64,000 nucleotides of DNA from Chlamydiae bacterium CG10_big_fil_rev_8_21_14_0_10_42_34 (lineage in GTDB: Bacteria > Chlamydiota > Chlamydiia > Chlamydiales > SM23-39): the NCBI GenBank assembly GCA_002773795.1, contig PFAD01000013.1, positions 1 through 64,000 of the forward strand. The letters are read 5' to 3'. The notes under the pieces are model-generated. The model was not told the origin of the DNA, did not search any database, and saw only the letters and a program-made list of their open reading frames with translations. The stretch's first letter is position 1. Each line of letters opens with the position of its first letter. Shown piece after piece: positions 1 to 64,000 of this stretch. The position numbers and the translations under genes were made by a program.

Positions 1-655
1 CAAAAAAAATATAAATTACTTATGACGAGTAAGGTCAGATGACCTTACACAAGCTTGTTCATTTCTAAACACTCTTCTCTTTTACTACTGTCAAAACAGT
101 GCTGGATGCTCGAGTCATCCTTTTCGCTTTCGATCGTTGTTTTGATTGAAACGAAGTTAAGAACATACCTAATCTCAACATTTTACAGCAATACCTTTCC
201 TAAAACCTGTTCACAAACCCCTAAACGTAAGCATCTTGCGACAAATAAAATATATGCGTCATTTTGCACCACCTGAACACCTTCAAAAAAACCACACAGA
301 TAAACAAACAACACAGCGCAAAACTTGACGTTCGTTTAAACAAATCTTAACGATCCATCCCCCCACAAAAAAATGTCGCAAAAAAAGTCTTTTTTTTATT
401 GAAACTGGTTCAAACAAGCGCTTGAATCACTTTTATTTTTGCGCTGACAACATACCCTTTTCACACCTAAACAACGCATCAATTTAAATTTTTATTGCAA
501 GATACAACTCAAAAATTTATTGTGTGTTAAACCAACCTATAGGTTACGTCAAAAGATCACTCAATATGATCTATGACAAACAAATAGGCGTTTATTAACC
601 AAGAGGTCTGGCCCCTAAAAGCTAAAACCTCAAAACAAAAAACTGGAGAATGTCT
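1..655. other. Intergenic region upstream of the MOMP-like gene
   Basis: This is AT-rich DNA at the window edge with no convincing gene. The only open frame of note, at 55-276 on the plus strand, encodes a peptide without recognisable composition or ribosome binding site. A 10-bp perfect palindrome, caagcgcttg, sits at 415-424. A long 5' region is common before chlamydial porin genes, so most of this stretch is probably regulatory or untranslated leader. Confidence 0.5.
495..523 (+). promoter_or_regulatory. Candidate housekeeping promoter for the MOMP-like gene
   Basis: TTGCAA at 495-500 and TATTGT at 518-523 are separated by 17 bases. Each matches the -35/-10 consensus only partly. If used, it would give an untranslated leader of about 125 bases. 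Other AT-rich hexamers occur nearby, so this is a weak call. Confidence 0.25.
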
Positions 656-1804
656 ATGCATTTGAAGTGGAACAATAGGTTCAGCAGGGTGCTAGCGTCC
701 TCTGTTGCTGTCCTCGTGGCGACAACAAGCCTGAACGCGATACCAAGAGACCCTTGCGACCCAGTACCCCCACCTGTATGCTGCGAAGAACCGAAACCAG
801 GTCCTTTTGCGTTTGCGTACCCTTTTGATATGGATCTAAATTGCCCAAGAGACTTCTACTTTCATGTAGATGGATTGGCAATGCAAGCCAAAGAAGATGG
901 CTTGGATTTTGCAATTAAAGATTCAAGTGCACCTAGCTCTACTGGATCAATAACACATGGAACCGTGGAAGGCTTTGCTGGAGACAATAACGAATGGGAT
1001 TATAATCCCGGGGTTCGCGTTGGATTTGGTTTTTACCTCGATCACGATGCTTGGAACTTTGACTGCAATTGGACATGGTTGAATATTACCAACTATGAGC
1101 GCACAAGTGAGCGCGTTGCGGGTGGAGTTTTGATCCCACTTTGGCTGTTAGGTTCTGGAACACCAGCTGCCCAATTAGGCGAGAGTGCAAGTGCGAAATG
1201 GGATGTAAAATATAACACCATCGACGTAAGACTTGCAAAGCCTTACTACGTCAGCCGTTATTTAGTATTCAGCCCACACTTTGGTATTCGTGGCGGTTGG
1301 ATTGACCAACAGTTTTCTGTTGACTACTCAGGAAATGCTGTAGGACAGCGCGCAATCCACCACGGACAGAACGATTTCTGGGGTATTGGTGCAAGAGCTG
1401 GTATCGACACTGATTGGATCTTAGGAAAAGGATGGTGCTTATTCGGCAACGTTGCAGCATCTATGCTTTTTGGTAAGTTTGAGATCGATCAAAGCCTCAC
1501 ACTCCCATCGGGACCTGGTTTTGATTTAGATTATGATTACCATCAAAATACACCTAACTTTGAGATGGCTCTCGGTATTGGCTGGGGAATGCATTTCAAC
1601 AAACAAAGAAACCATGTTGGCCTAAGAGCTGCTTATGAGTTCCATGAGTGGTTTGACCAGCTAAACATGAGAAAATTCTCATCAGGTACTGGCGGAGTTG
1701 TTGCGGGAGCAGCTGTTAACAACGGAGCTTATGCTAACGACACAGTATCTCGTGGTAATTTCACGTTGAATGGCTTTTCTTTGAAACTGCAATTCGACAT
1801 CTAA
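656..1804 (+). CDS. MOMP-like outer membrane beta-barrel protein
   Basis: An outer-membrane porin-like protein of 382 residues, probably for diffusion of small solutes and for cell-envelope structure. The ATG at 656 is preferred over the one at 650 because GGAG at 645-648 is 7 bases upstream of it. An N-terminal signal peptide ends near TTSLNA. The mature N terminus is rich in Pro and Cys (CDPVPPPVCCEE), which would suit disulfide cross-linking of the chlamydial envelope. The rest alternates polar and hydrophobic residues with many aromatic residues, as in a beta-barrel, and ends in a strand-like FSLKLQFDI. Chlamydiae outside Chlamydiaceae carry families of such proteins. The family assignment rests on composition and architecture. 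A strong terminator follows. Confidence 0.8.
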   Translation: MHLKWNNRFSRVLASSVAVLVATTSLNAIPRDPCDPVPPPVCCEEPKPGPFAFAYPFDMDLNCPRDFYFHVDGLAMQAKEDGLDFAIKDSSAPSSTGSITHGTVEGFAGDNNEWDYNPGVRVGFGFYLDHDAWNFDCNWTWLNITNYERTSERVAGGVLIPLWLLGSGTPAAQLGESASAKWDVKYNTIDVRLAKPYYVSRYLVFSPHFGIRGGWIDQQFSVDYSGNAVGQRAIHHGQNDFWGIGARAGIDTDWILGKGWCLFGNVAASMLFGKFEIDQSLTLPSGPGFDLDYDYHQNTPNFEMALGIGWGMHFNKQRNHVGLRAAYEFHEWFDQLNMRKFSSGTGGVVAGAAVNNGAYANDTVSRGNFTLNGFSLKLQFDI

Positions 1805-1830
1805 GAATCGATTGCAAACCAATTGGACGA

Positions 1831-1862
1831 AGGCCTCGCAGCAATGCGAGGCCTTTTTTTTT
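1831..1862 (+). terminator. Rho-independent terminator of the MOMP-like gene
   Basis: The perfect stem ggcctcgc/gcgaggcc (1832-1839 with 1846-1853) has a 6-base loop and is followed by nine T residues to 1862. It starts 27 bases after the stop codon. Confidence 0.92.
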
Positions 1863-2006
1863 GTCTTTAAAAAGCCCCTCTCCTCAAGATCCAACAAAAC
1901 ATAAGCACACACACCTTTTGCTGAAAGACAAGGATTTCCTGTAACACTCAGAGCCCAGCATGGTGCCCTATTTAAGTTGTACAGAATCTATTTAAGGAGA
2001 AAGCTT

Positions 2007-3248
2007 TTATAAAACAGCGTGCTGCAACATGAATGCAGCAACACCCGAAAGATAGCTTATCAAAGCGACTAAACTTACCTTTTTGACGTACCAAATAAAG
2101 TTCACTTTCTCAAGACCCATAAAAGCAACACCTGCAGCAGAACCGATAATCAAGATACTGCCACCAGTTCCTGCGCAAAATGCAAGCATTTGCCATAAAT
2201 ACGAGTCAACAGGATAGGTCTGCATGCTATACATCCCCATACCAGCTGCAACAAGCGGCACGTTATCAATAATTGCTGAAATCATCCCAATTAAAGTCGC
2301 AATCACCGAAATATTACCAATGGTTTGGTCGAGAAAAACGGCGAGGTGTTGTAAAATTCCCGCAACATCGAGTGCGCTAATGCAAAGAAGAATTCCCAAG
2401 AAAAATAAGACACCAGATGTATCGATACGGCTTAAAATTTGAGGGATCCTCAAGTGTTGGCGCGTTTCGTAAGGTGCATGCAAAATATCGGTGATCAGCC
2501 AAAGCATCCCAAGGGAAATTAATATCCCCATAAAAGGCGGCAATCCTGTGAGGGCTTTAAAAATTGGGACAAATACAAGAGCGCCAACGCCCGAATAAAA
2601 CACGATACGAGAACCCGGCTCTACTACTTCTTTATGAGCTCTTTCAACAAGATTTGGGTAGGTTCCTTTTAAATTCCAACCCATCAAAATTAAGGCTACG
2701 ATCAAAGAGACCAAACTCGGTAAAATCAATGCCTTCATCACACTCAGCGTTGTGATGTTTCCATTAATCCAGAGCATTGTCGTTGTCACGTCGCCGATTG
2801 GCGTCCAGGCTCCCCCTGCGTTTGCAGCAATGACAACAAGAGCCCCAAGCAACATCCTCTCCTTATGATCGGGAACAATTTTACGCAACAAAGAGACCAT
2901 TACAATCGTAGTTGTTAAGTTGTCTAATATGGCAGAGAGAAAAAATGTAGCAAAACCAATAATCCAAAGCATTTTTTTCTTAGAATTAGTTTGGATCAGA
3001 TCCGTAACTACCTTAAACCCTTTATGGACATCAATCACCTCCACAAGCGTCATCGCTCCAAGAAGGAAGAAAATAATTTGGCTAATATCGTTCACTTTCT
3101 CGCCAAGGGCGTGTACATCTTGTTTCACTAAAAAGAGGAACATCCAAGCAAGTACCGCCATCAGGAGCGCTGATGCAGTTTTATTCACCTTAATATTATG
3201 TTCAAATATAATCGCAATATAACCAACAATAAAAACAGCAATAATCAT
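2007..3248 (-). CDS. nhaD: NhaD-type Na+/H+ antiporter
   Basis: A 413-residue polytopic inner-membrane protein of the ArsB/NhaD ion-transporter superfamily, expected to exchange Na+ for H+. About 11-12 hydrophobic segments span the whole length. Family-like stretches include ATFFLSAILDNLTTTIVMVS (near residue 100), NAGGAWTPIGDVTTTMLW (near 142) and ISAIIDNVPLVAAGMGMYS (near 320); the paired DN motifs are typical of NhaD. The start overlaps the kdsD stop by 4 bases (ATGA), so the two genes are almost certainly co-transcribed and translationally coupled. Sodium-linked energetics agrees with the Na+-symporter-like gene further downstream. Confidence 0.85.
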   Translation of the reverse strand: MIIAVFIVGYIAIIFEHNIKVNKTASALLMAVLAWMFLFLVKQDVHALGEKVNDISQIIFFLLGAMTLVEVIDVHKGFKVVTDLIQTNSKKKMLWIIGFATFFLSAILDNLTTTIVMVSLLRKIVPDHKERMLLGALVVIAANAGGAWTPIGDVTTTMLWINGNITTLSVMKALILPSLVSLIVALILMGWNLKGTYPNLVERAHKEVVEPGSRIVFYSGVGALVFVPIFKALTGLPPFMGILISLGMLWLITDILHAPYETRQHLRIPQILSRIDTSGVLFFLGILLCISALDVAGILQHLAVFLDQTIGNISVIATLIGMISAIIDNVPLVAAGMGMYSMQTYPVDSYLWQMLAFCAGTGGSILIIGSAAGVAFMGLEKVNFIWYVKKVSLVALISYLSGVAAFMLQHAVL

Positions 3249-4204
3249 GTAATATCCTTTTGAAGTATGTCGTGCATACGAATAAGTCCAATAACACGCC
3301 CTCTTTCAAGGACGGGTAGCACAGTAATTAATTTGGAAGGATCTTCTTCCATTTTTTGTACAGCCTCAATCCCTAGATGTTCAGCAGAGATACTTTTAGG
3401 AGATTGGGTCATGAGCTGAGACAATGTCATCCGAAGGGCCTCTGGCCCTTTTTCCTGAATGGCTCTGCGCAAATCTCCGTCTGTAAAGATCCCTTTTAAA
3501 GTGAAATCTTCATCTACAACTAAAAGACAGCCACAGCGCTTTGTTGAAAGTTCATGGAGTACATCCATCAACAGATCGTCTGGTTTTGAAATAGGGAGAT
3601 CCCCTTTTTTCAACATAAGATCTGCAACTTTTAAAGTAATTTTTCGCCCTAACATCCCACCAGGATGGTTCGCAGCAAAATCGTTCATGCTAAAGTTTTT
3701 CACCTGCATTAAGGCAACCGCGAGACAGTCGCCAAAAATAAGCTGCACGGCTGTAGAAGTAGTTGGTGCGAGATCATACGGGCAAATTTCCCTTTTGATC
3801 GGGAGCACAATTGATAAATCTGATCCCTTCGCCAGGGGCGAGTCGTGAGCAGAGACAACTGCAATCGTCGACGCCCCTTTCCTTTTGATATGAGGCAAAA
3901 GATCGATCAATTCTTGCGAACCACCACTTTTACTAAAACAGATAAACACATCATCTTTTGAGACAAAGCCGATGTCTCCATGAAGAGCATTGGAGGGTGA
4001 GAGAAAAAATGAGCGGGTCCCTGTTGAAAGGAATGTATTCGCAATTTTTTCGGCAATATGACCGCTTTTCCCCACACCAGACAGGATCACGACTCCTTTG
4101 CAAGAAAGGAGCTTTTTTAGGATCAAATCTGCCTGAAGAGGATCGATCTGATCGAAGAAATGATTGAGATATCGGCGCTGGTCGTCGAACAGTGTCTTTA
4201 GCAT
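3245..4204 (-). CDS. kdsD: D-arabinose 5-phosphate isomerase (KdsD/KpsF family)
   Basis: Converts ribulose 5-phosphate to arabinose 5-phosphate, the first step of Kdo synthesis for lipopolysaccharide. An N-terminal SIS sugar-phosphate isomerase domain carries VILSGVGKSGHIAEKIA and the FSKSGGSQELI phosphate-binding loop. Two CBS domains occupy the last ~120 residues (VADLMLKKGDLPI... and LSQLMTQSPKSIS...). The frame could begin at a GTG at 4231, but the ATG at 4204 (MLKTLFDDQ, 319 residues) fits the family length better. It is divergent from icd and coupled to nhaD. The same gene precedes an acyltransferase gene in C. trachomatis (CT399/CT400), which supports the order assignment. Confidence 0.9.
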   Translation of the reverse strand: MLKTLFDDQRRYLNHFFDQIDPLQADLILKKLLSCKGVVILSGVGKSGHIAEKIANTFLSTGTRSFFLSPSNALHGDIGFVSKDDVFICFSKSGGSQELIDLLPHIKRKGASTIAVVSAHDSPLAKGSDLSIVLPIKREICPYDLAPTTSTAVQLIFGDCLAVALMQVKNFSMNDFAANHPGGMLGRKITLKVADLMLKKGDLPISKPDDLLMDVLHELSTKRCGCLLVVDEDFTLKGIFTDGDLRRAIQEKGPEALRMTLSQLMTQSPKSISAEHLGIEAVQKMEEDPSKLITVLPVLERGRVIGLIRMHDILQKDIT

Positions 4205-4251
4205 AACGCTTAATTTTACAAATCTGTACACTTAAACGAAAAGGGTTATTT

Positions 4252-5685
4252 ATGAATAAGACACCAATTGCTGTAGCTGAAGGGGACGGAATCGGCCCAG
4301 AAATCATGAAAGCGACACTCCAAATCATGGAGTCTGCGGGCGCATCTATTGAAATTCACAAGATAGATATCGGAGAAAAAATGTATCTATCGGGCTTTCC
4401 TACGGGGATGGATCCAAAAATGTGGGACATCATTCGAGGCACGAAAGCTTTTTTAAAAGCGCCGATCACAACGCCTCAAGGAGGCGGTTTTAAGAGCCTT
4501 AACGTAACGATCCGAACAACTTTAGGTCTATACGCCAATGTCCGTCCTTGCGTCTCATATTTCCCTTATGTAGCGACAAAACATCCAGAAATGGACGTAG
4601 TCATCGTTCGCGAAAACGAAGAAGACCTTTATTCAGGTATAGAATACCGTCAAACTCCAGATGTGTGCTCCTCAATTAAAATTATTTCTCGCGCAGGGAC
4701 TGAAAAAATTGTCCGATATGCCTTTGAATACGCCCGAAGACATGGCAGAAAAAAGGTGACTCTCTTCATGAAAGACAACATCATGAAGTTTTCTGACGGT
4801 CTTTTTCACAAAGTTTTCGACGAAATTGCAGCAGAATATTCAGATATTCTCAACGAGCATTGGATTGTGGACATTGGCGCTGCAAAACTTGCAGATACTC
4901 CAGAGATTTTTGATGTCATTGTCATGCCAAACCTTTATGGGGACATCCTCTCCGATGTTGCCGCACAGATTGCAGGCTCAGTTGGCCTTGCGGGATCTGC
5001 TAATATCGGCGAAAAAGGGGCAATGTTCGAGGCAATTCATGGATCTGCCCCTAGAAGAGCGAATCAAAACGTTGCAAATCCATCGGGTCTCCTTTTGGCC
5101 GCGATCCAAATGCTCGATCACATCGGTCAAAGCGATACGGCAACAACAATCCACAATGCGTGGCTTACAACCCTTGAACAAGGGATCCACACTTACGACA
5201 TTTACAAAGACGGGACGAGCAAAACTAAGGTTGGAACCAAAGAATTTGGGGATGCTGTTGTAAAAAACCTTGGGAAAAAGCCAGAGACCCTAAAACCTGT
5301 AGTTTATGGAAAAAGCGGCTCAGTCCTCATCCACAAGCATACTCCTACCCACCCAACACGTCACCTGGTAGGTGTTGACGTCTACATATTCTTCCGTGGC
5401 GAGCTCGAAGAATTCTTTGCAAAAATCTCCCACATCAACGTAGGCCCAATTCGGTTAAAAATGATCACAAATCGTGGCGTTCGCGTTTGGCCTGAAGGGC
5501 AGCCGGAAACATTTTGCATTGAGCAGTGGCGTTGTAGATTCCTCTCAGATTCGGGAAGGACCATTTCTCAAAATGACGTAGTTCAAATTCTTCACGCATT
5601 CGATCATGTGAATATGGATGTGATTCGAGGGGAATTTTTATACACATTCGACGGCAAAGCTGGCTACTCTTCGGCGGAAGATTAG
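4252..5685 (+). CDS. icd: NADP-dependent isocitrate dehydrogenase (Thermus/Rickettsia-type, long C terminus)
   Basis: Oxidative decarboxylation of isocitrate to 2-oxoglutarate in the TCA cycle. The isocitrate/isopropylmalate dehydrogenase fold covers about residues 5-340: AEGDGIGPEI at the start, the substrate loop SLNVTIRTTLGLYANVRPC, and the metal-binding NLYGDILSDVAAQIAGSVGL. A C-terminal extension of ~130 residues gives 477 in total, the length of the Thermus/Rickettsia form rather than the ~416-residue E. coli form. Chlamydiaceae lack this enzyme, whereas amoeba-associated chlamydiae keep a full TCA cycle, so its presence is taxonomically useful. It ends in a 4-base convergent overlap with the acyltransferase gene. 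Confidence 0.88.
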   Translation: MNKTPIAVAEGDGIGPEIMKATLQIMESAGASIEIHKIDIGEKMYLSGFPTGMDPKMWDIIRGTKAFLKAPITTPQGGGFKSLNVTIRTTLGLYANVRPCVSYFPYVATKHPEMDVVIVRENEEDLYSGIEYRQTPDVCSSIKIISRAGTEKIVRYAFEYARRHGRKKVTLFMKDNIMKFSDGLFHKVFDEIAAEYSDILNEHWIVDIGAAKLADTPEIFDVIVMPNLYGDILSDVAAQIAGSVGLAGSANIGEKGAMFEAIHGSAPRRANQNVANPSGLLLAAIQMLDHIGQSDTATTIHNAWLTTLEQGIHTYDIYKDGTSKTKVGTKEFGDAVVKNLGKKPETLKPVVYGKSGSVLIHKHTPTHPTRHLVGVDVYIFFRGELEEFFAKISHINVGPIRLKMITNRGVRVWPEGQPETFCIEQWRCRFLSDSGRTISQNDVVQILHAFDHVNMDVIRGEFLYTFDGKAGYSSAED

Positions 5686-6851
5686 TCGACGGAAGCATCT
5701 TCTTCAAGGTGCTTCTTCAACTCATTTAAGAAACCACAGCCATAGATCCCGTCTAAAACGCGATGATCGAAGGTCAATGAGATAAACATAACCGATCGTA
5801 TCGCAATTGAATCATCAGGCATTGCAGCCACTTTTTTCGTAATGGCCCCAAGACCCACAATAGCCACTTCTGGATAACGGATAATCGGCACCCCGATCAT
5901 TGTCCCCGTCATCCCAAAATTAGTCATGGTAATGGAACCATCTTTGATATCATCGGGAGACAGGTTATGTTGACGTGTTTTTTCCGCTAATTCCGAGATC
6001 TGCTTAGAGATCTCCTCAAGCTTTTTCTCATGACAGTTTTTGATCACCGGGACCATTACGCCCTGATCGACACTTACAGCAATACCAAGGTTAACAAATC
6101 GCTTCATCACGATTGTATCGCCATCAAGCGATGAGTTAATGAGAGGATACGTTTGCAAAGCGCGAGCAATGGCTCTAGCGACAAAAGCAGTAATGGTTAA
6201 CTTAGCGCCAGTTTTAGCCAAAAACTCTTGTTTTTTCTCAGAGATGAGCTTTAAAACTTTTGTGACATCGACTTCTGTGATGAGCGACGCGTGAGGCGCC
6301 TCATAAAAGGATTTAACCATATTGTCTGCAATGGCCTTTCGCATAGCGGTCATTTTAACCCGCTCAGTGCTCGTTCCCATTGGGCAAACTGGCTTTTCTA
6401 AGTTCGGCGAGTAGTCCTCAACATCTTTTTTCGTGAGCCGCCCACCTTGACCTGTGTGAGGAATTTTTCCAACATCACTGATTGCGATCCCCTTTTCCTG
6501 CAAAATGCGCATCACTGAAGGGGATAGGAAATTTTCTTTTTCAGAAGTAGGCTGGGAGGCAGGTGTCTGGCTACGCTCAACAGGAGCTTTGTCCTCAACG
6601 ACTTCATCACTTGTGGAGATCAGCCCTAAAAGCTCTCCCACCTGAATTTCTTGATCAGGCATAGCAACGATTTGCTGTAACACTCCCGCAACTGGCGATG
6701 GGATCTCACTATTAACTTTGTCAGTCGACACTTCTAATAGCGGCTCATCCATTGCAACCTTATCTCCAACTTTTTTAAACCATTGGACAACGGTTGCACT
6801 TACAATACTTTCGCCAAGTTTAGGCAAATTAATTTTTACATTGCTTTCCAT
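5682..6851 (-). CDS. 2-oxo acid dehydrogenase E2 component (dihydrolipoamide acyltransferase)
   Basis: The E2 core of a 2-oxo acid dehydrogenase complex; it passes an acyl group from lipoamide to CoA. Domains in order: a lipoyl domain (residues ~5-78) with the lipoylation motif VSTDKVNSEIPSP; an acidic/Pro linker; a peripheral-subunit-binding domain (~107-145, SPSVMRILQEKGI); and a catalytic domain (~165-385) ending in the active-site motif FDHRVLDG. The substrate (pyruvate, 2-oxoglutarate or branched-chain) cannot be told from sequence. In C. trachomatis the corresponding gene next to kpsF is annotated as a second SucB. It overlaps lpxK by 23 bases, so the two are probably co-transcribed. 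Confidence 0.9.
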   Translation of the reverse strand: MESNVKINLPKLGESIVSATVVQWFKKVGDKVAMDEPLLEVSTDKVNSEIPSPVAGVLQQIVAMPDQEIQVGELLGLISTSDEVVEDKAPVERSQTPASQPTSEKENFLSPSVMRILQEKGIAISDVGKIPHTGQGGRLTKKDVEDYSPNLEKPVCPMGTSTERVKMTAMRKAIADNMVKSFYEAPHASLITEVDVTKVLKLISEKKQEFLAKTGAKLTITAFVARAIARALQTYPLINSSLDGDTIVMKRFVNLGIAVSVDQGVMVPVIKNCHEKKLEEISKQISELAEKTRQHNLSPDDIKDGSITMTNFGMTGTMIGVPIIRYPEVAIVGLGAITKKVAAMPDDSIAIRSVMFISLTFDHRVLDGIYGCGFLNELKKHLEEDASVD

Positions 6852-7737
6852 AAGAGGACCTATTATCTATTTTTTGATCGATTATTTCAATCAACTTTTC
6901 CAATCGCTTGGCTTGTGAAACGAGCTCCATTTCCATTTCTAAATAATAAATAGGTAGTTCACTTTTTCCCAACTTGACAAAGTCTTTTTCGGTACACACT
7001 AACGCACTCACTTTAGGGAGCTTGTTCAAATCAGCTTTTTCGTGATCGGCATAAAAAGTTTCGCTAACTATTTCGGCGCCAAGACTCAAAACCGTATTTT
7101 TGAAATTTTGCGGATTAGCAATTCCACAAAAGATAGCCACTTTCCACCCTTGAATCGAAGGAACTTCTCTCCCCTCTTTATCAAGAATTCTGTTTACCTT
7201 TAAGGATAAATCGCTTGTCTGAAACACCTCTGCCCCTTTTAATCTTTTGGGCTGATCGCGTAAAAATCCCCAGGGCAAGTAGTGCTCTTTTTTATTTTTA
7301 TCCAAAACAATATCGAAATCGCGATGCAATTTGCGGTGCTGAAATCCGTCGTCTAAAATGAGGAGCTCTTCTTGAGCAAGTTTGGCAAGCAAAGCACGAT
7401 CTTTGCCAATGTAGACTTTTACGTTGGGTAACCTTTTTGCTAAAAGGATCGCCTCATCAGGAAATTGTCCATAGCCACGCGACAAAATAGCCACGCGTCT
7501 ATGTTTAAAGCGGTTTGCGAGCATGTGGACAAAAGGGGTTTTCCCCGTGCCCCCTGCTACAATATTTCCCACACTAACAACGACAGCGTCTACTTTCTCA
7601 ACACGAAAAAAGCGCCAGTCGTAGAGTTTATTGCGAAAAAAAACAATCAAAGCATAGATCCAGCTTATCGGAGCAAAGTACCAAGCTCCCCTTTCGATGA
7701 GTTTTTGTCCGAAAAATAAAATCTTATCGCGCAGCAT
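6829..7737 (-). CDS. lpxK: Tetraacyldisaccharide 4'-kinase
   Basis: Phosphorylates the 4' position of the lipid A disaccharide precursor at the inner membrane. It is 302 residues, short for the family. The N-terminal hydrophobic anchor (FAPISWIYALIVFF) is followed by the P-loop-like VGNIVAGGTGKTPFVHMLA near residue 57 and the conserved LLILDDGFQHRKLHRDFDIV near 125. It shares the minus strand with kdsD, gmhA and hldE, which also serve lipopolysaccharide synthesis. The ATG at 7737 is the only sensible start. Confidence 0.9.
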   Translation of the reverse strand: MLRDKILFFGQKLIERGAWYFAPISWIYALIVFFRNKLYDWRFFRVEKVDAVVVSVGNIVAGGTGKTPFVHMLANRFKHRRVAILSRGYGQFPDEAILLAKRLPNVKVYIGKDRALLAKLAQEELLILDDGFQHRKLHRDFDIVLDKNKKEHYLPWGFLRDQPKRLKGAEVFQTSDLSLKVNRILDKEGREVPSIQGWKVAIFCGIANPQNFKNTVLSLGAEIVSETFYADHEKADLNKLPKVSALVCTEKDFVKLGKSELPIYYLEMEMELVSQAKRLEKLIEIIDQKIDNRSSYGKQCKN

Positions 7738-7872
7738 AAGCCAGTCTGCAATATAGGGTAAAAAAGATAGGAGGAAATTTTGTGATGATTTTCACGAATT
7801 TTGACGAGGGAGTATTTTTCATATTCTCAAGGATACATATGTGAATAGTGCCCATAAGATCCCACAGATTTT

Positions 7873-8469
7873 TCATTCAATATTGCAGATAGGCTCACAA
7901 GAGAAAAGGATTTGCTCAACCATCTCAATGATGATATGAATGGCGGCCATATGCGCCTCTTGAACGCGATCTGAAAATGAAAAACCGGGGACGATCCACT
8001 CAAGCTCGGCAAGCCCCTTTGTTTTCCCACCCGTTTTACCCAAAAAAGCGACCGTAAAAAGCTCTTGTGTCTTGGCCTGTTTGAGGGCCGCTACTAAATT
8101 TTCTGAATTGCCACTTGTGCTTAGTGCAATAAAAACATCTCCCGGTTTACCAAACGCTTCTACGCCCCTGGAAAATACAGCATTAAAGCCCATGTCGTTT
8201 CCAACGCACGTCAAGTGGCCCGGCTCCGACAAGGCAATCGCGGGCAACGCTTGTCTTTTGGTTCTGAATTGACCGGTGAACTCTTCTGCAAAGTGCATCG
8301 CATCACAAAGGCTTCCACCGTTGCCTGCAATTAAAATTTTGCCCCCATTTTGGAAGCATTTTGCAATTTGCTCTGCCACTTTCTCAATGAACACAAGGCT
8401 TTGCTCTTCTTTTAAAAAAAGAGACGCTCGCACCGCATCATCTACTGATTGAAGTATTGATTCTTTCAT
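7873..8469 (-). CDS. gmhA: Phosphoheptose isomerase (GmhA family SIS protein)
   Basis: Predicted to convert sedoheptulose 7-phosphate to D-glycero-D-manno-heptose 7-phosphate, the first committed step to ADP-heptose. The single SIS domain contains ILIAGNGGSLCDAMHFAEEF (family substrate loop), LTCVGNDMGF and IALSTSGNSENLVAAL. The start at 8469 (MKESILQS, 198 residues) is chosen over 8488-8490 because the latter overlaps the divergent methyltransferase start. The DnaA-associated paralogue DiaA is an alternative, but the HldE-type gene at 41.7 kb favours a heptose role. Heptose genes are absent from Chlamydiaceae. Confidence 0.8.
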   Translation of the reverse strand: MKESILQSVDDAVRASLFLKEEQSLVFIEKVAEQIAKCFQNGGKILIAGNGGSLCDAMHFAEEFTGQFRTKRQALPAIALSEPGHLTCVGNDMGFNAVFSRGVEAFGKPGDVFIALSTSGNSENLVAALKQAKTQELFTVAFLGKTGGKTKGLAELEWIVPGFSFSDRVQEAHMAAIHIIIEMVEQILFSCEPICNIE

Positions 8470-8488
8470 GTTAAGATCCGAGGTTATC

Positions 8489-9181
8489 ATGATTTGGAAA
8501 AAGAAAACAATTAAAGATCTCCTGCCGCCGCCAGTGAAGGTATCTCACGGGGAATATTCGATGATCCTCTCAGCAAAAGATGAGAGAGGCAGACCCTCTG
8601 AAGAGCTTATCCAAATGAGTTTGAAGGCGATTCAATCTGCAATCAGTATCGATCTTCAATTTTTGCAAGATGAGCATGCCAATCTTTGGCCAGGAGAGCA
8701 TTACCGACTCCTTGCAGCCTTTTGCCAAATCCTTAATCCCGCCCTCGTCATAGAAATTGGGACATCAACCGGCTTATCTGCCCTTTCGATGCTCCCCTTC
8801 TTTTCTGGGGATTTAGTCACTTATGACATCAAAAATTGGCACTCCTACCCTAACACAGTTCTTCACACAAGTGATTTTGGAAGACTTAAGCAAGTGGTTG
8901 GAGATTTGGGCGATCTTGAGTTTTTCCAAACTCAAAAAGATCTCATCCAAAAAGCGGAGTTTATTTTCATCGATGCCTCGCACGATGGAGCTCTTGAGAA
9001 AAGGATCCTTGCCCACCTTGAAAAAGTCCCCTTTAAAAAGCCACCCATCCTCTTTTTTGACGACATCCGCGTTTGGACAATGCTCAAGATGTGGCGAGAA
9101 ATAACGCATCCCAAACTAGATCTTACCTCCTTTGGCCACTGGTCTGGAACAGGAATTGTCGAACTGACAAAAAATCACTAG
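8489..9181 (+). CDS. Class I SAM-dependent methyltransferase
   Basis: A cytosolic methyltransferase of 230 residues whose substrate cannot be inferred. The Rossmann motif I is LVIEIGTSTGLSALSML near residue 85, and the acidic motif is EFIFIDASHDGALEKRI near 150, as in small-molecule O-methyltransferases. The ATG at 8489 is preferred over 8468 because GAGG at 8480-8483 is placed well for it. It is divergent from gmhA with about 20 bases between starts, and is followed closely by the symporter-like gene. Confidence 0.75.
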   Translation: MIWKKKTIKDLLPPPVKVSHGEYSMILSAKDERGRPSEELIQMSLKAIQSAISIDLQFLQDEHANLWPGEHYRLLAAFCQILNPALVIEIGTSTGLSALSMLPFFSGDLVTYDIKNWHSYPNTVLHTSDFGRLKQVVGDLGDLEFFQTQKDLIQKAEFIFIDASHDGALEKRILAHLEKVPFKKPPILFFDDIRVWTMLKMWREITHPKLDLTSFGHWSGTGIVELTKNH

Positions 9182-9217
9182 ACTCCTCTACCGACGCTGT
9201 AGTATTCAAAGTTGAAT

Positions 9218-11386
9218 ATGGGCAGGCTCAAATTAGGCTATCAGGTTCTTACAGCCGTTGTTCTCGGTATTTTTGCAGGACTATTTTTCGGACCACTGAC
9301 TGGGAATTTAAAACCCATCGGCTCTGTCTACATGATGCTTTTGCAAATGGCGGCTCTCCCCTACATCTGCTTTTCTTTGATTCATGGACTCGGATCAATT
9401 ACCCCAACGACAGGAAAAAAACTGTTCAAATCGGGCTGGCCCTTCCTTCTCGCTTTATGGCTAATGATTTTTGGCATTATCTTTTTGCTCTCCTATTTGA
9501 TTCCGAATGCCATATCTCCTCTGATTCAAGCAGAAGGGTCCAGAGAATTTGAATCGAATTTCACAAAAAGTTTTCTCACCTTTTTAATTCCAGAAAATCC
9601 GTTTTACGACATTGCGAATAATATCGTTCCAGCCGTTGCAATCTTTGGACTTATCGGTGGAATTGCGCTCATGCACATCGAGAACAAAGAGCCTCTTATC
9701 GGAGTGCTTGAAAGAATAAATCAAACTATTGAAAAAATATTAAAATGGCTTGGAATTTTATCCCCCATCGGGGCTTTTACCTACATTTCAGTAGCTTTTG
9801 GGACAATCCACTTTGAAGATATCTACAAAATCGAAGTGTATGTCGTCGCATTCATCTTAAATACGCTATTTGTGACGCTTTGGGTTTTGCCAACACTGAT
9901 CTCCTCAATGACCCCTTTGACCTACAGAGAAGTTTTGCGCGCCTTTCGCTTCGTCTGCCTTCTACCGTTTGTCACAGGAATTTCAGCGGCAGGGCTCCCC
10001 TTTATCAACAACTACCTTAGACGATTGTCTCGCAAACACGAAACACATGAAAATTTTAGAGAAACTTCGCAAACCATTTTGCCCATTGCATATAGCTTCG
10101 GCAACATTGGCAATGCGATGATCTTATTTTTCATTTTTTTCCTCTCCTATTACTACCGCCACCCCTTTTCCCCTACTGAAACCACACTTTTATCGATCCT
10201 TAGCGTCCCACTTTCTATCGGATCATCGACAAGCAATATTTCATCGATCCCTTTTCTCATCACAGAACTTGGGTTTCCTCAAAGCTCGACCGAGTTTTTT
10301 GAACAGATTAAATCTTTTACCTACAACTTCCAGGTCATGATGAGCATCGCAAGTGTGCTCACCCTCATCATTTTGACAATCTATTCCTACTACGGCTTGT
10401 TACAAATTAAGTGGAAACAGTGCCTTTTTCGCTTAGGAACAACATTTTTTGTGTTTGCAGCTCTTGTTTTTACATGTAAGCACTTCACTCATTTTTCAGA
10501 TGTCTATGAAAGTATGTATATGGACCATACTCTATCAGCCGTTGTCGAATCGCCAAGGAAAGTGGAAATTCTGTCTCAAGATGAAATGGGGGCTGCGCGC
10601 TCTTTTGCCGATTCTCCACTTCCCGATGTGATGCAACAAATCATTGAAACAAGAACGCTAAAAGTGGGATTTGAGCCTAGATCTTCAATCCCATTTTGCT
10701 ACTATAATGCACAAAAAGAACTCGTCGGCTTTGATATAGCCTATGCCTACGAACTAGCTCGCAACATCAACTGTGATCTACAGCTAGTCCCCTTCACCTT
10801 TGACGAGCTCGCCCAAAAACTCGACTCAGGCGCATTTGACATTGGGATGTCTTCGCTCATCATGAGTGAAGAGCGCCTATTAGAAATGGACTTTACCTTC
10901 CCCTATTATGAAGATAATAATGTCCTTGTGATCCCAACATCGGAAAAAAAGCGCTACCTGCGTCTTAAAGAGCTCAAAGCAAATAATCACATCAAAATAG
11001 GGGCCGTAGGCGCCCTAGTAGACATTGCAAAGCAGAACTTCCCCAATGCCACACTTGTTGAAATTCAAGGAATGGACGCTCTTTTATCGAAAAAAGTGGA
11101 GTCTGTATTTTGGTCTAAAACGTCTGCAATGGTGTGGTGTTTAACCCATCCGGAATTTGTCGCAGTTGATTATGGACAAGAGATTGGAAAGTGCTATTTC
11201 GCCTACCCGATCCGCCAACACGCTGTGAACTTTGGCTTTTTCTTAAATAACTGGCTTTCTCTCAAAGAGCAGTCGGGATTTAAAGGAGCCATGCAATCCT
11301 ACTGGATCGACGGACTGTCTCCTGGCTCTCGCCCACCAAGATGGTCAGTTCTCCGCAACGTCTTCCACTACGGCCTTAACGACTAA
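9218..11386 (+). CDS. Dicarboxylate/amino-acid symporter-like membrane domain fused to a periplasmic solute-binding domain
   Basis: Sits where C. trachomatis has gltT (CT401) but is much longer, 722 residues. The N-terminal ~440 residues form a DAACS/GltPh-like membrane domain with about 8 membrane segments. The last ~250 residues look like a family-3 amino-acid-binding domain: RTLKVGFEPRSSIPFCYYN, LVGFDIAYAYELARNINC, FDIGMSSLIMSEERLLEMDF. The canonical TM7 motif NMDGT reads GNIGNA here, and the R/D residues of TM8 that bind substrate and Na+ are not evident, so transport by the normal mechanism is doubtful. The fusion may feed captured amino acids to the membrane part or act as a receptor. 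ATG 9218 is preferred to TTG 9212; no good ribosome binding site is visible for either. Confidence 0.75.
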   Translation: MGRLKLGYQVLTAVVLGIFAGLFFGPLTGNLKPIGSVYMMLLQMAALPYICFSLIHGLGSITPTTGKKLFKSGWPFLLALWLMIFGIIFLLSYLIPNAISPLIQAEGSREFESNFTKSFLTFLIPENPFYDIANNIVPAVAIFGLIGGIALMHIENKEPLIGVLERINQTIEKILKWLGILSPIGAFTYISVAFGTIHFEDIYKIEVYVVAFILNTLFVTLWVLPTLISSMTPLTYREVLRAFRFVCLLPFVTGISAAGLPFINNYLRRLSRKHETHENFRETSQTILPIAYSFGNIGNAMILFFIFFLSYYYRHPFSPTETTLLSILSVPLSIGSSTSNISSIPFLITELGFPQSSTEFFEQIKSFTYNFQVMMSIASVLTLIILTIYSYYGLLQIKWKQCLFRLGTTFFVFAALVFTCKHFTHFSDVYESMYMDHTLSAVVESPRKVEILSQDEMGAARSFADSPLPDVMQQIIETRTLKVGFEPRSSIPFCYYNAQKELVGFDIAYAYELARNINCDLQLVPFTFDELAQKLDSGAFDIGMSSLIMSEERLLEMDFTFPYYEDNNVLVIPTSEKKRYLRLKELKANNHIKIGAVGALVDIAKQNFPNATLVEIQGMDALLSKKVESVFWSKTSAMVWCLTHPEFVAVDYGQEIGKCYFAYPIRQHAVNFGFFLNNWLSLKEQSGFKGAMQSYWIDGLSPGSRPPRWSVLRNVFHYGLND

Positions 11387-11398
11387 TCTACTTGGCGC

Positions 11399-12418
11399 TT
11401 AGTCTACAAGACGTAGGACCTTAAGAGCGCCATAGCCACACTGAACTGTCAATAAAACGGGTTTTGTCACAGCAGATGTGATTCGAATGAACGTTGAGGG
11501 TTGAAATCCATCTTTGGTTAAAAGGGACGTGGCCTCGTGCAGTCCCCACTGATCTGCGTTTGCCCAGGCATTACCCCTATCTTCATCAGAGATATCCCCT
11601 TTGCTTAAAACTTTTTCCAAGCGATCAATATCATTTTCCCCCGCAAAGAAAATCGCTAAAGAACCTAACGCTTTGCTTCCGATCGGCCTATGGTTGCTTA
11701 AGCAAAGATCTATGACTTCTAAATTTTTTTTAAGGTACGCCTCGTCAGCGAGAAACTCTAGATCAAAGATCACCTCACTTTCTAAAAGGGCATGAACTTT
11801 TTCTGTCTCTCCGTTCGATAAAAAAAGGGCTGCAGCATAACTGAATTGCTCAGGGAGTATAAGAGGGGCTTTTTGGATGACTTTTTCGCCAAAATCTGAA
11901 TACCTTACATAATAATTAAAACGGAGCAAATCTAATCGCATCTCTTCCGAAACGGGGCCATCTTCTAAAAGAAGCTCTAACATTTTGAAGCCCCGCACAT
12001 CCATAGCAACTTGCATCGCTTGCTCTCGAATCGCTAAAGTCATCGAGTTATGTTTAGATGCCGTTTTTACAAACCTTAGCTGATTATTTTTTACAGCAAC
12101 TAACAAGGCGCTCCCTAAAAGGTCTTCATCGAGAGGGCAACTTTTACGTAAAGCACTATTCAAACGGTCTAATCTACCAAGCCGCGCATCTTCTAAAATG
12201 GGTGTTGCATCAATCTTGATCTGATCGGTTCCGATTCGAGTGATCTTTTTTGTGCATAAAATACATTGCGGAGCAAGGAGTGGATTTTGTAAGCGCACGT
12301 TAAGCCATGTTTGCAGACATTTTGAGTGGTATGCGTGAGCTTTTTCACAATTGACCGAAACCATTGGCCCTGTCTCAAGCAAGCATATGGGACAGTCTAG
12401 ATTTGAAATAGCGGACAT
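11399..12418 (-). CDS. RING-H2 domain protein with ankyrin-like helical repeats, putative host-directed E3 ligase
   Basis: A 339-residue protein. Residues 9-55 carry all eight ligands of a RING-H2 finger: C9-x2-C12-x11-C24-x3-H28-x2-H31-x2-C34-x17-C52-x2-C55, with a Trp at 38 where RING E3 ligases place it. Residues ~75-320 are helix pairs resembling degenerate ankyrin repeats (LLVAVKNNQLRFVK, MLELLLEDGPVSEEM, AALFLSNGETEKVHALLES, LKKNLEVIDLCLSN). There is no signal peptide or membrane segment, as expected for a type III-secreted effector. Ubiquitin-related proteins are known in amoeba-associated chlamydiae. Ligase activity and secretion are inference. It sits between two conserved genes as an apparent insertion. 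Confidence 0.7.
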   Translation of the reverse strand: MSAISNLDCPICLLETGPMVSVNCEKAHAYHSKCLQTWLNVRLQNPLLAPQCILCTKKITRIGTDQIKIDATPILEDARLGRLDRLNSALRKSCPLDEDLLGSALLVAVKNNQLRFVKTASKHNSMTLAIREQAMQVAMDVRGFKMLELLLEDGPVSEEMRLDLLRFNYYVRYSDFGEKVIQKAPLILPEQFSYAAALFLSNGETEKVHALLESEVIFDLEFLADEAYLKKNLEVIDLCLSNHRPIGSKALGSLAIFFAGENDIDRLEKVLSKGDISDEDRGNAWANADQWGLHEATSLLTKDGFQPSTFIRITSAVTKPVLLTVQCGYGALKVLRLVD

Positions 12419-12426
12419 ATTACTCT

Positions 12427-13062
12427 TTAAAACAAGACAGGAGCGTCAAATTTTTGAACTTCTTTTGTCACGGGGTGCTCAAAGCTAAGTGTTGAGCAGT
12501 TTAGATGAATTGCATCCCCACTTCCCTTGGCGCCATAACGCCGATCATCGATGATCGGATGGCCAATTGCGCTAAATTGGGCCCGAATTTGGTGATAGCG
12601 CCCTGTTTCAAGCTCAATTGTCACAACAGTGCTGTGTTGCTTAAACTGTGTAACAACATAGGTAAGTCTTGCGTGTTTGGCATCTTTGTCAGATTCTTTC
12701 CCAACAACAGCTCGATGATCACCATGAATTAAGTAGTGATCGAGCTTCCCCTCTTTTAAAGGCAAAATCCCTTCCACTTCCGCGGTATAGGTCCGTTGAA
12801 TTTCTTGATTGCGCGACTGGGCATTGATTCTACTCAGCGCTTTACTCGTCCTAGCAAAAAGGACAAGTCCGCTGACAGGGCGATCTAATCTGTGAACTGC
12901 ATGAAGAAAAACATTTCCTGGCTTATTGTACTTAACTTTAACCCACTTTTTTGCAAACGATTCCAAAGAATCATCTCCAGAATCATCCGGCTGTGTTAGA
13001 AGACCTGCAGGCTTATTTGCTACCAAAATATGGTTGTCGCAAAAAACAATTTCAGGATTCAT
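12427..13062 (-). CDS. RluA-family pseudouridine synthase
   Basis: Isomerises uridine to pseudouridine in rRNA or tRNA. The catalytic motif HAVHRLDRPVSGLVLFA (near residue 60, Asp in RLDR) and the motif GRYHQIRAQFSAIGHPIIDD (near 153) are clear. The protein is 211 residues with no S4 domain, so it is a short TruC/RluA-like form whose target site cannot be told. It overlaps the SpoU gene by 4 bases and heads the downstream part of a minus-strand RNA-modification run. Confidence 0.85.
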   Translation of the reverse strand: MNPEIVFCDNHILVANKPAGLLTQPDDSGDDSLESFAKKWVKVKYNKPGNVFLHAVHRLDRPVSGLVLFARTSKALSRINAQSRNQEIQRTYTAEVEGILPLKEGKLDHYLIHGDHRAVVGKESDKDAKHARLTYVVTQFKQHSTVVTIELETGRYHQIRAQFSAIGHPIIDDRRYGAKGSGDAIHLNCSTLSFEHPVTKEVQKFDAPVLF

Positions 13063-13865
13063 ATAGAGCGCCTTTGTCGAATCACTTCATATAATAACAA
13101 GGTGGTCGCCGATGCAACATTTAAAGAATCTGCAATCCCCATCATAGGAATGCTTACAGAAATGTCTGCATTTTCCATCCACTTATCTGATAGTCCATAT
13201 TGCTCAGTGCCGACGATAATGGCAACAGCTCCTTTTAGATCAGATTGGGTAAATTCAAGTTTTGCATGAGGTGTTGCAGCAACAATTGAAATCTTATGTT
13301 TTTTTAAAAAATCAAATGTCTCATCCGCTGTTGCTTCATAAATCGATTGCGTAAACAATGTGCCAACGCTCGAGCGAACTACATTCGGGTTGTGAATATC
13401 TGTTGTCGGATCGCAAACAATGACCGCATCGACGCCCGCTGCATCGCACGAGCGCAAAATTGTACCGAGATTGCCCGGTTTTTCAATGCTCTCTGCAACA
13501 ACGATAAACGGATTTTCTTTCAAAACAAGATCAGAGAGCTTTAGGTGTTGTTGGGGCGCCACGGCTAAAAGCCCATCTGGCCTATCGCGATAAGAAATCT
13601 TCTTAAACACAGCAGGAGTACATTCAATGGCAGATTCACATTGAGAGACTAAATACGTTTCATTGGCTCCAAAAAACATCTCGGGGCAATAAAATACCGT
13701 CTTGATTTTTCTCCCTGCGTCCAACGCACGTTTAAGCTCGCGAAATCCCTCGATAATAAACAGACCGCTTTCATCTCTTGGTCTGCGATCGCGCAGTTTT
13801 ACAACCTCTTTCACCCTCGGGTTCTGCAAGCTTGTGATTAAAGTGGGCTCTTTCATGGGGTCCAT
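13059..13865 (-). CDS. SpoU/TrmH-family RNA 2'-O-methyltransferase
   Basis: A SPOUT-fold ribose methyltransferase of 268 residues. The N-terminal substrate-binding domain contains FIIEGFRELKRALDAGRKI (~35-55). The SPOUT motifs follow: AESIEKPGNLGTILRSCDAA, IIVGTEQYGLSDKWM and SIPMMGIADSLNVASA. The exact rRNA site is unknown. It matches C. trachomatis spoU_2 (CT403) in position. The start has GGAG 9 bases upstream and overlaps the preceding methyltransferase gene by 13 bases. Confidence 0.87.
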   Translation of the reverse strand: MDPMKEPTLITSLQNPRVKEVVKLRDRRPRDESGLFIIEGFRELKRALDAGRKIKTVFYCPEMFFGANETYLVSQCESAIECTPAVFKKISYRDRPDGLLAVAPQQHLKLSDLVLKENPFIVVAESIEKPGNLGTILRSCDAAGVDAVIVCDPTTDIHNPNVVRSSVGTLFTQSIYEATADETFDFLKKHKISIVAATPHAKLEFTQSDLKGAVAIIVGTEQYGLSDKWMENADISVSIPMMGIADSLNVASATTLLLYEVIRQRRSI

Positions 13866-14656
13866 TTTGCAAAGCTCCCGCTAGGAATCGCTAATGTTTC
13901 TGGCGAATAAAGCGCCATTTCACCCACTTCGATATGCCCTTTAGGCATCGTTTGGCCAAGCAAGTGGCGCATGCAAATAGGGGTAAATCCTGGTGTGTGG
14001 CAGGAAAAGATGACAAACAGGGGATTTTTTGTCAGAAGCTCACTACAAAGTTGTAAAAGAGGAATAATGTCCCTTTCAATTTTAAACACTTCGCCCTGAC
14101 TGCCTCTCCCAAATGTGGGGGGATCTAAAATAATTGCGTCATAGAAAGATTCGCGCTTTTTTTCCCGCTTCATAAATTTGATCGCATCATCGACAATCCA
14201 ACGAATGGGTGCTTTTTGTAAATTATTGAGTGTCGCGTTTTCTCTTGCCCAATCAACCATCCCTTTGGATGCATCGAGATGGCATACTTCAGCCCCTTCT
14301 TGAGCTGCCGCCAAAGTGACTCCGCCCGAATAGGCAAAAAGGTTTAAGATCCTACATTTTTTCTTCACTAAAGGGCGCATCCACTGCCAGAGATCGGCAT
14401 GTTCTGGGAAAAGGCCCAAATGACCAAAATCTGTTGGGGCGATCTGAAATTCTACCCCCCCATGCATAACGGTCCAAGATTTAGGAAGTCTCTTATTTAA
14501 AGCCCACTTTTCATCGCGGTTAAAAATCGCGTCTGCTGTTTGCTTTAGCTGAGGGCGCCAAACAGCCTGAGCGCAAGGGCGCAACAGGGTAAAGTCGCCG
14601 AATCGTTCTAATTTTTGGCCATCGCCACTATCGAGTAATTGGTAGTCTTTTGTCAT
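13853..14656 (-). CDS. Class I SAM-dependent methyltransferase (RlmI-like)
   Basis: Resembles the catalytic part of RlmI/RlmL-type rRNA cytosine methyltransferases, but lacks an N-terminal PUA domain. Of 267 residues, motif I is RILNLFAYSGGVTLAAAQEG (near 103) and motif IV is AIILDPPTFGRG (near 175), whose DPPT suits a base-methylating enzyme. It corresponds in position to C. trachomatis CT404. The overlap with the SpoU gene suggests translational coupling. Confidence 0.82.
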   Translation of the reverse strand: MTKDYQLLDSGDGQKLERFGDFTLLRPCAQAVWRPQLKQTADAIFNRDEKWALNKRLPKSWTVMHGGVEFQIAPTDFGHLGLFPEHADLWQWMRPLVKKKCRILNLFAYSGGVTLAAAQEGAEVCHLDASKGMVDWARENATLNNLQKAPIRWIVDDAIKFMKREKKRESFYDAIILDPPTFGRGSQGEVFKIERDIIPLLQLCSELLTKNPLFVIFSCHTPGFTPICMRHLLGQTMPKGHIEVGEMALYSPETLAIPSGSFAKWTP

Positions 14657-14692
14657 ACTTTCTTCTGATTAGGGGACTATTTTCTACTTTCT

Positions 14693-15406
14693 TCACGAAA
14701 AAGTCACTGCATTATGTACGATTCGTCGCCAAAGTGCCCCAAGACACAGGTGGACAGCCATTTCAATCGCGCTATTTCTCCCTCCAGGCGCTTGGATGAG
14801 TCCCACATCGATCTTGTCTCCCCTCTTCCCTATGGCAACATAGATCGTCCCGACCGGTTTTTCTCTCGTCCCTCCTCCAGGGCCCGCAATCCCTGAAATC
14901 GCAACAGCATAATCGGCATTGGTTTCATCGAGCAGTCCCTTAACCATTTCGACCACAGCCTCTTTACTCACAGCCCCTTTTTGCTCTAAAGTTGTACGGC
15001 TCACGTGTAAAAAGCTCTCTTTCCATTCATTGGAGTAAGCAACTACTGAGCCAAGAAAATACTTTGAAGCGTCAGGAATTGAAGTGATTTTTGCAGCCAT
15101 TGCCCCACCTGTGCAACTTTCTGCAAGCGCTACGCTGCTTTTTTTTGAAATGAATGCAGATTGAAGGGAGTGAAGAAGGTCTTCATCGCCAAGAAAAAAA
15201 GTGGGGAATTTGTTTTTCACTTTTTCAACGAGAGAATCGAGGGACTTTTCACCTGTAAATAAAATTTCCACGGCCCCAACAGATGGGATGAGGGCAATAT
15301 CGATAGCTGGCTCATCTTTTCTAAGTTGCTCTATAAAAGGGAGAAGTTCCCCTTCATTAAGCAAGCACAAAGAACATCTACGCTCAAATTTAGCAGGCAT
15401 AAACAC
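14693..15406 (-). CDS. CinA C-terminal domain protein (PncC-like nicotinamide-nucleotide amidohydrolase)
   Basis: The last ~160 residues form a CinA/PncC amidohydrolase domain: VALAESCTGGAMAAKITSIP, SVVAYSNEWKESFLHV and VAISGIAGPGGGT. PncC deamidates nicotinamide mononucleotide in NAD salvage. Residues 1-75 are not the usual MoaB-like CinA domain and are unassigned. Total length is 237. The start overlaps the stop of the next gene upstream, so it belongs to the same minus-strand run. Confidence 0.8.
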   Translation of the reverse strand: MFMPAKFERRCSLCLLNEGELLPFIEQLRKDEPAIDIALIPSVGAVEILFTGEKSLDSLVEKVKNKFPTFFLGDEDLLHSLQSAFISKKSSVALAESCTGGAMAAKITSIPDASKYFLGSVVAYSNEWKESFLHVSRTTLEQKGAVSKEAVVEMVKGLLDETNADYAVAISGIAGPGGGTREKPVGTIYVAIGKRGDKIDVGLIQAPGGRNSAIEMAVHLCLGALWRRIVHNAVTFS

Positions 15407-16073
15407 CGATCTTTTGCTCGATTAATTGAGGGTGATTATGGATCCATGAAAAACAGTTTTTTCCCAAACGAATCGGAACATTGACCCGTTTTCCCTCAAC
15501 GACAAAAGGAGTTGCGCGTGTCATGTCGCGCGTCCACTGCTTAATTTTTTGAAAAAGCTCTGCATTCGGCGATTCATCGATCTCGAAAAATTCCATCGAC
15601 TTTGGATCTTGATAAATTTGAGGGAAACTAAACTGTAGTCCCCAAAAAATACTTGCTTGTCCCATTGTCATCGGGCGAAACACACCATCAATTGGCGAGT
15701 AGGTAAAAAAGTGGGCCTGAACTTGAACGCAAGGCTTTGCCATTTTGATTAAATAGCGCTCTTTCGGAACAAGTTGTTTCCAAAGAGCATCGCTTTCAGC
15801 GCTAAATGCACAAGCTAAAACCTTTCTTAAAGAGCTGTCCGTCGGCACGCGCCCTTGCTTTAACTCCTCGATCCAAGTCCCATATTCCTGTAAGAAACGT
15901 TCCTTCTCAATAGGCAATCCGTCATTGATTCCAGTAAGAGGATAGATCTCAAAACTTTGAAGGACAGAAAATAAACAATTGAGCTCTGAAACGTCACAAA
16001 GGACATGGTGCTTAAGATATTTAGAGCCTTGATAAATACCTTCAATCTCAGGGGTTGAAGTGCGCAGCGTCAT
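15390..16073 (-). CDS. Conserved hypothetical protein
   Basis: A 227-residue soluble protein I do not recognise, with no signal peptide or membrane segment. Distinct stretches include HHVLCDVSELNCLFSVLQSF, VQAHFFTYSPIDGVFRPM and VPIRLGKNCFSWIHNHPQLI. It overlaps its neighbours on both sides (cinA-like and lspA, the latter by 4 bases), so it is co-expressed with them. Its place in a core chlamydial block suggests it is conserved in the order. Confidence 0.7.
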   Translation of the reverse strand: MTLRTSTPEIEGIYQGSKYLKHHVLCDVSELNCLFSVLQSFEIYPLTGINDGLPIEKERFLQEYGTWIEELKQGRVPTDSSLRKVLACAFSAESDALWKQLVPKERYLIKMAKPCVQVQAHFFTYSPIDGVFRPMTMGQASIFWGLQFSFPQIYQDPKSMEFFEIDESPNAELFQKIKQWTRDMTRATPFVVEGKRVNVPIRLGKNCFSWIHNHPQLIEQKIGVYAC

Positions 16074-16537
16074 ATCGCTTTAACCGCTTTGTCCTTGCCC
16101 GAAAAAATAAGGAGCGCAAGGACCCCGATCGTAATACAGGAGTCAGCGACATTAAAAATAGGGAACGAATAGCCCCAAAATGTGAAGTGGAGAAAATCAA
16201 CCACATGGCCATACAAACAGTAATCGATTGCATTGCCAATAGCGCCCGTTACAACAAGCCAAATAGGAAACCGTTTGGGAACGAAGAAAACAAGACCTAA
16301 AATAATCAACGTTCTAATTGCAAATAGGAGCCCAGAATAACCTGCAAACATCCCCCAAGCAGCGCCCGTGTTCACAATATAATTGAGTGAACAGGTAATG
16401 CCACCAAAAGAAAAAATGCCGATTCCCCCAAAAGGATAAGGACTATAACTTAATGGGGGAATCCAGTGGATAGCCGCAATCTTCGTAGCAACATCAAGAG
16501 CGAGAAGAAAAAACAAAAGCGGCCACCACTTCTTCAT
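16070..16537 (-). CDS. lspA: Lipoprotein signal peptidase II
   Basis: An inner-membrane aspartyl protease that removes the signal peptide of diacylated prolipoproteins. Of 155 residues with four hydrophobic segments, the conserved motifs are NTGAAWGMF (near 58), NAIDYCLYGHVVDFLHF with the first catalytic Asp, and FNVADSCI with the second. The usual Asp-Arg after the first motif is Asp-Tyr here. It overlaps dksA by one base and follows nrdR and dksA, as in C. trachomatis CT406-CT408. Confidence 0.92.
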   Translation of the reverse strand: MKKWWPLLFFLLALDVATKIAAIHWIPPLSYSPYPFGGIGIFSFGGITCSLNYIVNTGAAWGMFAGYSGLLFAIRTLIILGLVFFVPKRFPIWLVVTGAIGNAIDYCLYGHVVDFLHFTFWGYSFPIFNVADSCITIGVLALLIFSGKDKAVKAI

Positions 16538-16902
16538 TAGATAAGGCCCTTTTCGAACTTCTCTTGCGCTTTGACAGTCATCGCTGCATAGGGAATCGCC
16601 TCGAGTCTTTTAAGGGGAATCTCTTCATTTGAAATATCACAAATTCCATAGGTCCCCTCTTCAATTTTTTCTAACGCACGATCAATCTGGCGAATGACCC
16701 CAAATTCTTTGTTAGAAACTTCTAAATTGATATTTTTAACGAAGTCATCTGTCCCTTCATCAGCTGAATGCTGGGAATATCCCTTTGCTTCATCGGGTTG
16801 TGTCACTGCCTCTTTTGTGTTTCTGACAGATTTCATCACTTCATTTCGCAATTCTTCGAGTCTTAATTTAAATTGAGCAATTTCACTTTTATTCAGTGGC
16901 AT
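16537..16902 (-). CDS. dksA: DksA/TraR-family RNA polymerase-binding regulator
   Basis: Predicted to bind the secondary channel of RNA polymerase and tune transcription, classically with ppGpp. The start at 16902 (MPLNKSEIAQ, 121 residues) is set by GAGGAA upstream; the frame stays open further but runs into nrdR. An N-terminal coiled coil (~8-75) precedes the finger region GTYGICDISNEEIPLKRLEAIPYA, split here as GTYGICDISNEE and IPLKRLEAIPYA. Only one of the four zinc cysteines is present, so the finger is degenerate and probably metal-free. Position matches CT407. Confidence 0.85.
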   Translation of the reverse strand: MPLNKSEIAQFKLRLEELRNEVMKSVRNTKEAVTQPDEAKGYSQHSADEGTDDFVKNINLEVSNKEFGVIRQIDRALEKIEEGTYGICDISNEEIPLKRLEAIPYAAMTVKAQEKFEKGLI

Positions 16903-17362
16903 GAATCGTTTCCTCATTTTCCAATTCTTGAATTGCTTGAAGCAATTCGCGAACATCTTTAAACCGTTTATAAACACAAGCAAAGCGGATATAGGCAACA
17001 ACATCCGTATCCTTCAAATGATGGATCACGATATCGCCTAATTCCCGGCTAGAGATCTCTCTGACCCCTTTAGCCATTAAGTCCGATTTAATTTTATAGG
17101 CAATAGCCCGGACTTGATCGTGGCTGACTCTTGTATGTCGGCAAGCTGAATCCATTCCTTGGATCAACTTTTCCTGATGAAAATCTTGGAAAGTGCCATC
17201 TCTTTTTTTCACCTGAAGACTCAAATCGACCGTTTCAAACGTCGTAAAACGTTTCATACATTGGCAACACTCACGCCTTCTGCGGATTGCATTGAGCTCT
17301 GCCGCATCGCGCGAGTCGGTTACCTTCGACTCTTCGTTGTTACAAAAAGGACATCTCACCAA
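16889..17362 (-). CDS. nrdR: Transcriptional repressor NrdR
   Basis: Represses ribonucleotide reductase genes in response to ATP/dATP. The zinc ribbon has C4, C7, C32 and C35 (VRCPFCNNEESKV and RRRECCQCMKRF), followed by an ATP-cone (~49-139: VKKRDGTFQDFHQEKLIQGM). The length of 157 is typical. It overlaps dksA by 14 bases and leads the minus-strand run nrdR-dksA-lspA and onward. Confidence 0.93.
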   Translation of the reverse strand: MVRCPFCNNEESKVTDSRDAAELNAIRRRRECCQCMKRFTTFETVDLSLQVKKRDGTFQDFHQEKLIQGMDSACRHTRVSHDQVRAIAYKIKSDLMAKGVREISSRELGDIVIHHLKDTDVVAYIRFACVYKRFKDVRELLQAIQELENEETIHATE

Positions 17363-17677
17363 AAACTCCTAGAACACGTTTACGCAGATGAAGGTAAAAC
17401 ATGCCAATTTACCAAGAAGGCACAACCACCTCTTACTTTCATCCGCGTATCTGCTTATTTAGGCGGTTAAAAGATTTTTGTGAATCTCTTTCTAAGCAGC
17501 GACAAATATATCAGAGCAGAGCTTCCCTTTTCAAGTAGTCATATTCATTGAACAGACAATTACTGCCCTTCCAAGAGAGCTACGGGAAATCTTTGAATCC
17601 TCTCCCCTAGTTAAAAACAGTTGACCCCCCCTAATAAATGGGTTAAAATTACATGCAATTAACCCACTGACCATTTT
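17363..17677. other. Divergent intergenic region between nrdR and the accessory region
   Basis: It holds the nrdR promoter on one strand and a good promoter for the next plus-strand gene on the other. No gene is seen. It marks the junction between a conserved chlamydial block and accessory DNA. Confidence 0.5.
17621..17665 (+). promoter_or_regulatory. Promoter with overlapping dyad upstream of the disordered NLS-like protein
   Basis: TTGACC at 17621-17626 and TAAAAT at 17644-17649 are 17 bases apart, close to the housekeeping consensus. A 7-bp inverted repeat, gggttaa (17640-17646) and ttaaccc (17659-17665), overlaps the -10 element and could be an operator. Confidence 0.55.
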
Positions 17678-18244
17678 ATGGTTTCAAAAATAACTGATTA
17701 TTTTTCTCCCATCGAAAAACCAATCCCCCTCCATCCTCCTGAATCCCGAAAAATCACTTCATACACACCCTCAGAAGACCAAGAAGAAAACGAGCTTTCT
17801 ACACGTTTCTTTAACCGACCTTCCTCACCAAACAACAGACATTCATACGACAGCTCTGAAGGGAGCTTATCTGGCGCTGAAAAAATGTTTGCATCACTTA
17901 TCATCCGTTCCCCTGAATCACCCGAGTCACCCGAACCTGACGCATCACTCAAGCGCAAAAGAAAAGACAATGATGCCAACCCCCAACAGCCCAAAGCATT
18001 TAAAGCTACAGTTATTGAGCCTGATTTTGCCTTAGGAAAACGAAAATCCATACATGGTGATGAGTCTAAAGAAGCCCCAGAAGCAGATCCCGATAAAAAA
18101 ATTAAATTATTCGCACCCATTATTCTCTCCCCCCTTCAAAACCCAACGCCCTTATGCCGCTCAGTTACTCCACATTCTAGAAATTCAGACAATCCCCCCA
18201 CACCCAACCCTCCATTTTTCCGGTTGACCCCAATCGATGAATAA
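17678..18244 (+). CDS. Disordered Pro/Ser-rich protein with NLS-like basic cluster, candidate secreted effector
   Basis: Function unknown. The 188 residues are low-complexity and predicted disordered, with many Ser-Pro and Thr-Pro dipeptides (SPESPESPEP). The N terminus, VSKITDYFSPIEK, resembles a PCNA-interacting peptide of the I-T-D-Y-F type but lacks the leading Gln. Basic runs LKRKRKDND (near 90), GKRKS and DKKIKLF resemble nuclear localisation signals. There is no signal peptide or membrane segment. Together these suggest a type III-secreted protein that acts in the host nucleus; that is inference. It has its own promoter and no operon partner. Confidence 0.6.
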   Translation: MVSKITDYFSPIEKPIPLHPPESRKITSYTPSEDQEENELSTRFFNRPSSPNNRHSYDSSEGSLSGAEKMFASLIIRSPESPESPEPDASLKRKRKDNDANPQQPKAFKATVIEPDFALGKRKSIHGDESKEAPEADPDKKIKLFAPIILSPLQNPTPLCRSVTPHSRNSDNPPTPNPPFFRLTPIDE

Positions 18245-18304
18245 TTTCTTGCGAAATTTCACCCTCCAAATATAAAGTTTCCCCTTTAATTTTTTGGAGG
18301 TCCT

Positions 18305-19387
18305 ATGAAATTTTTTTTAACAACTTTTTTAGCAGCTTTAATTTCTTTATCTGCTTTTGATTCCACCATTCCTGTTCTACATCTTCCCGATTTTCATAAT
18401 GAAAACACACGCGATGATTTTCTAAAGACTTTAGAAAAAGCTGCGACAGAAGTCGGTTTTTTTGCGCTAACTGGAACTGGCATCGACACGGATCTTTTAG
18501 ACAACTCATACGAAAATATCGTCTCTTACTTTGCTCACAACTTTGAAGAAAAGATGGCCCTTAAAACTGCGGATGGTCAACGCGGCTATGTCCCCGGAGA
18601 GTCTGCAAAAGGGGAAAACATCATCGACTTTAAAGAGTTCTACCATGTTGGAAGAGAACTTTCTGAAGATGATCTACAAAGACTTAAGTACTGCAAAAAT
18701 GTATGGCCCGAAGGGTCTGATGACTTTAAAGTAGCGATGAACAACCTCTACGCTGCAATGGATACCTGTAAAGAAGCAGTCGGGGAGGCGTTCACAGAAG
18801 TCCTAAACCAACGCCCAGGCTACATCAATGAAATGATCCGTGAGGGCGACTGCCTTATGCGCGCCATCCATTATCCCGCAAACCCACCAGCGAACTCTAT
18901 TTGGGCAGCAGCTCATACCGACATTAATTTTTTCACCATATTACCGCGTTCAACAGCACGCGGACTTCAAGTGCTCAACCAAGAAGGCAACTGGATTGAT
19001 GTAATCGTTCCCGACGGAGCGTTCGTAATTAACTGTGGAGACATGCTTGAAAACCTAACAAACGGGTACTTCAAAAGCTCTGTGCATAGAGTGATCGATC
19101 CAGGAAACAGAGAAGAGCGCTATTCAGTCGTATTCTTTGTCCACCCAAGATCAGAAGATCGCCTCGATCCTCTTGAGGCTTACATTGAGAAAACAGGCGG
19201 CGTCAGAAAGTACGCAAATGTGAACCGAATCGAGCTTCTCGCAGAAAGACTCATCGACCTAGGTCTCGCATCAAACGGACTCATGGAGTTCTTTGTGAAT
19301 TCAGGGGCCATCGAAAGACTCAGAGAAGTCAATCGATTCAGCCCCAAAGCCGAAGAGGCTCTGCTCAAAGCAGGTTTCAGCTTCTAA
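18305..19387 (+). CDS. Exported 2-oxoglutarate/Fe(II) oxygenase, isopenicillin-N-synthase-like
   Basis: Residues 1-~18 form a signal peptide (MKFFLTTFLAALISLSA) placed before a normal DIOX_N domain beginning STIPVLHLPDF. The catalytic domain has Fe ligands His-x-Asp in AAHTDINFFTILP and a distal His in SSVHRVIDPG, then RYSVVFF, whose Arg and Ser bind 2-oxoglutarate. Total length is 360. Family members hydroxylate or desaturate small molecules, usually in the cytosol, so the signal peptide is unusual. GGAGG lies just before the ATG. It is 600 bases from the RiPP precursor but separated by a convergent gene; a link is possible but unproven. Confidence 0.82.
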   Translation: MKFFLTTFLAALISLSAFDSTIPVLHLPDFHNENTRDDFLKTLEKAATEVGFFALTGTGIDTDLLDNSYENIVSYFAHNFEEKMALKTADGQRGYVPGESAKGENIIDFKEFYHVGRELSEDDLQRLKYCKNVWPEGSDDFKVAMNNLYAAMDTCKEAVGEAFTEVLNQRPGYINEMIREGDCLMRAIHYPANPPANSIWAAAHTDINFFTILPRSTARGLQVLNQEGNWIDVIVPDGAFVINCGDMLENLTNGYFKSSVHRVIDPGNREERYSVVFFVHPRSEDRLDPLEAYIEKTGGVRKYANVNRIELLAERLIDLGLASNGLMEFFVNSGAIERLREVNRFSPKAEEALLKAGFSF

Positions 19388-19810
19388 TCATAAAACGTAG
19401 TGTTTAATACGCTCACGAAACTGTTGCAACAAACCAGGGTCGTTTTGAACGGCCCTGACATCTTCGATGATCTCAGGGATATTGAGGTCTCTCATCCCCT
19501 TTTCCACATGGTGGCGAACCTTTTCTTCAACCATAGCGCGACGAACAAACCAATGTTCTTTCATCACCGCATCAACACCCGCATGAACACCCTCTTCTAA
19601 AAGCTCTCTATGAATTTCCTCAGCAGATGGGATAGGAACGCCCGACCTTGCATATTTTTCTAAGATCTTAGTCCATGTCTTCACAAGGGCTTTGCGAACA
19701 ACTCGCTCGTCTTTATTCATTTTAGCAAGAACAACTAACTCTTCAGCGGAAGCACAAGAATCACTAACAAGTAAATGCTCACGCCCCAAACCATTTAAAT
19801 TAATTTCCAT
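19388..19810 (-). CDS. Hypothetical helical protein
   Basis: I do not recognise this protein. The start at 19810 (MEINLNGLGREH, 140 residues) has a strong AGGTGG ribosome binding site; the frame is open further upstream without one. The sequence is charged and almost wholly helical (AVMKEHWFVRRAMVEEKVRH), with no signal peptide or membrane segment. It converges on the oxygenase gene with no gap. Confidence 0.6.
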   Translation of the reverse strand: MEINLNGLGREHLLVSDSCASAEELVVLAKMNKDERVVRKALVKTWTKILEKYARSGVPIPSAEEIHRELLEEGVHAGVDAVMKEHWFVRRAMVEEKVRHHVEKGMRDLNIPEIIEDVRAVQNDPGLLQQFRERIKHYVL

Positions 19811-19923
19811 ATACCACCTATTTTTAACAGTAATAATACACGATCCGAAATTAATCATTAATTCAAAATGCTTTTAACACAAATTAATTTACCCACCCAA
19901 ACAAGGCGTCAAAAAATTATTGG

Positions 19924-19952
19924 TTGTACTTTGAGTGAAATAAGTTTAAAAG
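19924..19952 (+). promoter_or_regulatory. Candidate promoter of the RiPP biosynthetic operon
   Basis: TTGTAC at 19924-19929 and TAAAAG at 19947-19952 are 17 bases apart, about 37 bases before the precursor start. The match is partial. Confidence 0.35.
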
Positions 19953-19988
19953 TAGCAGCTTAGCAACAGCTTTAAATGAGGGGGGGGA

Positions 19989-20483
19989 ATGGCACAAATC
20001 AACCGAAATACCTGGGCGCGCATTTTGGCAAAAGCTTGGGCAGATGAAGATTTTAAAAAAGAGCTAAGTTCAAGACCGATTCAAGTGCTCAAAGAAAATG
20101 GGTACGATGTTCCTAAAGACATTAAGTGCACGATATTGGTAGACACACAGCAAGAAAAAAATTTAATCATACAGAGAGGGGCTACCCATTTTCAATATGA
20201 GGGGGGAGCTCTCAACAATGCATGGCTAAATTTGATAAAGAAAATCTATGCGGACGAGAATCTAAAAAAACAATTGATGGAAAATCCCTCAAAAATCTTG
20301 AGTGAAAACGGGATTCCTGTTTCGGAGAATCTGAATTATCACATTTATGAAGAGACTGAAAACCATATGTATTTAGTCATCCCAATCCCAGAAAATGAGG
20401 GGCTCTCAGAAGAAGATCTTGGAAAAATCAGTGGTGGGCTATCTGCCTGTGGAGGTTTTTGCACAGATTCCAGCTCTGGCTAG
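19989..20483 (+). CDS. NHLP-type TOMM/RiPP precursor peptide with duplicated leader
   Basis: The substrate of the modification operon, 164 residues. It contains two tandem nitrile-hydratase-like leader units: residues ~7-60 (TWARILAKAWADEDFKKEL) and ~76-137 (NAWLNLIKKIYADENLKKQL). The second is followed by the family-typical LSEEDLGKISGG. Cleavage after Gly-Gly would release a 14-residue core, LSACGGFCTDSSSG, in which 7 residues are Cys, Ser or Thr and can be cyclised. The ribosome binding site is a run of eight G (19980-19987) preceded by GA, one base before the ATG. The cyclodehydratase gene follows after 20 bases. Confidence 0.88.
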   Translation: MAQINRNTWARILAKAWADEDFKKELSSRPIQVLKENGYDVPKDIKCTILVDTQQEKNLIIQRGATHFQYEGGALNNAWLNLIKKIYADENLKKQLMENPSKILSENGIPVSENLNYHIYEETENHMYLVIPIPENEGLSEEDLGKISGGLSACGGFCTDSSSG

Positions 20484-20503
20484 ATGAAATAGATAGACAA
20501 TCA

Positions 20504-22780
20504 ATGAAAAATCCCCGCCTCACTCTTAAATCCTCTTTGCTCGTTCAAATTTACGACCCTGATGAAGTCGTTTTTTTTAATGATCTGGGGCCCGTTTATC
20601 GGGTGAAGGGCAAGCCTTACGTGCTCATTGCAAAGCTACTTGAGAAAAGCTCTTTGACAGCAGATCAGGTTGCATCGCAGCTAGAAAAATATTTCCCTCA
20701 AAAAACCCTACTTTATGCACTCTATCGACTAGAAAAAAGGGGGTTAATTGAACAGGCTCAAACAGTTTTTCCAAAAAACTTTTCTGCATTTTGCAACTTA
20801 TTAGGAAAAAGTCCCGAGGATGCCTACTGCAAGCTCCAAAAAATCAAAATAGATGTCTACGCTGTAGGAAATGTTCAAACAGAAATCTTCGAAAACGCAT
20901 GCCAGAGCATGTTTGTTCAGTGTCAATTGAAAAAAGTGCAAGCCTTTGCATCAGGTATTCATGAGCAAAAATCAGACGAAAAATTTTCACGTTCGCGAAA
21001 TGCTTTGAGCGTTGTGATCACCGATCACTATCGACACGAATCTATCAAAACTTTGCACGACAAATTTCTCCAAGAGCAACATCCTTGGGTGCTAGTTTGT
21101 CCCTCTGGGCCACAGATCTGGATAGGGCCTCTCTTCATTTTTCAAAAAACAAGTTGCTTCAAGTGTCTAAGTTATGCTCTGCAAATGAACCAAGTAGAGG
21201 AAATTCTTTTCGAAGAAAGGGCTCATAAAAGCTCACCGATCTCTATGCATACTGCGAATCTCCCCACTGCAGAGCCAATTGCAATCAACTTACTTGTTAA
21301 CGAACTTTTTAAGTGGATCATACTCGGAGAAAATGAACGTTTAGAAGGGAAAATGCTGACGCTGAATCTCCTTAGCTTTGAACTACAGTCTCACAAGGTA
21401 ATTCAACGCTGTGGATGCGCACCTACAGAATCTGTGCAATTAGGATCTAACCTTTCTGATTTTCAACTAGAAAAAGATGCGCCTAAAGAAATTCCTCCCG
21501 AAGTTACCTATAAAAAATATAAACATCTAATCAGTCCAATCACAGGAATTACAAATTTCTTAAATCCTATACACTCCCCAGAAAGCTCCTTATTTCACAA
21601 CTACTATGCTGGGATTAACTTAGCTGATTATGAATATCTTAAAAGAGCTCCCCTTTCAGATGGATGGAAAACCGCAGGAGGAGGAAAAGGTGCATCGGAC
21701 ATCCAAGCAAAAACCTCTTGTTTATGCGAAGCAATTGAAAGACATTCGGGGGTTTTTCAGGGAAATGAGCGAAGAATACAAGCTAGCTTTGAAGAACTAC
21801 AACAAACAGCTATCCACCCCTCATCAGTATTGCACTTTAGCGATACGCAATATCAAAGTAGAGAGCTATGGAATCAAACATGTGACCGATTTCACTTCAT
21901 CCCCACAAAATTTACATCCAATAAAAAAGTAGATTGGTCCCCAATATGGTCTTTAACTTACCAATGCTGGAAGTGGATACCAACCGCAATGTGTTATTAT
22001 GCATACCCTTTTATAGACAACGATCCATTTTGCCGAGGAGATTCTAACGGATGCGCTGCAGGAAACTCGATCACTGAAGCTGTTTTATCCGCCCTATTAG
22101 AGTTAATTGAGCGAGATTCGATTGCCCTTTGGTGGTATCCAAGAATCAAAAAAAGGGCGGTAGACATTCTCAGTTTTGAAGATCCCTATTTTTTTAAACT
22201 TGTTACATTCTATAAAAGCTCATTAAATAGAAATGTTTGGGCCTTAGATTTGACAACAGATCTCAATGTACCTACATTTGGAGCCATCTCAGCAGATCAG
22301 GAAGGAAGAAATATTATGTTTGGATTTGGAGCGCACCTAAATGCGCACCTTGCAATGAGACGAGCTTTAACAGAGATGAATCAATCTTATAGCATCTTTG
22401 AAAGTGTTAAAACCCCCAAAGCAGCGTCAATGCGAAAGACCTGGCTTACAAAAACTTCACTCGAAAACCAACCGTATTTAGTTCCATTACCTGACGCAGC
22501 ATTGAAAAAAAAGGACTATCCTTTTTACCCACAAGACGATTTTCAAAAAAACCTTCAAACCTGTCAAAAGATCGTCGAAGATCAAAAAATGGAGGTCCTT
22601 GTATTGAATCAAACGAGATCTTATATAGGCATGCCAGTTTGCCGTGTGATTGTCCCTGGATTACGTCATTTTTGGAATCGCTATGCAGATGGGCGCCTTT
22701 ATGATGTACCGATTAAGATGGGTTGGTTGAAAAACAAAACGAAAGAGGCTGATTTAAACCCTATCCCCATGTTTATATGA
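20504..22780 (+). CDS. Fused E1-like/YcaO TOMM cyclodehydratase (SagC-SagD fusion)
   Basis: Catalyses ATP-dependent cyclodehydration of Cys/Ser/Thr in the precursor to azolines. The start at ATG 20504 gives 758 residues. Residues ~1-310 form an E1/ThiF-like partner domain that binds the leader, with zinc-site-like C218-x2-C221 (TSCFKCLSYA) and C303-x-C305 (QRCGCAP). The YcaO domain (~345-758) has S405-x3-E409-x2-E412 (KTSCLCEAIERHSG) and N515-x2-A-A-G with E525, E533 and E536 (NSITEAVLSALLELIERD), the ATP/Mg-binding pattern of YcaO enzymes. It ends in NPIPMFI, like the proline-containing C termini of TOMM YcaO proteins. Confidence 0.9.
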   Translation: MKNPRLTLKSSLLVQIYDPDEVVFFNDLGPVYRVKGKPYVLIAKLLEKSSLTADQVASQLEKYFPQKTLLYALYRLEKRGLIEQAQTVFPKNFSAFCNLLGKSPEDAYCKLQKIKIDVYAVGNVQTEIFENACQSMFVQCQLKKVQAFASGIHEQKSDEKFSRSRNALSVVITDHYRHESIKTLHDKFLQEQHPWVLVCPSGPQIWIGPLFIFQKTSCFKCLSYALQMNQVEEILFEERAHKSSPISMHTANLPTAEPIAINLLVNELFKWIILGENERLEGKMLTLNLLSFELQSHKVIQRCGCAPTESVQLGSNLSDFQLEKDAPKEIPPEVTYKKYKHLISPITGITNFLNPIHSPESSLFHNYYAGINLADYEYLKRAPLSDGWKTAGGGKGASDIQAKTSCLCEAIERHSGVFQGNERRIQASFEELQQTAIHPSSVLHFSDTQYQSRELWNQTCDRFHFIPTKFTSNKKVDWSPIWSLTYQCWKWIPTAMCYYAYPFIDNDPFCRGDSNGCAAGNSITEAVLSALLELIERDSIALWWYPRIKKRAVDILSFEDPYFFKLVTFYKSSLNRNVWALDLTTDLNVPTFGAISADQEGRNIMFGFGAHLNAHLAMRRALTEMNQSYSIFESVKTPKAASMRKTWLTKTSLENQPYLVPLPDAALKKKDYPFYPQDDFQKNLQTCQKIVEDQKMEVLVLNQTRSYIGMPVCRVIVPGLRHFWNRYADGRLYDVPIKMGWLKNKTKEADLNPIPMFI

Positions 22781-22822
22781 GATTGTTTAGAGAAACCGTT
22801 TAAATCAAATCATGGAGGGTCC

Positions 22823-24208
22823 TTGTACATTCAATTACTGGCCGATTCAGAAGTTCATTTTCCATCTCCGGAAGAACTATCAGTAAAAAATCATACAAAA
22901 ATATTCAAAACAGAAAAGGCCGATCCTGCGCTGAAGCATTTGATGACTATGCTCCAAAAGGGATCGTTTGAAAGCGATTTACAAAATCAATGGCTTGATC
23001 GATCCTCTAACCTTCCCCGATTTTTCTACCTTTTAGAAACCCTAAGAAAAGAGTCTTTTTTATCCTTTACTTTATACGATGAGGACGGCCCCTTGGGCTC
23101 TTTCATTCCTCATAAAAACTGTCAGATTGAAACTAAACATTCTGAGCTATCTGAAGACTTTTTACAAAATTCAACCTTTCAACTTTCTCGTTTTGCCTTC
23201 ATTCGAAGGAAAGATAAATTTTTGATTTGTGAATCTCCCTTATCGAAAATGTTTATACAAATTTTAGAAAATCGCTTCCTCGATATTTTATTGGCTCTGA
23301 GTGAACCTACGAAGGTTCAACAACTTCAAAAAAAGCTACCAACGGTCTCAAAAGAGTGTTTAATTAAAGCACTTCAATTCCTTTACCAAAGTTCATTTTT
23401 AGCATCTGATGACGAAAAGTTGCCTACTTGGGACTTTCAAGATGCGCTCTTTCATACAAGAAGCAGAAGAGGAAGACACAGTGACCCAACCGCAACAATG
23501 TTTCGTTTTTTGGACACAATCCCACCGCTCCCTCCTATTAAAAAATTCCCAAACGCAAAAGATTCAGATTGGATTCCCCTCGCTAAGCCCGACATAGACT
23601 TACTCATGCAAAAAGACCTCCCCTTTTCTTACGTACTTGAAACGCGCCGCTCCATTCGCACGCAAGGTCAGACCTTTATTTCATTGGAGCAACTGGGAGA
23701 ATTTTTGTATCGAGTTGCTCGCATTAAAGGAGTGAAAGAGGCCAACCACTACGAAGCCACCCGAAGACCCTATCCAGGAGGAGGGGCATGCTATGAACTA
23801 GAAATATATCCATTGATTCATCAGTGCTCAGGAATTTCCTCCGGGCTCTACTACTATCATCCAAAAAACCATTCCTTATTACTCTTAACAAAAGAGTCTC
23901 AGCATACAAATAAGATCCTTTATGCTGCATCAGCAAGTATTAACAGCAAAGAACCCTCCCAAATCCTATTTTTAATTGCTGCGCGCTTTGGACGTATGAA
24001 TTGGAAGTATCAGTCTATGGCTTATGCGACGATCATGAAAGATACAGGAGTCTTAATGCAAACGATGTACCTTGTTGCAACTGCTATGGGACTTGCCCCA
24101 TGTTCTGTAGGCAATGGCGATTCAGATCTATTCAGCAAAATCACTAAAATCCCCTATTTTGAAGAAACCACAGTTGGAGAATTTATCCTTGGATCAAAAA
24201 CAACATGA
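22823..24208 (+). CDS. SagB/ThcOx-type FMN-dependent azoline dehydrogenase
   Basis: Oxidises azolines to aromatic thiazoles/oxazoles. The start is a TTG at 22823 behind GGAGGG; no in-frame ATG occurs for 42 codons. Of 461 residues, ~1-260 are the variable SagB N-terminal region. The nitroreductase domain (~270-460) has the FMN-binding VLETRRSIRTQGQTFISLEQ, the family motif RRPYPGGGACYELEIYPLI, TGVLMQTMYLVATAMGLAP and a terminal GEFILG. Its place directly after the cyclodehydratase is the usual TOMM order. Confidence 0.88.
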   Translation: MYIQLLADSEVHFPSPEELSVKNHTKIFKTEKADPALKHLMTMLQKGSFESDLQNQWLDRSSNLPRFFYLLETLRKESFLSFTLYDEDGPLGSFIPHKNCQIETKHSELSEDFLQNSTFQLSRFAFIRRKDKFLICESPLSKMFIQILENRFLDILLALSEPTKVQQLQKKLPTVSKECLIKALQFLYQSSFLASDDEKLPTWDFQDALFHTRSRRGRHSDPTATMFRFLDTIPPLPPIKKFPNAKDSDWIPLAKPDIDLLMQKDLPFSYVLETRRSIRTQGQTFISLEQLGEFLYRVARIKGVKEANHYEATRRPYPGGGACYELEIYPLIHQCSGISSGLYYYHPKNHSLLLLTKESQHTNKILYAASASINSKEPSQILFLIAARFGRMNWKYQSMAYATIMKDTGVLMQTMYLVATAMGLAPCSVGNGDSDLFSKITKIPYFEETTVGEFILGSKTT

Positions 24209-25064
24209 TATCCCCTGGAAACATTTAATAGACCCCGCCCAATTTCCAAAATTGGGCTTTTCTACCCTCCCTATTTCTATCGACGAATCCCAAATCCACG
24301 AAGCTTATCAGGCTTTAAACCAAATACTTGAGCTACGCGCTGGCAATCTATACAGCAAAGAGTTTGAACAGATCGATGAAATCATCGCTTTTTTTGTGAA
24401 AAACATTGCCCTAGTGTCCGTCGAATTTGATCAACCAAAAAAACCCGCCATTTTTTTTAAATATCTTACCGAAGATGCGGACTACTACGCAGCAAAAAAT
24501 ATGATTCAACATAACATATCATCATTCCATTATATTTCCGGCCTTTACAATTACATAATTCAAAACCAACAAGAAATAAAAATAAAATCCACTCCAATCA
24601 TCTCTTTCTTGAAAATTTTAGACCAAATCACCTCTCATGTTCATAAAAATCTGGAAGGCTTTATAGAACAGATTCAAAAAAGGATGAAATGCTCTATCTC
24701 ATTAAAAATTTGGCGACATGAATATAGGCAAAATCAAGGACTTTTGCTTCCCATGCATTTTGATCGATCTGCTTTTACTGTCCTCGTCCACACACTAAAT
24801 CCGGGGGCAGAGTGTTTGCAGATTTATCCGAATAAAGGGTTGCGCGAGGAAAAAGAAATATTTAGCAAATCACGTCCATTTCCCTTAGAAAAGTCTGACT
24901 TTCCTCTTTTGATTGCGGGCCAATATGCGAAAGAACTCTTTAATATTGAACCCACTCCCCATTACTTAAATGCAAATAGTGACTCAAAATCAGACAAAAA
25001 AAAGCACGCAAGATACTCCGTAGTCTTTTTTATTGGACGCCATAACAATTCTCCGATCATATAA
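24189..25064 (+). CDS. Putative 2OG-Fe(II) oxygenase-like tailoring enzyme in the RiPP operon
   Basis: A 291-residue protein without obvious family name. The C-terminal half has a 2-oxoglutarate/Fe(II) oxygenase pattern: His-x-Asp in LLPMHFDRSAFTVLVHTLNP, a later His in EPTPHYLNA, and Arg-x-Ser in ARYSVVFFIGRHN, the last matching the other oxygenase at 18.3 kb in its RYSVVFF. A TTG at 24189 with GGAG 9 bases upstream is the likely start, overlapping SagB by 20 bases; an ATG at 24114 would need a 95-base overlap. It may hydroxylate the peptide. The assignment rests on these motifs alone. Confidence 0.6.
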   Translation: MDQKQHDIPWKHLIDPAQFPKLGFSTLPISIDESQIHEAYQALNQILELRAGNLYSKEFEQIDEIIAFFVKNIALVSVEFDQPKKPAIFFKYLTEDADYYAAKNMIQHNISSFHYISGLYNYIIQNQQEIKIKSTPIISFLKILDQITSHVHKNLEGFIEQIQKRMKCSISLKIWRHEYRQNQGLLLPMHFDRSAFTVLVHTLNPGAECLQIYPNKGLREEKEIFSKSRPFPLEKSDFPLLIAGQYAKELFNIEPTPHYLNANSDSKSDKKKHARYSVVFFIGRHNNSPII

Positions 25065-25262
25065 GTAGAAGATAGAAAATAATGAACCTATTTAAACACT
25101 AAACTTTTTGCCCTCAAATTCACCACTTTAACTCTTCATAAATTTCTTCGGACATATTAATTCTCTTTACGCGATAGAATCATTTCCTTTTTTCAAACAA
25201 CCTATCTCTGCCAGCCAAACCATTTGCAATTTATTTCCCAAACCAATACACAAATAATTAAG

Positions 25263-26201
25263 ATGGAACCTACTGACAAGAAGCGTCTAGCAAAAATCAC
25301 ATCCCTAGAAAACCTAGAAAAAATGCTTACCGTCGTTAGCATAAGAGGTTGGTCTTTATTGCTCTTTTTTATCCTCCTTATTACTAGCATTATTATTTGG
25401 TCCGTTGTAGGAAAAATCCCCATTACAACTTCTGGAGAGTCGATCACCTTAGATCCAAACAACACCTTTGCCATTCGGAGCGAAACAAGCGCATTTGTAA
25501 AACAAATTCTGAAAATTGGTGGTGAAAAAGTTCAAAAAGGGGAAATTCTTGTTATTTTAGACAGCACAGAGTTGTCCACCAAAATAAACGACACCAAAAA
25601 CAACATTTTATTCTTGGAAAAAACGGGCTCAGAAAATTCGGAGAAGCTTTTTTTACTGAAAAACTCCTTAAAAGACCTTCAAAAACAAGCAAAAGAGCTT
25701 GTTATCAAATCACCTGCAGATGGGCTTGTTGTATGGGTTGATTTAAACGTTGGAGATCAAGTTGTCCCTAATGATCTTTTGCTCACCGTTCAAGGCAACT
25801 CCTCACCCGACACAATTGAAATTTTCGCCTTTATCCCCCTTAGCTCAGGACAACTCGTTCAACCTGGGATGAAAACAAGGTGTTCTCTCAATATTTACCG
25901 CTCAGAAAAGTATGGTCTCGTTCGAGGAACCGTTCAACGTGTGATGCCTTATCCAATCAGCGCTGACGAGTATTTCATGCAAAAAATCCCTTCTTCGCGA
26001 CTCAAAGAACACTTGCTCGGCGGGGATAATATTTTAGTTGTGGTTAAACCTGATCTAGATCCAAACACCTATTCTGGGTTCAACTGGACCTCAAAAAACA
26101 GCCCCCATTCCAAAATAGAACCTCTCCTGCTAGGAACCACCCAAATTATTTTGGACGAAATCAAGCCAATTTCTTATATCATCCCCCGATTTGGAAATTA
26201 A
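25263..26201 (+). CDS. NHLM-type membrane fusion (HlyD-like) secretion protein
   Basis: The periplasmic adaptor of the bacteriocin exporter. Of 312 residues, a single membrane segment (~36-58: SLLLFFILLITSIIIW) is followed by a biotinyl-lipoyl-like beta domain (ETSAFVKQILKIGGEKVQKG), a short coiled coil (NILFLEKTGSENSEKLF) and a second lipoyl half (IKSPADGLVVWVDLNVGDQV). The hairpin is much shorter than in HlyD, as is usual for NHLM secretion proteins. It abuts the C39 transporter gene. The start at 25263 is preferred over a TTG at 25224. Confidence 0.85.
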   Translation: MEPTDKKRLAKITSLENLEKMLTVVSIRGWSLLLFFILLITSIIIWSVVGKIPITTSGESITLDPNNTFAIRSETSAFVKQILKIGGEKVQKGEILVILDSTELSTKINDTKNNILFLEKTGSENSEKLFLLKNSLKDLQKQAKELVIKSPADGLVVWVDLNVGDQVVPNDLLLTVQGNSSPDTIEIFAFIPLSSGQLVQPGMKTRCSLNIYRSEKYGLVRGTVQRVMPYPISADEYFMQKIPSSRLKEHLLGGDNILVVVKPDLDPNTYSGFNWTSKNSPHSKIEPLLLGTTQIILDEIKPISYIIPRFGN

Positions 26202-28388
26202 ATGAGATTTTTTTCAAGAAATTCGTCTAAAAACAAAAGAGTCAAAACCCCAACAATTATCCAATTCCAAGCAATTGAATGTGGTGCTGTTTCTTTGTCC
26301 ATTGTTTTGGGCTATTTCGGCAAGTTTGTCCCTATTGAAGAAGTAAGAGTTGAGTGTGGAGTTTCTCGCGATGGGAGCAATGCCTGGAACATCATTCAAG
26401 CTGCCAAGAAATATGGGCTGGATGGGAAAGGAGAAAAGCGAACAGCAGAAGAATTAAAGGAGATCAAGGTTCCTGCTATCTTACTTTGGAAATTTAATCA
26501 CTTTCTTGTATTAGAAGGCATCCAAGGAGATCAAGTCTTTCTTAACGACCCTAGCACTGGGCCCAGGAGTCTTTCCTTTGAACAGTTTCAATCCGATTAT
26601 TCGGGAGTTGCACTCGTTTTTGAAAAAACCGATCAATTCCAAGAAGGAGGAAAGCCCCTCTCGCTATTTCATCACTTACATGAGAGGCTTAAAGAAATCC
26701 CAGGATCCATATCCTATCTCGTCCTCATAAGCCTTTGCCTTCTTCTTCCAGGCTTTGCAATGCCCGCCTTTTTAATGGCCTTCATCAATACCTTTTTCGG
26801 CCAATATGTGCTTCCCTGGAAATGGGAATTTATGGGCGCTATTTTTCTTACAGCAATCCTTGCTGGCAGCATGGCTTTAACTCGAGGATTTGTTTTAAAC
26901 CACTTAAACAGAAAGCTTTCCCTTTCTTTTTCAAGCCATTTTCTTTGGCACTTGCTCCGCCTTCCCATGAATTTTTATACGCAACGATATACCGCCGAAA
27001 TTGCCTATAGAACATCTCTCAACACAGCCGTTGCGCAAACACTTACGGGGCCTGTTACTACGACATTTATTCAACTCCTCCTCATTATTTTTTATGCCAT
27101 CATCATGTTTAGTTACGACATCGCAATCGCCTCGATAGGAATCATATCAGGAACTATTAACTTAATACTCATGAACTCCCTTTTCAAATCGAGAAAAAAT
27201 GCCTATGCAGCTCTTCAACAGGACATTACAAGATCTCTAACAGAATCTCTTGGAGGACTTAAAAACATCGAAACAATCAAGGCTAAAGGAATTGAATCTG
27301 ATTTTTTCACAAAGTGGTCTGGCTACTACACAAAAAAAATGAATTCCCTGCAAAGCCTTGGGAAAAAAGATGTTATTTTAACAACAGTTCCCATCGTTTT
27401 TCAATTTATGACCCTGACACTGCTTTTAGGAATTGGATCGATTCGAATTATTGAGGGTAGCTTAACGATTGGCAAATTGATGGCATTGCAGCTGCTCATG
27501 ACGAATTTCTTACTTCCCATCAATAATTTTGTGACATTGAGTTCTCTAATCCAAAATATGAAGCTTAATATCGAAAGGTTAAATGATGTTTTAAAAAATG
27601 ACGCCGACCAAATCTATCTTACAAGAAGACTGAAGCCGAAAGAGACTCACTTAGACAAGCTTTCTGGATCTTTGGAATTTCGCAACGTTTCCTTTCGTTA
27701 CGCCCCTCTTTCGCCTCCTGTCATTCAAAATTTAAGCTTTAAAATCGAACCAGGGCAAAGACTTGCCCTTGTTGGCCCCACGGGCAGTGGCAAATCAACA
27801 GTTGCCAAACTTGCCACTGGGCTTTTCTATCCAACTGAAGGGGAAATTCTATATGACAACGTCCCTTTAAAAGACATTTCAATCGATCTGTTTAGAGACT
27901 CAGTTGCAACAGTAAGTCAAGACATCTTTTTATTCACAGGGTCAATCCGCGAAAACATTACTCTTTGGAACGCAAAAGTACCTGACGAGCTATTAGTGGA
28001 AGCTGCCACTGACGCCTCGATACATGAAGATATCCTCATGAGACCTAAAGGATATGATGGAGAACTTGCAGAAGGGGGAAATAATCTAAGCGGCGGTCAA
28101 AGACAGCGCCTAGAAATAGCCAGAGCGCTCCTTTACAACCCTTCCATTATCATTCTCGACGAAGCAACGAGCGCACTTGATACAAAAACAGAAGAGGTCG
28201 TTTTAGAGCGAATTCGCCAGAGAGGTTGTTCTGCATTAATGATTGCACATAGGCTAAGTACCATTCGAGATTGCAATGAGATCATAGTTTTGGAAAAGGG
28301 CGTGACAGTCCAAAGAGGGTCACACCAGCAACTGAAAAATGAGGAAGGTCTCTACCAAACACTCATCGAAAGTGAGACAGGCTCATGA
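26202..28388 (+). CDS. NHLM bacteriocin ABC transporter with C39 leader peptidase
   Basis: Cleaves the precursor after Gly-Gly and exports the product. The N-terminal C39 peptidase domain (~17-150) has the catalytic triad C27 (QFQAIECGAVSL), H100 (KFNHFLVLEG) and D116 (LNDPSTG). A six-helix transmembrane domain (~165-455) precedes the ATPase (~490-728): Walker A GPTGSGKST, signature LSGGQRQRLEIARALL and Walker B IIILDEATSALD. Of 728 residues in total, all catalytic motifs are intact. It overlaps the second transporter gene by 4 bases. Confidence 0.92.
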   Translation: MRFFSRNSSKNKRVKTPTIIQFQAIECGAVSLSIVLGYFGKFVPIEEVRVECGVSRDGSNAWNIIQAAKKYGLDGKGEKRTAEELKEIKVPAILLWKFNHFLVLEGIQGDQVFLNDPSTGPRSLSFEQFQSDYSGVALVFEKTDQFQEGGKPLSLFHHLHERLKEIPGSISYLVLISLCLLLPGFAMPAFLMAFINTFFGQYVLPWKWEFMGAIFLTAILAGSMALTRGFVLNHLNRKLSLSFSSHFLWHLLRLPMNFYTQRYTAEIAYRTSLNTAVAQTLTGPVTTTFIQLLLIIFYAIIMFSYDIAIASIGIISGTINLILMNSLFKSRKNAYAALQQDITRSLTESLGGLKNIETIKAKGIESDFFTKWSGYYTKKMNSLQSLGKKDVILTTVPIVFQFMTLTLLLGIGSIRIIEGSLTIGKLMALQLLMTNFLLPINNFVTLSSLIQNMKLNIERLNDVLKNDADQIYLTRRLKPKETHLDKLSGSLEFRNVSFRYAPLSPPVIQNLSFKIEPGQRLALVGPTGSGKSTVAKLATGLFYPTEGEILYDNVPLKDISIDLFRDSVATVSQDIFLFTGSIRENITLWNAKVPDELLVEAATDASIHEDILMRPKGYDGELAEGGNNLSGGQRQRLEIARALLYNPSIIILDEATSALDTKTEEVVLERIRQRGCSALMIAHRLSTIRDCNEIIVLEKGVTVQRGSHQQLKNEEGLYQTLIESETGS

Positions 28389-31285
28389 ACCATTCAACTC
28401 AAATCATCGAATTTTTCAAAAGTCAAGCCACTCAACAAACCATGAATGCAGGGATCCCCTTTCCTTTGAATCAAAAAGGGGTAGTTTTTGCAATTGAAAA
28501 AGGGGCTCTTAATCTTTTTATAAAAGATCAAGAGCACTCCCAGCCTGTTTTCTTGGCCCACCTCAGTGAAGGTCTCCTATTTAACTATCACTCAGACGAT
28601 GAAAAGCAAACCCATGAAATTTTTGCACTCAGTGAGTTAGATTCCCCTATTTTCTCTATGACAGAAGAGAGCCTCACCCAAATATTAGGCACAAATCAAG
28701 AGCTTCAAGAGCCCTTTTCATTTTATTTGGAAAAATGGATTCATCTCATTGCTCGAAATCTTACAAAACTATTTTCACACGAACCAGATCTTGTGATTTT
28801 TCCCGATCAAAGCTTGGTTTTAACCCAAAATCAAACCCTTTCTGTAAAAAAAGTTGCTCATACTTTAGGAAAAGAAAAACTTTCTTGGATCCGCCCTCTT
28901 GAAGCAAACCTATTTTTTTATGGAAATGACGCTTACACACTCACCCCTTCTGAAGACTACTTTCCTCTCACGCCCCATTTTTGGTTTCAAGGAAAAGAGG
29001 ATGTAAAGGTTGAAGCGATTGATACCTTAAGCTTGATTCACAAACAAAAATGGATTTCTTCCCTTCAGACTTTCCACCGACTCTTTTATCAATATGTTCC
29101 TATCTACCTACAAAAAAAGTATCAAATTGAACACACCGCTTTAGAAAACCGCAAAGATGAAGAGACAAAAAACTTGACTCTTGCAATTGAAGAGATGGAA
29201 TCAGTTGTCCAGACTTCTTTGGAAGCAGGGTCTGCAAAAACAGAGCTGGGGAAAATATGTCAAATTCTTGGCCACCATTTGAAAGTTCAGTTCACAATCC
29301 CTTCTACAAGCGAAGAGATTCTTAAAGATCATGATCAATACCTCGATTTGATCTGTGAAGCCTCTCATATCCGCAAAAGAAAAGTCCTTTTCACACCAAA
29401 CTGGTGGCAGGAAGACCATGGGCCACTTCTTGCTTTTTATAAAGAAGGCCCCATTGCCCTGATTAAAAAAGGCAACTATCGAATGCACGATCTAAAAAGC
29501 ATTCAACCTATTACAGCTGCCATTGCAAAAGATTTGCAACCCTTTGCTTACATGTTTTACCCCCCCTTGCCTGAGGATCTTACTCAAGGAAAAGAGCTCA
29601 TTTATTTATCTTTAGGCAAATATAGAAAGTATTACATTTATTTGGCACTTTTCAGCTTAGCCGGAACTTTTTTTGCTTTTTTCCCATCTATTGCAACCAA
29701 ACTATTGTTTAATTATGCCGTTCCTGAAAATTCTCATTCTCTTACTTACTACTTGCTTTTGGGACTCCTATTTTCAACAATTGGGATCTCCTTTTTCTAT
29801 TTTTTAAAAAACTTCATATTTTTGAAAATCAAAGGGCTTACTATTCACTTTGTCCAAACGTCTATTTGGGATCGGATTCTAAAGTTATCTCCTGCTTTTT
29901 TTCGGAAAAATTCGGTTGGGAACTTCTTTTGGAAGCTTCAGACAATCGAAACAATAAATGATCTATTGGGAGACAGCATAGCGATCCCTTTTTTGAGAGG
30001 AATTTCCTCCTTTTTTTTCCTGATCATCATGTTTGTTTTTTCCCCACTATTAACGTTGATTGCCTTTGGATTTTCTTTAGTTGGACTCGCCCTTACAATT
30101 TTTTGCGCATCATTCATGATGAGTTATTTTAGAAAATCCTTTGAGCTACAAAAAAAGCTACAAGGGATGCTCATTCAAATGATTGGCGGCGTAGGGAAAC
30201 TGAGAGAAGCTGGCGCCGAAAAAAGTGCCTTTGCAAACTGGGCTCATTCATTTACACTGCAAAATATTTTAGACTTAAAAATCTCTAACCTAAAAACAAT
30301 TGTGTTCTCTCTTGATAAAGTGTTACCCATTTTATCATTTGGAGGAGTCTATTTGGCCCTTTTTGAATGGATTGGAGTTCAGGGAATTAGCTTGCCCAAT
30401 TTTTTAGCCTTTAACATTGCGTTTGGAAGCTATATGTCGAGTATTTATCCTCTATATAACGCGATTATTCAAATGGTTAAAATCATCCCTCTATGGGAAA
30501 ACACAAAAGAGCTCATTGAAGTACCGCCTGAAGAGACCGAAGAAAAAATTACTCCCGGAAAACTTACTGGAGAAATTCGGCTCAACAATGTGGTCTTTAG
30601 CTACGCACCTGAGCTTCCACCTGTTTTAAATGGGATTAATATAACTGTTCAACCAAATGAATTTGTGGGGATTGTTGGTCAATCTGGATGTGGCAAATCA
30701 ACGCTAATCCGTCTTCTTTTGGGATTTGAAACACCTCAATCCGGAGCCATATACTACAATGGCAAAGACCTAGAAAAGCTTGACCTTAGAATGGTCCGCA
30801 AGCAGCTCGGAGTGGTTCTTCAGGCTGGCACTATGATGGCAGGCCCACTCTATGAGAACTTAGCCTGTGGAGGTCTTTATAACGAAGGGCAAATTAAGGA
30901 GGCTCTTCGCCTATCTGGTTTAGACGAGCTCTTAGAAGATCTTCCCATGGGACTTCAGACCTTTGTGCAAATGGATGGAGTGAATCTTTCGGGTGGTCAA
31001 AAGCAGCGCGTGCTCCTTGCGAGGGCCCTTCTTGGATCGCCACCAATCCTTATTTTTGATGAGGCAACATCAGCTCTTGACAATCGAACACAAAAAAAGA
31101 TTAGCAGCAATATTGAAGAGCTCAACGTGACCCGTATTGTGATTGCGCAAAGGCTCTCAACATTGCAGAACGCCGACCGCATTTATGTATTAAGCGAGGG
31201 GAAAGTGGTTCAAGAAGGGACCTATGAGGAGCTTGGAGGACAAGCGGGGCTTTTTGCCGAAATGCTGGCTCGCCAAAATGTATAA
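28385..31285 (+). CDS. NHLM bacteriocin ABC transporter, second ATP-binding subunit
   Basis: The partner half of the exporter, 966 residues. The first ~410 residues lack a peptidase and form the long soluble region typical of this subfamily. A transmembrane domain (~415-690) is followed by an ATPase with Walker A GQSGCGKST, signature LSGGQKQRVLLARALL and Walker B ILIFDEATSALD. The ATGA overlap with the C39 transporter implies coupled translation and a heterodimer. It is the last gene of the plus-strand operon. Confidence 0.9.
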   Translation: MNHSTQIIEFFKSQATQQTMNAGIPFPLNQKGVVFAIEKGALNLFIKDQEHSQPVFLAHLSEGLLFNYHSDDEKQTHEIFALSELDSPIFSMTEESLTQILGTNQELQEPFSFYLEKWIHLIARNLTKLFSHEPDLVIFPDQSLVLTQNQTLSVKKVAHTLGKEKLSWIRPLEANLFFYGNDAYTLTPSEDYFPLTPHFWFQGKEDVKVEAIDTLSLIHKQKWISSLQTFHRLFYQYVPIYLQKKYQIEHTALENRKDEETKNLTLAIEEMESVVQTSLEAGSAKTELGKICQILGHHLKVQFTIPSTSEEILKDHDQYLDLICEASHIRKRKVLFTPNWWQEDHGPLLAFYKEGPIALIKKGNYRMHDLKSIQPITAAIAKDLQPFAYMFYPPLPEDLTQGKELIYLSLGKYRKYYIYLALFSLAGTFFAFFPSIATKLLFNYAVPENSHSLTYYLLLGLLFSTIGISFFYFLKNFIFLKIKGLTIHFVQTSIWDRILKLSPAFFRKNSVGNFFWKLQTIETINDLLGDSIAIPFLRGISSFFFLIIMFVFSPLLTLIAFGFSLVGLALTIFCASFMMSYFRKSFELQKKLQGMLIQMIGGVGKLREAGAEKSAFANWAHSFTLQNILDLKISNLKTIVFSLDKVLPILSFGGVYLALFEWIGVQGISLPNFLAFNIAFGSYMSSIYPLYNAIIQMVKIIPLWENTKELIEVPPEETEEKITPGKLTGEIRLNNVVFSYAPELPPVLNGINITVQPNEFVGIVGQSGCGKSTLIRLLLGFETPQSGAIYYNGKDLEKLDLRMVRKQLGVVLQAGTMMAGPLYENLACGGLYNEGQIKEALRLSGLDELLEDLPMGLQTFVQMDGVNLSGGQKQRVLLARALLGSPPILIFDEATSALDNRTQKKISSNIEELNVTRIVIAQRLSTLQNADRIYVLSEGKVVQEGTYEELGGQAGLFAEMLARQNV

Positions 31286-31401
31286 ATTCCCCATTCAAAA
31301 AATGGGGAGATTCATGCGATTTCATAGTAGATTTTTTTACATCTTTAGATCTTTTGCTTTTACTCTCATTGTACCTTTGAAAAAATGAGTGTATTTGCCG
31401 C

Positions 31402-31674
31402 TTATCCTCCGCAGAGCCACTGAGCTTGAGCGGCGGCAATTTTTTTCAATTCTTCTTCAGACATATTTTTTGCATTGATCGGCACCTTGTGGATGACGAG
31501 ATGCAAAGTATCTCCTGTCTCTTCATGAACATGGATCTTGGCATGTGCTGGGACGTTAAATCCCGCCTCTTTTAGCGCAGCTTCTGGGTTTTTCAGCATC
31601 TTTTGTTTAAAAGATGGATCTTTCCATGCGAGCATGTTAATTTTCGTCTCGATTTCTTCTCTTGATTTTTTCAT
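31402..31674 (-). CDS. Second NHLP-type RiPP precursor with minimal core
   Basis: A 90-residue precursor with one nitrile-hydratase-like leader (INMLAWKDPSFKQKMLKNPE, ALKEAGFNVP, IHVHEETGDTLHLVIHKVP) and the motif MSEEELKKIAAAQAQWLCGG at the C terminus. It lacks the usual Gly-Gly before the core. A cut after Ala-Ala would leave a very short tail with a single Cys. The start at 31674 has AGGGGA upstream and forms an ATGA overlap with the preceding gene. It faces the exporter operon. It could be a second substrate, or a leader-like protein with another role. Confidence 0.78.
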   Translation of the reverse strand: MKKSREEIETKINMLAWKDPSFKQKMLKNPEAALKEAGFNVPAHAKIHVHEETGDTLHLVIHKVPINAKNMSEEELKKIAAAQAQWLCGG

Positions 31675-32138
31675 AGTTTCCCCTTGTTTGTGCACCATTT
31701 ACTTATGTCTAAAGCATGTCCATAAGACTCTTGAAATTTTTCCTCGTAAGAGCGCATCGTTTCTACATACAGATCTGCAAGATGCTCCTCTTCCTCTTTC
31801 GTTCCGGAAGAAGGCTCATGATGCATATATTTGCCAAAAATACGATCGCAATCTTGCATGTATTTTCGGGTATGCAGAATATGGTCATGCCAAACTTCAT
31901 CAATCTCAAGAGTAGGAACCCTTACTAATTTGGGATCCAAAATCTTAAGCGCTAAAAAGTTTTTGTACTTTCGGACTGTGTCTTTAGCCTCCGCTTCATC
32001 CCAGTTTTTCTTACCTACAAGCCTTTTCACAATATATTGTAGATCTAGGTTTTGAATATATTGGATGGGATCTTCCGCCTTATTTTTCATTAAATACTTC
32101 TTCAGAATGAATAAATGTTCTATTAGGTCCATATACAT
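31671..32138 (-). CDS. GRDP-like (glycine-rich domain-containing protein-like) small protein
   Basis: A 155-residue protein. Its centre, VPTLEIDEVWHDHILHTRKY followed by MQDCDRIFGKYMHHEP, resembles the conserved core of the plant GRDP/DUF1399-like family, with a WHxH motif that could bind metal. Biochemical function is unknown. It is translationally coupled to the second precursor through ATGA, which ties it to the RiPP locus as a possible partner, processing factor or immunity protein; that role is inference. No ribosome binding site is evident at the 32138 start. Confidence 0.65.
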   Translation of the reverse strand: MYMDLIEHLFILKKYLMKNKAEDPIQYIQNLDLQYIVKRLVGKKNWDEAEAKDTVRKYKNFLALKILDPKLVRVPTLEIDEVWHDHILHTRKYMQDCDRIFGKYMHHEPSSGTKEEEEHLADLYVETMRSYEEKFQESYGHALDISKWCTNKGKL

Positions 32139-32200
32139 AAATAAGCGTTAAGAGAAAATGATTTTTTGCGATTCTAACCAGAAAAATACATTATTGAACT

Positions 32201-32376
32201 GAGAGGGTGTCTACAAAATGAGGGTTCGTCGAAGTTTTGGATTATTTTGGCCTCTTTTCGACTCCAAAATTGGGGGGCTATATACCCTGTTGATATTGCC
32301 CCCACAATTTTTGGATCGAAAATAGGCTCAAAAGAGACGAAAAATCGTCAGAACCTCACTTTGTAGACACCCTCTT
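32201..32376. repeat. MITE-like imperfect palindrome
   Basis: About 175 bases that fold on themselves almost end to end. The left end gagggtgtctacaaa (32203-32217) is the exact reverse complement of the right end tttgtagacaccctc (32360-32374). The arms continue inward with partial pairing (left cctcttttcgactccaaaat, right around 32305-32340). No open frame is inside. It lies between the RiPP locus and the next gene, like a non-autonomous mobile element. No clear target-site duplication is seen. Confidence 0.7.
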
Positions 32377-32424
32377 AGAGAACTTCAAAAAGAACGAAAA
32401 AGTTATGAGGGCACACCCAAAAAG

Positions 32425-33360
32425 TTAGAGCTGTCTCAAGATAGAGACACCAATCCTATCTTCTTCTTCATAAAGTGCCCACTTTCCAGCAAACACACTT
32501 TTCCCCACCACCTGCAGAATCATTGCAGGCTCTTCAAGATCGGGCTCTTCAACTATTACAGGAACATCTTGATAAAGGCTTTTTCCACTCAAGACGTAAT
32601 GAAACAGTCTCGTCACATAGCTTTGCTGCAAAGTTGGGATTTTATATTGAATGAAAGACTCTTTTTTTATATCGTCCGTAAACCGTTGTAAAACTTTTGA
32701 GGGTTCATCAACCAAATACCAAGGCACTTTCTGACCAAGAGTTCTATCAAACGCCATAACCCACTGACTTTCAGCAAAGGGTTGGTTAGCAAGTTGATTG
32801 GATTCTTTTTCAGAAAACCCGAGATAATCGATGGTTAAATCATTTTCCCTTCCACACAGTTTTAGCCTCGTCCCATGCCACTTGTTCCGATAGGGCTTTA
32901 CAACTTGGCCCTCAAGTTGCTTCAAACTCCGAAGCTCTTGGGGAATGAGAAAAAGATGGTGGGTATCGCCAACTGTGTAAAAGGTCCCATCTGCTTTTTT
33001 CTGATCGCGCAGGATGGGACATTTATTTCTGAGGATTTGCCGGATATGATTAGGTAACGGGGGGATCTTTAAAGGCATCGCATTGAGTCTCTTTAAAGCC
33101 AAATACCAAGCTGTTATTTTAGGCTCTTGAAGCCTCACACGCTCAACAATGTCATCCACCTCATCGTGAAACAAAGAGGGCTTATTCTTTGAAAAATGAA
33201 TCTCATTTAAAGACAATAGCTTCAACATTTGCTCTGAGGGGGTAATCCACTCAGATTTAGGCGCGGGCATTGGGGGTGGATAAGGAGCAGGCTCCTCTTG
33301 AACTACGGGCGCCAAATAACTGGTAAAAAGATTGCTCAAATGAACCGCCATAAACCTCAT
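32425..33360 (-). CDS. Hypothetical protein
   Basis: I do not recognise this 311-residue protein. The start at 33360 (MRFMAVHLSNLF) follows AAAGGAGA; the frame continues upstream across repeats and a hairpin but cannot be coding there. After an N-terminal hydrophobic patch and a Pro-rich stretch (APYPPPMPAPKSE), the rest is globular and alpha/beta, with KPYRNKWHGTRLKLCGREND and a C-terminal part VIVEEPDLEEPAMILQVVGK. There is no membrane segment beyond the N terminus. Confidence 0.6.
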   Translation of the reverse strand: MRFMAVHLSNLFTSYLAPVVQEEPAPYPPPMPAPKSEWITPSEQMLKLLSLNEIHFSKNKPSLFHDEVDDIVERVRLQEPKITAWYLALKRLNAMPLKIPPLPNHIRQILRNKCPILRDQKKADGTFYTVGDTHHLFLIPQELRSLKQLEGQVVKPYRNKWHGTRLKLCGRENDLTIDYLGFSEKESNQLANQPFAESQWVMAFDRTLGQKVPWYLVDEPSKVLQRFTDDIKKESFIQYKIPTLQQSYVTRLFHYVLSGKSLYQDVPVIVEEPDLEEPAMILQVVGKSVFAGKWALYEEEDRIGVSILRQL

Positions 33361-33378
33361 TTCTCCTTTGCCAAAGTC

Positions 33379-33511
33379 ATTTCGGAGGGAGTGGGATGGG
33401 CTGCGGCTTAAAAAGCCTCCGGGCCTAAAGGCCTGATCGCGCTTTGCGCGATCCCCTTTTCGCTTACGCTCAAAACGAACCCAAGGGTTCTCACCCCACT
33501 CCCTCCGAAAT
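33379..33511. repeat. 133-bp element with perfect 17-bp terminal inverted repeats related to the tRNA-Ser 3' end
   Basis: The left end atttcggagggagtggg (33379-33395) is repeated in inverse orientation at 33495-33511 without mismatch. Its core cggagggagtggg differs by one base from cggagagagtggg at the 3' end of the tRNA-Ser gene (33807-33819). Another near copy, atttcggagagagcggg, is at 33544-33560. Confidence 0.65.
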
Positions 33512-33540
33512 AAAAAAACCCCAGCGAAAGCTGAGGTTTT
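33512..33540. terminator. Bidirectional terminator-like hairpin
   Basis: A-tract, stem cc-cagc / gctg-gg with a gaaa loop and one internal mismatch, then T-tract. It could end transcripts from the tRNA-Ser gene coming from the right. Confidence 0.5.
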
Positions 33541-33543
33541 GCT

Positions 33544-33560
33544 ATTTCGGAGAGAGCGGG
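33544..33560 (+). repeat. Partial copy of the tRNA-Ser 3' end
   Basis: atttcggagagagcggg matches the tRNA-Ser 3' terminal segment (cggagagagtggg at 33807-33819) with one difference. It lies 263 bases away on the 3' side, in the same orientation, as an attachment-site remnant or repeat copy would. Confidence 0.5.
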
Positions 33561-33806
33561 ATGCCCTCTCGCAACGGGCTTCGCCCGTGTCTTCCGGGCC
33601 GGCGATTTTTTTCGGGGTCAACCGAAAAAAATTCGAAAGACTTTAGCCTTCGATGCTGCTTTAGCTGCACCCTGAAAGGGCGTAGGTTCGCCTCGAACCG
33701 AAGTCAATCCCTCTACGAAAAGCCAAGCAGCTCCACCCCAAACAACGAACGCGTTGTTCGGGGACCCCGGAGGGCTTTTCTTTTCTCCGCTTTTTCGAAG
33801 AAAAAT

Positions 33807-33893
33807 CGGAGAGAGTGGGATTCGAACCCACGAAACGTTTACACGTTTACACGCTTTCCAAGCGTGCTCCTTCAGCCACTCGGACATCTCTCC
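33807..33893 (-). tRNA. tRNA-Ser(GGA)
   Basis: A full cloverleaf reads on the minus strand: 7-bp acceptor GGAGAGA/TCTCTCC with discriminator G, anticodon loop TTGGAAA giving GGA, a long variable arm as expected for Ser, and the T-arm GTGGGTTCGAATCCCAC. CCA is not encoded. Its 3' end faces the accessory region that holds the RiPP locus. Confidence 0.95.
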
Positions 33894-34016
33894 ATAAAAT
33901 ATGGGACTAGATTCTAATCAATTCATTGTTAACTCACAAGATTTTCATTTACCCACTTCTTAAAACTCCCGCCTTGCATTATATGGGGGGAAAAGCGATA
34001 GTTTTAAGGGTGCAAT

Positions 34017-34883
34017 ATGTTTAAAAGATTTATTTTACTCGCTCTTTTGGTCGCAAGCTGCGGAAAACCTCCCGCTACCCCCAAAGCAAAACCCCTCCTC
34101 CTCGTCAGCATCGCTCCATACCGCTTCCTAACCGAACAAATTGCGGGCCCAGACTTTGAGGTGAAAACCGTCGTACCGATGGCTGCAAACCCCCACTCCT
34201 TTGAGCCCACATCCCACCAAGTCACCAAAATGGGAGAAGGTCTCGTCTGGTTCCGCATCGGAGAGCCTTTCGAAAATAAAATTTTACCCGTTTTAAACAA
34301 GCATAACCCCAAGCTAATTGTCCAAGATTTGCGCGATGGCATTAGTCTCATCGAAGAGGTCCACGAACTCAGCTGCAAACAGTGCTCTATGGACCATTTA
34401 GACAGACACATCTGGATGAGCCCTAAGCTGGCCGCACAACAAGCAGCCCTTATCGAAAAGACACTCAGCAAACAATTCCCCGAGATGCAAGAACAGTTTG
34501 CAAAAAACTTAGAAAACCTCAGTCTTCAGCTGATCGCACTCGATCTCGAAATTCACGAAATTTTAAAGCCCATTGTAAAACGGACCCTTCTGGTTTCTCA
34601 CCCCGCCTTTGCCTACTTTTGCAAGGAGTATAACTTCACTCAGCTCTCCGTTGAATACGAAGGAAAGGACCCAAGACCAAAGCATCTTGAACAGATTCTC
34701 CAAGAAGCCGTTTCTCAAAGCATGGAGATCGCTTTAGCCCTACCACAGTACAACAACAAAGGCGCGCAACTGATCGCAGAAAAAATCCATGTACCCATTC
34801 ACCTCATCGATCCCTATTCCTCTAACTATTTTGAGATGATGAGAAAATTAGCCCATTTAATTGCGGACCCCTATGCAAATTGA
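34017..34883 (+). CDS. Metal ABC transporter substrate-binding lipoprotein (ZnuA/TroA family)
   Basis: A periplasmic receptor for Zn2+ or Mn2+. The N terminus is a lipoprotein signal with lipobox LVASC, so Cys15 is the likely acylation site. Family motifs include LLVSIAPYRFLTEQIAGPDF, a His in AANPHSFEPTSHQ, DRHIWMSPKLAAQQA and LVSHPAFAYFCKEYNF; the three His plus a C-terminal acidic residue would bind the metal. Of 288 residues, there is no His-rich loop. AAGGG precedes the ATG. It forms an operon with the ATPase and permease, equivalent to C. trachomatis CT415-CT417. Confidence 0.87.
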   Translation: MFKRFILLALLVASCGKPPATPKAKPLLLVSIAPYRFLTEQIAGPDFEVKTVVPMAANPHSFEPTSHQVTKMGEGLVWFRIGEPFENKILPVLNKHNPKLIVQDLRDGISLIEEVHELSCKQCSMDHLDRHIWMSPKLAAQQAALIEKTLSKQFPEMQEQFAKNLENLSLQLIALDLEIHEILKPIVKRTLLVSHPAFAYFCKEYNFTQLSVEYEGKDPRPKHLEQILQEAVSQSMEIALALPQYNNKGAQLIAEKIHVPIHLIDPYSSNYFEMMRKLAHLIADPYAN

Positions 34884-35583
34884 GATCAACAACCTCCTTT
34901 TCTCCTACGATGAGACACAAGTGTTGCAAAAGGTCAATTTGCACGTTTGTAAAGGGGAATTTATCGGAATCATGGGACCGAATGGCGGAGGAAAAACAAC
35001 TCTCCTCAAGCTGCTTATGGGATTTTTGACTCCAACAAAAGGAACAATTGAGGTTAGCGGCAAAATAGGATACGTTCCGCAAATTCAACGGACCGATAGA
35101 GATTTCCCCATCACGCTCAATGAACTTGTCTTGCTGGGCGCTTTATCTAAAACAACTTTTTGGGGCACCTATCCGGCTGAGGTAAAAGAAAAAGCGAAGC
35201 AGCTGATCGATTTACTCGGACTCAGCGCACATAAACACAAGGTATTTGGATCCCTTTCGGGCGGACTTGCCCAAAGAGCGCTCCTCGCAAGAGCCCTTTT
35301 ATCTGATCCAGATCTTCTTCTTTTGGATGAGCCAACGGCAAACATTGATGCAGCCTCCAGCGCCGTCATTTTTGAGCTACTCGAATCGATGAAAGGGAAA
35401 AAAACAATTCTCCTTGTCACTCACGATCTCAAAACAATTATTGAACGTGTCGATAGAGTTGTCTGCGTACAAGGAGAAGTTAGCTCTTTTCTCCCCAAAG
35501 ACGTCTGCGAACATTTTGCTCTCGGCTTGTATCACACACCATTACTTGGGACAAAGCAGGAGGCAGTTCATGCTTTTCTTTGA
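34873..35583 (+). CDS. Metal ABC transporter ATP-binding protein (ZnuC/MntB type)
   Basis: Powers Zn/Mn import. It has Walker A GPNGGGKTT (near residue 36), signature LSGGLAQRALLARALL, Walker B LLLLDEPTANID and the switch His in LVTHD. Its 236 residues assume the ATG at 34873, which overlaps the receptor gene by 11 bases; a TTG at 34861 is less likely. Co-translated with both neighbours. Confidence 0.9.
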   Translation: MQIEINNLLFSYDETQVLQKVNLHVCKGEFIGIMGPNGGGKTTLLKLLMGFLTPTKGTIEVSGKIGYVPQIQRTDRDFPITLNELVLLGALSKTTFWGTYPAEVKEKAKQLIDLLGLSAHKHKVFGSLSGGLAQRALLARALLSDPDLLLLDEPTANIDAASSAVIFELLESMKGKKTILLVTHDLKTIIERVDRVVCVQGEVSSFLPKDVCEHFALGLYHTPLLGTKQEAVHAFL

Positions 35584-36412
35584 TAATATTTTTATCCAAA
35601 TGGCTCTTTGGGCCTGTCTTTTAGCCTCGTTTGCCTCTGGTGTAATCGGCTCATTTGTCGTGATTAAGCGAATCTCTTTTATTGCCGGAAGCATCGCCCA
35701 CTCAGTACTGGGCGGAATGGGACTTTGTTTGTGGCTCCAAAGAAGCTATGGCCTCAGCTGGTTAGATCCCATCTATGGCGCCTTTGCCACTGCAATTGCC
35801 TCCGCTTTGCTCTTGGGATGGATCCATCTCCACTACAAACAAAGAGAAGACGCTGTCATCGCCGCAATTTGGTCGACAGGGATGGCTATCGGAATGATTT
35901 TCCTCTCAATCACCCCCGGCACAAATGTTGAGCTGCTCAATTATTTGTTTGGCAATATCCTCTGGATCCAAACAGCAGACTTAATCCGGCTCGCCGTACT
36001 CAATGTGATCATCCTCGGGATCGTCGCATTTTATTATCGTAAATTTTTAGCTATCTGTTTTGACGAAGAACAAGCTTTACTCCAAGGAGTTCCTGCCAAG
36101 GGGCTCTACCTCCTCTTATTAAGCCTTGTTGCCGTCTCTATCGTCTTGCTCATGCAAATTATTGGAACCATTTTAGTCATCGCACTACTCACCATTCCAG
36201 CTACGCTTGCGAGCCTTTTTACAAGCAGACTTATCATTATGATGGGAGCGGCTACTGGCTTTTGCGCACTATTTAGTCTCGTTGGCATGGGGATCGCCCA
36301 CACCCTAAATTGGCCCCCATCAGCAACCATTGCCCTAGTGGCAGCAGCAAGCTATCTTCTTCTTTTACCCCAAAAAAAGAAGAAAAATTTCTTGAGAAAA
36401 GCCCCAAATTAG
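35570..36412 (+). CDS. Metal ABC transporter permease (ZnuB/MntC type)
   Basis: An inner-membrane channel subunit of 280 residues with about 8 helices. The start at 35570 is fixed by AGGAGG and overlaps the ATPase gene by 14 bases; the frame is open further upstream but inside that gene. ABC-3 family features include FASGVIGSFVVIKRISFIAG near the N terminus and IAHSVLGGMGL. It ends before a hairpin and the rplU promoter. Confidence 0.88.
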   Translation: MLFFDNIFIQMALWACLLASFASGVIGSFVVIKRISFIAGSIAHSVLGGMGLCLWLQRSYGLSWLDPIYGAFATAIASALLLGWIHLHYKQREDAVIAAIWSTGMAIGMIFLSITPGTNVELLNYLFGNILWIQTADLIRLAVLNVIILGIVAFYYRKFLAICFDEEQALLQGVPAKGLYLLLLSLVAVSIVLLMQIIGTILVIALLTIPATLASLFTSRLIIMMGAATGFCALFSLVGMGIAHTLNWPPSATIALVAAASYLLLLPQKKKKNFLRKAPN

Positions 36413-36434
36413 ACGGTTTTATCACCCCGTCTAA
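36409..36434 (+). terminator. Hairpin at the end of the metal-transporter operon
   Basis: ttagacgg (36409-36416) and ccgtctaa (36427-36434) form a perfect 8-bp stem overlapping the permease stop codon, with a 10-base loop. There is no T-run, so termination would be weak. Confidence 0.45.
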
Positions 36435-36441
36435 ATACAGA

Positions 36442-36471
36442 TTGACAAAGAGGGGCCCACTCGAGTAATAT
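36442..36471 (+). promoter_or_regulatory. Promoter of the rplU-rpmA-obgE operon
   Basis: A consensus TTGACA at 36442-36447 is 18 bases from TAATAT at 36466-36471, 35 bases before the rplU start. Confidence 0.75.
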
Positions 36472-36505
36472 TTTTGGGAATTATTATACTATTCTTTGAG
36501 GAAAT

Positions 36506-36814
36506 ATGTACGCAGTTATCGAGACAGGTGGAAAACAGTACCGAGTCGAAGAAGGCGATGAGATCGATGTAGAACTCTTGGGCACTGATGGCGAAGTTAA
36601 ATTTGACAAAGTGTTACTCGTTCACGATGGAAACGCACCAAAAGTCGGACTCCCCCACTTAACAGAATGCGCAGTGCATGCCGAAGTTATTGGCATTGCA
36701 AAAGGACCTAAAGTAATTGCATTCAAATATAAGAAGCGCAAGAAGTCCCGCCGCACCGTTGGCCACCGCCAAAAATATTCACGTGTGAAAATTAAGAAAA
36801 TAGTCGCAGCTTAA
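36506..36814 (+). CDS. rplU: 50S ribosomal protein L21
   Basis: A 102-residue ribosomal protein that binds 23S rRNA. The N terminus MYAVIETGGKQYRVEEGDEI and the basic C-terminal KYKKRKKSRRTVGHRQKYS are diagnostic. GAGG precedes the ATG. It is first in the rplU-rpmA-obgE operon. Confidence 0.97.
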   Translation: MYAVIETGGKQYRVEEGDEIDVELLGTDGEVKFDKVLLVHDGNAPKVGLPHLTECAVHAEVIGIAKGPKVIAFKYKKRKKSRRTVGHRQKYSRVKIKKIVAA

Positions 36815-36826
36815 CAAGGACTACAA

Positions 36827-37078
36827 ATGGCACATAAGAAAGGACAAGGATCCACTCGCAACGGAAGAGACTCGAAATCACAACGCCTTGGAATCAAAGC
36901 GACCATGGGTCAATTCGTCACAGCTGGCAGCATTCTCGTAAGACAATGTGGCACAAAGTGGCACGCAAGTAAAAACGTAGGAATTGGACGCGACTTTACG
37001 CTCTTCGCTTTAATCGATGGCGTCGTCTCTTTCCGCAAAAGCGCGAAGACTCACGTCTCCGTCTTACCTGAGCAATAA
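36827..37078 (+). CDS. rpmA: 50S ribosomal protein L27
   Basis: An 83-residue protein near the peptidyl-transferase centre. [20 protein letters not shown] is the family signature. It is 12 bases after rplU, with AAGGA upstream. The N terminus starts directly at AHKKG, so it needs no Prp-type processing. Confidence 0.97.
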
Positions 37079-37083
37079 CTCCA

Positions 37084-38088
37084 ATGTTCGTCGATACAGT
37101 CTCTTTATCTCTATCGGCGGGCAAAGGTGGCAATGGCGTCATCGCTTGGCGCCGTGAAAAATATATCCCTAAGGGCGGCCCTGCCGGCGGCGACGGCGGC
37201 AACGGCGGCTCAGTCTATCTCAAAGCTGACGAGCAAGTTCATTCCCTAGAAGACTACCGCAATCGACGCATCATCAAAGCTCAAAACGGAGCTCCTGGTG
37301 GAGCGAACAATCGCAAAGGGAAAAACGGTCTAGATCTCTACCTGAAAATCCCAGTTGGAACACTCGTTAAAGATGCAAAAACAGGCGAAGTCCTTTATGA
37401 TTTCACTGAAAAAGGGCAAACTTGGAAAATCTGTGCAGGTGGAATTGGCGGCAAAGGAAACAGCCGTTTTAAAACTTCAACGCACCAAGCTCCCTTTGTT
37501 TGCACTGATGGAACTGCAGGGAAAAACGCAGAGATCGAACTTGAGCTTAAATTAATTGCTGATATCGGTTTTGTTGGAATGCCAAATGCTGGTAAATCAA
37601 CATTGATCTCAAAGCTTGCCTACATTCAAGTAAAAATTGCACCCTACCCGTTTACAACACTACGACCTAACCTTGGAATCGTAGAATTCGACGACTTCTC
37701 TAGGATCCTCATTGCTGATATCCCAGGAATTATCGAAAATGCTCATGCAAACAAAGGGCTTGGGTTTGCTTTTTTAAGACACATTGAAAGAACCTCTTCG
37801 ATCACCTACCTCATTGAACTGGCGCCCCACCAAGACCGCGACTGTTTTGAAGAGTTTTTGATGTTAAGGCGTGAGCTCGAAGCATATAACCCAGAAATGT
37901 TACAAAAGCCTTTCTGCGTAGTTCTAAATAAGATTGATCAAGAAGGCGCTCGCGAACTTGCCGATGCCTTTAAGGAAAAATATCCTTACGATCCAACAAC
38001 TCTTTTTGAAATTTCTGCACTTGAAGGGATCAATGTTGCTCCTCTCAGAGATCACCTACAAAGCCTCACAGCAAAAGTCTACTTCTAA
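37084..38088 (+). CDS. obgE: GTPase ObgE/CgtA
   Basis: An essential ribosome-assembly GTPase of 334 residues. The glycine-rich Obg fold (~1-157: GGPAGGDGGNGGSVYLKAD) precedes the G domain with G1 GFVGMPNAGKST, G3 IADIPGIIE and G4 VLNKID. The C-terminal OCT domain of some homologues is absent, as in other chlamydiae. It begins 5 bases after rpmA. Confidence 0.95.
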   Translation: MFVDTVSLSLSAGKGGNGVIAWRREKYIPKGGPAGGDGGNGGSVYLKADEQVHSLEDYRNRRIIKAQNGAPGGANNRKGKNGLDLYLKIPVGTLVKDAKTGEVLYDFTEKGQTWKICAGGIGGKGNSRFKTSTHQAPFVCTDGTAGKNAEIELELKLIADIGFVGMPNAGKSTLISKLAYIQVKIAPYPFTTLRPNLGIVEFDDFSRILIADIPGIIENAHANKGLGFAFLRHIERTSSITYLIELAPHQDRDCFEEFLMLRRELEAYNPEMLQKPFCVVLNKIDQEGARELADAFKEKYPYDPTTLFEISALEGINVAPLRDHLQSLTAKVYF

Positions 38089-38110
38089 AAAAGCCTAAAT
38101 AGGTATTCTA

Positions 38111-38494
38111 GTGCCTGTGAAAAAACTGGTATTACAAACTCTTTTATTTCTACTTCCCTTTGGATCCATTCGAGCAAATGACAACACCCCAAACGATCAG
38201 CTCCTTGTGGTTTTTGGATCCAGTGGATACGTCTTATATAAAGTACTAGATTTTGCAAATGACCACGGATTTCGTTATATCAAAATCCTCTCCTATGAAT
38301 TCGCAGGCTTCGGGCACACCATTGTAGGAAAATGCGAAGGAGAGACAAAAGGGGGCACATTTTTTGAACTAAAAGATGAAAATGCTTCCGTCTCATTTTT
38401 ATGTTTTGAAGAAAAACCAGATGACATCTACATCATTGATCTACACAAATATCACTCGATTCTCGAAGATGTTATTAATGACTCAGACAGGTAA
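38111..38494 (+). CDS. Hypothetical exported protein
   Basis: A 127-residue protein starting at GTG 38111, with a signal peptide (KKLVLQTLLFLLPFGSIRA). The mature part, NDQLLVVFGSSGYVLYKVLD and GFRYIKILSYEFAGFGHTIV, is unassigned and small enough to be a single alpha/beta domain. It is tightly packed between obgE and an RNA methyltransferase gene (3 bases to the next start). Confidence 0.6.
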   Translation: MPVKKLVLQTLLFLLPFGSIRANDNTPNDQLLVVFGSSGYVLYKVLDFANDHGFRYIKILSYEFAGFGHTIVGKCEGETKGGTFFELKDENASVSFLCFEEKPDDIYIIDLHKYHSILEDVINDSDR

Positions 38495-38497
38495 GAC

Positions 38498-39199
38498 ATG
38501 TTCACAAAAAAGAAATTTCTTAAGTTAGATCCACTCCAAAAGCAAAAAAAATTAGCTGAGATTCTCAGAAAACATTACGAAGAGCAATTGACCGATTTCA
38601 CCGAATACAACACATTGCTCTCCTGGATCAAATGCAATCCTTACCTGCACACAGATTTTAAAACTCTTGCCGATCGCTATCATTACCACCTACAACAAGC
38701 AGGTCTTTCATTAAAAGAGCATAACCTCCTCCCCTCTTTAAGGACAGGTGACCACACACCCAAACTCGACTTCCCCAACATCGCGATTTACCTAGATAAT
38801 GTCCGCTCAGCTTACAATGTAGGCAGCATCTTAAGAACGGTTGAAGCGCTACGCATTGGCAAAGTCTACTTTGCTAAAAACACACCCTTTATCGACAACG
38901 AAAAGGTAAAAAGAACAGCTATGGGTGGAGCAGAACTTGTCCCATGCTTTCAAAACGTCTCCTTATCTGAACTTCCTCGCCCCATTATTGCACTCGACAC
39001 TAGCGATGCTGCAATAAATGTAGCTGAATTTACATTCCCCGAAAGCTTTACCCTTATTTTGGGAAATGAAGAGTATGGGATTTCAGAAGAATCTTTAAAA
39101 GAGGTGGACTTCATTGTAGAAATCCCCCTTTTCGGAGCAAAAAACTCGATCAATATTGCCTGCGCCTTTGCAATTGCTGCATCTAGAATAAGACGGTAG
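38498..39199 (+). CDS. SpoU/TrmH-family RNA 2'-O-methyltransferase
   Basis: A SPOUT ribose methyltransferase of 233 residues. The N-terminal ~85 residues are a helical extension. The catalytic part has AIYLDNVRSAYNVGSILRTV, FTLILGNEEYGIS and IPLFGAKNSINIACAFAIAA. It is a different subgroup from the enzyme at 13.1 kb. The target RNA is unknown. Confidence 0.85.
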   Translation: MFTKKKFLKLDPLQKQKKLAEILRKHYEEQLTDFTEYNTLLSWIKCNPYLHTDFKTLADRYHYHLQQAGLSLKEHNLLPSLRTGDHTPKLDFPNIAIYLDNVRSAYNVGSILRTVEALRIGKVYFAKNTPFIDNEKVKRTAMGGAELVPCFQNVSLSELPRPIIALDTSDAAINVAEFTFPESFTLILGNEEYGISEESLKEVDFIVEIPLFGAKNSINIACAFAIAASRIRR

Positions 39200-39244
39200 A
39201 CTTTTTTCCTTTCTACTATTAGAAGAAAGGAAAAGGAGTAACCC

Positions 39245-39592
39245 ATGCAAATCCCACCCATTCCACCAACAGGCAATCCTCTCGGCAGCTCTGGAGATCC
39301 AACTGTAAAAGAGTTTAATCAGCTTTGGGATCAATGGTACGATCACCCTTCAAGAAAAACAGGGGAAGCGCTCTTAAATTTTATCAAAAAAAACCAAAGT
39401 CACTTCGAACAATTAGCGAAAAATACTCCAGCGCCTCACCCGAAAGTTTCCATTAAAGATGCGTGTAGAACAGCTGAAGAGTATTTACAAGGCTGGATGA
39501 ATGATGGATGCGATCCAAATAAGACAACCCCACCCTCAGAATTTGTAAATGATATTGCTCTATGGATTAATTATGCAGGGCAAGGGAAATAA
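39245..39592 (+). CDS. Hypothetical protein
   Basis: A 115-residue soluble protein with a Pro/Gly-rich start (MQIPPIPPTGNPLGSSGDP) and a helical remainder (FNQLWDQWYDHPSRKTGEAL). AAAGGAG lies at a good distance before the ATG. The N terminus resembles those of small chlamydial type III-associated proteins, but I do not recognise it. Confidence 0.6.
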   Translation: MQIPPIPPTGNPLGSSGDPTVKEFNQLWDQWYDHPSRKTGEALLNFIKKNQSHFEQLAKNTPAPHPKVSIKDACRTAEEYLQGWMNDGCDPNKTTPPSEFVNDIALWINYAGQGK

Positions 39593-39599
39593 ACACTTT

Positions 39600-40505
39600 C
39601 TATTTAGGGAATGGAAATTTCCTTAAATCATCAGCAACTAAAGTATTAGGAAAAATCGCTCTAGCTTCATCGCCAAGTAGTTCAGGATCTCTATAACGAG
39701 CTGAAAAATGGGTGAGGATTAACGTTTTAACTCCGGCCTCTTTTGCAATGAGCGCTGCCTGCTTTGCCGTCATATGGTGATATTCATTGGCCATGGCTCT
39801 GTCTTCATCTAAATACGTACTTTCACAAATAAGCACTTTTGCCCCTTTTGCAAGCTCAATTGCCTCGGAACATGGGCGAGTGTCTACCACATAGGAAAAG
39901 GTATCACCCGGGCGGACATGACTTACTTCATCGAGCAAAACCCATCTGTCATCCACACAGATTTTTCCCTCTTTTTCAAGCTTCCTTACGCTTGGGCCCC
40001 CAATGCCTAATTTTTTTAAATCCTCTTTATGAAATTTAATCGTATCGGGTTCAGTAATCCTCCAACCGATATTTTCAATGCCGTGATCTAAAAATTCAGC
40101 CTCAATCCGAAACTTTCCATCATCTTCAACAAGTCCGCCTTTTTTAACGGGGTGCTCTACAACATGGATATTTTCTTTATAGCTGCAGCAATAACGGAGC
40201 CTATCGAAGAATTTCTTCCCACCCGCAGGATAATAACAATGAATAGGGTGGGTCACTTTGTCTAAATTAAGACGCATGAGCATGGAGCCAAGTCCTAAAC
40301 AATGATCCCCGTGGAAGTGACTGATAAAAATGCGGGTTACAACGGGAGGCGCTACATCAGCAAAGATAAACTGTCTTTGCGTCCCCTCTCCTGGATCAAA
40401 AAGGAGCCCTTCCCCATTCCAACGAACGAGATAAGCACCGTGATTTCGAAAACGGGTGGGTTGCTGACTTGAGCAGCCAAGAATGACAATATCTCGCACA
40501 CTCAT
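39600..40505 (-). CDS. rnz: Ribonuclease Z
   Basis: Matures the 3' ends of tRNAs; needed here since neither tRNA in the window encodes CCA. The start at 40505 ([13 protein letters not shown], 301 residues) fits the family N terminus. The metallo-beta-lactamase fold has the zinc motif [17 protein letters not shown] near residue 60, and ILTHFSARY near the C terminus with a further zinc ligand. It matches CT346 in position relative to lon and dnaJ. Confidence 0.9.
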
Positions 40506-40539
40506 AATTGAACCAGCTTTGTGAAAAATGCGCTTACGT

Positions 40540-41664
40540 TCATTTACAAACTCTTTGTGCAAAGTATTTGAAGCGAGCTAAAAATACGCCGATAAAAACA
40601 CCTGCGATATGGGCTGTATTTGCAATATTTGGCGTAAAATTATGCGTTGTAAAGACCTGAATGAAAAATGCAACCAACTGAAGTGCAAAAATTGCAGCAA
40701 TGAAAAAAAGGAGGAATAAAACAGTCGATTTATTTAATGGATACCCTTCCCAAGGAGCTATTTTTTCTCGCATCCAAATAAAGCCTGCAAGAGCTGTTAC
40801 AATTCCTGAATACCCGATAAAAAAAGGGCCACTCATCAAATACTGCAAAGTGTTCGTTCCAATCGCTGCAATCAAGGTAAAAAGGAGCATTCTAAAAGGG
40901 CCGATCCTTTGTTCTATTGGCCGGCCAAGATACCAAAGCCAAAGCATGTTAAACAAAATATGAAGGAGATCTCGGTGTAAGATAACAGGTGTAAAAAGGC
41001 GCCATATTTCTCCTTGACGGATGCTTGAAAAAAGGGGCCCTTCGCCCAATGACGTATCCGTCCCATCTATTTTGTTCACAACCCACTCGTAAGCCCCTTT
41101 CCAGTAGGAAGACTGATTTGCAGATTCTATTTCTTGAAGAAGCCCTGCTGGAGGTTGGTTACTCTGAGGATTTTGCGCTCCAAACTTTTCTAAGGACTCT
41201 TCTAATTGGGCAAATGCGGGAGGCAAATCGAACATGAATTGAGCCTGCATCGGCGTCATCAAAAATGCTTGTTCTGGAAAACCTTGCTTGCTCAACGGAA
41301 TTTCTTGGAGCGTATTTAAGAAATAGACCATGCAGCAAAGCGCTATAAGGAAATTTGTTACAAAGTTTTTAAAGTGACGAGGAGGCAGCTCTTCTGCCAA
41401 TTCCTCATTTGGATCAGTTGGCACAGGCTCCGGTTCAGGAATGGGAGCATCAAATTTAGAGTCCATCGGATTTTTCAAAAACTCATTGAGAAGATTTGTT
41501 GCCGTCTCCAATTTGTCTTCTTCATGGATCCAAATTTGGTAGGACATATGCCCAGTTCCTGCAGCAAAAGAGCCTTCACAATTATTCCCAATGCCAACAT
41601 GCGTTAAGTACTGCGCAAAACGGCGGGCGTGATTTTCATTTGGAAAAGTGCCTATTGCTCGCAT
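40540..41664 (-). CDS. Rhomboid-family intramembrane serine protease
   Basis: A 374-residue inner-membrane protease. The start at 41664 ([20 protein letters not shown]) gives a soluble N-terminal domain (~1-75) like that of GlpG, followed by a Pro/Glu linker. The rhomboid core (~120-370) has [18 protein letters not shown], the nucleophile in [11 protein letters not shown] and the catalytic His in [10 protein letters not shown]. Substrates are unknown. It overlaps hldE by 13 bases. Confidence 0.87.
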
Positions 41665-42143
41665 TTTTTTATCTTCTCTATGATTGCGGAAGTAGCCAAC
41701 CCATCGATTCTTTCGACGAGATGGAGCCTTCCTCCATTTATTTTCACAGTTTCTGCCTCTACGCAATGCGCCCCATATTCTACGCCATTTACATGGACAT
41801 CGGGTTTAATTTTTGACAAAATCTCACAAGGATCTGTTTCCTCAAACCAAGTGACATAATCGACAAATTGCAAAGCAGCAAGCATCTCGAGCCGATACTT
41901 CAAAGAGATGATCGGACGCTCTTTGCTTTTATACTTTTGAATGGAGGCGTCAGAGTTCATGGCGACAATCAAGACATCAGCTTGTTTAGACGCCTCGTGA
42001 ATCATGAAGAGATGTCCCGCATGGATGAGATCAAAAGAACCGTTGAGCGTAGCAATTGTTAGATGACGCGCTCTTAACTCTGCTACCTTACTCTGTAGCA
42101 GCTCAGGTTCGATTAATTTCTCACTCAGCCAAACAGGTATCAT
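41652..42143 (-). CDS. hldE: D-glycero-beta-D-manno-heptose 1-phosphate adenylyltransferase (HldE C-terminal type)
   Basis: Makes ADP-heptose from heptose 1-phosphate and ATP. This 163-residue single-domain enzyme has the nucleotidyltransferase motif LNGSFDLIHAGHLFMIHEA, where HAGH is the HxGH site, IVAMNSDASIQKYK and the C-terminal [13 protein letters not shown]. The sugar kinase domain of bifunctional HldE is absent. With gmhA at 7.9 kb it indicates a heptose pathway. It overlaps lon by 4 bases and the rhomboid gene by 13. Confidence 0.82.
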   Translation of the reverse strand: MIPVWLSEKLIEPELLQSKVAELRARHLTIATLNGSFDLIHAGHLFMIHEASKQADVLIVAMNSDASIQKYKSKERPIISLKYRLEMLAALQFVDYVTWFEETDPCEILSKIKPDVHVNGVEYGAHCVEAETVKINGGRLHLVERIDGLATSAIIEKIKKCEQ

Positions 42144-44650
42144 GCTCGTCTCCGAGAAGAGCTTTTTTTCGCCTGTTTTTTAAGGCGATTAATGTGAATT
42201 GAAAGTTTAGGAAAAGCGATCTTAAAGACATCGTCATAATATTCGACGAAATGGACCTCAATTCCTTTTTTCAAAAAGTCGGGAAGCTCATCATAATCGC
42301 GTAAATTCTCTTTCGGGAAAATCAATACATTGAGCTTTGATCTTCTCGCCGCAATTAGCTTTTCTTTTAAACCACCAATAGGGAGAACACGCCCAGTTAA
42401 AGTCAGCTCCCCAGTCATTCCCAAATTATTGCGAACAGGAGTATCTAACAATAACGACAACAAAGAAGTCGTCATTGTCACGCCTGCCGAAGGACCATCT
42501 TTAGGTGTTGCTCCTTCCGGAATGTGGAGATGGATTTGTGACTTTTCAAAAAATGGGAGATCTTTTGCATATCGAAGCACGCTGCTTTGCGCATAAGTCC
42601 AAGCAATTTGAGCCGACTCTTTCATCACATCGCCAGCTTGTCCGGTGAGCTTCATTTCAGTTTTTTCCGATGGATATTTAACCGCCTCGACATAAAGGGT
42701 CGCTCCACCAAGAGCAGTCCACGCAAGCCCAGTTGTCACGCCAACCGGGTTCACTTCGTAGTAGCGATCTGTTGTGAAAATCGGCTTACCGAGGAATGTG
42801 GACAAATTCTTTTCCGCAACCACAACTTTTGAAGCTTTCCCTCGCGCAAATTTCACAGCAACTTTACGCATAATCTTTTTGATGTAATTTTCAAGACTTC
42901 GGACACCCGCTTCGCGAGCGTATCCATTAATGATTTGCGCTAAGGCCCCATTTGTAAAGGAGATATTGCTTGCTTTTAACCCCATATTCTTCCGATTTCT
43001 CGGCACGAGGTATTTTTTCGCAATCTCAACTTTTTCAGCCTGGATATACCCTGAAAGTCGCAATATTTCCATCCGATCTTTTAAAGGCTCTGGAATTGTG
43101 TCTAAAACGTTCGCTGTTACAATGAACAAAACGTTTGAAAGATCACATCGAACATCAAGGTAGTGGTCTAAAAAGTCTTTATTTTGTTCTGGATCGAGCA
43201 CTTCGAGCAGAGCCGATGCAGGATCTCCGTGGAAGCTTGATCCCATTTTATCGACTTCATCGAGCATGATGACAGGATTCATGGTTTGACAAGACTTGAG
43301 CGCTTGAATCATTTTACCTGGCATCGCACCAATGTAAGTGCGTCTGTGCCCTTTAATTTCCGCCTCATCGCGCATACCACCAACTGAAAATCGAAAAAAC
43401 TTACGATTCAATGCTCTCGCAACACTTTTCCCAATGCTCGTCTTTCCCACTCCAGGAGGGCCGACCAAGCAAATAATGCTCCCTTTCACACCACCTGTTA
43501 ACTTACCGACTCCAATGAACTCTAAAATTCGTTCTTTGATGTCTTTCAATCCATAATGGTCGTGCTCGAGAACTTTTTCCGCTTTTTTTATATCGTGAGT
43601 CTCTTTGCTATCCAGTCCCCAAGGAACAATGGTCAACCAATCGATATAGTTGCGCACAACCCCGTATTCAGCCGATTGGACCTCTAAAGTGGATAGTTTA
43701 TCGAGCTCTTCACGAATTACTTTTAACGCCTCTTCTGGGATTTTTCTCTGTCTGATCCGCTCTTCAAACTTTTCGGTCTCGACAGTTTTGTCATCTTTTT
43801 CCATCCCGAGTTCTTTTTTAATCGCCTTGAGCTGCTCGCGGAGGAAAAATTCGCGCTGCGTCTTAGAAATAGTCGCTTCGATTCTTTGGTTGATCGTACT
43901 TTGCAATCTGCTGATATCGAGCTCTTTTTTTAAAAGAAGTAGCGCCTTATCAATCCGTTTTTCGATTTCAAAAGTTTCAAGAACATCTTGGAGCTCTTCT
44001 CGCGTAGCCGTTGTCAAAGCAACAGCAAAGTCAGCAAGTCTTCCAGGTTCTGTAAAATCTGAGTGCCCTAAAAAGATTTGGAGCTCCTCTTTAAAGAGAG
44101 GATTGAGCTTCAAAAGCTCTTTGATCGTTGTGATGATACTAATTGAATACGCTTTAAGCTCGCGAGAAAGACGTGCAAGAGGAGTGTCATCAAAATATTT
44201 GACCTTTGCAAGCATGTGCTTGCTTCTCACCTGCTTTTCAATGACGACCCGTTTTTCCATATTCAATACGACTTGAGCGCCGCCTTGTTCCATTGGAATA
44301 ATTCTCAAAATACGGGCAACAACACCTACTTGGTACAAATCATCAAAACCAATTTTGTAGATATTGACATCTTCTTCATGAGTTAAAAAAAGACCGACAC
44401 ACTTGTGCTCGCTCTTCGATATGATCTTGAGCACTTCGTAATATTCACCCGGCTCAATCACAATCGGAGCAGCCATTCCAGGGAAAAAGGGGCGTCGATT
44501 CAATGGCATTATAAACAATTGATCGGGATACGGCATAGCAGGAATTAGAGCAGAACCCTTTATCGGAGCATCATCTTCATGCTCATCATGTTCGATGATC
44601 GACTCCTCAGGAATAATCGGCTCTTCTTTTGGGGGTAAATCGTCTTTCAA
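42140..44650 (-). CDS. lon: ATP-dependent protease Lon
   Basis: A cytosolic AAA+ protease of 836 residues for damaged and regulatory proteins. The N-terminal substrate domain (from LFIMPLNRRPFFPGMAAPIV) is followed by a coiled-coil region, the ATPase (Walker A GPPGVGKTS, Walker B VIMLDEVDK) and the protease domain with catalytic Ser in PKDGPSAGVTM and Lys in GGLKEKLIAA. An acidic N-terminal tail of ~30 residues and a basic C terminus (KKQAKKSSSRRRA) extend it. It corresponds to CT344. Confidence 0.95.
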   Translation of the reverse strand: MKDDLPPKEEPIIPEESIIEHDEHEDDAPIKGSALIPAMPYPDQLFIMPLNRRPFFPGMAAPIVIEPGEYYEVLKIISKSEHKCVGLFLTHEEDVNIYKIGFDDLYQVGVVARILRIIPMEQGGAQVVLNMEKRVVIEKQVRSKHMLAKVKYFDDTPLARLSRELKAYSISIITTIKELLKLNPLFKEELQIFLGHSDFTEPGRLADFAVALTTATREELQDVLETFEIEKRIDKALLLLKKELDISRLQSTINQRIEATISKTQREFFLREQLKAIKKELGMEKDDKTVETEKFEERIRQRKIPEEALKVIREELDKLSTLEVQSAEYGVVRNYIDWLTIVPWGLDSKETHDIKKAEKVLEHDHYGLKDIKERILEFIGVGKLTGGVKGSIICLVGPPGVGKTSIGKSVARALNRKFFRFSVGGMRDEAEIKGHRRTYIGAMPGKMIQALKSCQTMNPVIMLDEVDKMGSSFHGDPASALLEVLDPEQNKDFLDHYLDVRCDLSNVLFIVTANVLDTIPEPLKDRMEILRLSGYIQAEKVEIAKKYLVPRNRKNMGLKASNISFTNGALAQIINGYAREAGVRSLENYIKKIMRKVAVKFARGKASKVVVAEKNLSTFLGKPIFTTDRYYEVNPVGVTTGLAWTALGGATLYVEAVKYPSEKTEMKLTGQAGDVMKESAQIAWTYAQSSVLRYAKDLPFFEKSQIHLHIPEGATPKDGPSAGVTMTTSLLSLLLDTPVRNNLGMTGELTLTGRVLPIGGLKEKLIAARRSKLNVLIFPKENLRDYDELPDFLKKGIEVHFVEYYDDVFKIAFPKLSIHINRLKKQAKKSSSRRRA

Positions 44651-44715
44651 ATTGACCTCATAAAAGGAATCTAGTTTATCACTCTTGCCACAAATGTAGC
44701 AATGAACGCTTTATC

Positions 44716-45084
44716 TTAAGCGCACACTTTAGCTAATCGCCCTAATGCAACGGCGCTCAAGGCCAAGCCAAAATCTCTTAAGGCTATATCGTAATAAAAT
44801 CCCAACGATAACAAGTTGAGAATGATCCAGAATAACCAAATTGCCGCGATGTTGGCAAAGATTTTTGGTTTAAAATAGACTCCAACACCTACGACAATTT
44901 CTGCAACTCCAGCAAGCATCATCAATGCAGACCCGTAGGGACTAAACATCGGAAGGATAAATTGATCCCAATCAACTAAGAGATCAAAAAATTTATCGAG
45001 TCCCGCCACAATAGGAATTACAACAAAAACAAACTTTAAAAGGTTGTACGCTTCCCGTGCATGACCTTTAGAAAATATTTCCAT
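44716..45084 (-). CDS. DoxX-like small membrane protein
   Basis: A 122-residue protein with four membrane helices and DoxX-family features (GLDKFFDLL, MLAGVAEIVVGVGVYFKP). Function unknown; homologues associate with redox or thiosulfate metabolism. It is divergent from tsaB. A second DoxX-like gene lies at 57 kb. Confidence 0.7.
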   Translation of the reverse strand: MEIFSKGHAREAYNLLKFVFVVIPIVAGLDKFFDLLVDWDQFILPMFSPYGSALMMLAGVAEIVVGVGVYFKPKIFANIAAIWLFWIILNLLSLGFYYDIALRDFGLALSAVALGRLAKVCA

Positions 45085-45151
45085 GAACCCATCCTCTCTT
45101 AATATTTCTTTTTAAAGGGAAGAAATTCATCGGTCAAGTAGAATATCTGTC

Positions 45152-45706
45152 ATGAGAACTCTCATTATCGAAACAAGCACCGAAAAAGGGCTCATTCTCC
45201 TTTCAGAAAATGGCGCACCTCTTCGCTCAAAAGCACTTAGTGGCGGAGCGCAACTTTCCAAAACACTCGCCCAAGAAGTAAGCAATCTTTTGAACGGAGA
45301 AATCCCCCAATCAGTAGCCGTTGGAACAGGACCTGGCTCATACACTGGGATTCGCGTTGGCGCAGCGCTTGCAAAAGCCCTAAGCTATGGATGGAAAGTC
45401 CCCCTTATCGGATTTTGTAGTCTTAACTCATTTGGGGAAGGTGTAGTCTTAGTCGATGCTCGCATGGGCGGGTTTTATGCCCTTTTAGACAAAGAACCTA
45501 TTTTAATTTCACCCACTGATCCGCGGCTTCAAAATATTTCTTACATTACGTCGCCCCATCCCGAAATCATCAAAAAACGCCTTACGACAAATGCCGTTTA
45601 TCGGGAAAGCGCACCCAATCCTAAGATCGTGGCAGAACTTGTTTATACACTCTTCTTAGAAGATAAAAATACCCCTCTTGAGCTAACTTATCTTTCATCT
45701 CCTTGA
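45152..45706 (+). CDS. tsaB: tRNA threonylcarbamoyladenosine biosynthesis protein TsaB
   Basis: Scaffold for the TsaD partner in t6A37 tRNA modification. The N terminus RTLIIETSTEKGLILLSENG and the motif AVGTGPGSYTGIRVGAALAK (near 57) are diagnostic. At 184 residues it is shorter than most (~230), lacking part of the C-terminal lobe. It precedes rpsU and dnaJ, as CT343 does. Confidence 0.85.
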   Translation: MRTLIIETSTEKGLILLSENGAPLRSKALSGGAQLSKTLAQEVSNLLNGEIPQSVAVGTGPGSYTGIRVGAALAKALSYGWKVPLIGFCSLNSFGEGVVLVDARMGGFYALLDKEPILISPTDPRLQNISYITSPHPEIIKKRLTTNAVYRESAPNPKIVAELVYTLFLEDKNTPLELTYLSSP

Positions 45707-45768
45707 AGAAAACCTCAAGAACGTTTAAAATGGATTCTCATTAACAAAATTAACGAGGTAACTGGAAA

Positions 45769-45963
45769 ATGCCAAGTGTAAAGGTACGTATCGGCGAACC
45801 GATCGACAAAGCTCTTCGCGCGCTCAAGAAAAAACTTGATAAAGAAGGAATCATGAAGGCTGCTAAAGCTCACCGATTCTATGACAAGCCATCTGTAAAA
45901 AGCCGGCTAAAATCTAAAGCTGCTACGAAACGCACCAAAACAGCGATTCGCAGAGGATACTAG
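45769..45963 (+). CDS. rpsU: 30S ribosomal protein S21
   Basis: A 64-residue basic ribosomal protein; [20 protein letters not shown] and the Lys/Arg-rich C terminus identify it. It overlaps dnaJ by one base (tagtg). Confidence 0.95.
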
Positions 45964-47135
45964 TGGCTAAAGATTTCTACGCCACCTTGGGACTTTCGCG
46001 CGATGCCAGTCCCGAAGAGATTAAAAAAGCCTACCGAAAAAAGGCGCTTGAGCACCACCCTGACAGAAATCAGGGCAATCCTAAAGCCGAAGCGCAGTTC
46101 AAGTTGGTTTCTGAAGCTTATGAAGTTTTAAGCGATGAAAACCGACGACGCGTCTACGATCAATACGGAGAAGAGGGTTTAAGCGGCGCTGGCATGGGCG
46201 GCGGTGGAGGCGGAGGCTTTCCTGGTGGATTTTCATCCATGGAAGAGGCTCTTCGTACCTTCATGGGTGCATTTGGCGGCCGTAGTGGAGGCGGAGAATC
46301 TGTCTTCGACTCATTTTTTGGCGGTGGCGGTGGCTATGAAGAAGAAAGTGCAGCTCGCAAAGGAGCTAGCAAAAAAGCCACGGTTAGAGTCACATTTGAA
46401 GAGGCTGCTCGCGGAACTGAAAAAGAACTTGCGATTCTCAACTATGTTACCTGTGAACCGTGCAGCGGTTCTGGCGCAAAGTCAAGAAATGGGATAAAAA
46501 CCTGCTCTACCTGTCAAGGGAAAGGACAAGTTTACCAAAGTCGTGGCTTTTTCAGCATGTCATCAGCATGTCCCCACTGTGGCGGTGCAGGGCAAGTGAT
46601 TACAGACCCTTGCAAAACGTGTGGTGGAGCAGGCAGAACAAAAGAAAAACAGCGAATCAAAGCGCGCATTCCAGCAGGTGTCGATAGTGGCATGCGGCTA
46701 AAAATGAGCGGTTATGGCGACGCAGGTGAAGCAGGCGGACCTCCGGGAGATCTTTACGTCTATATCGAAGTAGAGAAACACGAAGCGTTTACCCGTGAAG
46801 GCGACGATGTCTATTTAGAGTTACCCATCACTTTTACAGAAGCTGCATTAGGGGCTAAAAAAGAGATCCCAACTCCCCTTAACGAACAAGTACGGATCCA
46901 AATTCCTGAGGGGACACAAAACGGAAAGCTTTTACGCGTAAATGGCAAAGGGTTTCCTAATGTCCACGGCCAAGGCCATGGAGATTTGCTCGTTCGTGTT
47001 TTGGTAGAAACGCCTGTAAGATTGAGCGAAAAGCAAAAAGAGTTACTCCGCTCATTTGAAGGGTTGGAATCTCCCCAAAACCATCCCAGAAAGAAAACTT
47101 TTTTAGAAAAACTTAAGGTTTTTTTTTCGGATTAG
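45963..47135 (+). CDS. dnaJ: Chaperone protein DnaJ
   Basis: The DnaK co-chaperone, 390 residues from a GTG start. The J domain (~1-70) contains the HPD motif in [11 protein letters not shown] Gly-rich linker follows, then a zinc domain with four CxxCxGxG repeats ([36 protein letters not shown]), and the C-terminal substrate-binding domain. The rpsU-dnaJ coupling is as in C. trachomatis CT342-CT341. Confidence 0.97.
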
Positions 47136-47953
47136 TCCGCAGGTTCACGTAGATATTTAACGAACCTGTGGATATTCACATCTTCGACCTTATTCATCCC
47201 TGCATACTTCATTTTCCAATGATCCACACTTCCCCCCCACCATTTTTGAAGGCGCGGGATCTTTTGATTGAGTAGAAAATGTTCATCTCGCAACGTGTAG
47301 TGATTGATCCTTAAAGGCGAAAGCTCAACAGTTGGAGAAAGTCTCCCCTCAAACCGAACTTCGGCCATGTTTACCTGATAAAACTCATCTCGATAAATCA
47401 TTGAATGGGGATTGTCACATCCTAAAACGCGCTCAGGCCTTACAATGCTTTTCACATGGTGATTGATCCCCTGCTCTACAGGCATTTTTAAGTTCAACGT
47501 TTCTATTAACAGCTTGTCCTTAGGAATTTTCCCAACGTTTGCTGTTCCAAAAACTTGCCAATTCACTCCAACACCACCATATTTTTCAAACCTTTCAAGC
47601 TGATCCAAGATGTGGCCATCTTCCGAAAAGAGAAACTCATCCACGTCGATGATCGCAAGCCACTTCACATGTCCTTTTGCCAGAAAAATTGCCCTTTCGT
47701 AGGCCAAACATTGAAGCTCATTCCACTCAAAAATCTCACTGTGCTCAATTGGCCATGAAATCAGCTCAACAATCCCCTTTGCAAGATAAGGTTCCAACAC
47801 ACTTTTTGGGTGATCGTTACTTAAATTATCGAATAGATAGAAGCGCTCAACACCCATTAAAAGGTGAAAATCAATCCACTCCTTTAGAAAGGGGGCTTCA
47901 TTTCGAAAAATGGCAGCTATAGCTATACCGAAATAACCTGAAGAAAATGACAT
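47132..47953 (-). CDS. GT92-like glycosyltransferase
   Basis: A 273-residue protein with the glycosyltransferase family 92/DUF23 pattern: [34 protein letters not shown] and the metal-binding [12 protein letters not shown], followed by [13 protein letters not shown] and [18 protein letters not shown]92 galactosyltransferases are best known in animals, with scattered bacterial members. The acceptor is unknown; lipopolysaccharide or a host glycan is possible. It converges on dnaJ with a 4-base overlap. Confidence 0.8.
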
Positions 47954-47985
47954 GGATAAAACTATCCATTATAAGAGCCCAAAAG

Positions 47986-48315
47986 TCAAACCGACTTTTT
48001 GGCATTATCGAGATCTTGGCCAAGCTTTTGAGCAGCATCAGAATTTTCTGGAGATTTTTGAAAAACGGAATAATCTTTAGAGATCTCTTCGTTTTGTTTT
48101 TCAAGCTCGCTTCTCATAAGTCCCCTTGCTGTCTCATTGAGAATCTGCATAGCCCGATCCATTACATCTTTAAACTCTTCTCTTTGGTAAGGATTTTGAG
48201 ATTTGGTGTATTGATCAAGCGCCCTTTTAAAAAGATCGGCACTTTGCTTATATTCTTGTTCATACAACTTTTTGTCGTGCGGATTGATTGGACCTAAGCC
48301 AGAAACATCAGACAT
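47986..48315 (-). CDS. Hypothetical helical protein
   Basis: A 109-residue soluble, charged, helical protein. The start at 48315 (MSDVSGLGPINPHDKKLYEQ) has GGAGG 5 bases upstream. Size and composition would suit a secretion chaperone or small scaffold, but no family is recognised. It is divergent from the beta-barrel gene. Confidence 0.65.
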   Translation of the reverse strand: MSDVSGLGPINPHDKKLYEQEYKQSADLFKRALDQYTKSQNPYQREEFKDVMDRAMQILNETARGLMRSELEKQNEEISKDYSVFQKSPENSDAAQKLGQDLDNAKKSV

Positions 48316-48374
48316 AACATCCTCCCTTTCTTCTGTCCTTGCCAAAAATGCACGAAAAGATAAATAAAAATATT

Positions 48375-49400
48375 ATGAATACGTATGTTTGGTTCCTTTT
48401 ATTAACCCCCTTTCTTCTGTTTTCTCAGTCTCCTCAAGACAACCCAACTCCTGGACAAATTGAGGTACAACTTCAAGATGCCGAAGCAGAATTTCAAAGA
48501 GCTCTAAAACTTTTCAGCCCTTGGTATACAGGCCCCTTAATCACACCTGGCGCCTCGATGATGCCTCCTGGAAACGGCAATACCCAGCCCTACCTATTTG
48601 TGATCGATAATTACGCAGCCTTTAACAAGGATCGCAAATCGATTGCGCTTGAAAACAACCTAATACAACTCAAAGGGACAGCAAACGTTCAAACTGGCAT
48701 TACAGATAATTTTGATATCAATGTGAGCTTTTCAGGGATTAGTAACTGGCAAAACGGACATCATGGAGGGGGCTTTGGAGATATCGGCGTGACGGGAGGC
48801 TTTTTAATTAACAAGCAAACGCTCTACGCTCCTGCCGTAAAGCTTACAATTTCAGAAACCTTTCCAACGGGAAGCTACAAAAGCTTAAACAACAACGGCC
48901 TAAACTTAAGCGCAACAGGTGCCGGCGCCTATTCAACCCAATTTGGCCTTGGATTTTCGAAGGTGATCCTCTGGGCAACTGAGCATCCGATGAATGTGCG
49001 CTGCTTTTTTGGCTATCAACTATCAACTGTTGTTAACGTAAAAGGGTTTCATGCGTACGGTGGCGGCTTTGGATGTAATGGCAAAGTGAAACCTGGAAAT
49101 ACCTTTAGCGCTGACTTTGGCTATGAGTATAGCTTCAACGAAAACTGGGTCGCAGCACTAGATGTTGTCTACAGCGCAACAAATCGGACCAAATTTCACG
49201 GGAACGCAGGACTTACTGCCTCTGGCACCCCAGCATCATCTGGCTCAGGATATAGTGACAACTTAAGCTTTGCTCCCGCCATAGAATATAATTGGAGCCC
49301 TAAACTTGGACTGATTGCTGGAGGTTGGTTCTCTGTCTATGGGCGCAACAGCTCAAAGTACGCAGCAGGAATCATCAGCTTAACGATTAGTTATCCTTAA
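48375..49400 (+). CDS. Putative outer membrane beta-barrel protein
   Basis: 341 residues from ATG 48375 (MNTYVWFLLLTPFLLFSQS gives a signal peptide); ATGs at 48339 and 48348 are also in frame. After a short periplasmic segment, alternating beta strands rich in Gly and aromatics run to the C terminus (FDINVSFSGISNWQNG, FGDIGVTGGFLI, FSADFGYEYSFNENWVAALD), with the last strand ISLTISYP. It recalls the phenol-MetA-like transporter/porin family. Substrate unknown. It ends in a 14-base convergent overlap. Confidence 0.7.
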   Translation: MNTYVWFLLLTPFLLFSQSPQDNPTPGQIEVQLQDAEAEFQRALKLFSPWYTGPLITPGASMMPPGNGNTQPYLFVIDNYAAFNKDRKSIALENNLIQLKGTANVQTGITDNFDINVSFSGISNWQNGHHGGGFGDIGVTGGFLINKQTLYAPAVKLTISETFPTGSYKSLNNNGLNLSATGAGAYSTQFGLGFSKVILWATEHPMNVRCFFGYQLSTVVNVKGFHAYGGGFGCNGKVKPGNTFSADFGYEYSFNENWVAALDVVYSATNRTKFHGNAGLTASGTPASSGSGYSDNLSFAPAIEYNWSPKLGLIAGGWFSVYGRNSSKYAAGIISLTISYP

Positions 49401-50472
49401 AAACAACGCCACGCTCAACTCCTTGAAGAGTGCTTGTCATATCGATGTAGCCCTTGCCAACATCCATAGAAAGTCCCCGATCAGAGCCTCTTGAAAAATC
49501 TAACTTTTTCAAGTCGATCATTTTCAAAGAAAGGTGCTCGTAAGAGCGGAAGTAGAAAACTTTATTTTTCAAATCCTTGATGACAATCCACTGGGTATAG
49601 TCACCCCCCTCAGCTGCCTTTTCACGACATAACCCGAGAGGAACATCTACACAATTGAGCAAATGCTCTGCTAAATTGATTGCATTATCACTAGTTACAA
49701 CCGGCTTTGCAAAGCGAAGAAACGTAGCAATGCGCACGAAGCGTGATGGAGGCGTCCAATCGCCTGGCAATCCCAAAAGGCCACTTCCTTGCCCTTGAAA
49801 CTCAACCTTTTCCCCTCGCAAAGTATACGATGGAGCATTGAGAGCATCGAGATGCACATAGTTTTGTAAATTTGTGATCTGCCAATCAAACGGTGGGGAG
49901 TTTGTCAATACACTGATTGGATTGTCGTAAACATTCATCTTACCAGCTACAAATTCTACAACAAGACTGTTGCCCCTTGCATCGTGGATGGCTGCGTGAA
50001 GCGGAGCAAACCCAAGCGGCGGCACAGGGTGGCCCCAAACAACGACCCCTTTTAAAGCCTCTTTCACTTCAGCAACCGTTGAAAAATTCCCTAAAAGCCA
50101 AGATCCAAAGTCGACAAAATCTAACGCCTTTGACATCTCATCAGACTTTACGGAAGGGTACTCTGTGACACCTGGCAGCCAAAGATAGCCGAAAGAAAGC
50201 CCCATTTCATTCATTCCATCGAATGAAAAGTCCATCTTCAGAGCATTTACACCCACATACCCATATTTCGAAACCCACTCAGTTCCCTTTCCCCTTTCAG
50301 GAGTTTGAGAAACGACCCTTTTGCCTCGAGGATAAACCTTGAGAGTACTCTTCAGATCCATCGCAAATTCCAACGATCTTCCATTAACCCAAGTACCATC
50401 TTTGGACTGCACCATAAAGTCAGTGCATGCAAAAGCTACCGAAAATAAAAAGAGAAAAATAAACCTAAACAT
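49387..50472 (-). CDS. Exported choloylglycine hydrolase/penicillin acylase-family amidase
   Basis: A linear-amide C-N hydrolase of the Ntn family. The start at 50472 (MFRFIFLFLFSVAFAC) follows GAGGGG. The signal peptide would be cut at Ala15|Cys16, leaving Cys16 as the N-terminal nucleophile, exactly as the mechanism requires; CTDFMV and WVNGRSLEFAMDL are family motifs near the mature N terminus. Substrates could be N-acyl amides, bile-salt-like conjugates or acyl-homoserine lactones. The periplasmic or secreted location is inferred from the signal. Confidence 0.82.
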   Translation of the reverse strand: MFRFIFLFLFSVAFACTDFMVQSKDGTWVNGRSLEFAMDLKSTLKVYPRGKRVVSQTPERGKGTEWVSKYGYVGVNALKMDFSFDGMNEMGLSFGYLWLPGVTEYPSVKSDEMSKALDFVDFGSWLLGNFSTVAEVKEALKGVVVWGHPVPPLGFAPLHAAIHDARGNSLVVEFVAGKMNVYDNPISVLTNSPPFDWQITNLQNYVHLDALNAPSYTLRGEKVEFQGQGSGLLGLPGDWTPPSRFVRIATFLRFAKPVVTSDNAINLAEHLLNCVDVPLGLCREKAAEGGDYTQWIVIKDLKNKVFYFRSYEHLSLKMIDLKKLDFSRGSDRGLSMDVGKGYIDMTSTLQGVERGVVFKDN

Positions 50473-50611
50473 ACCACTTACCCCTCGAAGATGACCCAAA
50501 CCGGATCTTAAGCGCGCCCCTATTTCCCTTCAACCTAATTACGAGACCCTAACCTTACAATTCCTTTAAAATATCCATAGTGATAGCCTAGTTCTTACTT
50601 GGAGATGCCCC

Positions 50612-51436
50612 ATGAAAAAATTCACACTCTTATTCCTTGCCACTTTTCTTTGTAACTTCCTCCTTGCCACTCCAATTCAAGATCATAAAATTGACCCAAC
50701 CGCTCTTGCTGAGCTGGTTAGTTCTTTAGGAATTTCTGAAGACGCTGACCTGATTCAAGAAACACAAAAACAGTGGCTCCGAAAGAACCAAGAAAGATGG
50801 GAAGTTGCAGAACTTTCCTTAAGTCAAAAGAATTTAGTGTTGGATTGGGCAACCAAACAGGGCCTATTTGCCGCTTGGAAACCTCTGTACAAATCTTACG
50901 ATAAAGCGCTCATTCTTGGTGCAACTACCCATAAAATGCAGTCTCGCCTCGATTATTTGAAACAGCTTTGGGAGCAAGGCGTTCGGTTTAAAGAAGTTGT
51001 GTGGCTTACAGGAGATCGCCCTTTAGATCCGCGTGTGGATGGTTTACTTGATCGAGCAAATAATGAGTCTGAAGCAGCACATATCATATGGGAAGAGGCG
51101 AATCTTCCTGAAGATCTACATAACCTCCCCTCTGTCTTTGTAGCTATTCCTATGAAAGCAGAAGGCAGCACTTTAAAGCGCCCAAATACAGAAGATACGA
51201 TTATTGGTTGGCTAAAAATTGCGCCCGAAACTTGTACCGCTCTATTTGTTTCAGATCAACCATTTTGCGGATATCAATTTGCAGTGATCAAAGCTTGCCT
51301 ACCTGAATCGGTCCAATTTGATTTGGTAGGGCAAGGCGTTGATCCAAGAAGCCATCCGTCTGCTGCGGCCATCACCTTAGATTCAATAGCGCGTTGGCTG
51401 TACCAAGAAAATTTATGCCAATCACAAGACAAGTAG
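50612..51436 (+). CDS. Exported hypothetical protein, possibly DUF218/YdcF-like
   Basis: 274 residues with an N-terminal signal peptide (KKFTLLFLATFLCNFLLA). The central part ALILGATTHKMQSRLDYLKQ, WLTGDRPLDP and NESEAAHIIWEE resembles the layout of DUF218/YdcF-SanA proteins (a first beta-strand with Gly, a later strand and an E-S-E helix), but the match is weak. Function unknown. GGAG lies upstream of the ATG. Confidence 0.6.
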   Translation: MKKFTLLFLATFLCNFLLATPIQDHKIDPTALAELVSSLGISEDADLIQETQKQWLRKNQERWEVAELSLSQKNLVLDWATKQGLFAAWKPLYKSYDKALILGATTHKMQSRLDYLKQLWEQGVRFKEVVWLTGDRPLDPRVDGLLDRANNESEAAHIIWEEANLPEDLHNLPSVFVAIPMKAEGSTLKRPNTEDTIIGWLKIAPETCTALFVSDQPFCGYQFAVIKACLPESVQFDLVGQGVDPRSHPSAAAITLDSIARWLYQENLCQSQDK

Positions 51437-51575
51437 TGAGTTTGTAATAACTTTTCCTTCATCAACTTTAAAGTTTCGATCTACGAGTTGTGGCATGAAC
51501 TAAGCCATCCATCAAAAAGCTTACAATTGACTTTTTTTGCACCTTTTTAGATAACAAGAAGTTTTAGGAGGTAGT

Positions 51576-52952
51576 GTGACAGACGCTGAACGTTATCGTT
51601 ATAAATGGTGGGCTTTAACAGGAGTTTGCCTCCTAGCTTTTACCGCATTTCTAGATTTTACCATTGTAAATACAGCCCTACCTTTCATCAAAGCTGATCT
51701 ACACACGACTATCTTCCAGCTACAATGGGTCGCAAACGTCTTCGCCATTATTTTAGGAATGACAATGCTTGCTATTGGCAAGCTTGCGGATCTTTGGGGC
51801 AAGAAAAACATCTACTACATAGGGTCGATCATCTTTGCAGTTGCTGCTGTAGGAGCTGGATGGAGTCCCAACGTTCAATTTCTCATTTTTTTTCGAGGGC
51901 TTCAAGCCCTAGGAGCATCCGTTCTTTTCATTGTCTCAGGGGCGGCTCTTACCGACGTATTTCCTGAAAATGAGCGTGTCCGCGCAATCAGTATTTGGGG
52001 GGGAAGTACCGGTTTGGGTCTTGTCATAGGTCCTTTTCTAGGGGGAGTACTTGTCTCACTGCTGAGTTGGAGATGGGTATTTTGGATCAACCTACCTCTG
52101 ATTGTCATCGGGCTTTCCCTTTGTTCATTTAGTTTAAAAACTCCCAACCGAGAACACCCTTCAGTCAAAATTGATTGGGTTGGCTTTTTCCTCTTAGTGT
52201 TTGGCCTTGGCAGCTTAATGTATGGGATTATCGCAATCGCACAATCAGAATGGAGCTCACTCATTGGTTGGCTATTTTTTGCACTTGGAGTGCTCTCGCT
52301 ATTTTCATTAATCTTTATTGATCTTAGAAAAACCACACCTTTACTCAGCCTACACATCTTCCATGAAAAAATTATCTCTCTAGCAGCTCTAAGCTGTGCA
52401 ATTGGAGGAGTTGTCGCAGGTGTGTTTATGTTTTTTGACCCCCTCTACTTACGGCTCCTGCGTAATATTTCTCCATTAACAATAGGCCTTATTATTGCTG
52501 TAATCCCCATTGCTCAAGTGCTCACCTCCCTAACATTTAACAAACTCCTGAAGTACAGCGGCTCTGCAAATCTTCTACTTATTTCGTGCTGCTCAGGTTT
52601 CGTTGGAGCTGTTCTCCATCTTTTCTTTGGCACACAAACTCCACTCATTTACCTAATACTCCCCTTCTTCCTCCTTGGGATTAATTGGGCGCTTAGCAAC
52701 GTAGCTATGGTCACAGCAGTCAACCAAACACTGGAAGCTTCTAAAACGGGCGAAGCCATTGGAACGATCGCGACAATCTGGAATGTAGTGGCAGCATTGC
52801 TCCTTGCTCTAAGTACGGCCGTTTTTCACATCATTGAAACTAAAAGCTCATTTTTGCCCGCCTTTCGCGGTGCAGTTTTTCTGAACGTGATTTACATGGG
52901 ATTGATCTTACTTGCAGCATTTCGGGTGTACCGAAGCATCAAAAATAGATAA
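51576..52952 (+). CDS. MFS transporter, DHA2 (EmrB/QacA-like) drug exporter
   Basis: 458 residues from a GTG start behind a strong AGGAGG. About 14 hydrophobic helices. The start FLDFTIVNTALPFIKADL is typical of DHA2, motif A is GKLADLWGKKNIYYIGSI, and antiporter motif C-like GLVIGPFLGGVLVSLLSW is present. Expected to export toxic compounds with H+ or to move metabolites. No partner membrane fusion protein is nearby. Confidence 0.85.
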   Translation: MTDAERYRYKWWALTGVCLLAFTAFLDFTIVNTALPFIKADLHTTIFQLQWVANVFAIILGMTMLAIGKLADLWGKKNIYYIGSIIFAVAAVGAGWSPNVQFLIFFRGLQALGASVLFIVSGAALTDVFPENERVRAISIWGGSTGLGLVIGPFLGGVLVSLLSWRWVFWINLPLIVIGLSLCSFSLKTPNREHPSVKIDWVGFFLLVFGLGSLMYGIIAIAQSEWSSLIGWLFFALGVLSLFSLIFIDLRKTTPLLSLHIFHEKIISLAALSCAIGGVVAGVFMFFDPLYLRLLRNISPLTIGLIIAVIPIAQVLTSLTFNKLLKYSGSANLLLISCCSGFVGAVLHLFFGTQTPLIYLILPFFLLGINWALSNVAMVTAVNQTLEASKTGEAIGTIATIWNVVAALLLALSTAVFHIIETKSSFLPAFRGAVFLNVIYMGLILLAAFRVYRSIKNR

Positions 52953-53359
52953 TGAAATTTAGCCCTTCCTAGTTTGGAAGGGCAGTAATTCTACATTCGC
53001 CGCTTTTCCCATTTCTCTGAATCAACCTTATATTGATGAAATTCCACTCCGCAACTATCATATGCGCCTTAACAACTGCATAGAGAAATTACCCCATTTT
53101 ACCCTTCTGATCTACGCAATTGTTAGCAAAAGCTAGCGAAAGTTCCGTGAGATTCTGACCCACATTTGGCCCACAAATCAAGATGGAAGTTGATCAAATT
53201 CTTTTCACGTTGTATAAGAGACCTTCTTTTTACTTAGAAAAACAACATAGCTTTAGGATCACCCCGAACAAAGCGCTCGAATCCAGAAGTAGGGCCGAAA
53301 TTTTCAGTGATTGCTAAGTAAACTAAAAACCGCATACCAAATTGACAAGGTGGGAAAGT
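52953..53359. other. Intergenic region after the MFS gene
   Basis: It begins with a perfect 8-bp hairpin, gcccttcc/ggaagggc (52962-52983), without a T-run, probably a weak terminator. The rest holds no gene I can support; a 33-codon minus-strand frame at 53234-53335 is noted but unproven. Confidence 0.4.
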
Positions 53360-54391
53360 ATGAAATTATTAATGATGGTCGCAACGCTTTTTCTGCCTTT
53401 ACTCATAATAGAAGCTCACGAAGAAATCAACGACCGAATCACCGCTTTATTTATTATAAGCAGTGATTCACAAGATTTTGTAGGACAAGGAAGAGAAAAA
53501 ATCTATTACCCAGAAGATGGAACATTTACAATTTCACAAATTTGGTGCGATGGAGCTATTGGAATAAACTTCCGTTCTAACGAAAAAAGAGAATGGTGGT
53601 CATTGACATTTGGAGGAACCAATAAAGCCCCCCCCCGCATAGGGTTGTTTACAAATGCCAAAAGACACCCATTTTCTGGCGTTTGTCCCGGTTTTGAAAT
53701 AGACAGCGATCACCGTGGGTGCAATAGACTAAGCGGACAATTCGAAATTCTCGAACTGGAGTACAATGACGCAGGAACTATCACAGCTTTTGCCGCAAAT
53801 TTTGTACAAAGATGTGAAGAGATTGGACCACCTCTATTTGGAAGCGTAAGAATCAATTCCTCTATCCCTATTGAAACTCGCTTCAGAGAACATCTACAAA
53901 AAAAACTGGAACCATCAGTTATTTATGTTTCTAAATTCGATCCCCTAACTGGAGAAACTACTTCAACCTTACTATCTAGCGAGCCTAATAAGTTAGAGAT
54001 AAGCCGTTTGCCTCTTGGAGGCGAGGGAATAGAAGTAGTTATCGAAGGAGAAAATGAGAGCTGGACATTTGATTTCGCAGCTCCAATTGGAAGTGAATTG
54101 GGCAAGGGTAAATACAAAACCTCTAGCCGCTATCCTTTCAATAGCTATTTTGAAGCGGGAATAGCTGTTACATTATCCGGTTCAGCATCTGTACATCCTT
54201 CTGGATCTTTTGAAATTATCGACATTCAAAAAACTATAACCGGTGAAATCCGCAAGCTCATATTGCAATTCACCATAGAGACTGAAACAGGAGAGATTTA
54301 CGAAGGTACCATCAGGCATTTATCAAAAAATTCATCCGTTTTTCAGGCTGAAATCGATTCAGACGATGATGATAGCGAAGATGATTTTTAG
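53360..54391 (+). CDS. Secreted two-domain repeat protein of unknown function
   Basis: 343 residues from ATG 53360, which follows AAGGTGGGA; a signal peptide ends near LLIIEA. Two homologous halves are visible. The first has REWWSLTFGGTNKAPPRIGL, HPFSGVCPGFEI and SGQFEILELEYNDAGTITAF. The second has ESWTFDFAAPIGSELGKGKY, YPFNSYFEAGIAV and SGSFEIIDIQKTITGEIRKL. Each is likely one beta-sandwich. The C terminus is a run of acidic residues (DSDDDDSEDDF). Family and role are unknown. Confidence 0.65.
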   Translation: MKLLMMVATLFLPLLIIEAHEEINDRITALFIISSDSQDFVGQGREKIYYPEDGTFTISQIWCDGAIGINFRSNEKREWWSLTFGGTNKAPPRIGLFTNAKRHPFSGVCPGFEIDSDHRGCNRLSGQFEILELEYNDAGTITAFAANFVQRCEEIGPPLFGSVRINSSIPIETRFREHLQKKLEPSVIYVSKFDPLTGETTSTLLSSEPNKLEISRLPLGGEGIEVVIEGENESWTFDFAAPIGSELGKGKYKTSSRYPFNSYFEAGIAVTLSGSASVHPSGSFEIIDIQKTITGEIRKLILQFTIETETGEIYEGTIRHLSKNSSVFQAEIDSDDDDSEDDF

Positions 54392-54405
54392 CAAAAAATG
54401 ACCAC

Positions 54406-54585
54406 ATGTTTAACTTTAACATTTGGATCCTATTTTTAACTCTCGCTACCAACCTCTTCGCTGTGGATCCTGATACCACTATCGTGATCGACAGCACCTC
54501 TTGTAATGTTCGAGACTCTGTTCACGCTCCAACAGGCCAATCATTTGTCCGCTGCAACAATGCGGTTGTTAAGGATACTTTTCCA
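54406..54585 (+). pseudogene. Truncated exported-protein fragment
   Basis: The first ~20 codons encode a signal peptide (NFNIWILFLTLATNLFA), followed by ~40 residues (DPDTTIVIDSTSCNVRDSVH). From about 54586 the frame runs antisense to an IS3 transposase remnant, so the original gene appears cut by that insertion. The first part may be a genuine gene 5' end. Confidence 0.4.
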
Positions 54586-54759
54586 GATGTGCAAATCCAC
54601 GAAGATGTTTTCATTCAGGCATTCATCACGGAGCTTCCCATTGAAGCTCTCGATATATCCATTCTGGTAAGGCTTACCGGGTTGGATATAATCCCATCTT
54701 ATTTTCTGTTCCTGACACCAGCTTAAGATTGCCATGCTGGTAAATTCTGTAACGCTTTA
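54586..54759 (-). pseudogene. IS3-family transposase remnant (OrfB C-terminal part)
   Basis: The minus strand encodes [40 protein letters not shown] and [15 protein letters not shown], the retroviral-integrase-type core of IS3 OrfB with the last catalytic Glu in YIESFNG. Both ends are missing: a stop lies just upstream of TEFTS and similarity ends after DLHI. No terminal repeats were found, so it is a dead fragment. Confidence 0.75.
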
Positions 54760-54822
54760 AACTAGAAACCTAGCAACCCATAAAGTTGAAATAAGCCAGC
54801 TCCCTCCCTTAAAACTAATAGA

Positions 54823-55073
54823 ATGAAATATTCTAAGGTTAAAAAAACCCAAACAAGGCAAGATTTTATCCCTTTTTTGAGAACTCTCAAGAAGGATTAT
54901 ACAGAAAACTTATCGACCAGGGAAAGTAGAGGTATCGAGACATTTTTAGGCGCAGTCGCATCTTGGATAGAAGATGTGGATGGATTCATATAAATCGGGG
55001 TTTGCCGATTCCAGAAAAACCCGCCTGGAAAGTCTTTGCAGACATTCTTATGGGAGGAAAGCTTTATGAGTGA
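54823..55073 (+). pseudogene. DUF7660-like small protein, frameshifted
   Basis: The first frame reads MKYSKVKKTQTRQDFIPFLR... to ASWIEDVDGFI and stops at 54991-54993. The shifted frame continues NRGLPIPEKPAWKVFADILM, GGKLYE and stops at 55071. Together they resemble one DUF7660-type protein of ~82 residues, disrupted by one indel near 54985. The family is of unknown function. A sequencing error cannot be excluded. It overlaps the AbiEii gene end by 10 bases in convergent orientation. Confidence 0.55.
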
Positions 55074-55912
55074 TGGCATGCAATAAATCTATTGACGACT
55101 TCGATCACATCGACTATCTGACTGGGCAATCGAGCTGAAGCCGTTGCTGTTTTATGGTAGCGATCCCAGTATTTCTGTAACGCTTCGAGCGCTGAAGTAT
55201 CAAACTGCATCGGCAATCGAATAGGTGTTTTACGATGTTCGAATACCAGACGGATTGCTTTTGCAGTATCTGGCTCATTTAGCATTTTCTCAGAGCTGGC
55301 AATAGTATAGAGATCGTGAAAATCCTTCATCCGGCTGTTGTCAGCCCCTCGGAAGATTGCCGTCTCAAGTTTTTCGGCAAACACAAATTCCATCGGATAG
55401 CAATTTACAGTCAGCGATGGTTCGAACAAGGGTCCCTTCGAATTTGAAAGAAGTAAAAGCTCCTTCTCGCGCACCTGGACCAGATCGCCGAATCCTAGAT
55501 CGATGAAGAGAGGAAATTTAGCTTTTCCAAAGCGAACCTCTATTTTGACATGAGCACCGGGATATTCCATGTGAAAATGCTCGAGAGGATCTATGACCGG
55601 GTTCATAAAAACAAATCCATCTTCAATCTCAACCCGCACGATATCATTAAAAATCTTCTGCAAGGCGCTGATTTCATTCCTGAGCCGTTGGATCGTGAAG
55701 TCCAGGTCCTTTGTTTCTCTGCCGATGTCCACATACCGAGCCAATAGAGTTCCCCCCTTTAGGACAAAATGCGAGTGATAAGGAGATCGGCATAAGCGCA
55801 CAAGAAATCTTTCTGTGATGACGTTTTGCCAAACTTCAGCAGGAGTTACATTTCTTTCCTTAGCAATGAGCTGTAGGCGTTTTTTAAATGACTGTTCAAA
55901 GGAGTGAGTCAT
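55064..55912 (-). CDS. AbiEii-type nucleotidyltransferase toxin
   Basis: The toxin of a type IV AbiE toxin-antitoxin/abortive-infection system, 282 residues. Nucleotidyltransferase motifs are FVLKGGTLLARY (near 48) and RETKDLDFTIQRL (near 65) with the paired Asp; MEFVFAEKLETAIFRGADNS and RMKDFHDLYTIAS form the conserved later motifs. All expected residues are present. It overlaps the antitoxin gene by 4 bases (ATGA), the usual coupling. Confidence 0.85.
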   Translation of the reverse strand: MTHSFEQSFKKRLQLIAKERNVTPAEVWQNVITERFLVRLCRSPYHSHFVLKGGTLLARYVDIGRETKDLDFTIQRLRNEISALQKIFNDIVRVEIEDGFVFMNPVIDPLEHFHMEYPGAHVKIEVRFGKAKFPLFIDLGFGDLVQVREKELLLLSNSKGPLFEPSLTVNCYPMEFVFAEKLETAIFRGADNSRMKDFHDLYTIASSEKMLNEPDTAKAIRLVFEHRKTPIRLPMQFDTSALEALQKYWDRYHKTATASARLPSQIVDVIEVVNRFIACHHS

Positions 55913-56505
55913 GTTGTTAATGCTACAATGTATTTATTAATATTGATTCTTAATGCTTTGGCATATCTTGAAAGCTTTGGTAGGTCTGCCTTCTTTTCGC
56001 CAGAAGGTTTTAAATAAGATTGAAGAGCCTTGATAGCAATTTCGTCGCTCAAATATCGAAATGAGTCGACAATAGTCCTTTCTCGATCAAAAATTTTTAC
56101 CTCATATTTCCCCATCTTTATGGTTGTTAGTCCGAGACTCATATTCCTCATTCGAACGATTCGGATATGGGGACGCTTCGGACTCTTATCGGTGTTGGGA
56201 ATGGCAATCCAATACTCCCTCATGATCTGATTGGTCAGGTTATAATAGCAAAGCGCTGAGACTAGACAAACGACCCCTCTAGGAATACTCGAAGCGGTGA
56301 GCACAAGCTCTTCAAAATCAAAATCGACTCCGCTAGAAGCTTCGGCTACCCGATATAGCCCGCGCCCAACCCTTTCAATCACCCCTTTCTGACAAAAATG
56401 CGCCAGCATTCGAGAAGGAATTCCCCTAGAACGGGCCTCACTGGCCTTGAATATAGGCTCTTTGAGAAGCGGGTCAAGAAGATGCTGATACTTAGATCGT
56501 TTCAT
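55909..56505 (-). CDS. AbiEi-type antitoxin/transcriptional regulator
   Basis: 198 residues. The N-terminal winged-helix domain (~12-60: FKASEARSRGIPSRMLAHFC, VGRGLYRV) is followed by the AbiEi C-terminal domain (VVCLVSALCYYNLTNQI; VKIFDRERTIVDSFRYLSDE). Such proteins neutralise AbiEii and repress their own promoter. An inverted repeat begins 5 bases upstream of the ATG and is the obvious operator. Confidence 0.83.
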   Translation of the reverse strand: MKRSKYQHLLDPLLKEPIFKASEARSRGIPSRMLAHFCQKGVIERVGRGLYRVAEASSGVDFDFEELVLTASSIPRGVVCLVSALCYYNLTNQIMREYWIAIPNTDKSPKRPHIRIVRMRNMSLGLTTIKMGKYEVKIFDRERTIVDSFRYLSDEIAIKALQSYLKPSGEKKADLPKLSRYAKALRININKYIVALTT

Positions 56506-56509
56506 GTTT

Positions 56510-56564
56510 ATTTATGTAACATAGACACTCATTAAAGGTCAATGAGTGCCTATGTTACATAAAT
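56510..56564. promoter_or_regulatory. Near-perfect 24-bp inverted repeat, probable AbiEi operator
   Basis: Arms at 56510-56533 and 56541-56564 match at 23 of 24 positions (left begins atttatgtaacatag, right ends ctatgttacataaat) with a 7-base spacer. It lies directly upstream of the antitoxin start. Known AbiEi proteins bind inverted repeats at their own promoters. Confidence 0.65.
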
Positions 56565-56582
56565 GACCGGGGGCGATCCCAT

Positions 56583-56993
56583 ATAAGAAAATCGCAGAAA
56601 GCTCCATTAGAAAAACGGTCGCTTCCATCTAAAATAAACCGCTTAGGAGTTGAACACGAATGCATTAAACTGCTCATTACATTTTCGCCCCATGCGGATC
56701 GGGTGGTGTCTCACCAAAACGACTGGACCGCCTATCAAGAGTCTCTAAAACTCAATTTTATCCTGGCTGGGGGACAATTCAATCCCCTGATCCCCATAGA
56801 AAATAAGGATTACGCCCGCGCTCTGATTCAATCTTTTCGAGTTGACCTACTATTATCCATCACTGAAGACGCCGAGATACAGGCATTTATCGGCAAACAA
56901 CTCTCGCCTGAAGACGAGAGTTGTTTGCCGGAATGTACTATTCAGATAGCCCCGACGGAGAATTTCTTTCGCAAGGTTGGTTATGTAAAGTAG
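56583..56993 (+). pseudogene. Gene fragment of unknown family
   Basis: The frame is open from at least 56583 with protein-like sequence but no good start: EHECIKLLITFSPHADR, then LNFILAGGQFNPLIPIENKD and YARALIQSFRVDLLLSI. Similarity-like content stops near 56890, where a 16-bp perfect hairpin begins, and the remaining codons overlap the opposing DoxX-like gene. It is read as a remnant truncated at both ends. A GTG at 56703 would give 96 residues if it is a real gene. Confidence 0.4.
56891..56930. repeat. Perfect 16-bp inverted repeat
   Basis: cggcaaacaactctcg (56891-56906) and its exact reverse complement (56915-56930) are separated by 8 bases. There is no T-run on the plus side. It lies at the apparent 3' break of the upstream gene fragment. 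Confidence 0.6.
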
Positions 56994-57399
56994 AAAAAAT
57001 CACGAGCCCAGCAGAAATAAGAATTAAATTCTTAAAGATATATTGCCCTTCCAGCGTCAATCCAAAAGGTATCCAAGTAAAGCAAGCCTCTGGCTGCATG
57101 AAAAGGGGGAAAAAAGTACCCGGAAAATGAAGAAAGAGAAGGATCAAGCCATAGCGGAGAAAACGTCTAAAAAAAAGAAAAACACCTATTGCCATTTCCC
57201 AAATACCGATCAAGCTAATGAAGATGTGATCCTCTATCCCAGGGAGAGCATGCATCACGAGCTCGTCAACAGGGCTATCTCCGGATACTTTCAAAGCTCC
57301 ATACCAAAAAAAGATGATCCCCATCGCATAACGCAAAAGAGTGACTGATCGCCCTTTAAAATAATGAGAAAGCTTACGCTCTATTTCAAAATAGCCCAT
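56938..57399 (-). CDS. DoxX-like membrane protein
   Basis: 153 residues with four membrane helices (LLRYAMGIIFFWYGALKV, FISLIGIWEMAIGVFLFF, YGLILLFLHFPGTFFPLF, NLILISAGLVIFS). The pattern resembles DoxX/YkgB-type proteins; function unknown. The start overlaps the end of an upstream frameshifted gene by 14 bases, which suggests a former operon. Confidence 0.6.
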   Translation of the reverse strand: MGYFEIERKLSHYFKGRSVTLLRYAMGIIFFWYGALKVSGDSPVDELVMHALPGIEDHIFISLIGIWEMAIGVFLFFRRFLRYGLILLFLHFPGTFFPLFMQPEACFTWIPFGLTLEGQYIFKNLILISAGLVIFSTLHNQPCERNSPSGLSE

Positions 57400-57708
57400 T
57401 GTCTTTGTATAACCACCATTCGATCCAATTTCTTATTTCCACAATACCAAATGCTCCTAAAAAAACAAGAAGAGAATAAATCCATGGGAACGACATGAAA
57501 TAATGTTGGCACAAAGTAAACGATGGAGCATTAAGGCATGATCCCAAGCGCTACTCCCAAAAAAAATCAGCGGATTGATTGTACAACTCCGTAAAATGTT
57601 CTTAAAAAATGGCTCGGATTCTTGTGGAGTCTGTTGTTTTTTAATGGAGCTGAAAAACCCCACTTCACTCCAGACATTCTTAAGGCTATTATCTACAGCA
57701 CTCAGCAC
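57386..57708 (-). pseudogene. Probable frameshifted membrane-protein gene
   Basis: One minus frame (from 57708) encodes QQTPQESEPFFKNILRSC and PLIFFGSSAWDHALM. A second, shifted frame continues LCQHYFMSFPWIYSLLVFLG and AFGIVEIRNWIEWWLYKDNG, then stops at 57386, just inside the start of the DoxX-like gene. The shift lies near 57520. The second part looks like a real membrane-protein C terminus. The family is not recognised. Confidence 0.4.
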
Positions 57709-57790
57709 GAAATGTGCCGTCAGCGTACCATTTGTATTTTTTAAGACTGTTTTTGAATGGAAAATTTAAGGCGATTTATAAATATTTTTA

Positions 57791-58012
57791 TCTATGAAAA
57801 TGCTCGGAGTTCCTGCGGGCGTTTTGGTGAGGTGAGCGCAAGGCGTGGAGCGCCGCCTGTACTATGTACTGGCAAGCGAACACAACGCAGCGATCGCCCA
57901 TCAAAATGCTCGGAGGGACTCCGAGTGATTTGATGAGGAAAATGCAAGGCGGCAAGCGACGGCTGTACTTTGTACTGCCGAGCGCAGCCAACGCAGCAGT
58001 TTTCCATCAAAT

Positions 58013-58021
<9 letters not shown>
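57791..58021. repeat. 106-bp-period tandem repeat ending in the tRNA-Leu 3' end
   Basis: Three copies of a ~18-base motif ending tgctcggag occur at 57792-57809, 57898-57915 and 58004-58021, exactly 106 bases apart. The last is the 3' end of tRNA-Leu. The two intervening 106-base units are diverged but alignable without gaps (shared stretches caaggcg, ctgtact-tgtactg, aacgcagc, catcaaa). Confidence 0.8.
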
Positions 58022-58095
<74 letters not shown>

Positions 58096-58138
58096 GAAAC
58101 TAAGTGTAATATCTTAATATCTTGAAGAGATACACGCA

Positions 58139-58159
58139 AGCCCGCAGTGAATGCGGGCT
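58139..58159 (-). terminator. Hairpin after the CT504-like gene
   Basis: agcccgca (58139-58146) and tgcgggct (58152-58159) form a perfect stem with a 5-base loop just after the stop codon. The minus-strand tail is not a clean T-run, so strength is uncertain. Confidence 0.5.
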
Positions 58160-58165
58160 CATATT

Positions 58166-58912
58166 TTACTCTTCGCTTTCGTTTTCCAATTCTTTATCTA
58201 TGGGAATTGGTTGTTCAGAAATGATCTCTTCTATGATTTGTTTTTCTGTGTCTGGGAGAGATTCTCCTTCGACTTCTGTCGGCTTATAACGACTTAAAGA
58301 CTCTCTGATAAGTGTCGTAGGCGGCGGAAAAAGCTTTGAAATAAATGATGGAGCTTTTTCAACGGCCTCTGCTTGAGGGGATTGTCCCTGTTCGGGTTGA
58401 TGCCCCTCCGAGGTTTTTTGGTTCTCTTCTGCAGAGTCTCGCCCTTCATGGTTTTGCTCTGTATTTTGTGGCTCGCGCGTTTCTGGTGGCTGATCGTTGC
58501 GATCTCTGCCTCTACGGCCACGTCTTCTTTTATCTCTCTTCCCTGCTGTGCGAGGTTCTTGCGCTGGCGCTGGACGAGACTCTGCAAGAGTTGGATCTTG
58601 CACTACTTCTTCCCGCGGACGAGGCGGAGCTTCGCGCCCACCACCAATCTTAATCGATCGATCGGATGAAACGTTTTTGAGAACCATACGGGTCTCTTTA
58701 AGCTCTAGGATTTCATAGTCGCTTACTGGGACTAGAAATGACTTCGGTCGCTCTTGCGAACGGAAAAAGAAAGAGTGCCCAAATGACACTACTTCAACTG
58801 CATCAACAAAATAGTCTTCTTGACCATTCCCCTTGCTGCTTCGGATGACTAGCTTGCATCCTTCGCGAGGGGTTATGACCGTCTCGATAATAGGTTCTCG
58901 TGTAAAGTTCAC
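58166..58912 (-). CDS. Conserved chlamydial protein, CT504-like position, Arg/Pro-rich
   Basis: 248 residues of unknown function, next to gapA as CT504 is in C. trachomatis. The N-terminal ~95 residues are a compact beta-rich domain (EPIIETVITPREGCKLVIRS, YEILELKETRMVLKNVSSDR). The rest is disordered: an Arg-rich patch (KRDKRRRGRRGRDRNDQ, near 125), then Gln/Glu/Pro-rich sequence and an acidic C terminus. The basic patch suggests nucleic-acid binding. Confidence 0.65.
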   Translation of the reverse strand: MNFTREPIIETVITPREGCKLVIRSSKGNGQEDYFVDAVEVVSFGHSFFFRSQERPKSFLVPVSDYEILELKETRMVLKNVSSDRSIKIGGGREAPPRPREEVVQDPTLAESRPAPAQEPRTAGKRDKRRRGRRGRDRNDQPPETREPQNTEQNHEGRDSAEENQKTSEGHQPEQGQSPQAEAVEKAPSFISKLFPPPTTLIRESLSRYKPTEVEGESLPDTEKQIIEEIISEQPIPIDKELENESEE

Positions 58913-58999
58913 TTAAGTTACCGTAATTTAAAGGTGTTATGCCCTGATCCAATCTCAATAAAGTTTTTACTAAGATAGGTTCTTTGGAGTTGTGATGTT

Positions 59000-60007
59000 T
59001 CATTCTTTGTCTACCATGTACTCCAAGAGGTCGACAACGCGGTGTGAATAGCCCATTTCGTTGTCATACCAGGCGATTAATTTATAAAAACGGCTGCTCA
59101 ATGCTATCCCCGCCTTCTTGTCAAAAATGCAAGAATAGGAGCTGCCAATAAAGTCTGAAGATACCAACTCTTCATCGGTCGTCGCTAAGACACCTTTGAG
59201 GTTGGTTTTTGCTGCTTCGTCCATCGCGCTACATATTTCATCATAGGTCGTATCCTTAGCAAGTCGAACTGTAAGGTCGACTACAGATACATCCGGTGTA
59301 GGAACGCGAAAGGCCATCCCAGTGAGTTTCCCTTTTAAATCAGGCAAACATAGGACTACAGCTTTAGCTGCCCCCGTAGACGCAGGAATAATATTACTTC
59401 CTGCAGCCCTGCCTCCGCGCCAGTCCTTATGAGACGGCCCGTCAACAGTCGGTTGGCTCGCTGTAAGAGAATGAACTGTTGTCATCAATCCTTCTTCGAT
59501 GCCAAAGCAATCTTGAAGAACTTTGCAAAGCGGTGCCAAACAATTTGTCGTGCACGATGCATTACAAAGGACAAAGTCTTTTTGAGGGTTATACTGTGTA
59601 TGGTTCACACCCACAACATATGTAGGCATACTATCTTTTCCAGGAGCTGTGATTAAAACTCTCTTCGCCCCTGCAGTAAGGTGTTTTTTAGCATCTTCCA
59701 TATGCGTAAATCGACCCGTTGCTTCAACAACATAATCAATTTTGTGTTCTTTCCATGGAAGTTGTGCAGCATCTTTTTCAGCCGTCACTAATATCTTCTT
59801 TCCATCAACAATGAGATCTTTGCCATCAGATGTGACAGTCTTCCCATATGTACCATGCACTGAATCATGCTTAAAAAGGTACGCCAGATTGTCAGGTGGA
59901 ACTAGGTCATTAATAGCAACGACTTCTAAATTTTTACTCTGTAAAGCTGTCCGTAAAACAAGCCTTCCAATGCGCCCGAAACCGTTAATTGCTACACGTT
60001 TTACCAT
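59000..60007 (-). CDS. gapA: Glyceraldehyde-3-phosphate dehydrogenase
   Basis: A glycolytic enzyme, 335 residues. The NAD-binding [15 protein letters not shown] opens the protein; the catalytic Cys is in [11 protein letters not shown] near residue 155, and the C-terminal [19 protein letters not shown] is typical. It follows rplQ across a terminator, the order of CT505-CT506. Confidence 0.97.
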
Positions 60008-60059
60008 TGTCCATACCTCAGAATCTGAAGGGCCAGAATAGTGTATCGATTGAAGCTTG

Positions 60060-60101
60060 TAAAGAAAGAAATGTGCGTGCCCAAAGATCGTTGGGCACGC
60101 A
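60060..60101 (-). terminator. Rho-independent terminator after rplQ
   Basis: An 11-bp stem, tgcgtgcccaa (60074-60084) with ttgggcacgca (60091-60101), has a 6-base loop; on the minus strand it is followed by a T-rich tail (catttctttcttt). It ends the secY-rplQ transcript. Confidence 0.85.
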
Positions 60102-60112
60102 TAGATAAAATC

Positions 60113-60538
60113 TTATTTGAGATATTCAATATAGCACGTATCCGCGCTGTCGCCAATACGAACACCCTTGCGGATAATTCGTGTATAGCCACCATTGCGC
60201 TCTGAAAAACGGGAGCGCAGCTCTCCAAACAACTTATCAATTACATGACGGTCGCGGTTATAAGCGCCCTTATCACCAGCTTTTACGTCACGCGCCTCTT
60301 TTGTAGTAAGAGGGTTAAATGCAACCTTTAACAAAGCAATCGCATTACGCTTAGATGCAAGCGTATTTTTCTTTGCTAGCGTAATCATCTTTTCAGCATG
60401 ACGGCGCAATTCTTTTGCTTTAGGCACAGTAGTTACAATTCGCTCATTTTCAATGAGAGACTTGATCATATTCGAAATCATGGCTCTACGGTGTGATCCA
60501 GTACGGCCTACTTTAAAGGTGTGATTTCCGTGTCTCAT
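60113..60538 (-). CDS. rplQ: 50S ribosomal protein L17
   Basis: 141 residues; [20 protein letters not shown] and the [20 protein letters not shown] region are diagnostic. It overlaps rpoA by 4 bases. The C terminus ends soon after the conserved domain. Confidence 0.97.
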
Positions 60539-61635
60539 ACTTCTGGTACTCCAGCCTTTTCAGATAAATAATTACTTACGATCTGCTTAATATTATCTCG
60601 ATTGATTCCATACTTGCTCAAATCCATACCGAGGCATAGACCTAATTCGTCAAGCTTTTGCTTGATTTCTGTAAGGGACTTTTTGCCGAAATTTCTAAAT
60701 CGGAGCATTTCCGACTCAGGCATTACAACAAGTTCTCCAATCGTGTCTATATTGGCATTCGCAAGGCAGTTTGTTGAACGAACTGACAGTTCAATTTCGT
60801 TAATTTTCAACGCAAGCTTCGCAATTACTTCATCGCGATCTCTGTTTGTGTGCATTTCGCCTTTGTCAAAGACAACTGAGTGAGCTTTAATTGTTTCGAA
60901 CACTTGGAGGTGCATAATCCCAATCTGCGCTGAAAATGTGAGCGCTTCAACAGGCGTTATACGTCCATCAGTTGTCACTTCAAGAATAAGCCGATCAAAG
61001 TCAGTATCTTGTCCTACACGAGTGTTTTCAACATAATAGTTAACGAGTCGTACAGGCGAGAAAGCTGAATCGATGACAATCTCATCAACAACAGGATCAA
61101 AATTAGTATGTCTTTCTGATGGAACATACCCTCTTCCTGATGCGATGCGCAAATCAACTCTTCGATTCATCGGCTTTGTAGCTGTGAAAATCAAATGATC
61201 AGGATTCATGATCTCGTAATCTGACTTATCCAACAGGTCCTTTAAGGTTACTCTGTAAGATCCACCAGACTTCTCAATCATTTCCTCAGTTACTTCAAGC
61301 ATCTTCGTTACGAGTCGAATATCGCGAGGGTGATGATCATCTCCTAAAGTGAGACGTCGAATTAGCGCACCTTTCAAATTGAGGACGACATAAGTCATGT
61401 CTTCAATAATGCCTTCAGCAGCCATGTACTCGTGAGGGATACCTTCAATTCTTACAGAAAGAATCGCAGGAGCCTCAAGCGAAGCTAACATGATCCTTCT
61501 TAACGCGCTGCCAACTGTATGGCCAAATCCACGCTCGAAAGGTTCGACGATAAAACGAGCAAATGTCGATGTCTGACTAGCTTCATCTAATTTAATTTTT
61601 TCTGGCATTTCAAATTTGCCATACTTTACGGGCAT
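60535..61635 (-). CDS. rpoA: DNA-directed RNA polymerase subunit alpha
   Basis: 366 residues. The N-terminal assembly domain includes [20 protein letters not shown]; the C-terminal domain (~285-350) includes [20 protein letters not shown] with the helix-hairpin-helix that binds DNA and activators. The chlamydial alpha subunit is slightly longer than that of E. coli. Part of the ribosomal operon. Confidence 0.97.
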
Positions 61636-61647
61636 GTTAGTCTCCTC

Positions 61648-62064
61648 TTATACACGTCTACGTTTACGAGCCCTGCAGCCATTATGTGGCACAGGTGTCT
61701 TATCGCGAATAATACTTACAGAAAGTCCAGCACTCATCAGTCCGCGAACAGCAGACTCACGTCCAGCTCCGGGGCCTTTCAGATTTACTTCACACTCTCT
61801 CATTCCAACTGCCATCGCATCTTTCGCTGCATTTTGCGCAGCAACAGTTGCTGCAAATGCGGAAGATTTTCTCGATCCAGAAAAGTTTGCTTTTCCAGCA
61901 GTTGACCAAGAAATTACATTCCCAGCGAGGTCTGTAATCGCTACAGTCGTGTTGTTAAATGTTGCTTTAACGTGCGCAATCCCGGCTGGCACAGTACGTG
62001 CGTTTTTCTTTTTGACGCGGACTCCAGCTCTTTTAGGTGGCGCTTTCTTATCTTGCTTAGCCAA
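61648..62064 (-). CDS. rpsK: 30S ribosomal protein S11
   Basis: 138 residues; [20 protein letters not shown] and the C-terminal [20 protein letters not shown] identify S11. The N terminus is a Lys-rich extension, as in other chlamydiae. It is 12 bases from both rpoA and rpsM. Confidence 0.97.
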
Positions 62065-62076
62065 GGTTATCTCCTA

Positions 62077-62445
62077 TTAGATTTTCTTATTGGCAACTGT
62101 TTTGCGTTTGCCTTTACGCGTTCTGGCATTCGTACGCGTTCTTTGCCCACGCACTGGAAGTCCAAGTCTGTGGCGGATACCGCGATAACATTGAATCCCT
62201 ACAAGACGCTTAATATTGCCCTGGATCTGACGGCGCAGATCTCCTTCAACAATATATTCTGATTGAAGAATCGCGTTCAGACGAGCAATGTCATCTTCAT
62301 TTAATTCTTTCGCGCGCATATCTTTACTAAGACCCAGTTTCTCAATAATCTGATTCGAAAGCTTTCGACCTACACCGTAAAGGTAAGTCAAACTCACTTC
62401 TAAGCGCTTATTGTCTGGAATATCTATTCCGATGACTCTAGGCAT
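62077..62445 (-). CDS. rpsM: 30S ribosomal protein S13
   Basis: 122 residues; [33 protein letters not shown] and the C-terminal [20 protein letters not shown] are diagnostic. rpmJ is not found between secY and this gene, where many bacteria have it. Confidence 0.97.
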
Positions 62446-62483
62446 ATCTAATTCCTTCCGTCTAAAATAACATGATTTAAGGT

Positions 62484-63854
62484 TTAACGTCCACGAAGTT
62501 TACCCTTCGTCATAAAGCCTTCGTATCTCTTCATAAGTAGGTGAGATTCAATCTGTTTCGTTGTATCTAAAATAACTCCTACTAAGATAAGAAGCGAGGT
62601 TCCGCCAAAAAATTGGCTTATACTTGCATCTACTCCCATTAACCTGCCGACTAATGTCGGCAAAATGGCGATGATCGCCAGAAAAACAGCTCCAGCGAGT
62701 GTAATTCGACTCATTGTAGACTCAAGATAATCTTGAGTTGGTTTTCCCTGGCGGATACCCGGGATAAACGCTCCATTTTTTTTCATATCTGAGGCAATCT
62801 GCTCAGGCTTAAACTGAGTAGCTGTCCAGAAGTATGTAAAAAATAGAATTAACATTATGTACATTGCCATATAAACCCATGTTCCAGGGAGGAAGTAGTT
62901 AGACAACTGCCCAAGCCATGTGCTACGGCCTAAAAACTGCCCTACTGTCGCAGGAAACATAAGTAATGAAGAGGCAAAAATAACAGGTATTACCCCTGCG
63001 TAGTTAACTTTTAACGGGATGTGTGAGTTTCCGCCCTGAACTTCATGGCGTCCCACAATCCGTCTCGCATATTGTAAAGGGATCCGTCTTTGTCCTTGGA
63101 TGACCAAGATTGTTCCCACAGTAATAAATACAAACAAAGCGCACAAAACAATCAGCATAGGGAAAGTCAACTGACCCGCCTCTTGTGACTCTAGATTCAA
63201 TTGGCTAATAATAGATCCAATTGTGCTAGGAAACGATGCTAAAATTCCGAGGGCAATGATCAAACTAATTCCATTGCCAACGCCTTTTTCGCTAATTTGC
63301 TCCCCTATCCACATCAAAAACAAGGTACCTGTTGTCATCGTCACCATTACGGTAAGATAGAACAACCAAGACACACCAAAAATCTGCACATCAGCCAACT
63401 GAGAAACAATTATACCAGGGCTAGAAAGATTTACACGTACCACATACCCAGCAAATGCTGCGGATTGGAAAAGTGAGATTACAAGTGTTGCCATCCTTGT
63501 CCACTTAGATAACTTACGACGTCCTTGATCAGGACTTTCGCGAATATCTCTTTGCAGAGAAGGGACTAAAGCAACAAGTAACTGCATAATAATCGAAGCG
63601 GTGATGTATGGCATCACCCCAAGCGCTAAAACAGTCATCTTAGCAAAAGCACCGCCTGAAAAAATATCTACGAGTTGGAATAGGTTTTGGCCTCCCCCAC
63701 TTGCAAACTTGAACAAGCTAATCGCAGCTTCCGCATTGACTCCTGGCACAGGTACATACGCACCTATACGACATGCTCCTAAAAGAAGCAGGGTATATAA
63801 GATTTTTACTCTTAATTCTGGAATACCAAAGATGCGGCGTATCGCTTCGACCAT
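62484..63854 (-). CDS. secY: Protein translocase subunit SecY
   Basis: The central channel of the Sec translocon, 456 residues with ten helices. Typical stretches: [60 protein letters not shown]. Only 4 bases separate it from the rplO stop. Confidence 0.97.
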
Positions 63855-63858
63855 TGTA

Positions 63859-64000
63859 TTAAACCTTTGTAAAAGAAATTCCCAAATCTTTTAACTTCTG
63901 CTCTGCAGCTTCAGAGTAATTTTTAGCTTCAATTGTCACTTTTTTAGTCAACTCACCGTTTGACAAAATTTTAATACCCCCTGGTACGCGTCGAGGAATC
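63859..64000 (-). CDS. rplO: 50S ribosomal protein L15, C-terminal part (cut by window edge)
   Basis: The last 47 codons read [20 protein letters not shown] then [20 protein letters not shown], the usual L15 C terminus; the stop codon is at 63859-63861. The rest lies beyond the window. Its place directly before secY confirms the assignment. Confidence 0.92.

What the first reader, a model, noticed from the sequence alone, without database searches (positions are those of the whole stretch)
19989..32138. Complete TOMM/NHLM-type RiPP biosynthesis and export locus in a chlamydial genome
Seen: precursor with Cys/Ser/Thr-rich core, fused E1-like/YcaO cyclodehydratase with intact ATP-binding residues, SagB-type dehydrogenase, an oxygenase-like gene, a membrane fusion protein, a C39 peptidase-ABC transporter with intact Cys-His-Asp, a second ABC transporter, and a second precursor coupled to a WHxH protein. 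Known: cyclodehydratase plus dehydrogenase is the set that makes thiazoles/oxazoles, and NHLM transporters export such peptides. Chlamydiae are obligate intracellular and not known to me as producers of modified peptides. The product could act on the host cell, on competing symbionts, or as a signal. All key motifs are intact, so the locus looks functional.
Basis: partly seen in the sequence, partly recalled or inferred. Interest (0 to 1): 0.95.

Follow-up and report, generated by a model that had tools for sequence, protein, structure and literature searches.

The report
Chlamydial azole-peptide island with second module
A genome of the phylum that contains Chlamydia carries a complete gene set predicted to make and likely export a small azole-ringed peptide, and beside it a separate two-gene unit in which a small histidine-rich protein sits with a cysteine-tailed peptide and would act on it, a pairing that recurs in eight chlamydial genomes and may mark an undescribed kind of peptide modification.

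Summary
Window 19989-31285 encodes an NHLP-type precursor with two tandem leaders and the tail LSACGGFCTDSSSG, a LynD-like fused E1-YcaO cyclodehydratase, a SagB dehydrogenase, a probable 2OG-Fe(II) oxygenase, and an HlyD/C39-ABC/ABC exporter of NHLM type. It is native: it fills a variable site between nrdR and tRNA-Ser whose flanks keep gene order in a same-genus genome. It is not unique: 22 of 232 chlamydial genomes have a YcaO protein, and three fetched loci have the full set. RiPP-like clusters in Chlamydiae are already in print. The second precursor is not part of the same pathway. With its neighbour, a WHxH/HH protein (Pfam GRDP-like), it belongs to an independent two-gene module: the protein occurs in 9 of 232 chlamydial genomes, 8 times beside an NHLP precursor. 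Those precursors group on one branch and all nine end in cysteine-bearing tails; five of the eight genomes have neither a YcaO nor an MNIO enzyme. Outside Chlamydiae 40 of 69 such proteins carry two or more cysteines in their own tail, and nine lie in operons with a radical SAM protein. I infer that WHxH proteins are a new RiPP-associated, probably metal-binding component. No product has been shown.

The parts
16889..17362 (-). nrdR-like gene (name from my reading), last conserved gene of the left flank
   Evidence: 87% identical orthologue at the same place in same-genus G199
18305..19387 (+). 2OG-Fe(II) oxygenase with DIOX_N domain, in the variable region left of the cluster; not assigned to the pathway
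   Evidence: PF03171 77 bits, PF14226 78 bits; no match in G198 and G199
19989..20483 (+). precursor 1 (NHLP1): two tandem NHLP leaders, then tail LSACGGFCTDSSSG after ISGG
   Evidence: TIGR03793 two stretches, 103 bits; sequence
20439..20480 (+). predicted core peptide LSACGGFCTDSSSG, 7 of 14 residues Cys/Ser/Thr
   Evidence: read from sequence; cut after Gly-Gly is inferred
20504..22780 (+). fused E1-like/YcaO cyclodehydratase, LynD/TruD type (ORF from 20459)
   Evidence: TIGR03604, TIGR03882 over cut-off; LynD E=2.2e-147 end to end
22823..24208 (+). SagB-type FMN dehydrogenase
   Evidence: TIGR03605 over cut-off; CyaGox E=4.5e-66, WKY motif kept
24189..25064 (+). probable 2OG-Fe(II) oxygenase (ORF from 24114), HxD...H...R kept
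   Evidence: no own Pfam match; relative in G187 passes PF03171; H215, D217, H283, R300 invariant in a four-row alignment; fold model failed, pLDDT 35
25263..26201 (+). HlyD-type membrane fusion protein
   Evidence: TIGR03794 153.1 bits, cut-off 156.2
26202..28388 (+). C39 peptidase-ABC exporter (NHLM ABC1)
   Evidence: TIGR03796 906 bits over cut-off, PF03412 105 bits over 2-132 of 133; bacteriocin transporter 4ry2 E=2.5e-98 over 17-719
28385..31285 (+). second ABC permease/ATPase (NHLM ABC2)
   Evidence: TIGR03797 686 bits, cut-off 709
31402..31674 (-). precursor 2 (NHLP2), tail IAAA-AQAQWLCGG, partner of the WHxH protein
   Evidence: TIGR03793 66 bits; on the WHxH-linked branch of the leader tree
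31671..32090 (-). WHxH...Y..DC...FG.Y.HH.P protein, GRDP-like domain (ORF from 32138)
   Evidence: PF07173 25.9 bits, cut-off 22.7; kin in 9 of 232 chlamydial genomes; model pLDDT 81
33806..33894 (-). tRNA-Ser(GGA), right edge of the variable site
   Evidence: ARAGORN; same tRNA beside the znuA-like gene in G198 and G199

Best explanation
This island in a chlamydial genome carries a complete set of genes predicted to turn Cys (and possibly Ser/Thr) residues of the tail LSACGGFCTDSSSG into azole rings and likely to cut and export the product, beside a separate two-gene module whose small histidine-rich partner would act on a cysteine-tailed peptide. Steps, all inferred from family membership: (1) the tandem NHLP leader of precursor 1 is bound by the E1-like part of the fused cyclodehydratase; (2) the YcaO part uses ATP to cyclise Cys, perhaps Ser/Thr, to azolines; (3) SagB oxidises azolines to azoles with FMN; (4) the 2OG-Fe(II) oxygenase may hydroxylate or otherwise oxidise the peptide; (5) the C39 domain cuts after Gly-Gly and ABC1/ABC2/HlyD export the mature peptide. 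(6) Separately, the WHxH/HH protein, probably through a His-rich metal site, modifies or loads the Cys of its own NHLP partner, encoded with a 4-base overlap. Shown: gene content, motifs, recurrence, association. Not shown: any product, activity or target.
For: Family hits and alignment to LynD, TruD, CyaGox and a C39 bacteriocin transporter. NHLP + E1-YcaO + SagB + HlyD + ABC1 + ABC2 stand together in three other chlamydial contigs, of G141, G111 and G047. Tails of precursors within 7 kb of a fused E1-YcaO hold Cys in 13 of 16 frames against 4 of 23 linked to neither partner (Fisher p 1.8e-4). WHxH: kin in 9 of 232 chlamydial genomes, 8 with an NHLP overlapping or up to 389 bases away on the same strand; 9 of 9 linked precursors have a Cys tail, four of them with CCP; the nine linked leaders are one side of a branch, support 89/81, 0 of 500 shuffles as clustered. 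Five of the eight genomes have neither YcaO nor an MNIO enzyme, and no RiPP-type enzyme showed among the neighbours scanned there. Outside Chlamydiae 40 of 69 WHxH proteins have 2 or more Cys after the HHxP motif, against 0 of 8 chlamydial ones of the same scan. Nine proteobacterial loci place a WHxH protein with a KCPQ(V/A/L)CPC tail before a TauD oxygenase, a radical SAM protein and a UvrA-like ABC protein.
Against: No mass spectrum, expression or enzyme data exist here. HlyD and ABC2 fall just under their curated cut-offs. The oxygenase has no family match of its own, a weak relative in G198 has no 2OG match either, and its fold model failed. 3 of 16 YcaO-linked tails lack Cys. For the WHxH module: the fold search found no known relative, so enzyme activity has no structural support; one of nine chlamydial WHxH genes (G112) has no NHLP beside it; none of 69 other loci has an NHLP within 4 kb and 22 of 69 have no Cys in the tail; the first His of HH is replaced in 14 of those 69 and Asp80/Cys81 vary (DS, DT, TC); in G144 an MNIO operon lies directly upstream and could be the modifying enzyme there.
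Confidence: 0.78

Rival explanations
1. One pathway: E1-YcaO and SagB modify both precursors, and the WHxH protein is only an accessory of that machinery.
For: Both precursors lie in one island and both tails hold Cys. In G179 both systems also occur in one genome.
Against: Six of eight genomes with the WHxH-NHLP pair have no YcaO protein (they are 58-99% complete). The leaders separate by partner, including within G000 and G179. The pair is on the opposite strand from the operon.
Confidence: 0.15
2. The WHxH protein is not an enzyme but a metal- or peptide-binding chaperone, carrier or immunity protein for the cysteine peptide; in other bacteria its domain serves as a folded leader for the Cys tail fused to it.
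For: Fused WHxH-Cys-tail proteins in 40 of 69 loci, nine of them followed by a radical SAM protein and a TauD oxygenase that could be the real modifying enzymes. In G144 the pair sits beside an MNIO operon. Small all-helical model without a clear match to a solved fold.
Against: Trp67, His68, His70, His90 and His91 are invariant in 21 of 21 aligned rows; outside that set the second His of HH is kept in 69 of 69 and the first in 55 (WHxH itself was a search condition). Five chlamydial genomes with the pair have no YcaO and no MNIO enzyme, and none of their scanned neighbours is a RiPP enzyme, so an enzyme would be missing.
Confidence: 0.4
3. The island is decayed or silent and makes nothing.
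For: Only 1 of 3 genomes of the genus has YcaO; island GC 0.396 against 0.432 around it.
Against: Nine intact reading frames, motifs kept, relatives with the same gene set in other families.
Confidence: 0.1
4. Contamination or misassembly placed a foreign bacterial cluster in a chlamydial bin.
For: Lower GC of the island; YcaO absent from two same-genus genomes.
Against: Flanks on the same contig (86,902 bases) keep chlamydial gene order on both sides against G199. The identical protein is listed for two contigs, the longest of 123,866 bases, thus not this one alone. The branch that holds it also holds other chlamydial rows.
Confidence: 0.02

Closest known systems
LynD / TruD fused cyclodehydratases of cyanobactin pathways
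   Same: E1-like plus YcaO in one chain, aligned end to end (E=2.2e-147 and 1.5e-146); Cys-to-azoline chemistry expected (recalled)
   Different: NHLP leader instead of a PatE-type precursor; no subtilisin-type protease among the 13 ORFs scanned; export by an NHLM-type set
NHLP/NHLM systems of Haft et al. 2010 (PMC2887384)
   Same: nitrile-hydratase-like leader beside peptidase-ABC exporter, with or without TOMM enzymes (passage read)
   Different: tandem leader, extra 2OG-type oxygenase, and a second NHLP paired with a WHxH protein
SagB-type azoline oxidases (CyaGox, 5lq4; McbC, 6gos)
   Same: aligned with CyaGox over residues 111-458, Lys-Tyr motif kept
   Different: only a 125-residue stretch resembles McbC (E=1.4e-5)
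RiPP-like and proteusin clusters reported in Chlamydiae (PMC9666466, PMC13229535)
   Same: antiSMASH calls of RiPP-type clusters in the phylum (passages)
   Different: the passages read describe no YcaO/SagB azole set and no WHxH partner; the rest of the papers and their tables were not read
MNIO (DUF692) / bufferin operons (PMC12452194, abstract start in listing only)
   Same: Cys-modifying RiPP systems; MNIO genes in 78 of 232 chlamydial genomes and beside one WHxH-NHLP pair, in G144
   Different: the WHxH protein has no match to PF05114, and 7 of the 8 genomes with the pair have no MNIO
GRDP-like proteins (PF07173)
   Same: domain match over cut-off for the window protein; 14 of 14 aligned homologues match at E up to 1
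   Different: no RiPP link in the papers searched; here a stand-alone protein of about 125-140 aa beside an NHLP precursor
Borosins (enzyme fused to its own core; split forms exist), recalled, no call
   Same: by analogy only: a domain found fused to its presumed target tail in some taxa and split from it in others
   Different: no sequence relation tested; chemistry unknown here

Membership tests
TOMM / linear azole-containing peptide (LAP) locus | YcaO cyclodehydratase with E1/ocin-ThiF-like partner domain | tested here: met
   PF02624 313 bits, TIGR03604 268 (cut-off 219), TIGR03882 80 (cut-off 37)
TOMM / linear azole-containing peptide (LAP) locus | FMN azoline dehydrogenase (SagB family) | tested here: met
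   TIGR03605 170 bits, cut-off 78; CyaGox alignment
TOMM / linear azole-containing peptide (LAP) locus | precursor with leader and Cys/Ser/Thr-rich core | tested here: met
   19989-20483, tail LSACGGFCTDSSSG
TOMM / linear azole-containing peptide (LAP) locus | azole-bearing product | not testable with these tools
   needs mass spectrometry
NHLP/NHLM export system | NHLP leader peptide | tested here: met
   TIGR03793 over cut-off for both precursors
NHLP/NHLM export system | C39 peptidase-ABC subunit (TIGR03796) | tested here: met
   906 bits, cut-off 853
NHLP/NHLM export system | second ABC subunit (TIGR03797) and HlyD subunit (TIGR03794) | tested here: inconclusive
   best family in both cases but 686 of 709 and 153.1 of 156.2 bits
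Cyanobactin locus | PatA/PatG-type subtilisin proteases and PatE-type precursor | tested here: not met
   no subtilisin hit among the 13 ORFs of 17.6-33.6 kb that were scanned with Pfam; precursor is of NHLP type
2OG-Fe(II) oxygenase (24189-25064) | profile match to a 2OG family | tested here: inconclusive
   no match for the window protein; its G187 relative 25.3 bits, cut-off 23; its weak G198 relative none
2OG-Fe(II) oxygenase (24189-25064) | HxD...H iron triad and 2OG-binding Arg | tested here: met
   H215, D217, H283, R300 invariant in the four-row alignment, two rows of which are the same protein; role of the motif recalled
GRDP-like (PF07173) | domain match over curated cut-off | tested here: met
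   25.9 bits, cut-off 22.7
DUF692/MNIO Cys-modifying enzymes (considered for the WHxH protein) | match to the family profile or fold | tested here: inconclusive
   no hit to PF05114 in the Pfam scan of 14 members, while the MNIO of G144 is found by the same library with 347 bits; fold search gave no clear match to anything

The most novel reading that the evidence does not exclude
WHxH/HH (GRDP-like) proteins are a new class of metal-dependent RiPP enzymes that modify cysteine tails, existing in two architectures: fused to their own Cys-rich tail in many bacteria (a self-modifying precursor) and split into an enzyme plus an NHLP precursor in Chlamydiae. The chlamydial island would then hold two chemically different RiPP pathways side by side, the second one previously unrecognised.
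Probability: 0.35. Interest if true: 0.85.

Novelty: new variant of a known kind. Interest (0 to 1): 0.64.

Why it matters
Obligate intracellular bacteria are expected to shed costly special metabolism, yet a 1.68 Mb chlamydial genome keeps a complete azole-peptide pathway with dedicated export, and the same gene set stands in genomes of two other chlamydial families. The product may act on the eukaryotic host, on rival symbionts or as a signal, and the core is short and well defined, so it can be tested directly. The WHxH-NHLP pair adds a small protein family without known function to the RiPP field, with a genetic link to cysteine peptides in two unrelated settings.

Tried and rejected

Counts and dropped rows: of 64 NHLP rows, 60 were given to the tail count (the four weakest, mostly fragments, left out), 8 of them had no locus held, and the other 52 collapsed to 48 reading frames. 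In that count one row called 'neither' (G229, CCP tail) ends 63 bases from its contig end and may be a WHxH-linked one; it was left in 'neither'. The Fisher values ignore relatedness. The leader tree used 32 leaders from the larger fetched loci only, 87 columns, bootstrap not settled; window NHLP1 and the G005 leader sit on long branches. The E1-YcaO tree used 60 rows (14 chlamydial, 13 named and 33 unnamed of the 107 hits) and a short search. The 69 other WHxH loci are those that two peptide patterns found; one of them (L197) is titled only 'bacterium'. In one search only the four best candidates of each genome were scored.

Literature: what I say is not in print rests, full text of an open-licence library only; supplementary tables of PMC9666466 could not be read and may list this kind of cluster. 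Papers seen: search listings and passages; none was read whole. The roles of the LynD, SagB, C39, 2OG and borosin motifs, the layout of bufferin operons, and the gene names nrdR and znu are recalled or my reading.


Full report
WHAT IS THERE. Window 19989-31285 on the plus strand is a tight run of seven genes, several of them overlapping or abutting. In order: precursor 1 (NHLP1), fused E1-like/YcaO protein, SagB dehydrogenase, oxygenase-like protein, HlyD, C39-ABC, second ABC. On the minus strand lie a WHxH protein (31671-32090) and, four bases into its end, precursor 2 (NHLP2, 31402-31674). Pfam and NCBIfam scans of nine proteins place precursor leaders, YcaO, E1-like, SagB and C39-ABC over curated cut-offs; HlyD and ABC2 are best matched by the NHLM families but lie slightly under their cut-offs (153.1 of 156.2; 686 of 709). 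The oxygenase-like protein matches no family.

ENZYMES. The E1-YcaO protein aligns with LynD from end to end (E=2.2e-147) and with TruD (1.5e-146). The stretches LCEAxERxSG and ELxERD (ATP-site role recalled) are kept, and the C-terminus NPIPMFI is like the NPFPMWM of cyanobacterial relatives. SagB aligns with CyaGox over 111-458 (E=4.5e-66), including the Trp-Lys-Tyr motif. ABC1 aligns with the C39 bacteriocin transporter 4ry2 over 17-719, thus including the peptidase domain. The oxygenase (291 or 316 aa) has one clear relative in 232 chlamydial genomes, 33% identical, in G187, and two weak ones in G198 and G029 (E near 1e-3), and none but itself among 5.8 billion proteins at the sensitivity of that search. 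The G187 protein passes the 2OG-FeII_Oxy cut-off (25.3 of 23 bits); the weak G198 one matches no 2OG family. His, Asp, His and Arg of the 2OG motif are invariant across the small alignment. In the G187 protein the Arg lies ten residues after the distal His; the window protein has a short insertion there (read). I call it a probable 2OG-Fe(II) oxygenase.

PRECURSOR 1. It holds two NHLP leaders in tandem (20013-20171 and 20229-20438), then ISGG and the 14-residue tail LSACGGFCTDSSSG. Tandem leaders also occur in G141 (beside E1-YcaO, SagB and NHLM genes) and twice in G177 (without YcaO). Cutting after Gly-Gly is inferred from C39 peptidases.

NATIVE ISLAND. G000 is 1.68 Mb, 97.6% complete, 1% contaminated, with one YcaO gene. 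In same-genus genome G199 the nrdR-like gene and its neighbours on the left, and tRNA-Ser(GGA) and the znu-like genes on the right, keep the window's order; between them G199 has about 3.65 kb without similarity to the window where the window has 16.4 kb. In G198 the right side is kept as well. The cluster (19989-31285) has GC 0.396 against 0.432 for the window outside the variable stretch. So the cluster sits in a variable site beside a tRNA gene of a chlamydial chromosome.

SPREAD. YcaO occurs in 22 of 232 genomes of the phylum (9 of 137 good-quality ones), NHLP leaders in 32 of 232 (22 over the cut-off), C39-ABC over cut-off in 23 of 232. Fourteen fused E1-YcaO proteins longer than 650 residues, the window's included, come from 11 genomes. 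NHLP, E1-YcaO, SagB, HlyD, ABC1 and ABC2 stand together in G141, G111 (contig 193, where ABC2 runs off the end) and G047. In the E1-YcaO tree 11 of the 14 chlamydial rows lie in a 28-row set with unnamed sequences and no named cyanobacterium (SH-aLRT 96); the other three form their own branch. Most of the named relatives among the hits are cyanobacterial.

TAILS FOLLOW PARTNERS. Among 48 chlamydial NHLP frames that I could read, Cys is present in the last 20 residues in 13 of 16 within 7 kb of a fused E1-YcaO, 9 of 9 near a WHxH gene, and 4 of 23 near neither (Fisher p 1.8e-4 and 2.5e-5 against 'neither'; relatedness not corrected). This fits cysteine as a modified residue in both linked groups.

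THE SECOND MODULE. The WHxH protein belongs to the GRDP-like domain family (PF07173). Its kin occur in 9 of 232 chlamydial genomes. In eight of the nine an NHLP gene is adjacent on the same strand: overlapping in six, 16 bases away in G005, 389 in G199. The ninth, G112, has none that I could find. Of the eight, only G000 and G179 also have YcaO and only G144 has an MNIO enzyme, so five have neither: G199, G148, G005, G136, G130. G005, G130, G136, G144 and G148 show no NHLM-type C39-ABC (best E-values of 1e-73 to 1e-89, the level of ordinary ABC proteins; four candidates a genome scored; G130 and G144 are only about 60% complete). Thirty proteins near the pair in seven genomes were scanned with Pfam: no RiPP-type enzyme in G148, G005, G136, G130 or G199. 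In G144 a same-strand run of a 120 aa Cys-bearing protein, an MNIO enzyme (PF05114, 347 bits), a DUF2063 protein and a DoxX protein ends about 250 bases before the NHLP gene, a bufferin-like operon by recalled layout. The linked precursors end in tails such as AQAQWLCGG, GCTATCGLA, GEPQEASCCPKPI and GELQEAKCCPKSPI. In a tree of 32 leaders the nine WHxH-linked ones, window NHLP2 among them, are one side of a branch (89/81, not starred; 0 of 500 shuffles as clustered). Window NHLP1 is on the other side with the YcaO-linked and unlinked leaders, on a long branch. So the window's two precursors most likely belong to two systems.

WHxH OUTSIDE CHLAMYDIAE. A pattern scan of one genome per species found 77 loci, 69 of them not among the chlamydial ones: Pseudomonas, Xenorhabdus, Moraxella, cyanobacteria, Legionellales, Patescibacteria and others. 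None of the 69 has an NHLP within 4 kb (some loci are cut by contig ends). But 40 of the 69 proteins have two or more Cys after the HHxP motif, 7 have one and 22 none, whereas the eight chlamydial ones of the scan have none (the window's own has one). Nine loci share an operon on one strand: WHxH protein with tail KCPQ(V/A/L)CPC, TauD-family oxygenase, radical SAM protein, UvrA-like ABC protein. The families were identified on two of the nine: TauD and radical SAM on L161 and L181, SPASM over its cut-off and UvrA-like on L181 alone; the radical SAM proteins score best with PapB and DynA peptide maturases, below those models' cut-offs. Thus the same domain is tied to cysteine peptides in two separate settings, split in Chlamydiae and fused elsewhere. 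In 21 aligned rows Trp67, His68, His70, His90, His91 and Pro93 are invariant, Asp80 and Cys81 are not. In the 69 other proteins the second His of HH is always kept, the first in 55. A model with pLDDT 81 is all-helical; no solved fold resembles it clearly. I infer a His-rich metal site. Whether the protein is an enzyme, a chaperone or a folded leader is open; I lean slightly to a modifying role because no other known RiPP enzyme accompanies the pair in five chlamydial genomes, but the carrier/chaperone reading is nearly as good.

KNOWN OR NEW. Dharamshi et al. 2022 report BGCs, RiPP-like ones included, as widespread across Chlamydiae, most with unknown functions (PMC9666466, passages), and a proteusin cluster is predicted for Endochlamydia hydrae (PMC13229535, passages). 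Haft et al. 2010 describe NHLPs beside peptidase-ABC cassettes, with or without TOMM enzymes (PMC2887384, passage). The searches showed no paper on a chlamydial YcaO/SagB azole pathway, nor a RiPP link of the GRDP-like domain; supplements and most subscription journals were not covered. The azole part is thus a new member of a known kind with unusual details (tandem leader, orphan oxygenase). The WHxH-NHLP pair may be something new.

VERDICT. Real, native, most likely functional by its intact frames; product, activity and target unknown. Interest 0.64 overall, higher if the WHxH protein proves to be a modifying enzyme.

Noticed in passing
L096 (G129:C3), 5065-11486: Three NHLP precursors with GGE(S/A)xGxSCGCI tails, a LanM-like protein (DUF4135 plus LANC_like) and E1-YcaO in one run: a possible hybrid lanthipeptide/azole locus in a chlamydial genome.
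   Followed up: partly
L161, L181 and seven further loci (L151, L168, L174, L175, L185, L186, L189): Operon of WHxH protein with KCPQ(V/A/L)CPC tail, TauD oxygenase, radical SAM protein and UvrA-like ABC protein in Proteobacteria; looks like an undescribed RiPP-type locus, the UvrA-like protein perhaps for self-protection.
   Followed up: partly
L132 (G144:C21), 10540-14217: A WHxH-NHLP pair directly downstream of a bufferin-like run: 120 aa Cys-bearing protein, MNIO (PF05114), DUF2063, DoxX. It hints at metal handling, but it is one case of eight.
   Followed up: partly
phylum search, 232 genomes: MNIO (PF05114) enzymes occur in 78 of 232 chlamydial genomes, one of them (G141:C1:31907-32692) right beside the SagB/E1-YcaO genes of L091.
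   Followed up: no
L100 (G104), L101 (G073), L102 (G170): E1-YcaO plus SagB preceded by a 107-129 aa gene instead of an NHLP (the L100 one matches DUF6176); these three E1-YcaO form their own branch.
   Followed up: partly
L092 (G179:C72): Two E1-YcaO genes on opposite strands flank a single SagB gene, each with its own NHLP precursor upstream.
   Followed up: no
L112 (G228:C2, 950000-969000), 6996-14952: Three short paralogous ORFs with AAGGKGPCS(N/S)P motifs beside a 434 aa YcaO-like protein and a peptidase-ABC/ABC pair: a different peptide locus.
   Followed up: no
window 18305-19387: A 2OG-Fe(II) oxygenase with DIOX_N domain, without a match in both same-genus genomes, lies in the same variable site left of the cluster; a role in the pathway is not excluded.
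   Followed up: partly
window 32425-33621 minus: Protein without Pfam match, with four further matches in the same genome, four in G198 and one weak one in G199: a lineage-specific family.
   Followed up: no
P0120, P0121: WHxH homologues from unnamed metagenome sources with Cys-rich C-terminal extensions, e.g. SCAGSKCTNCCGNTCGRTCSNCTVK.
   Followed up: partly
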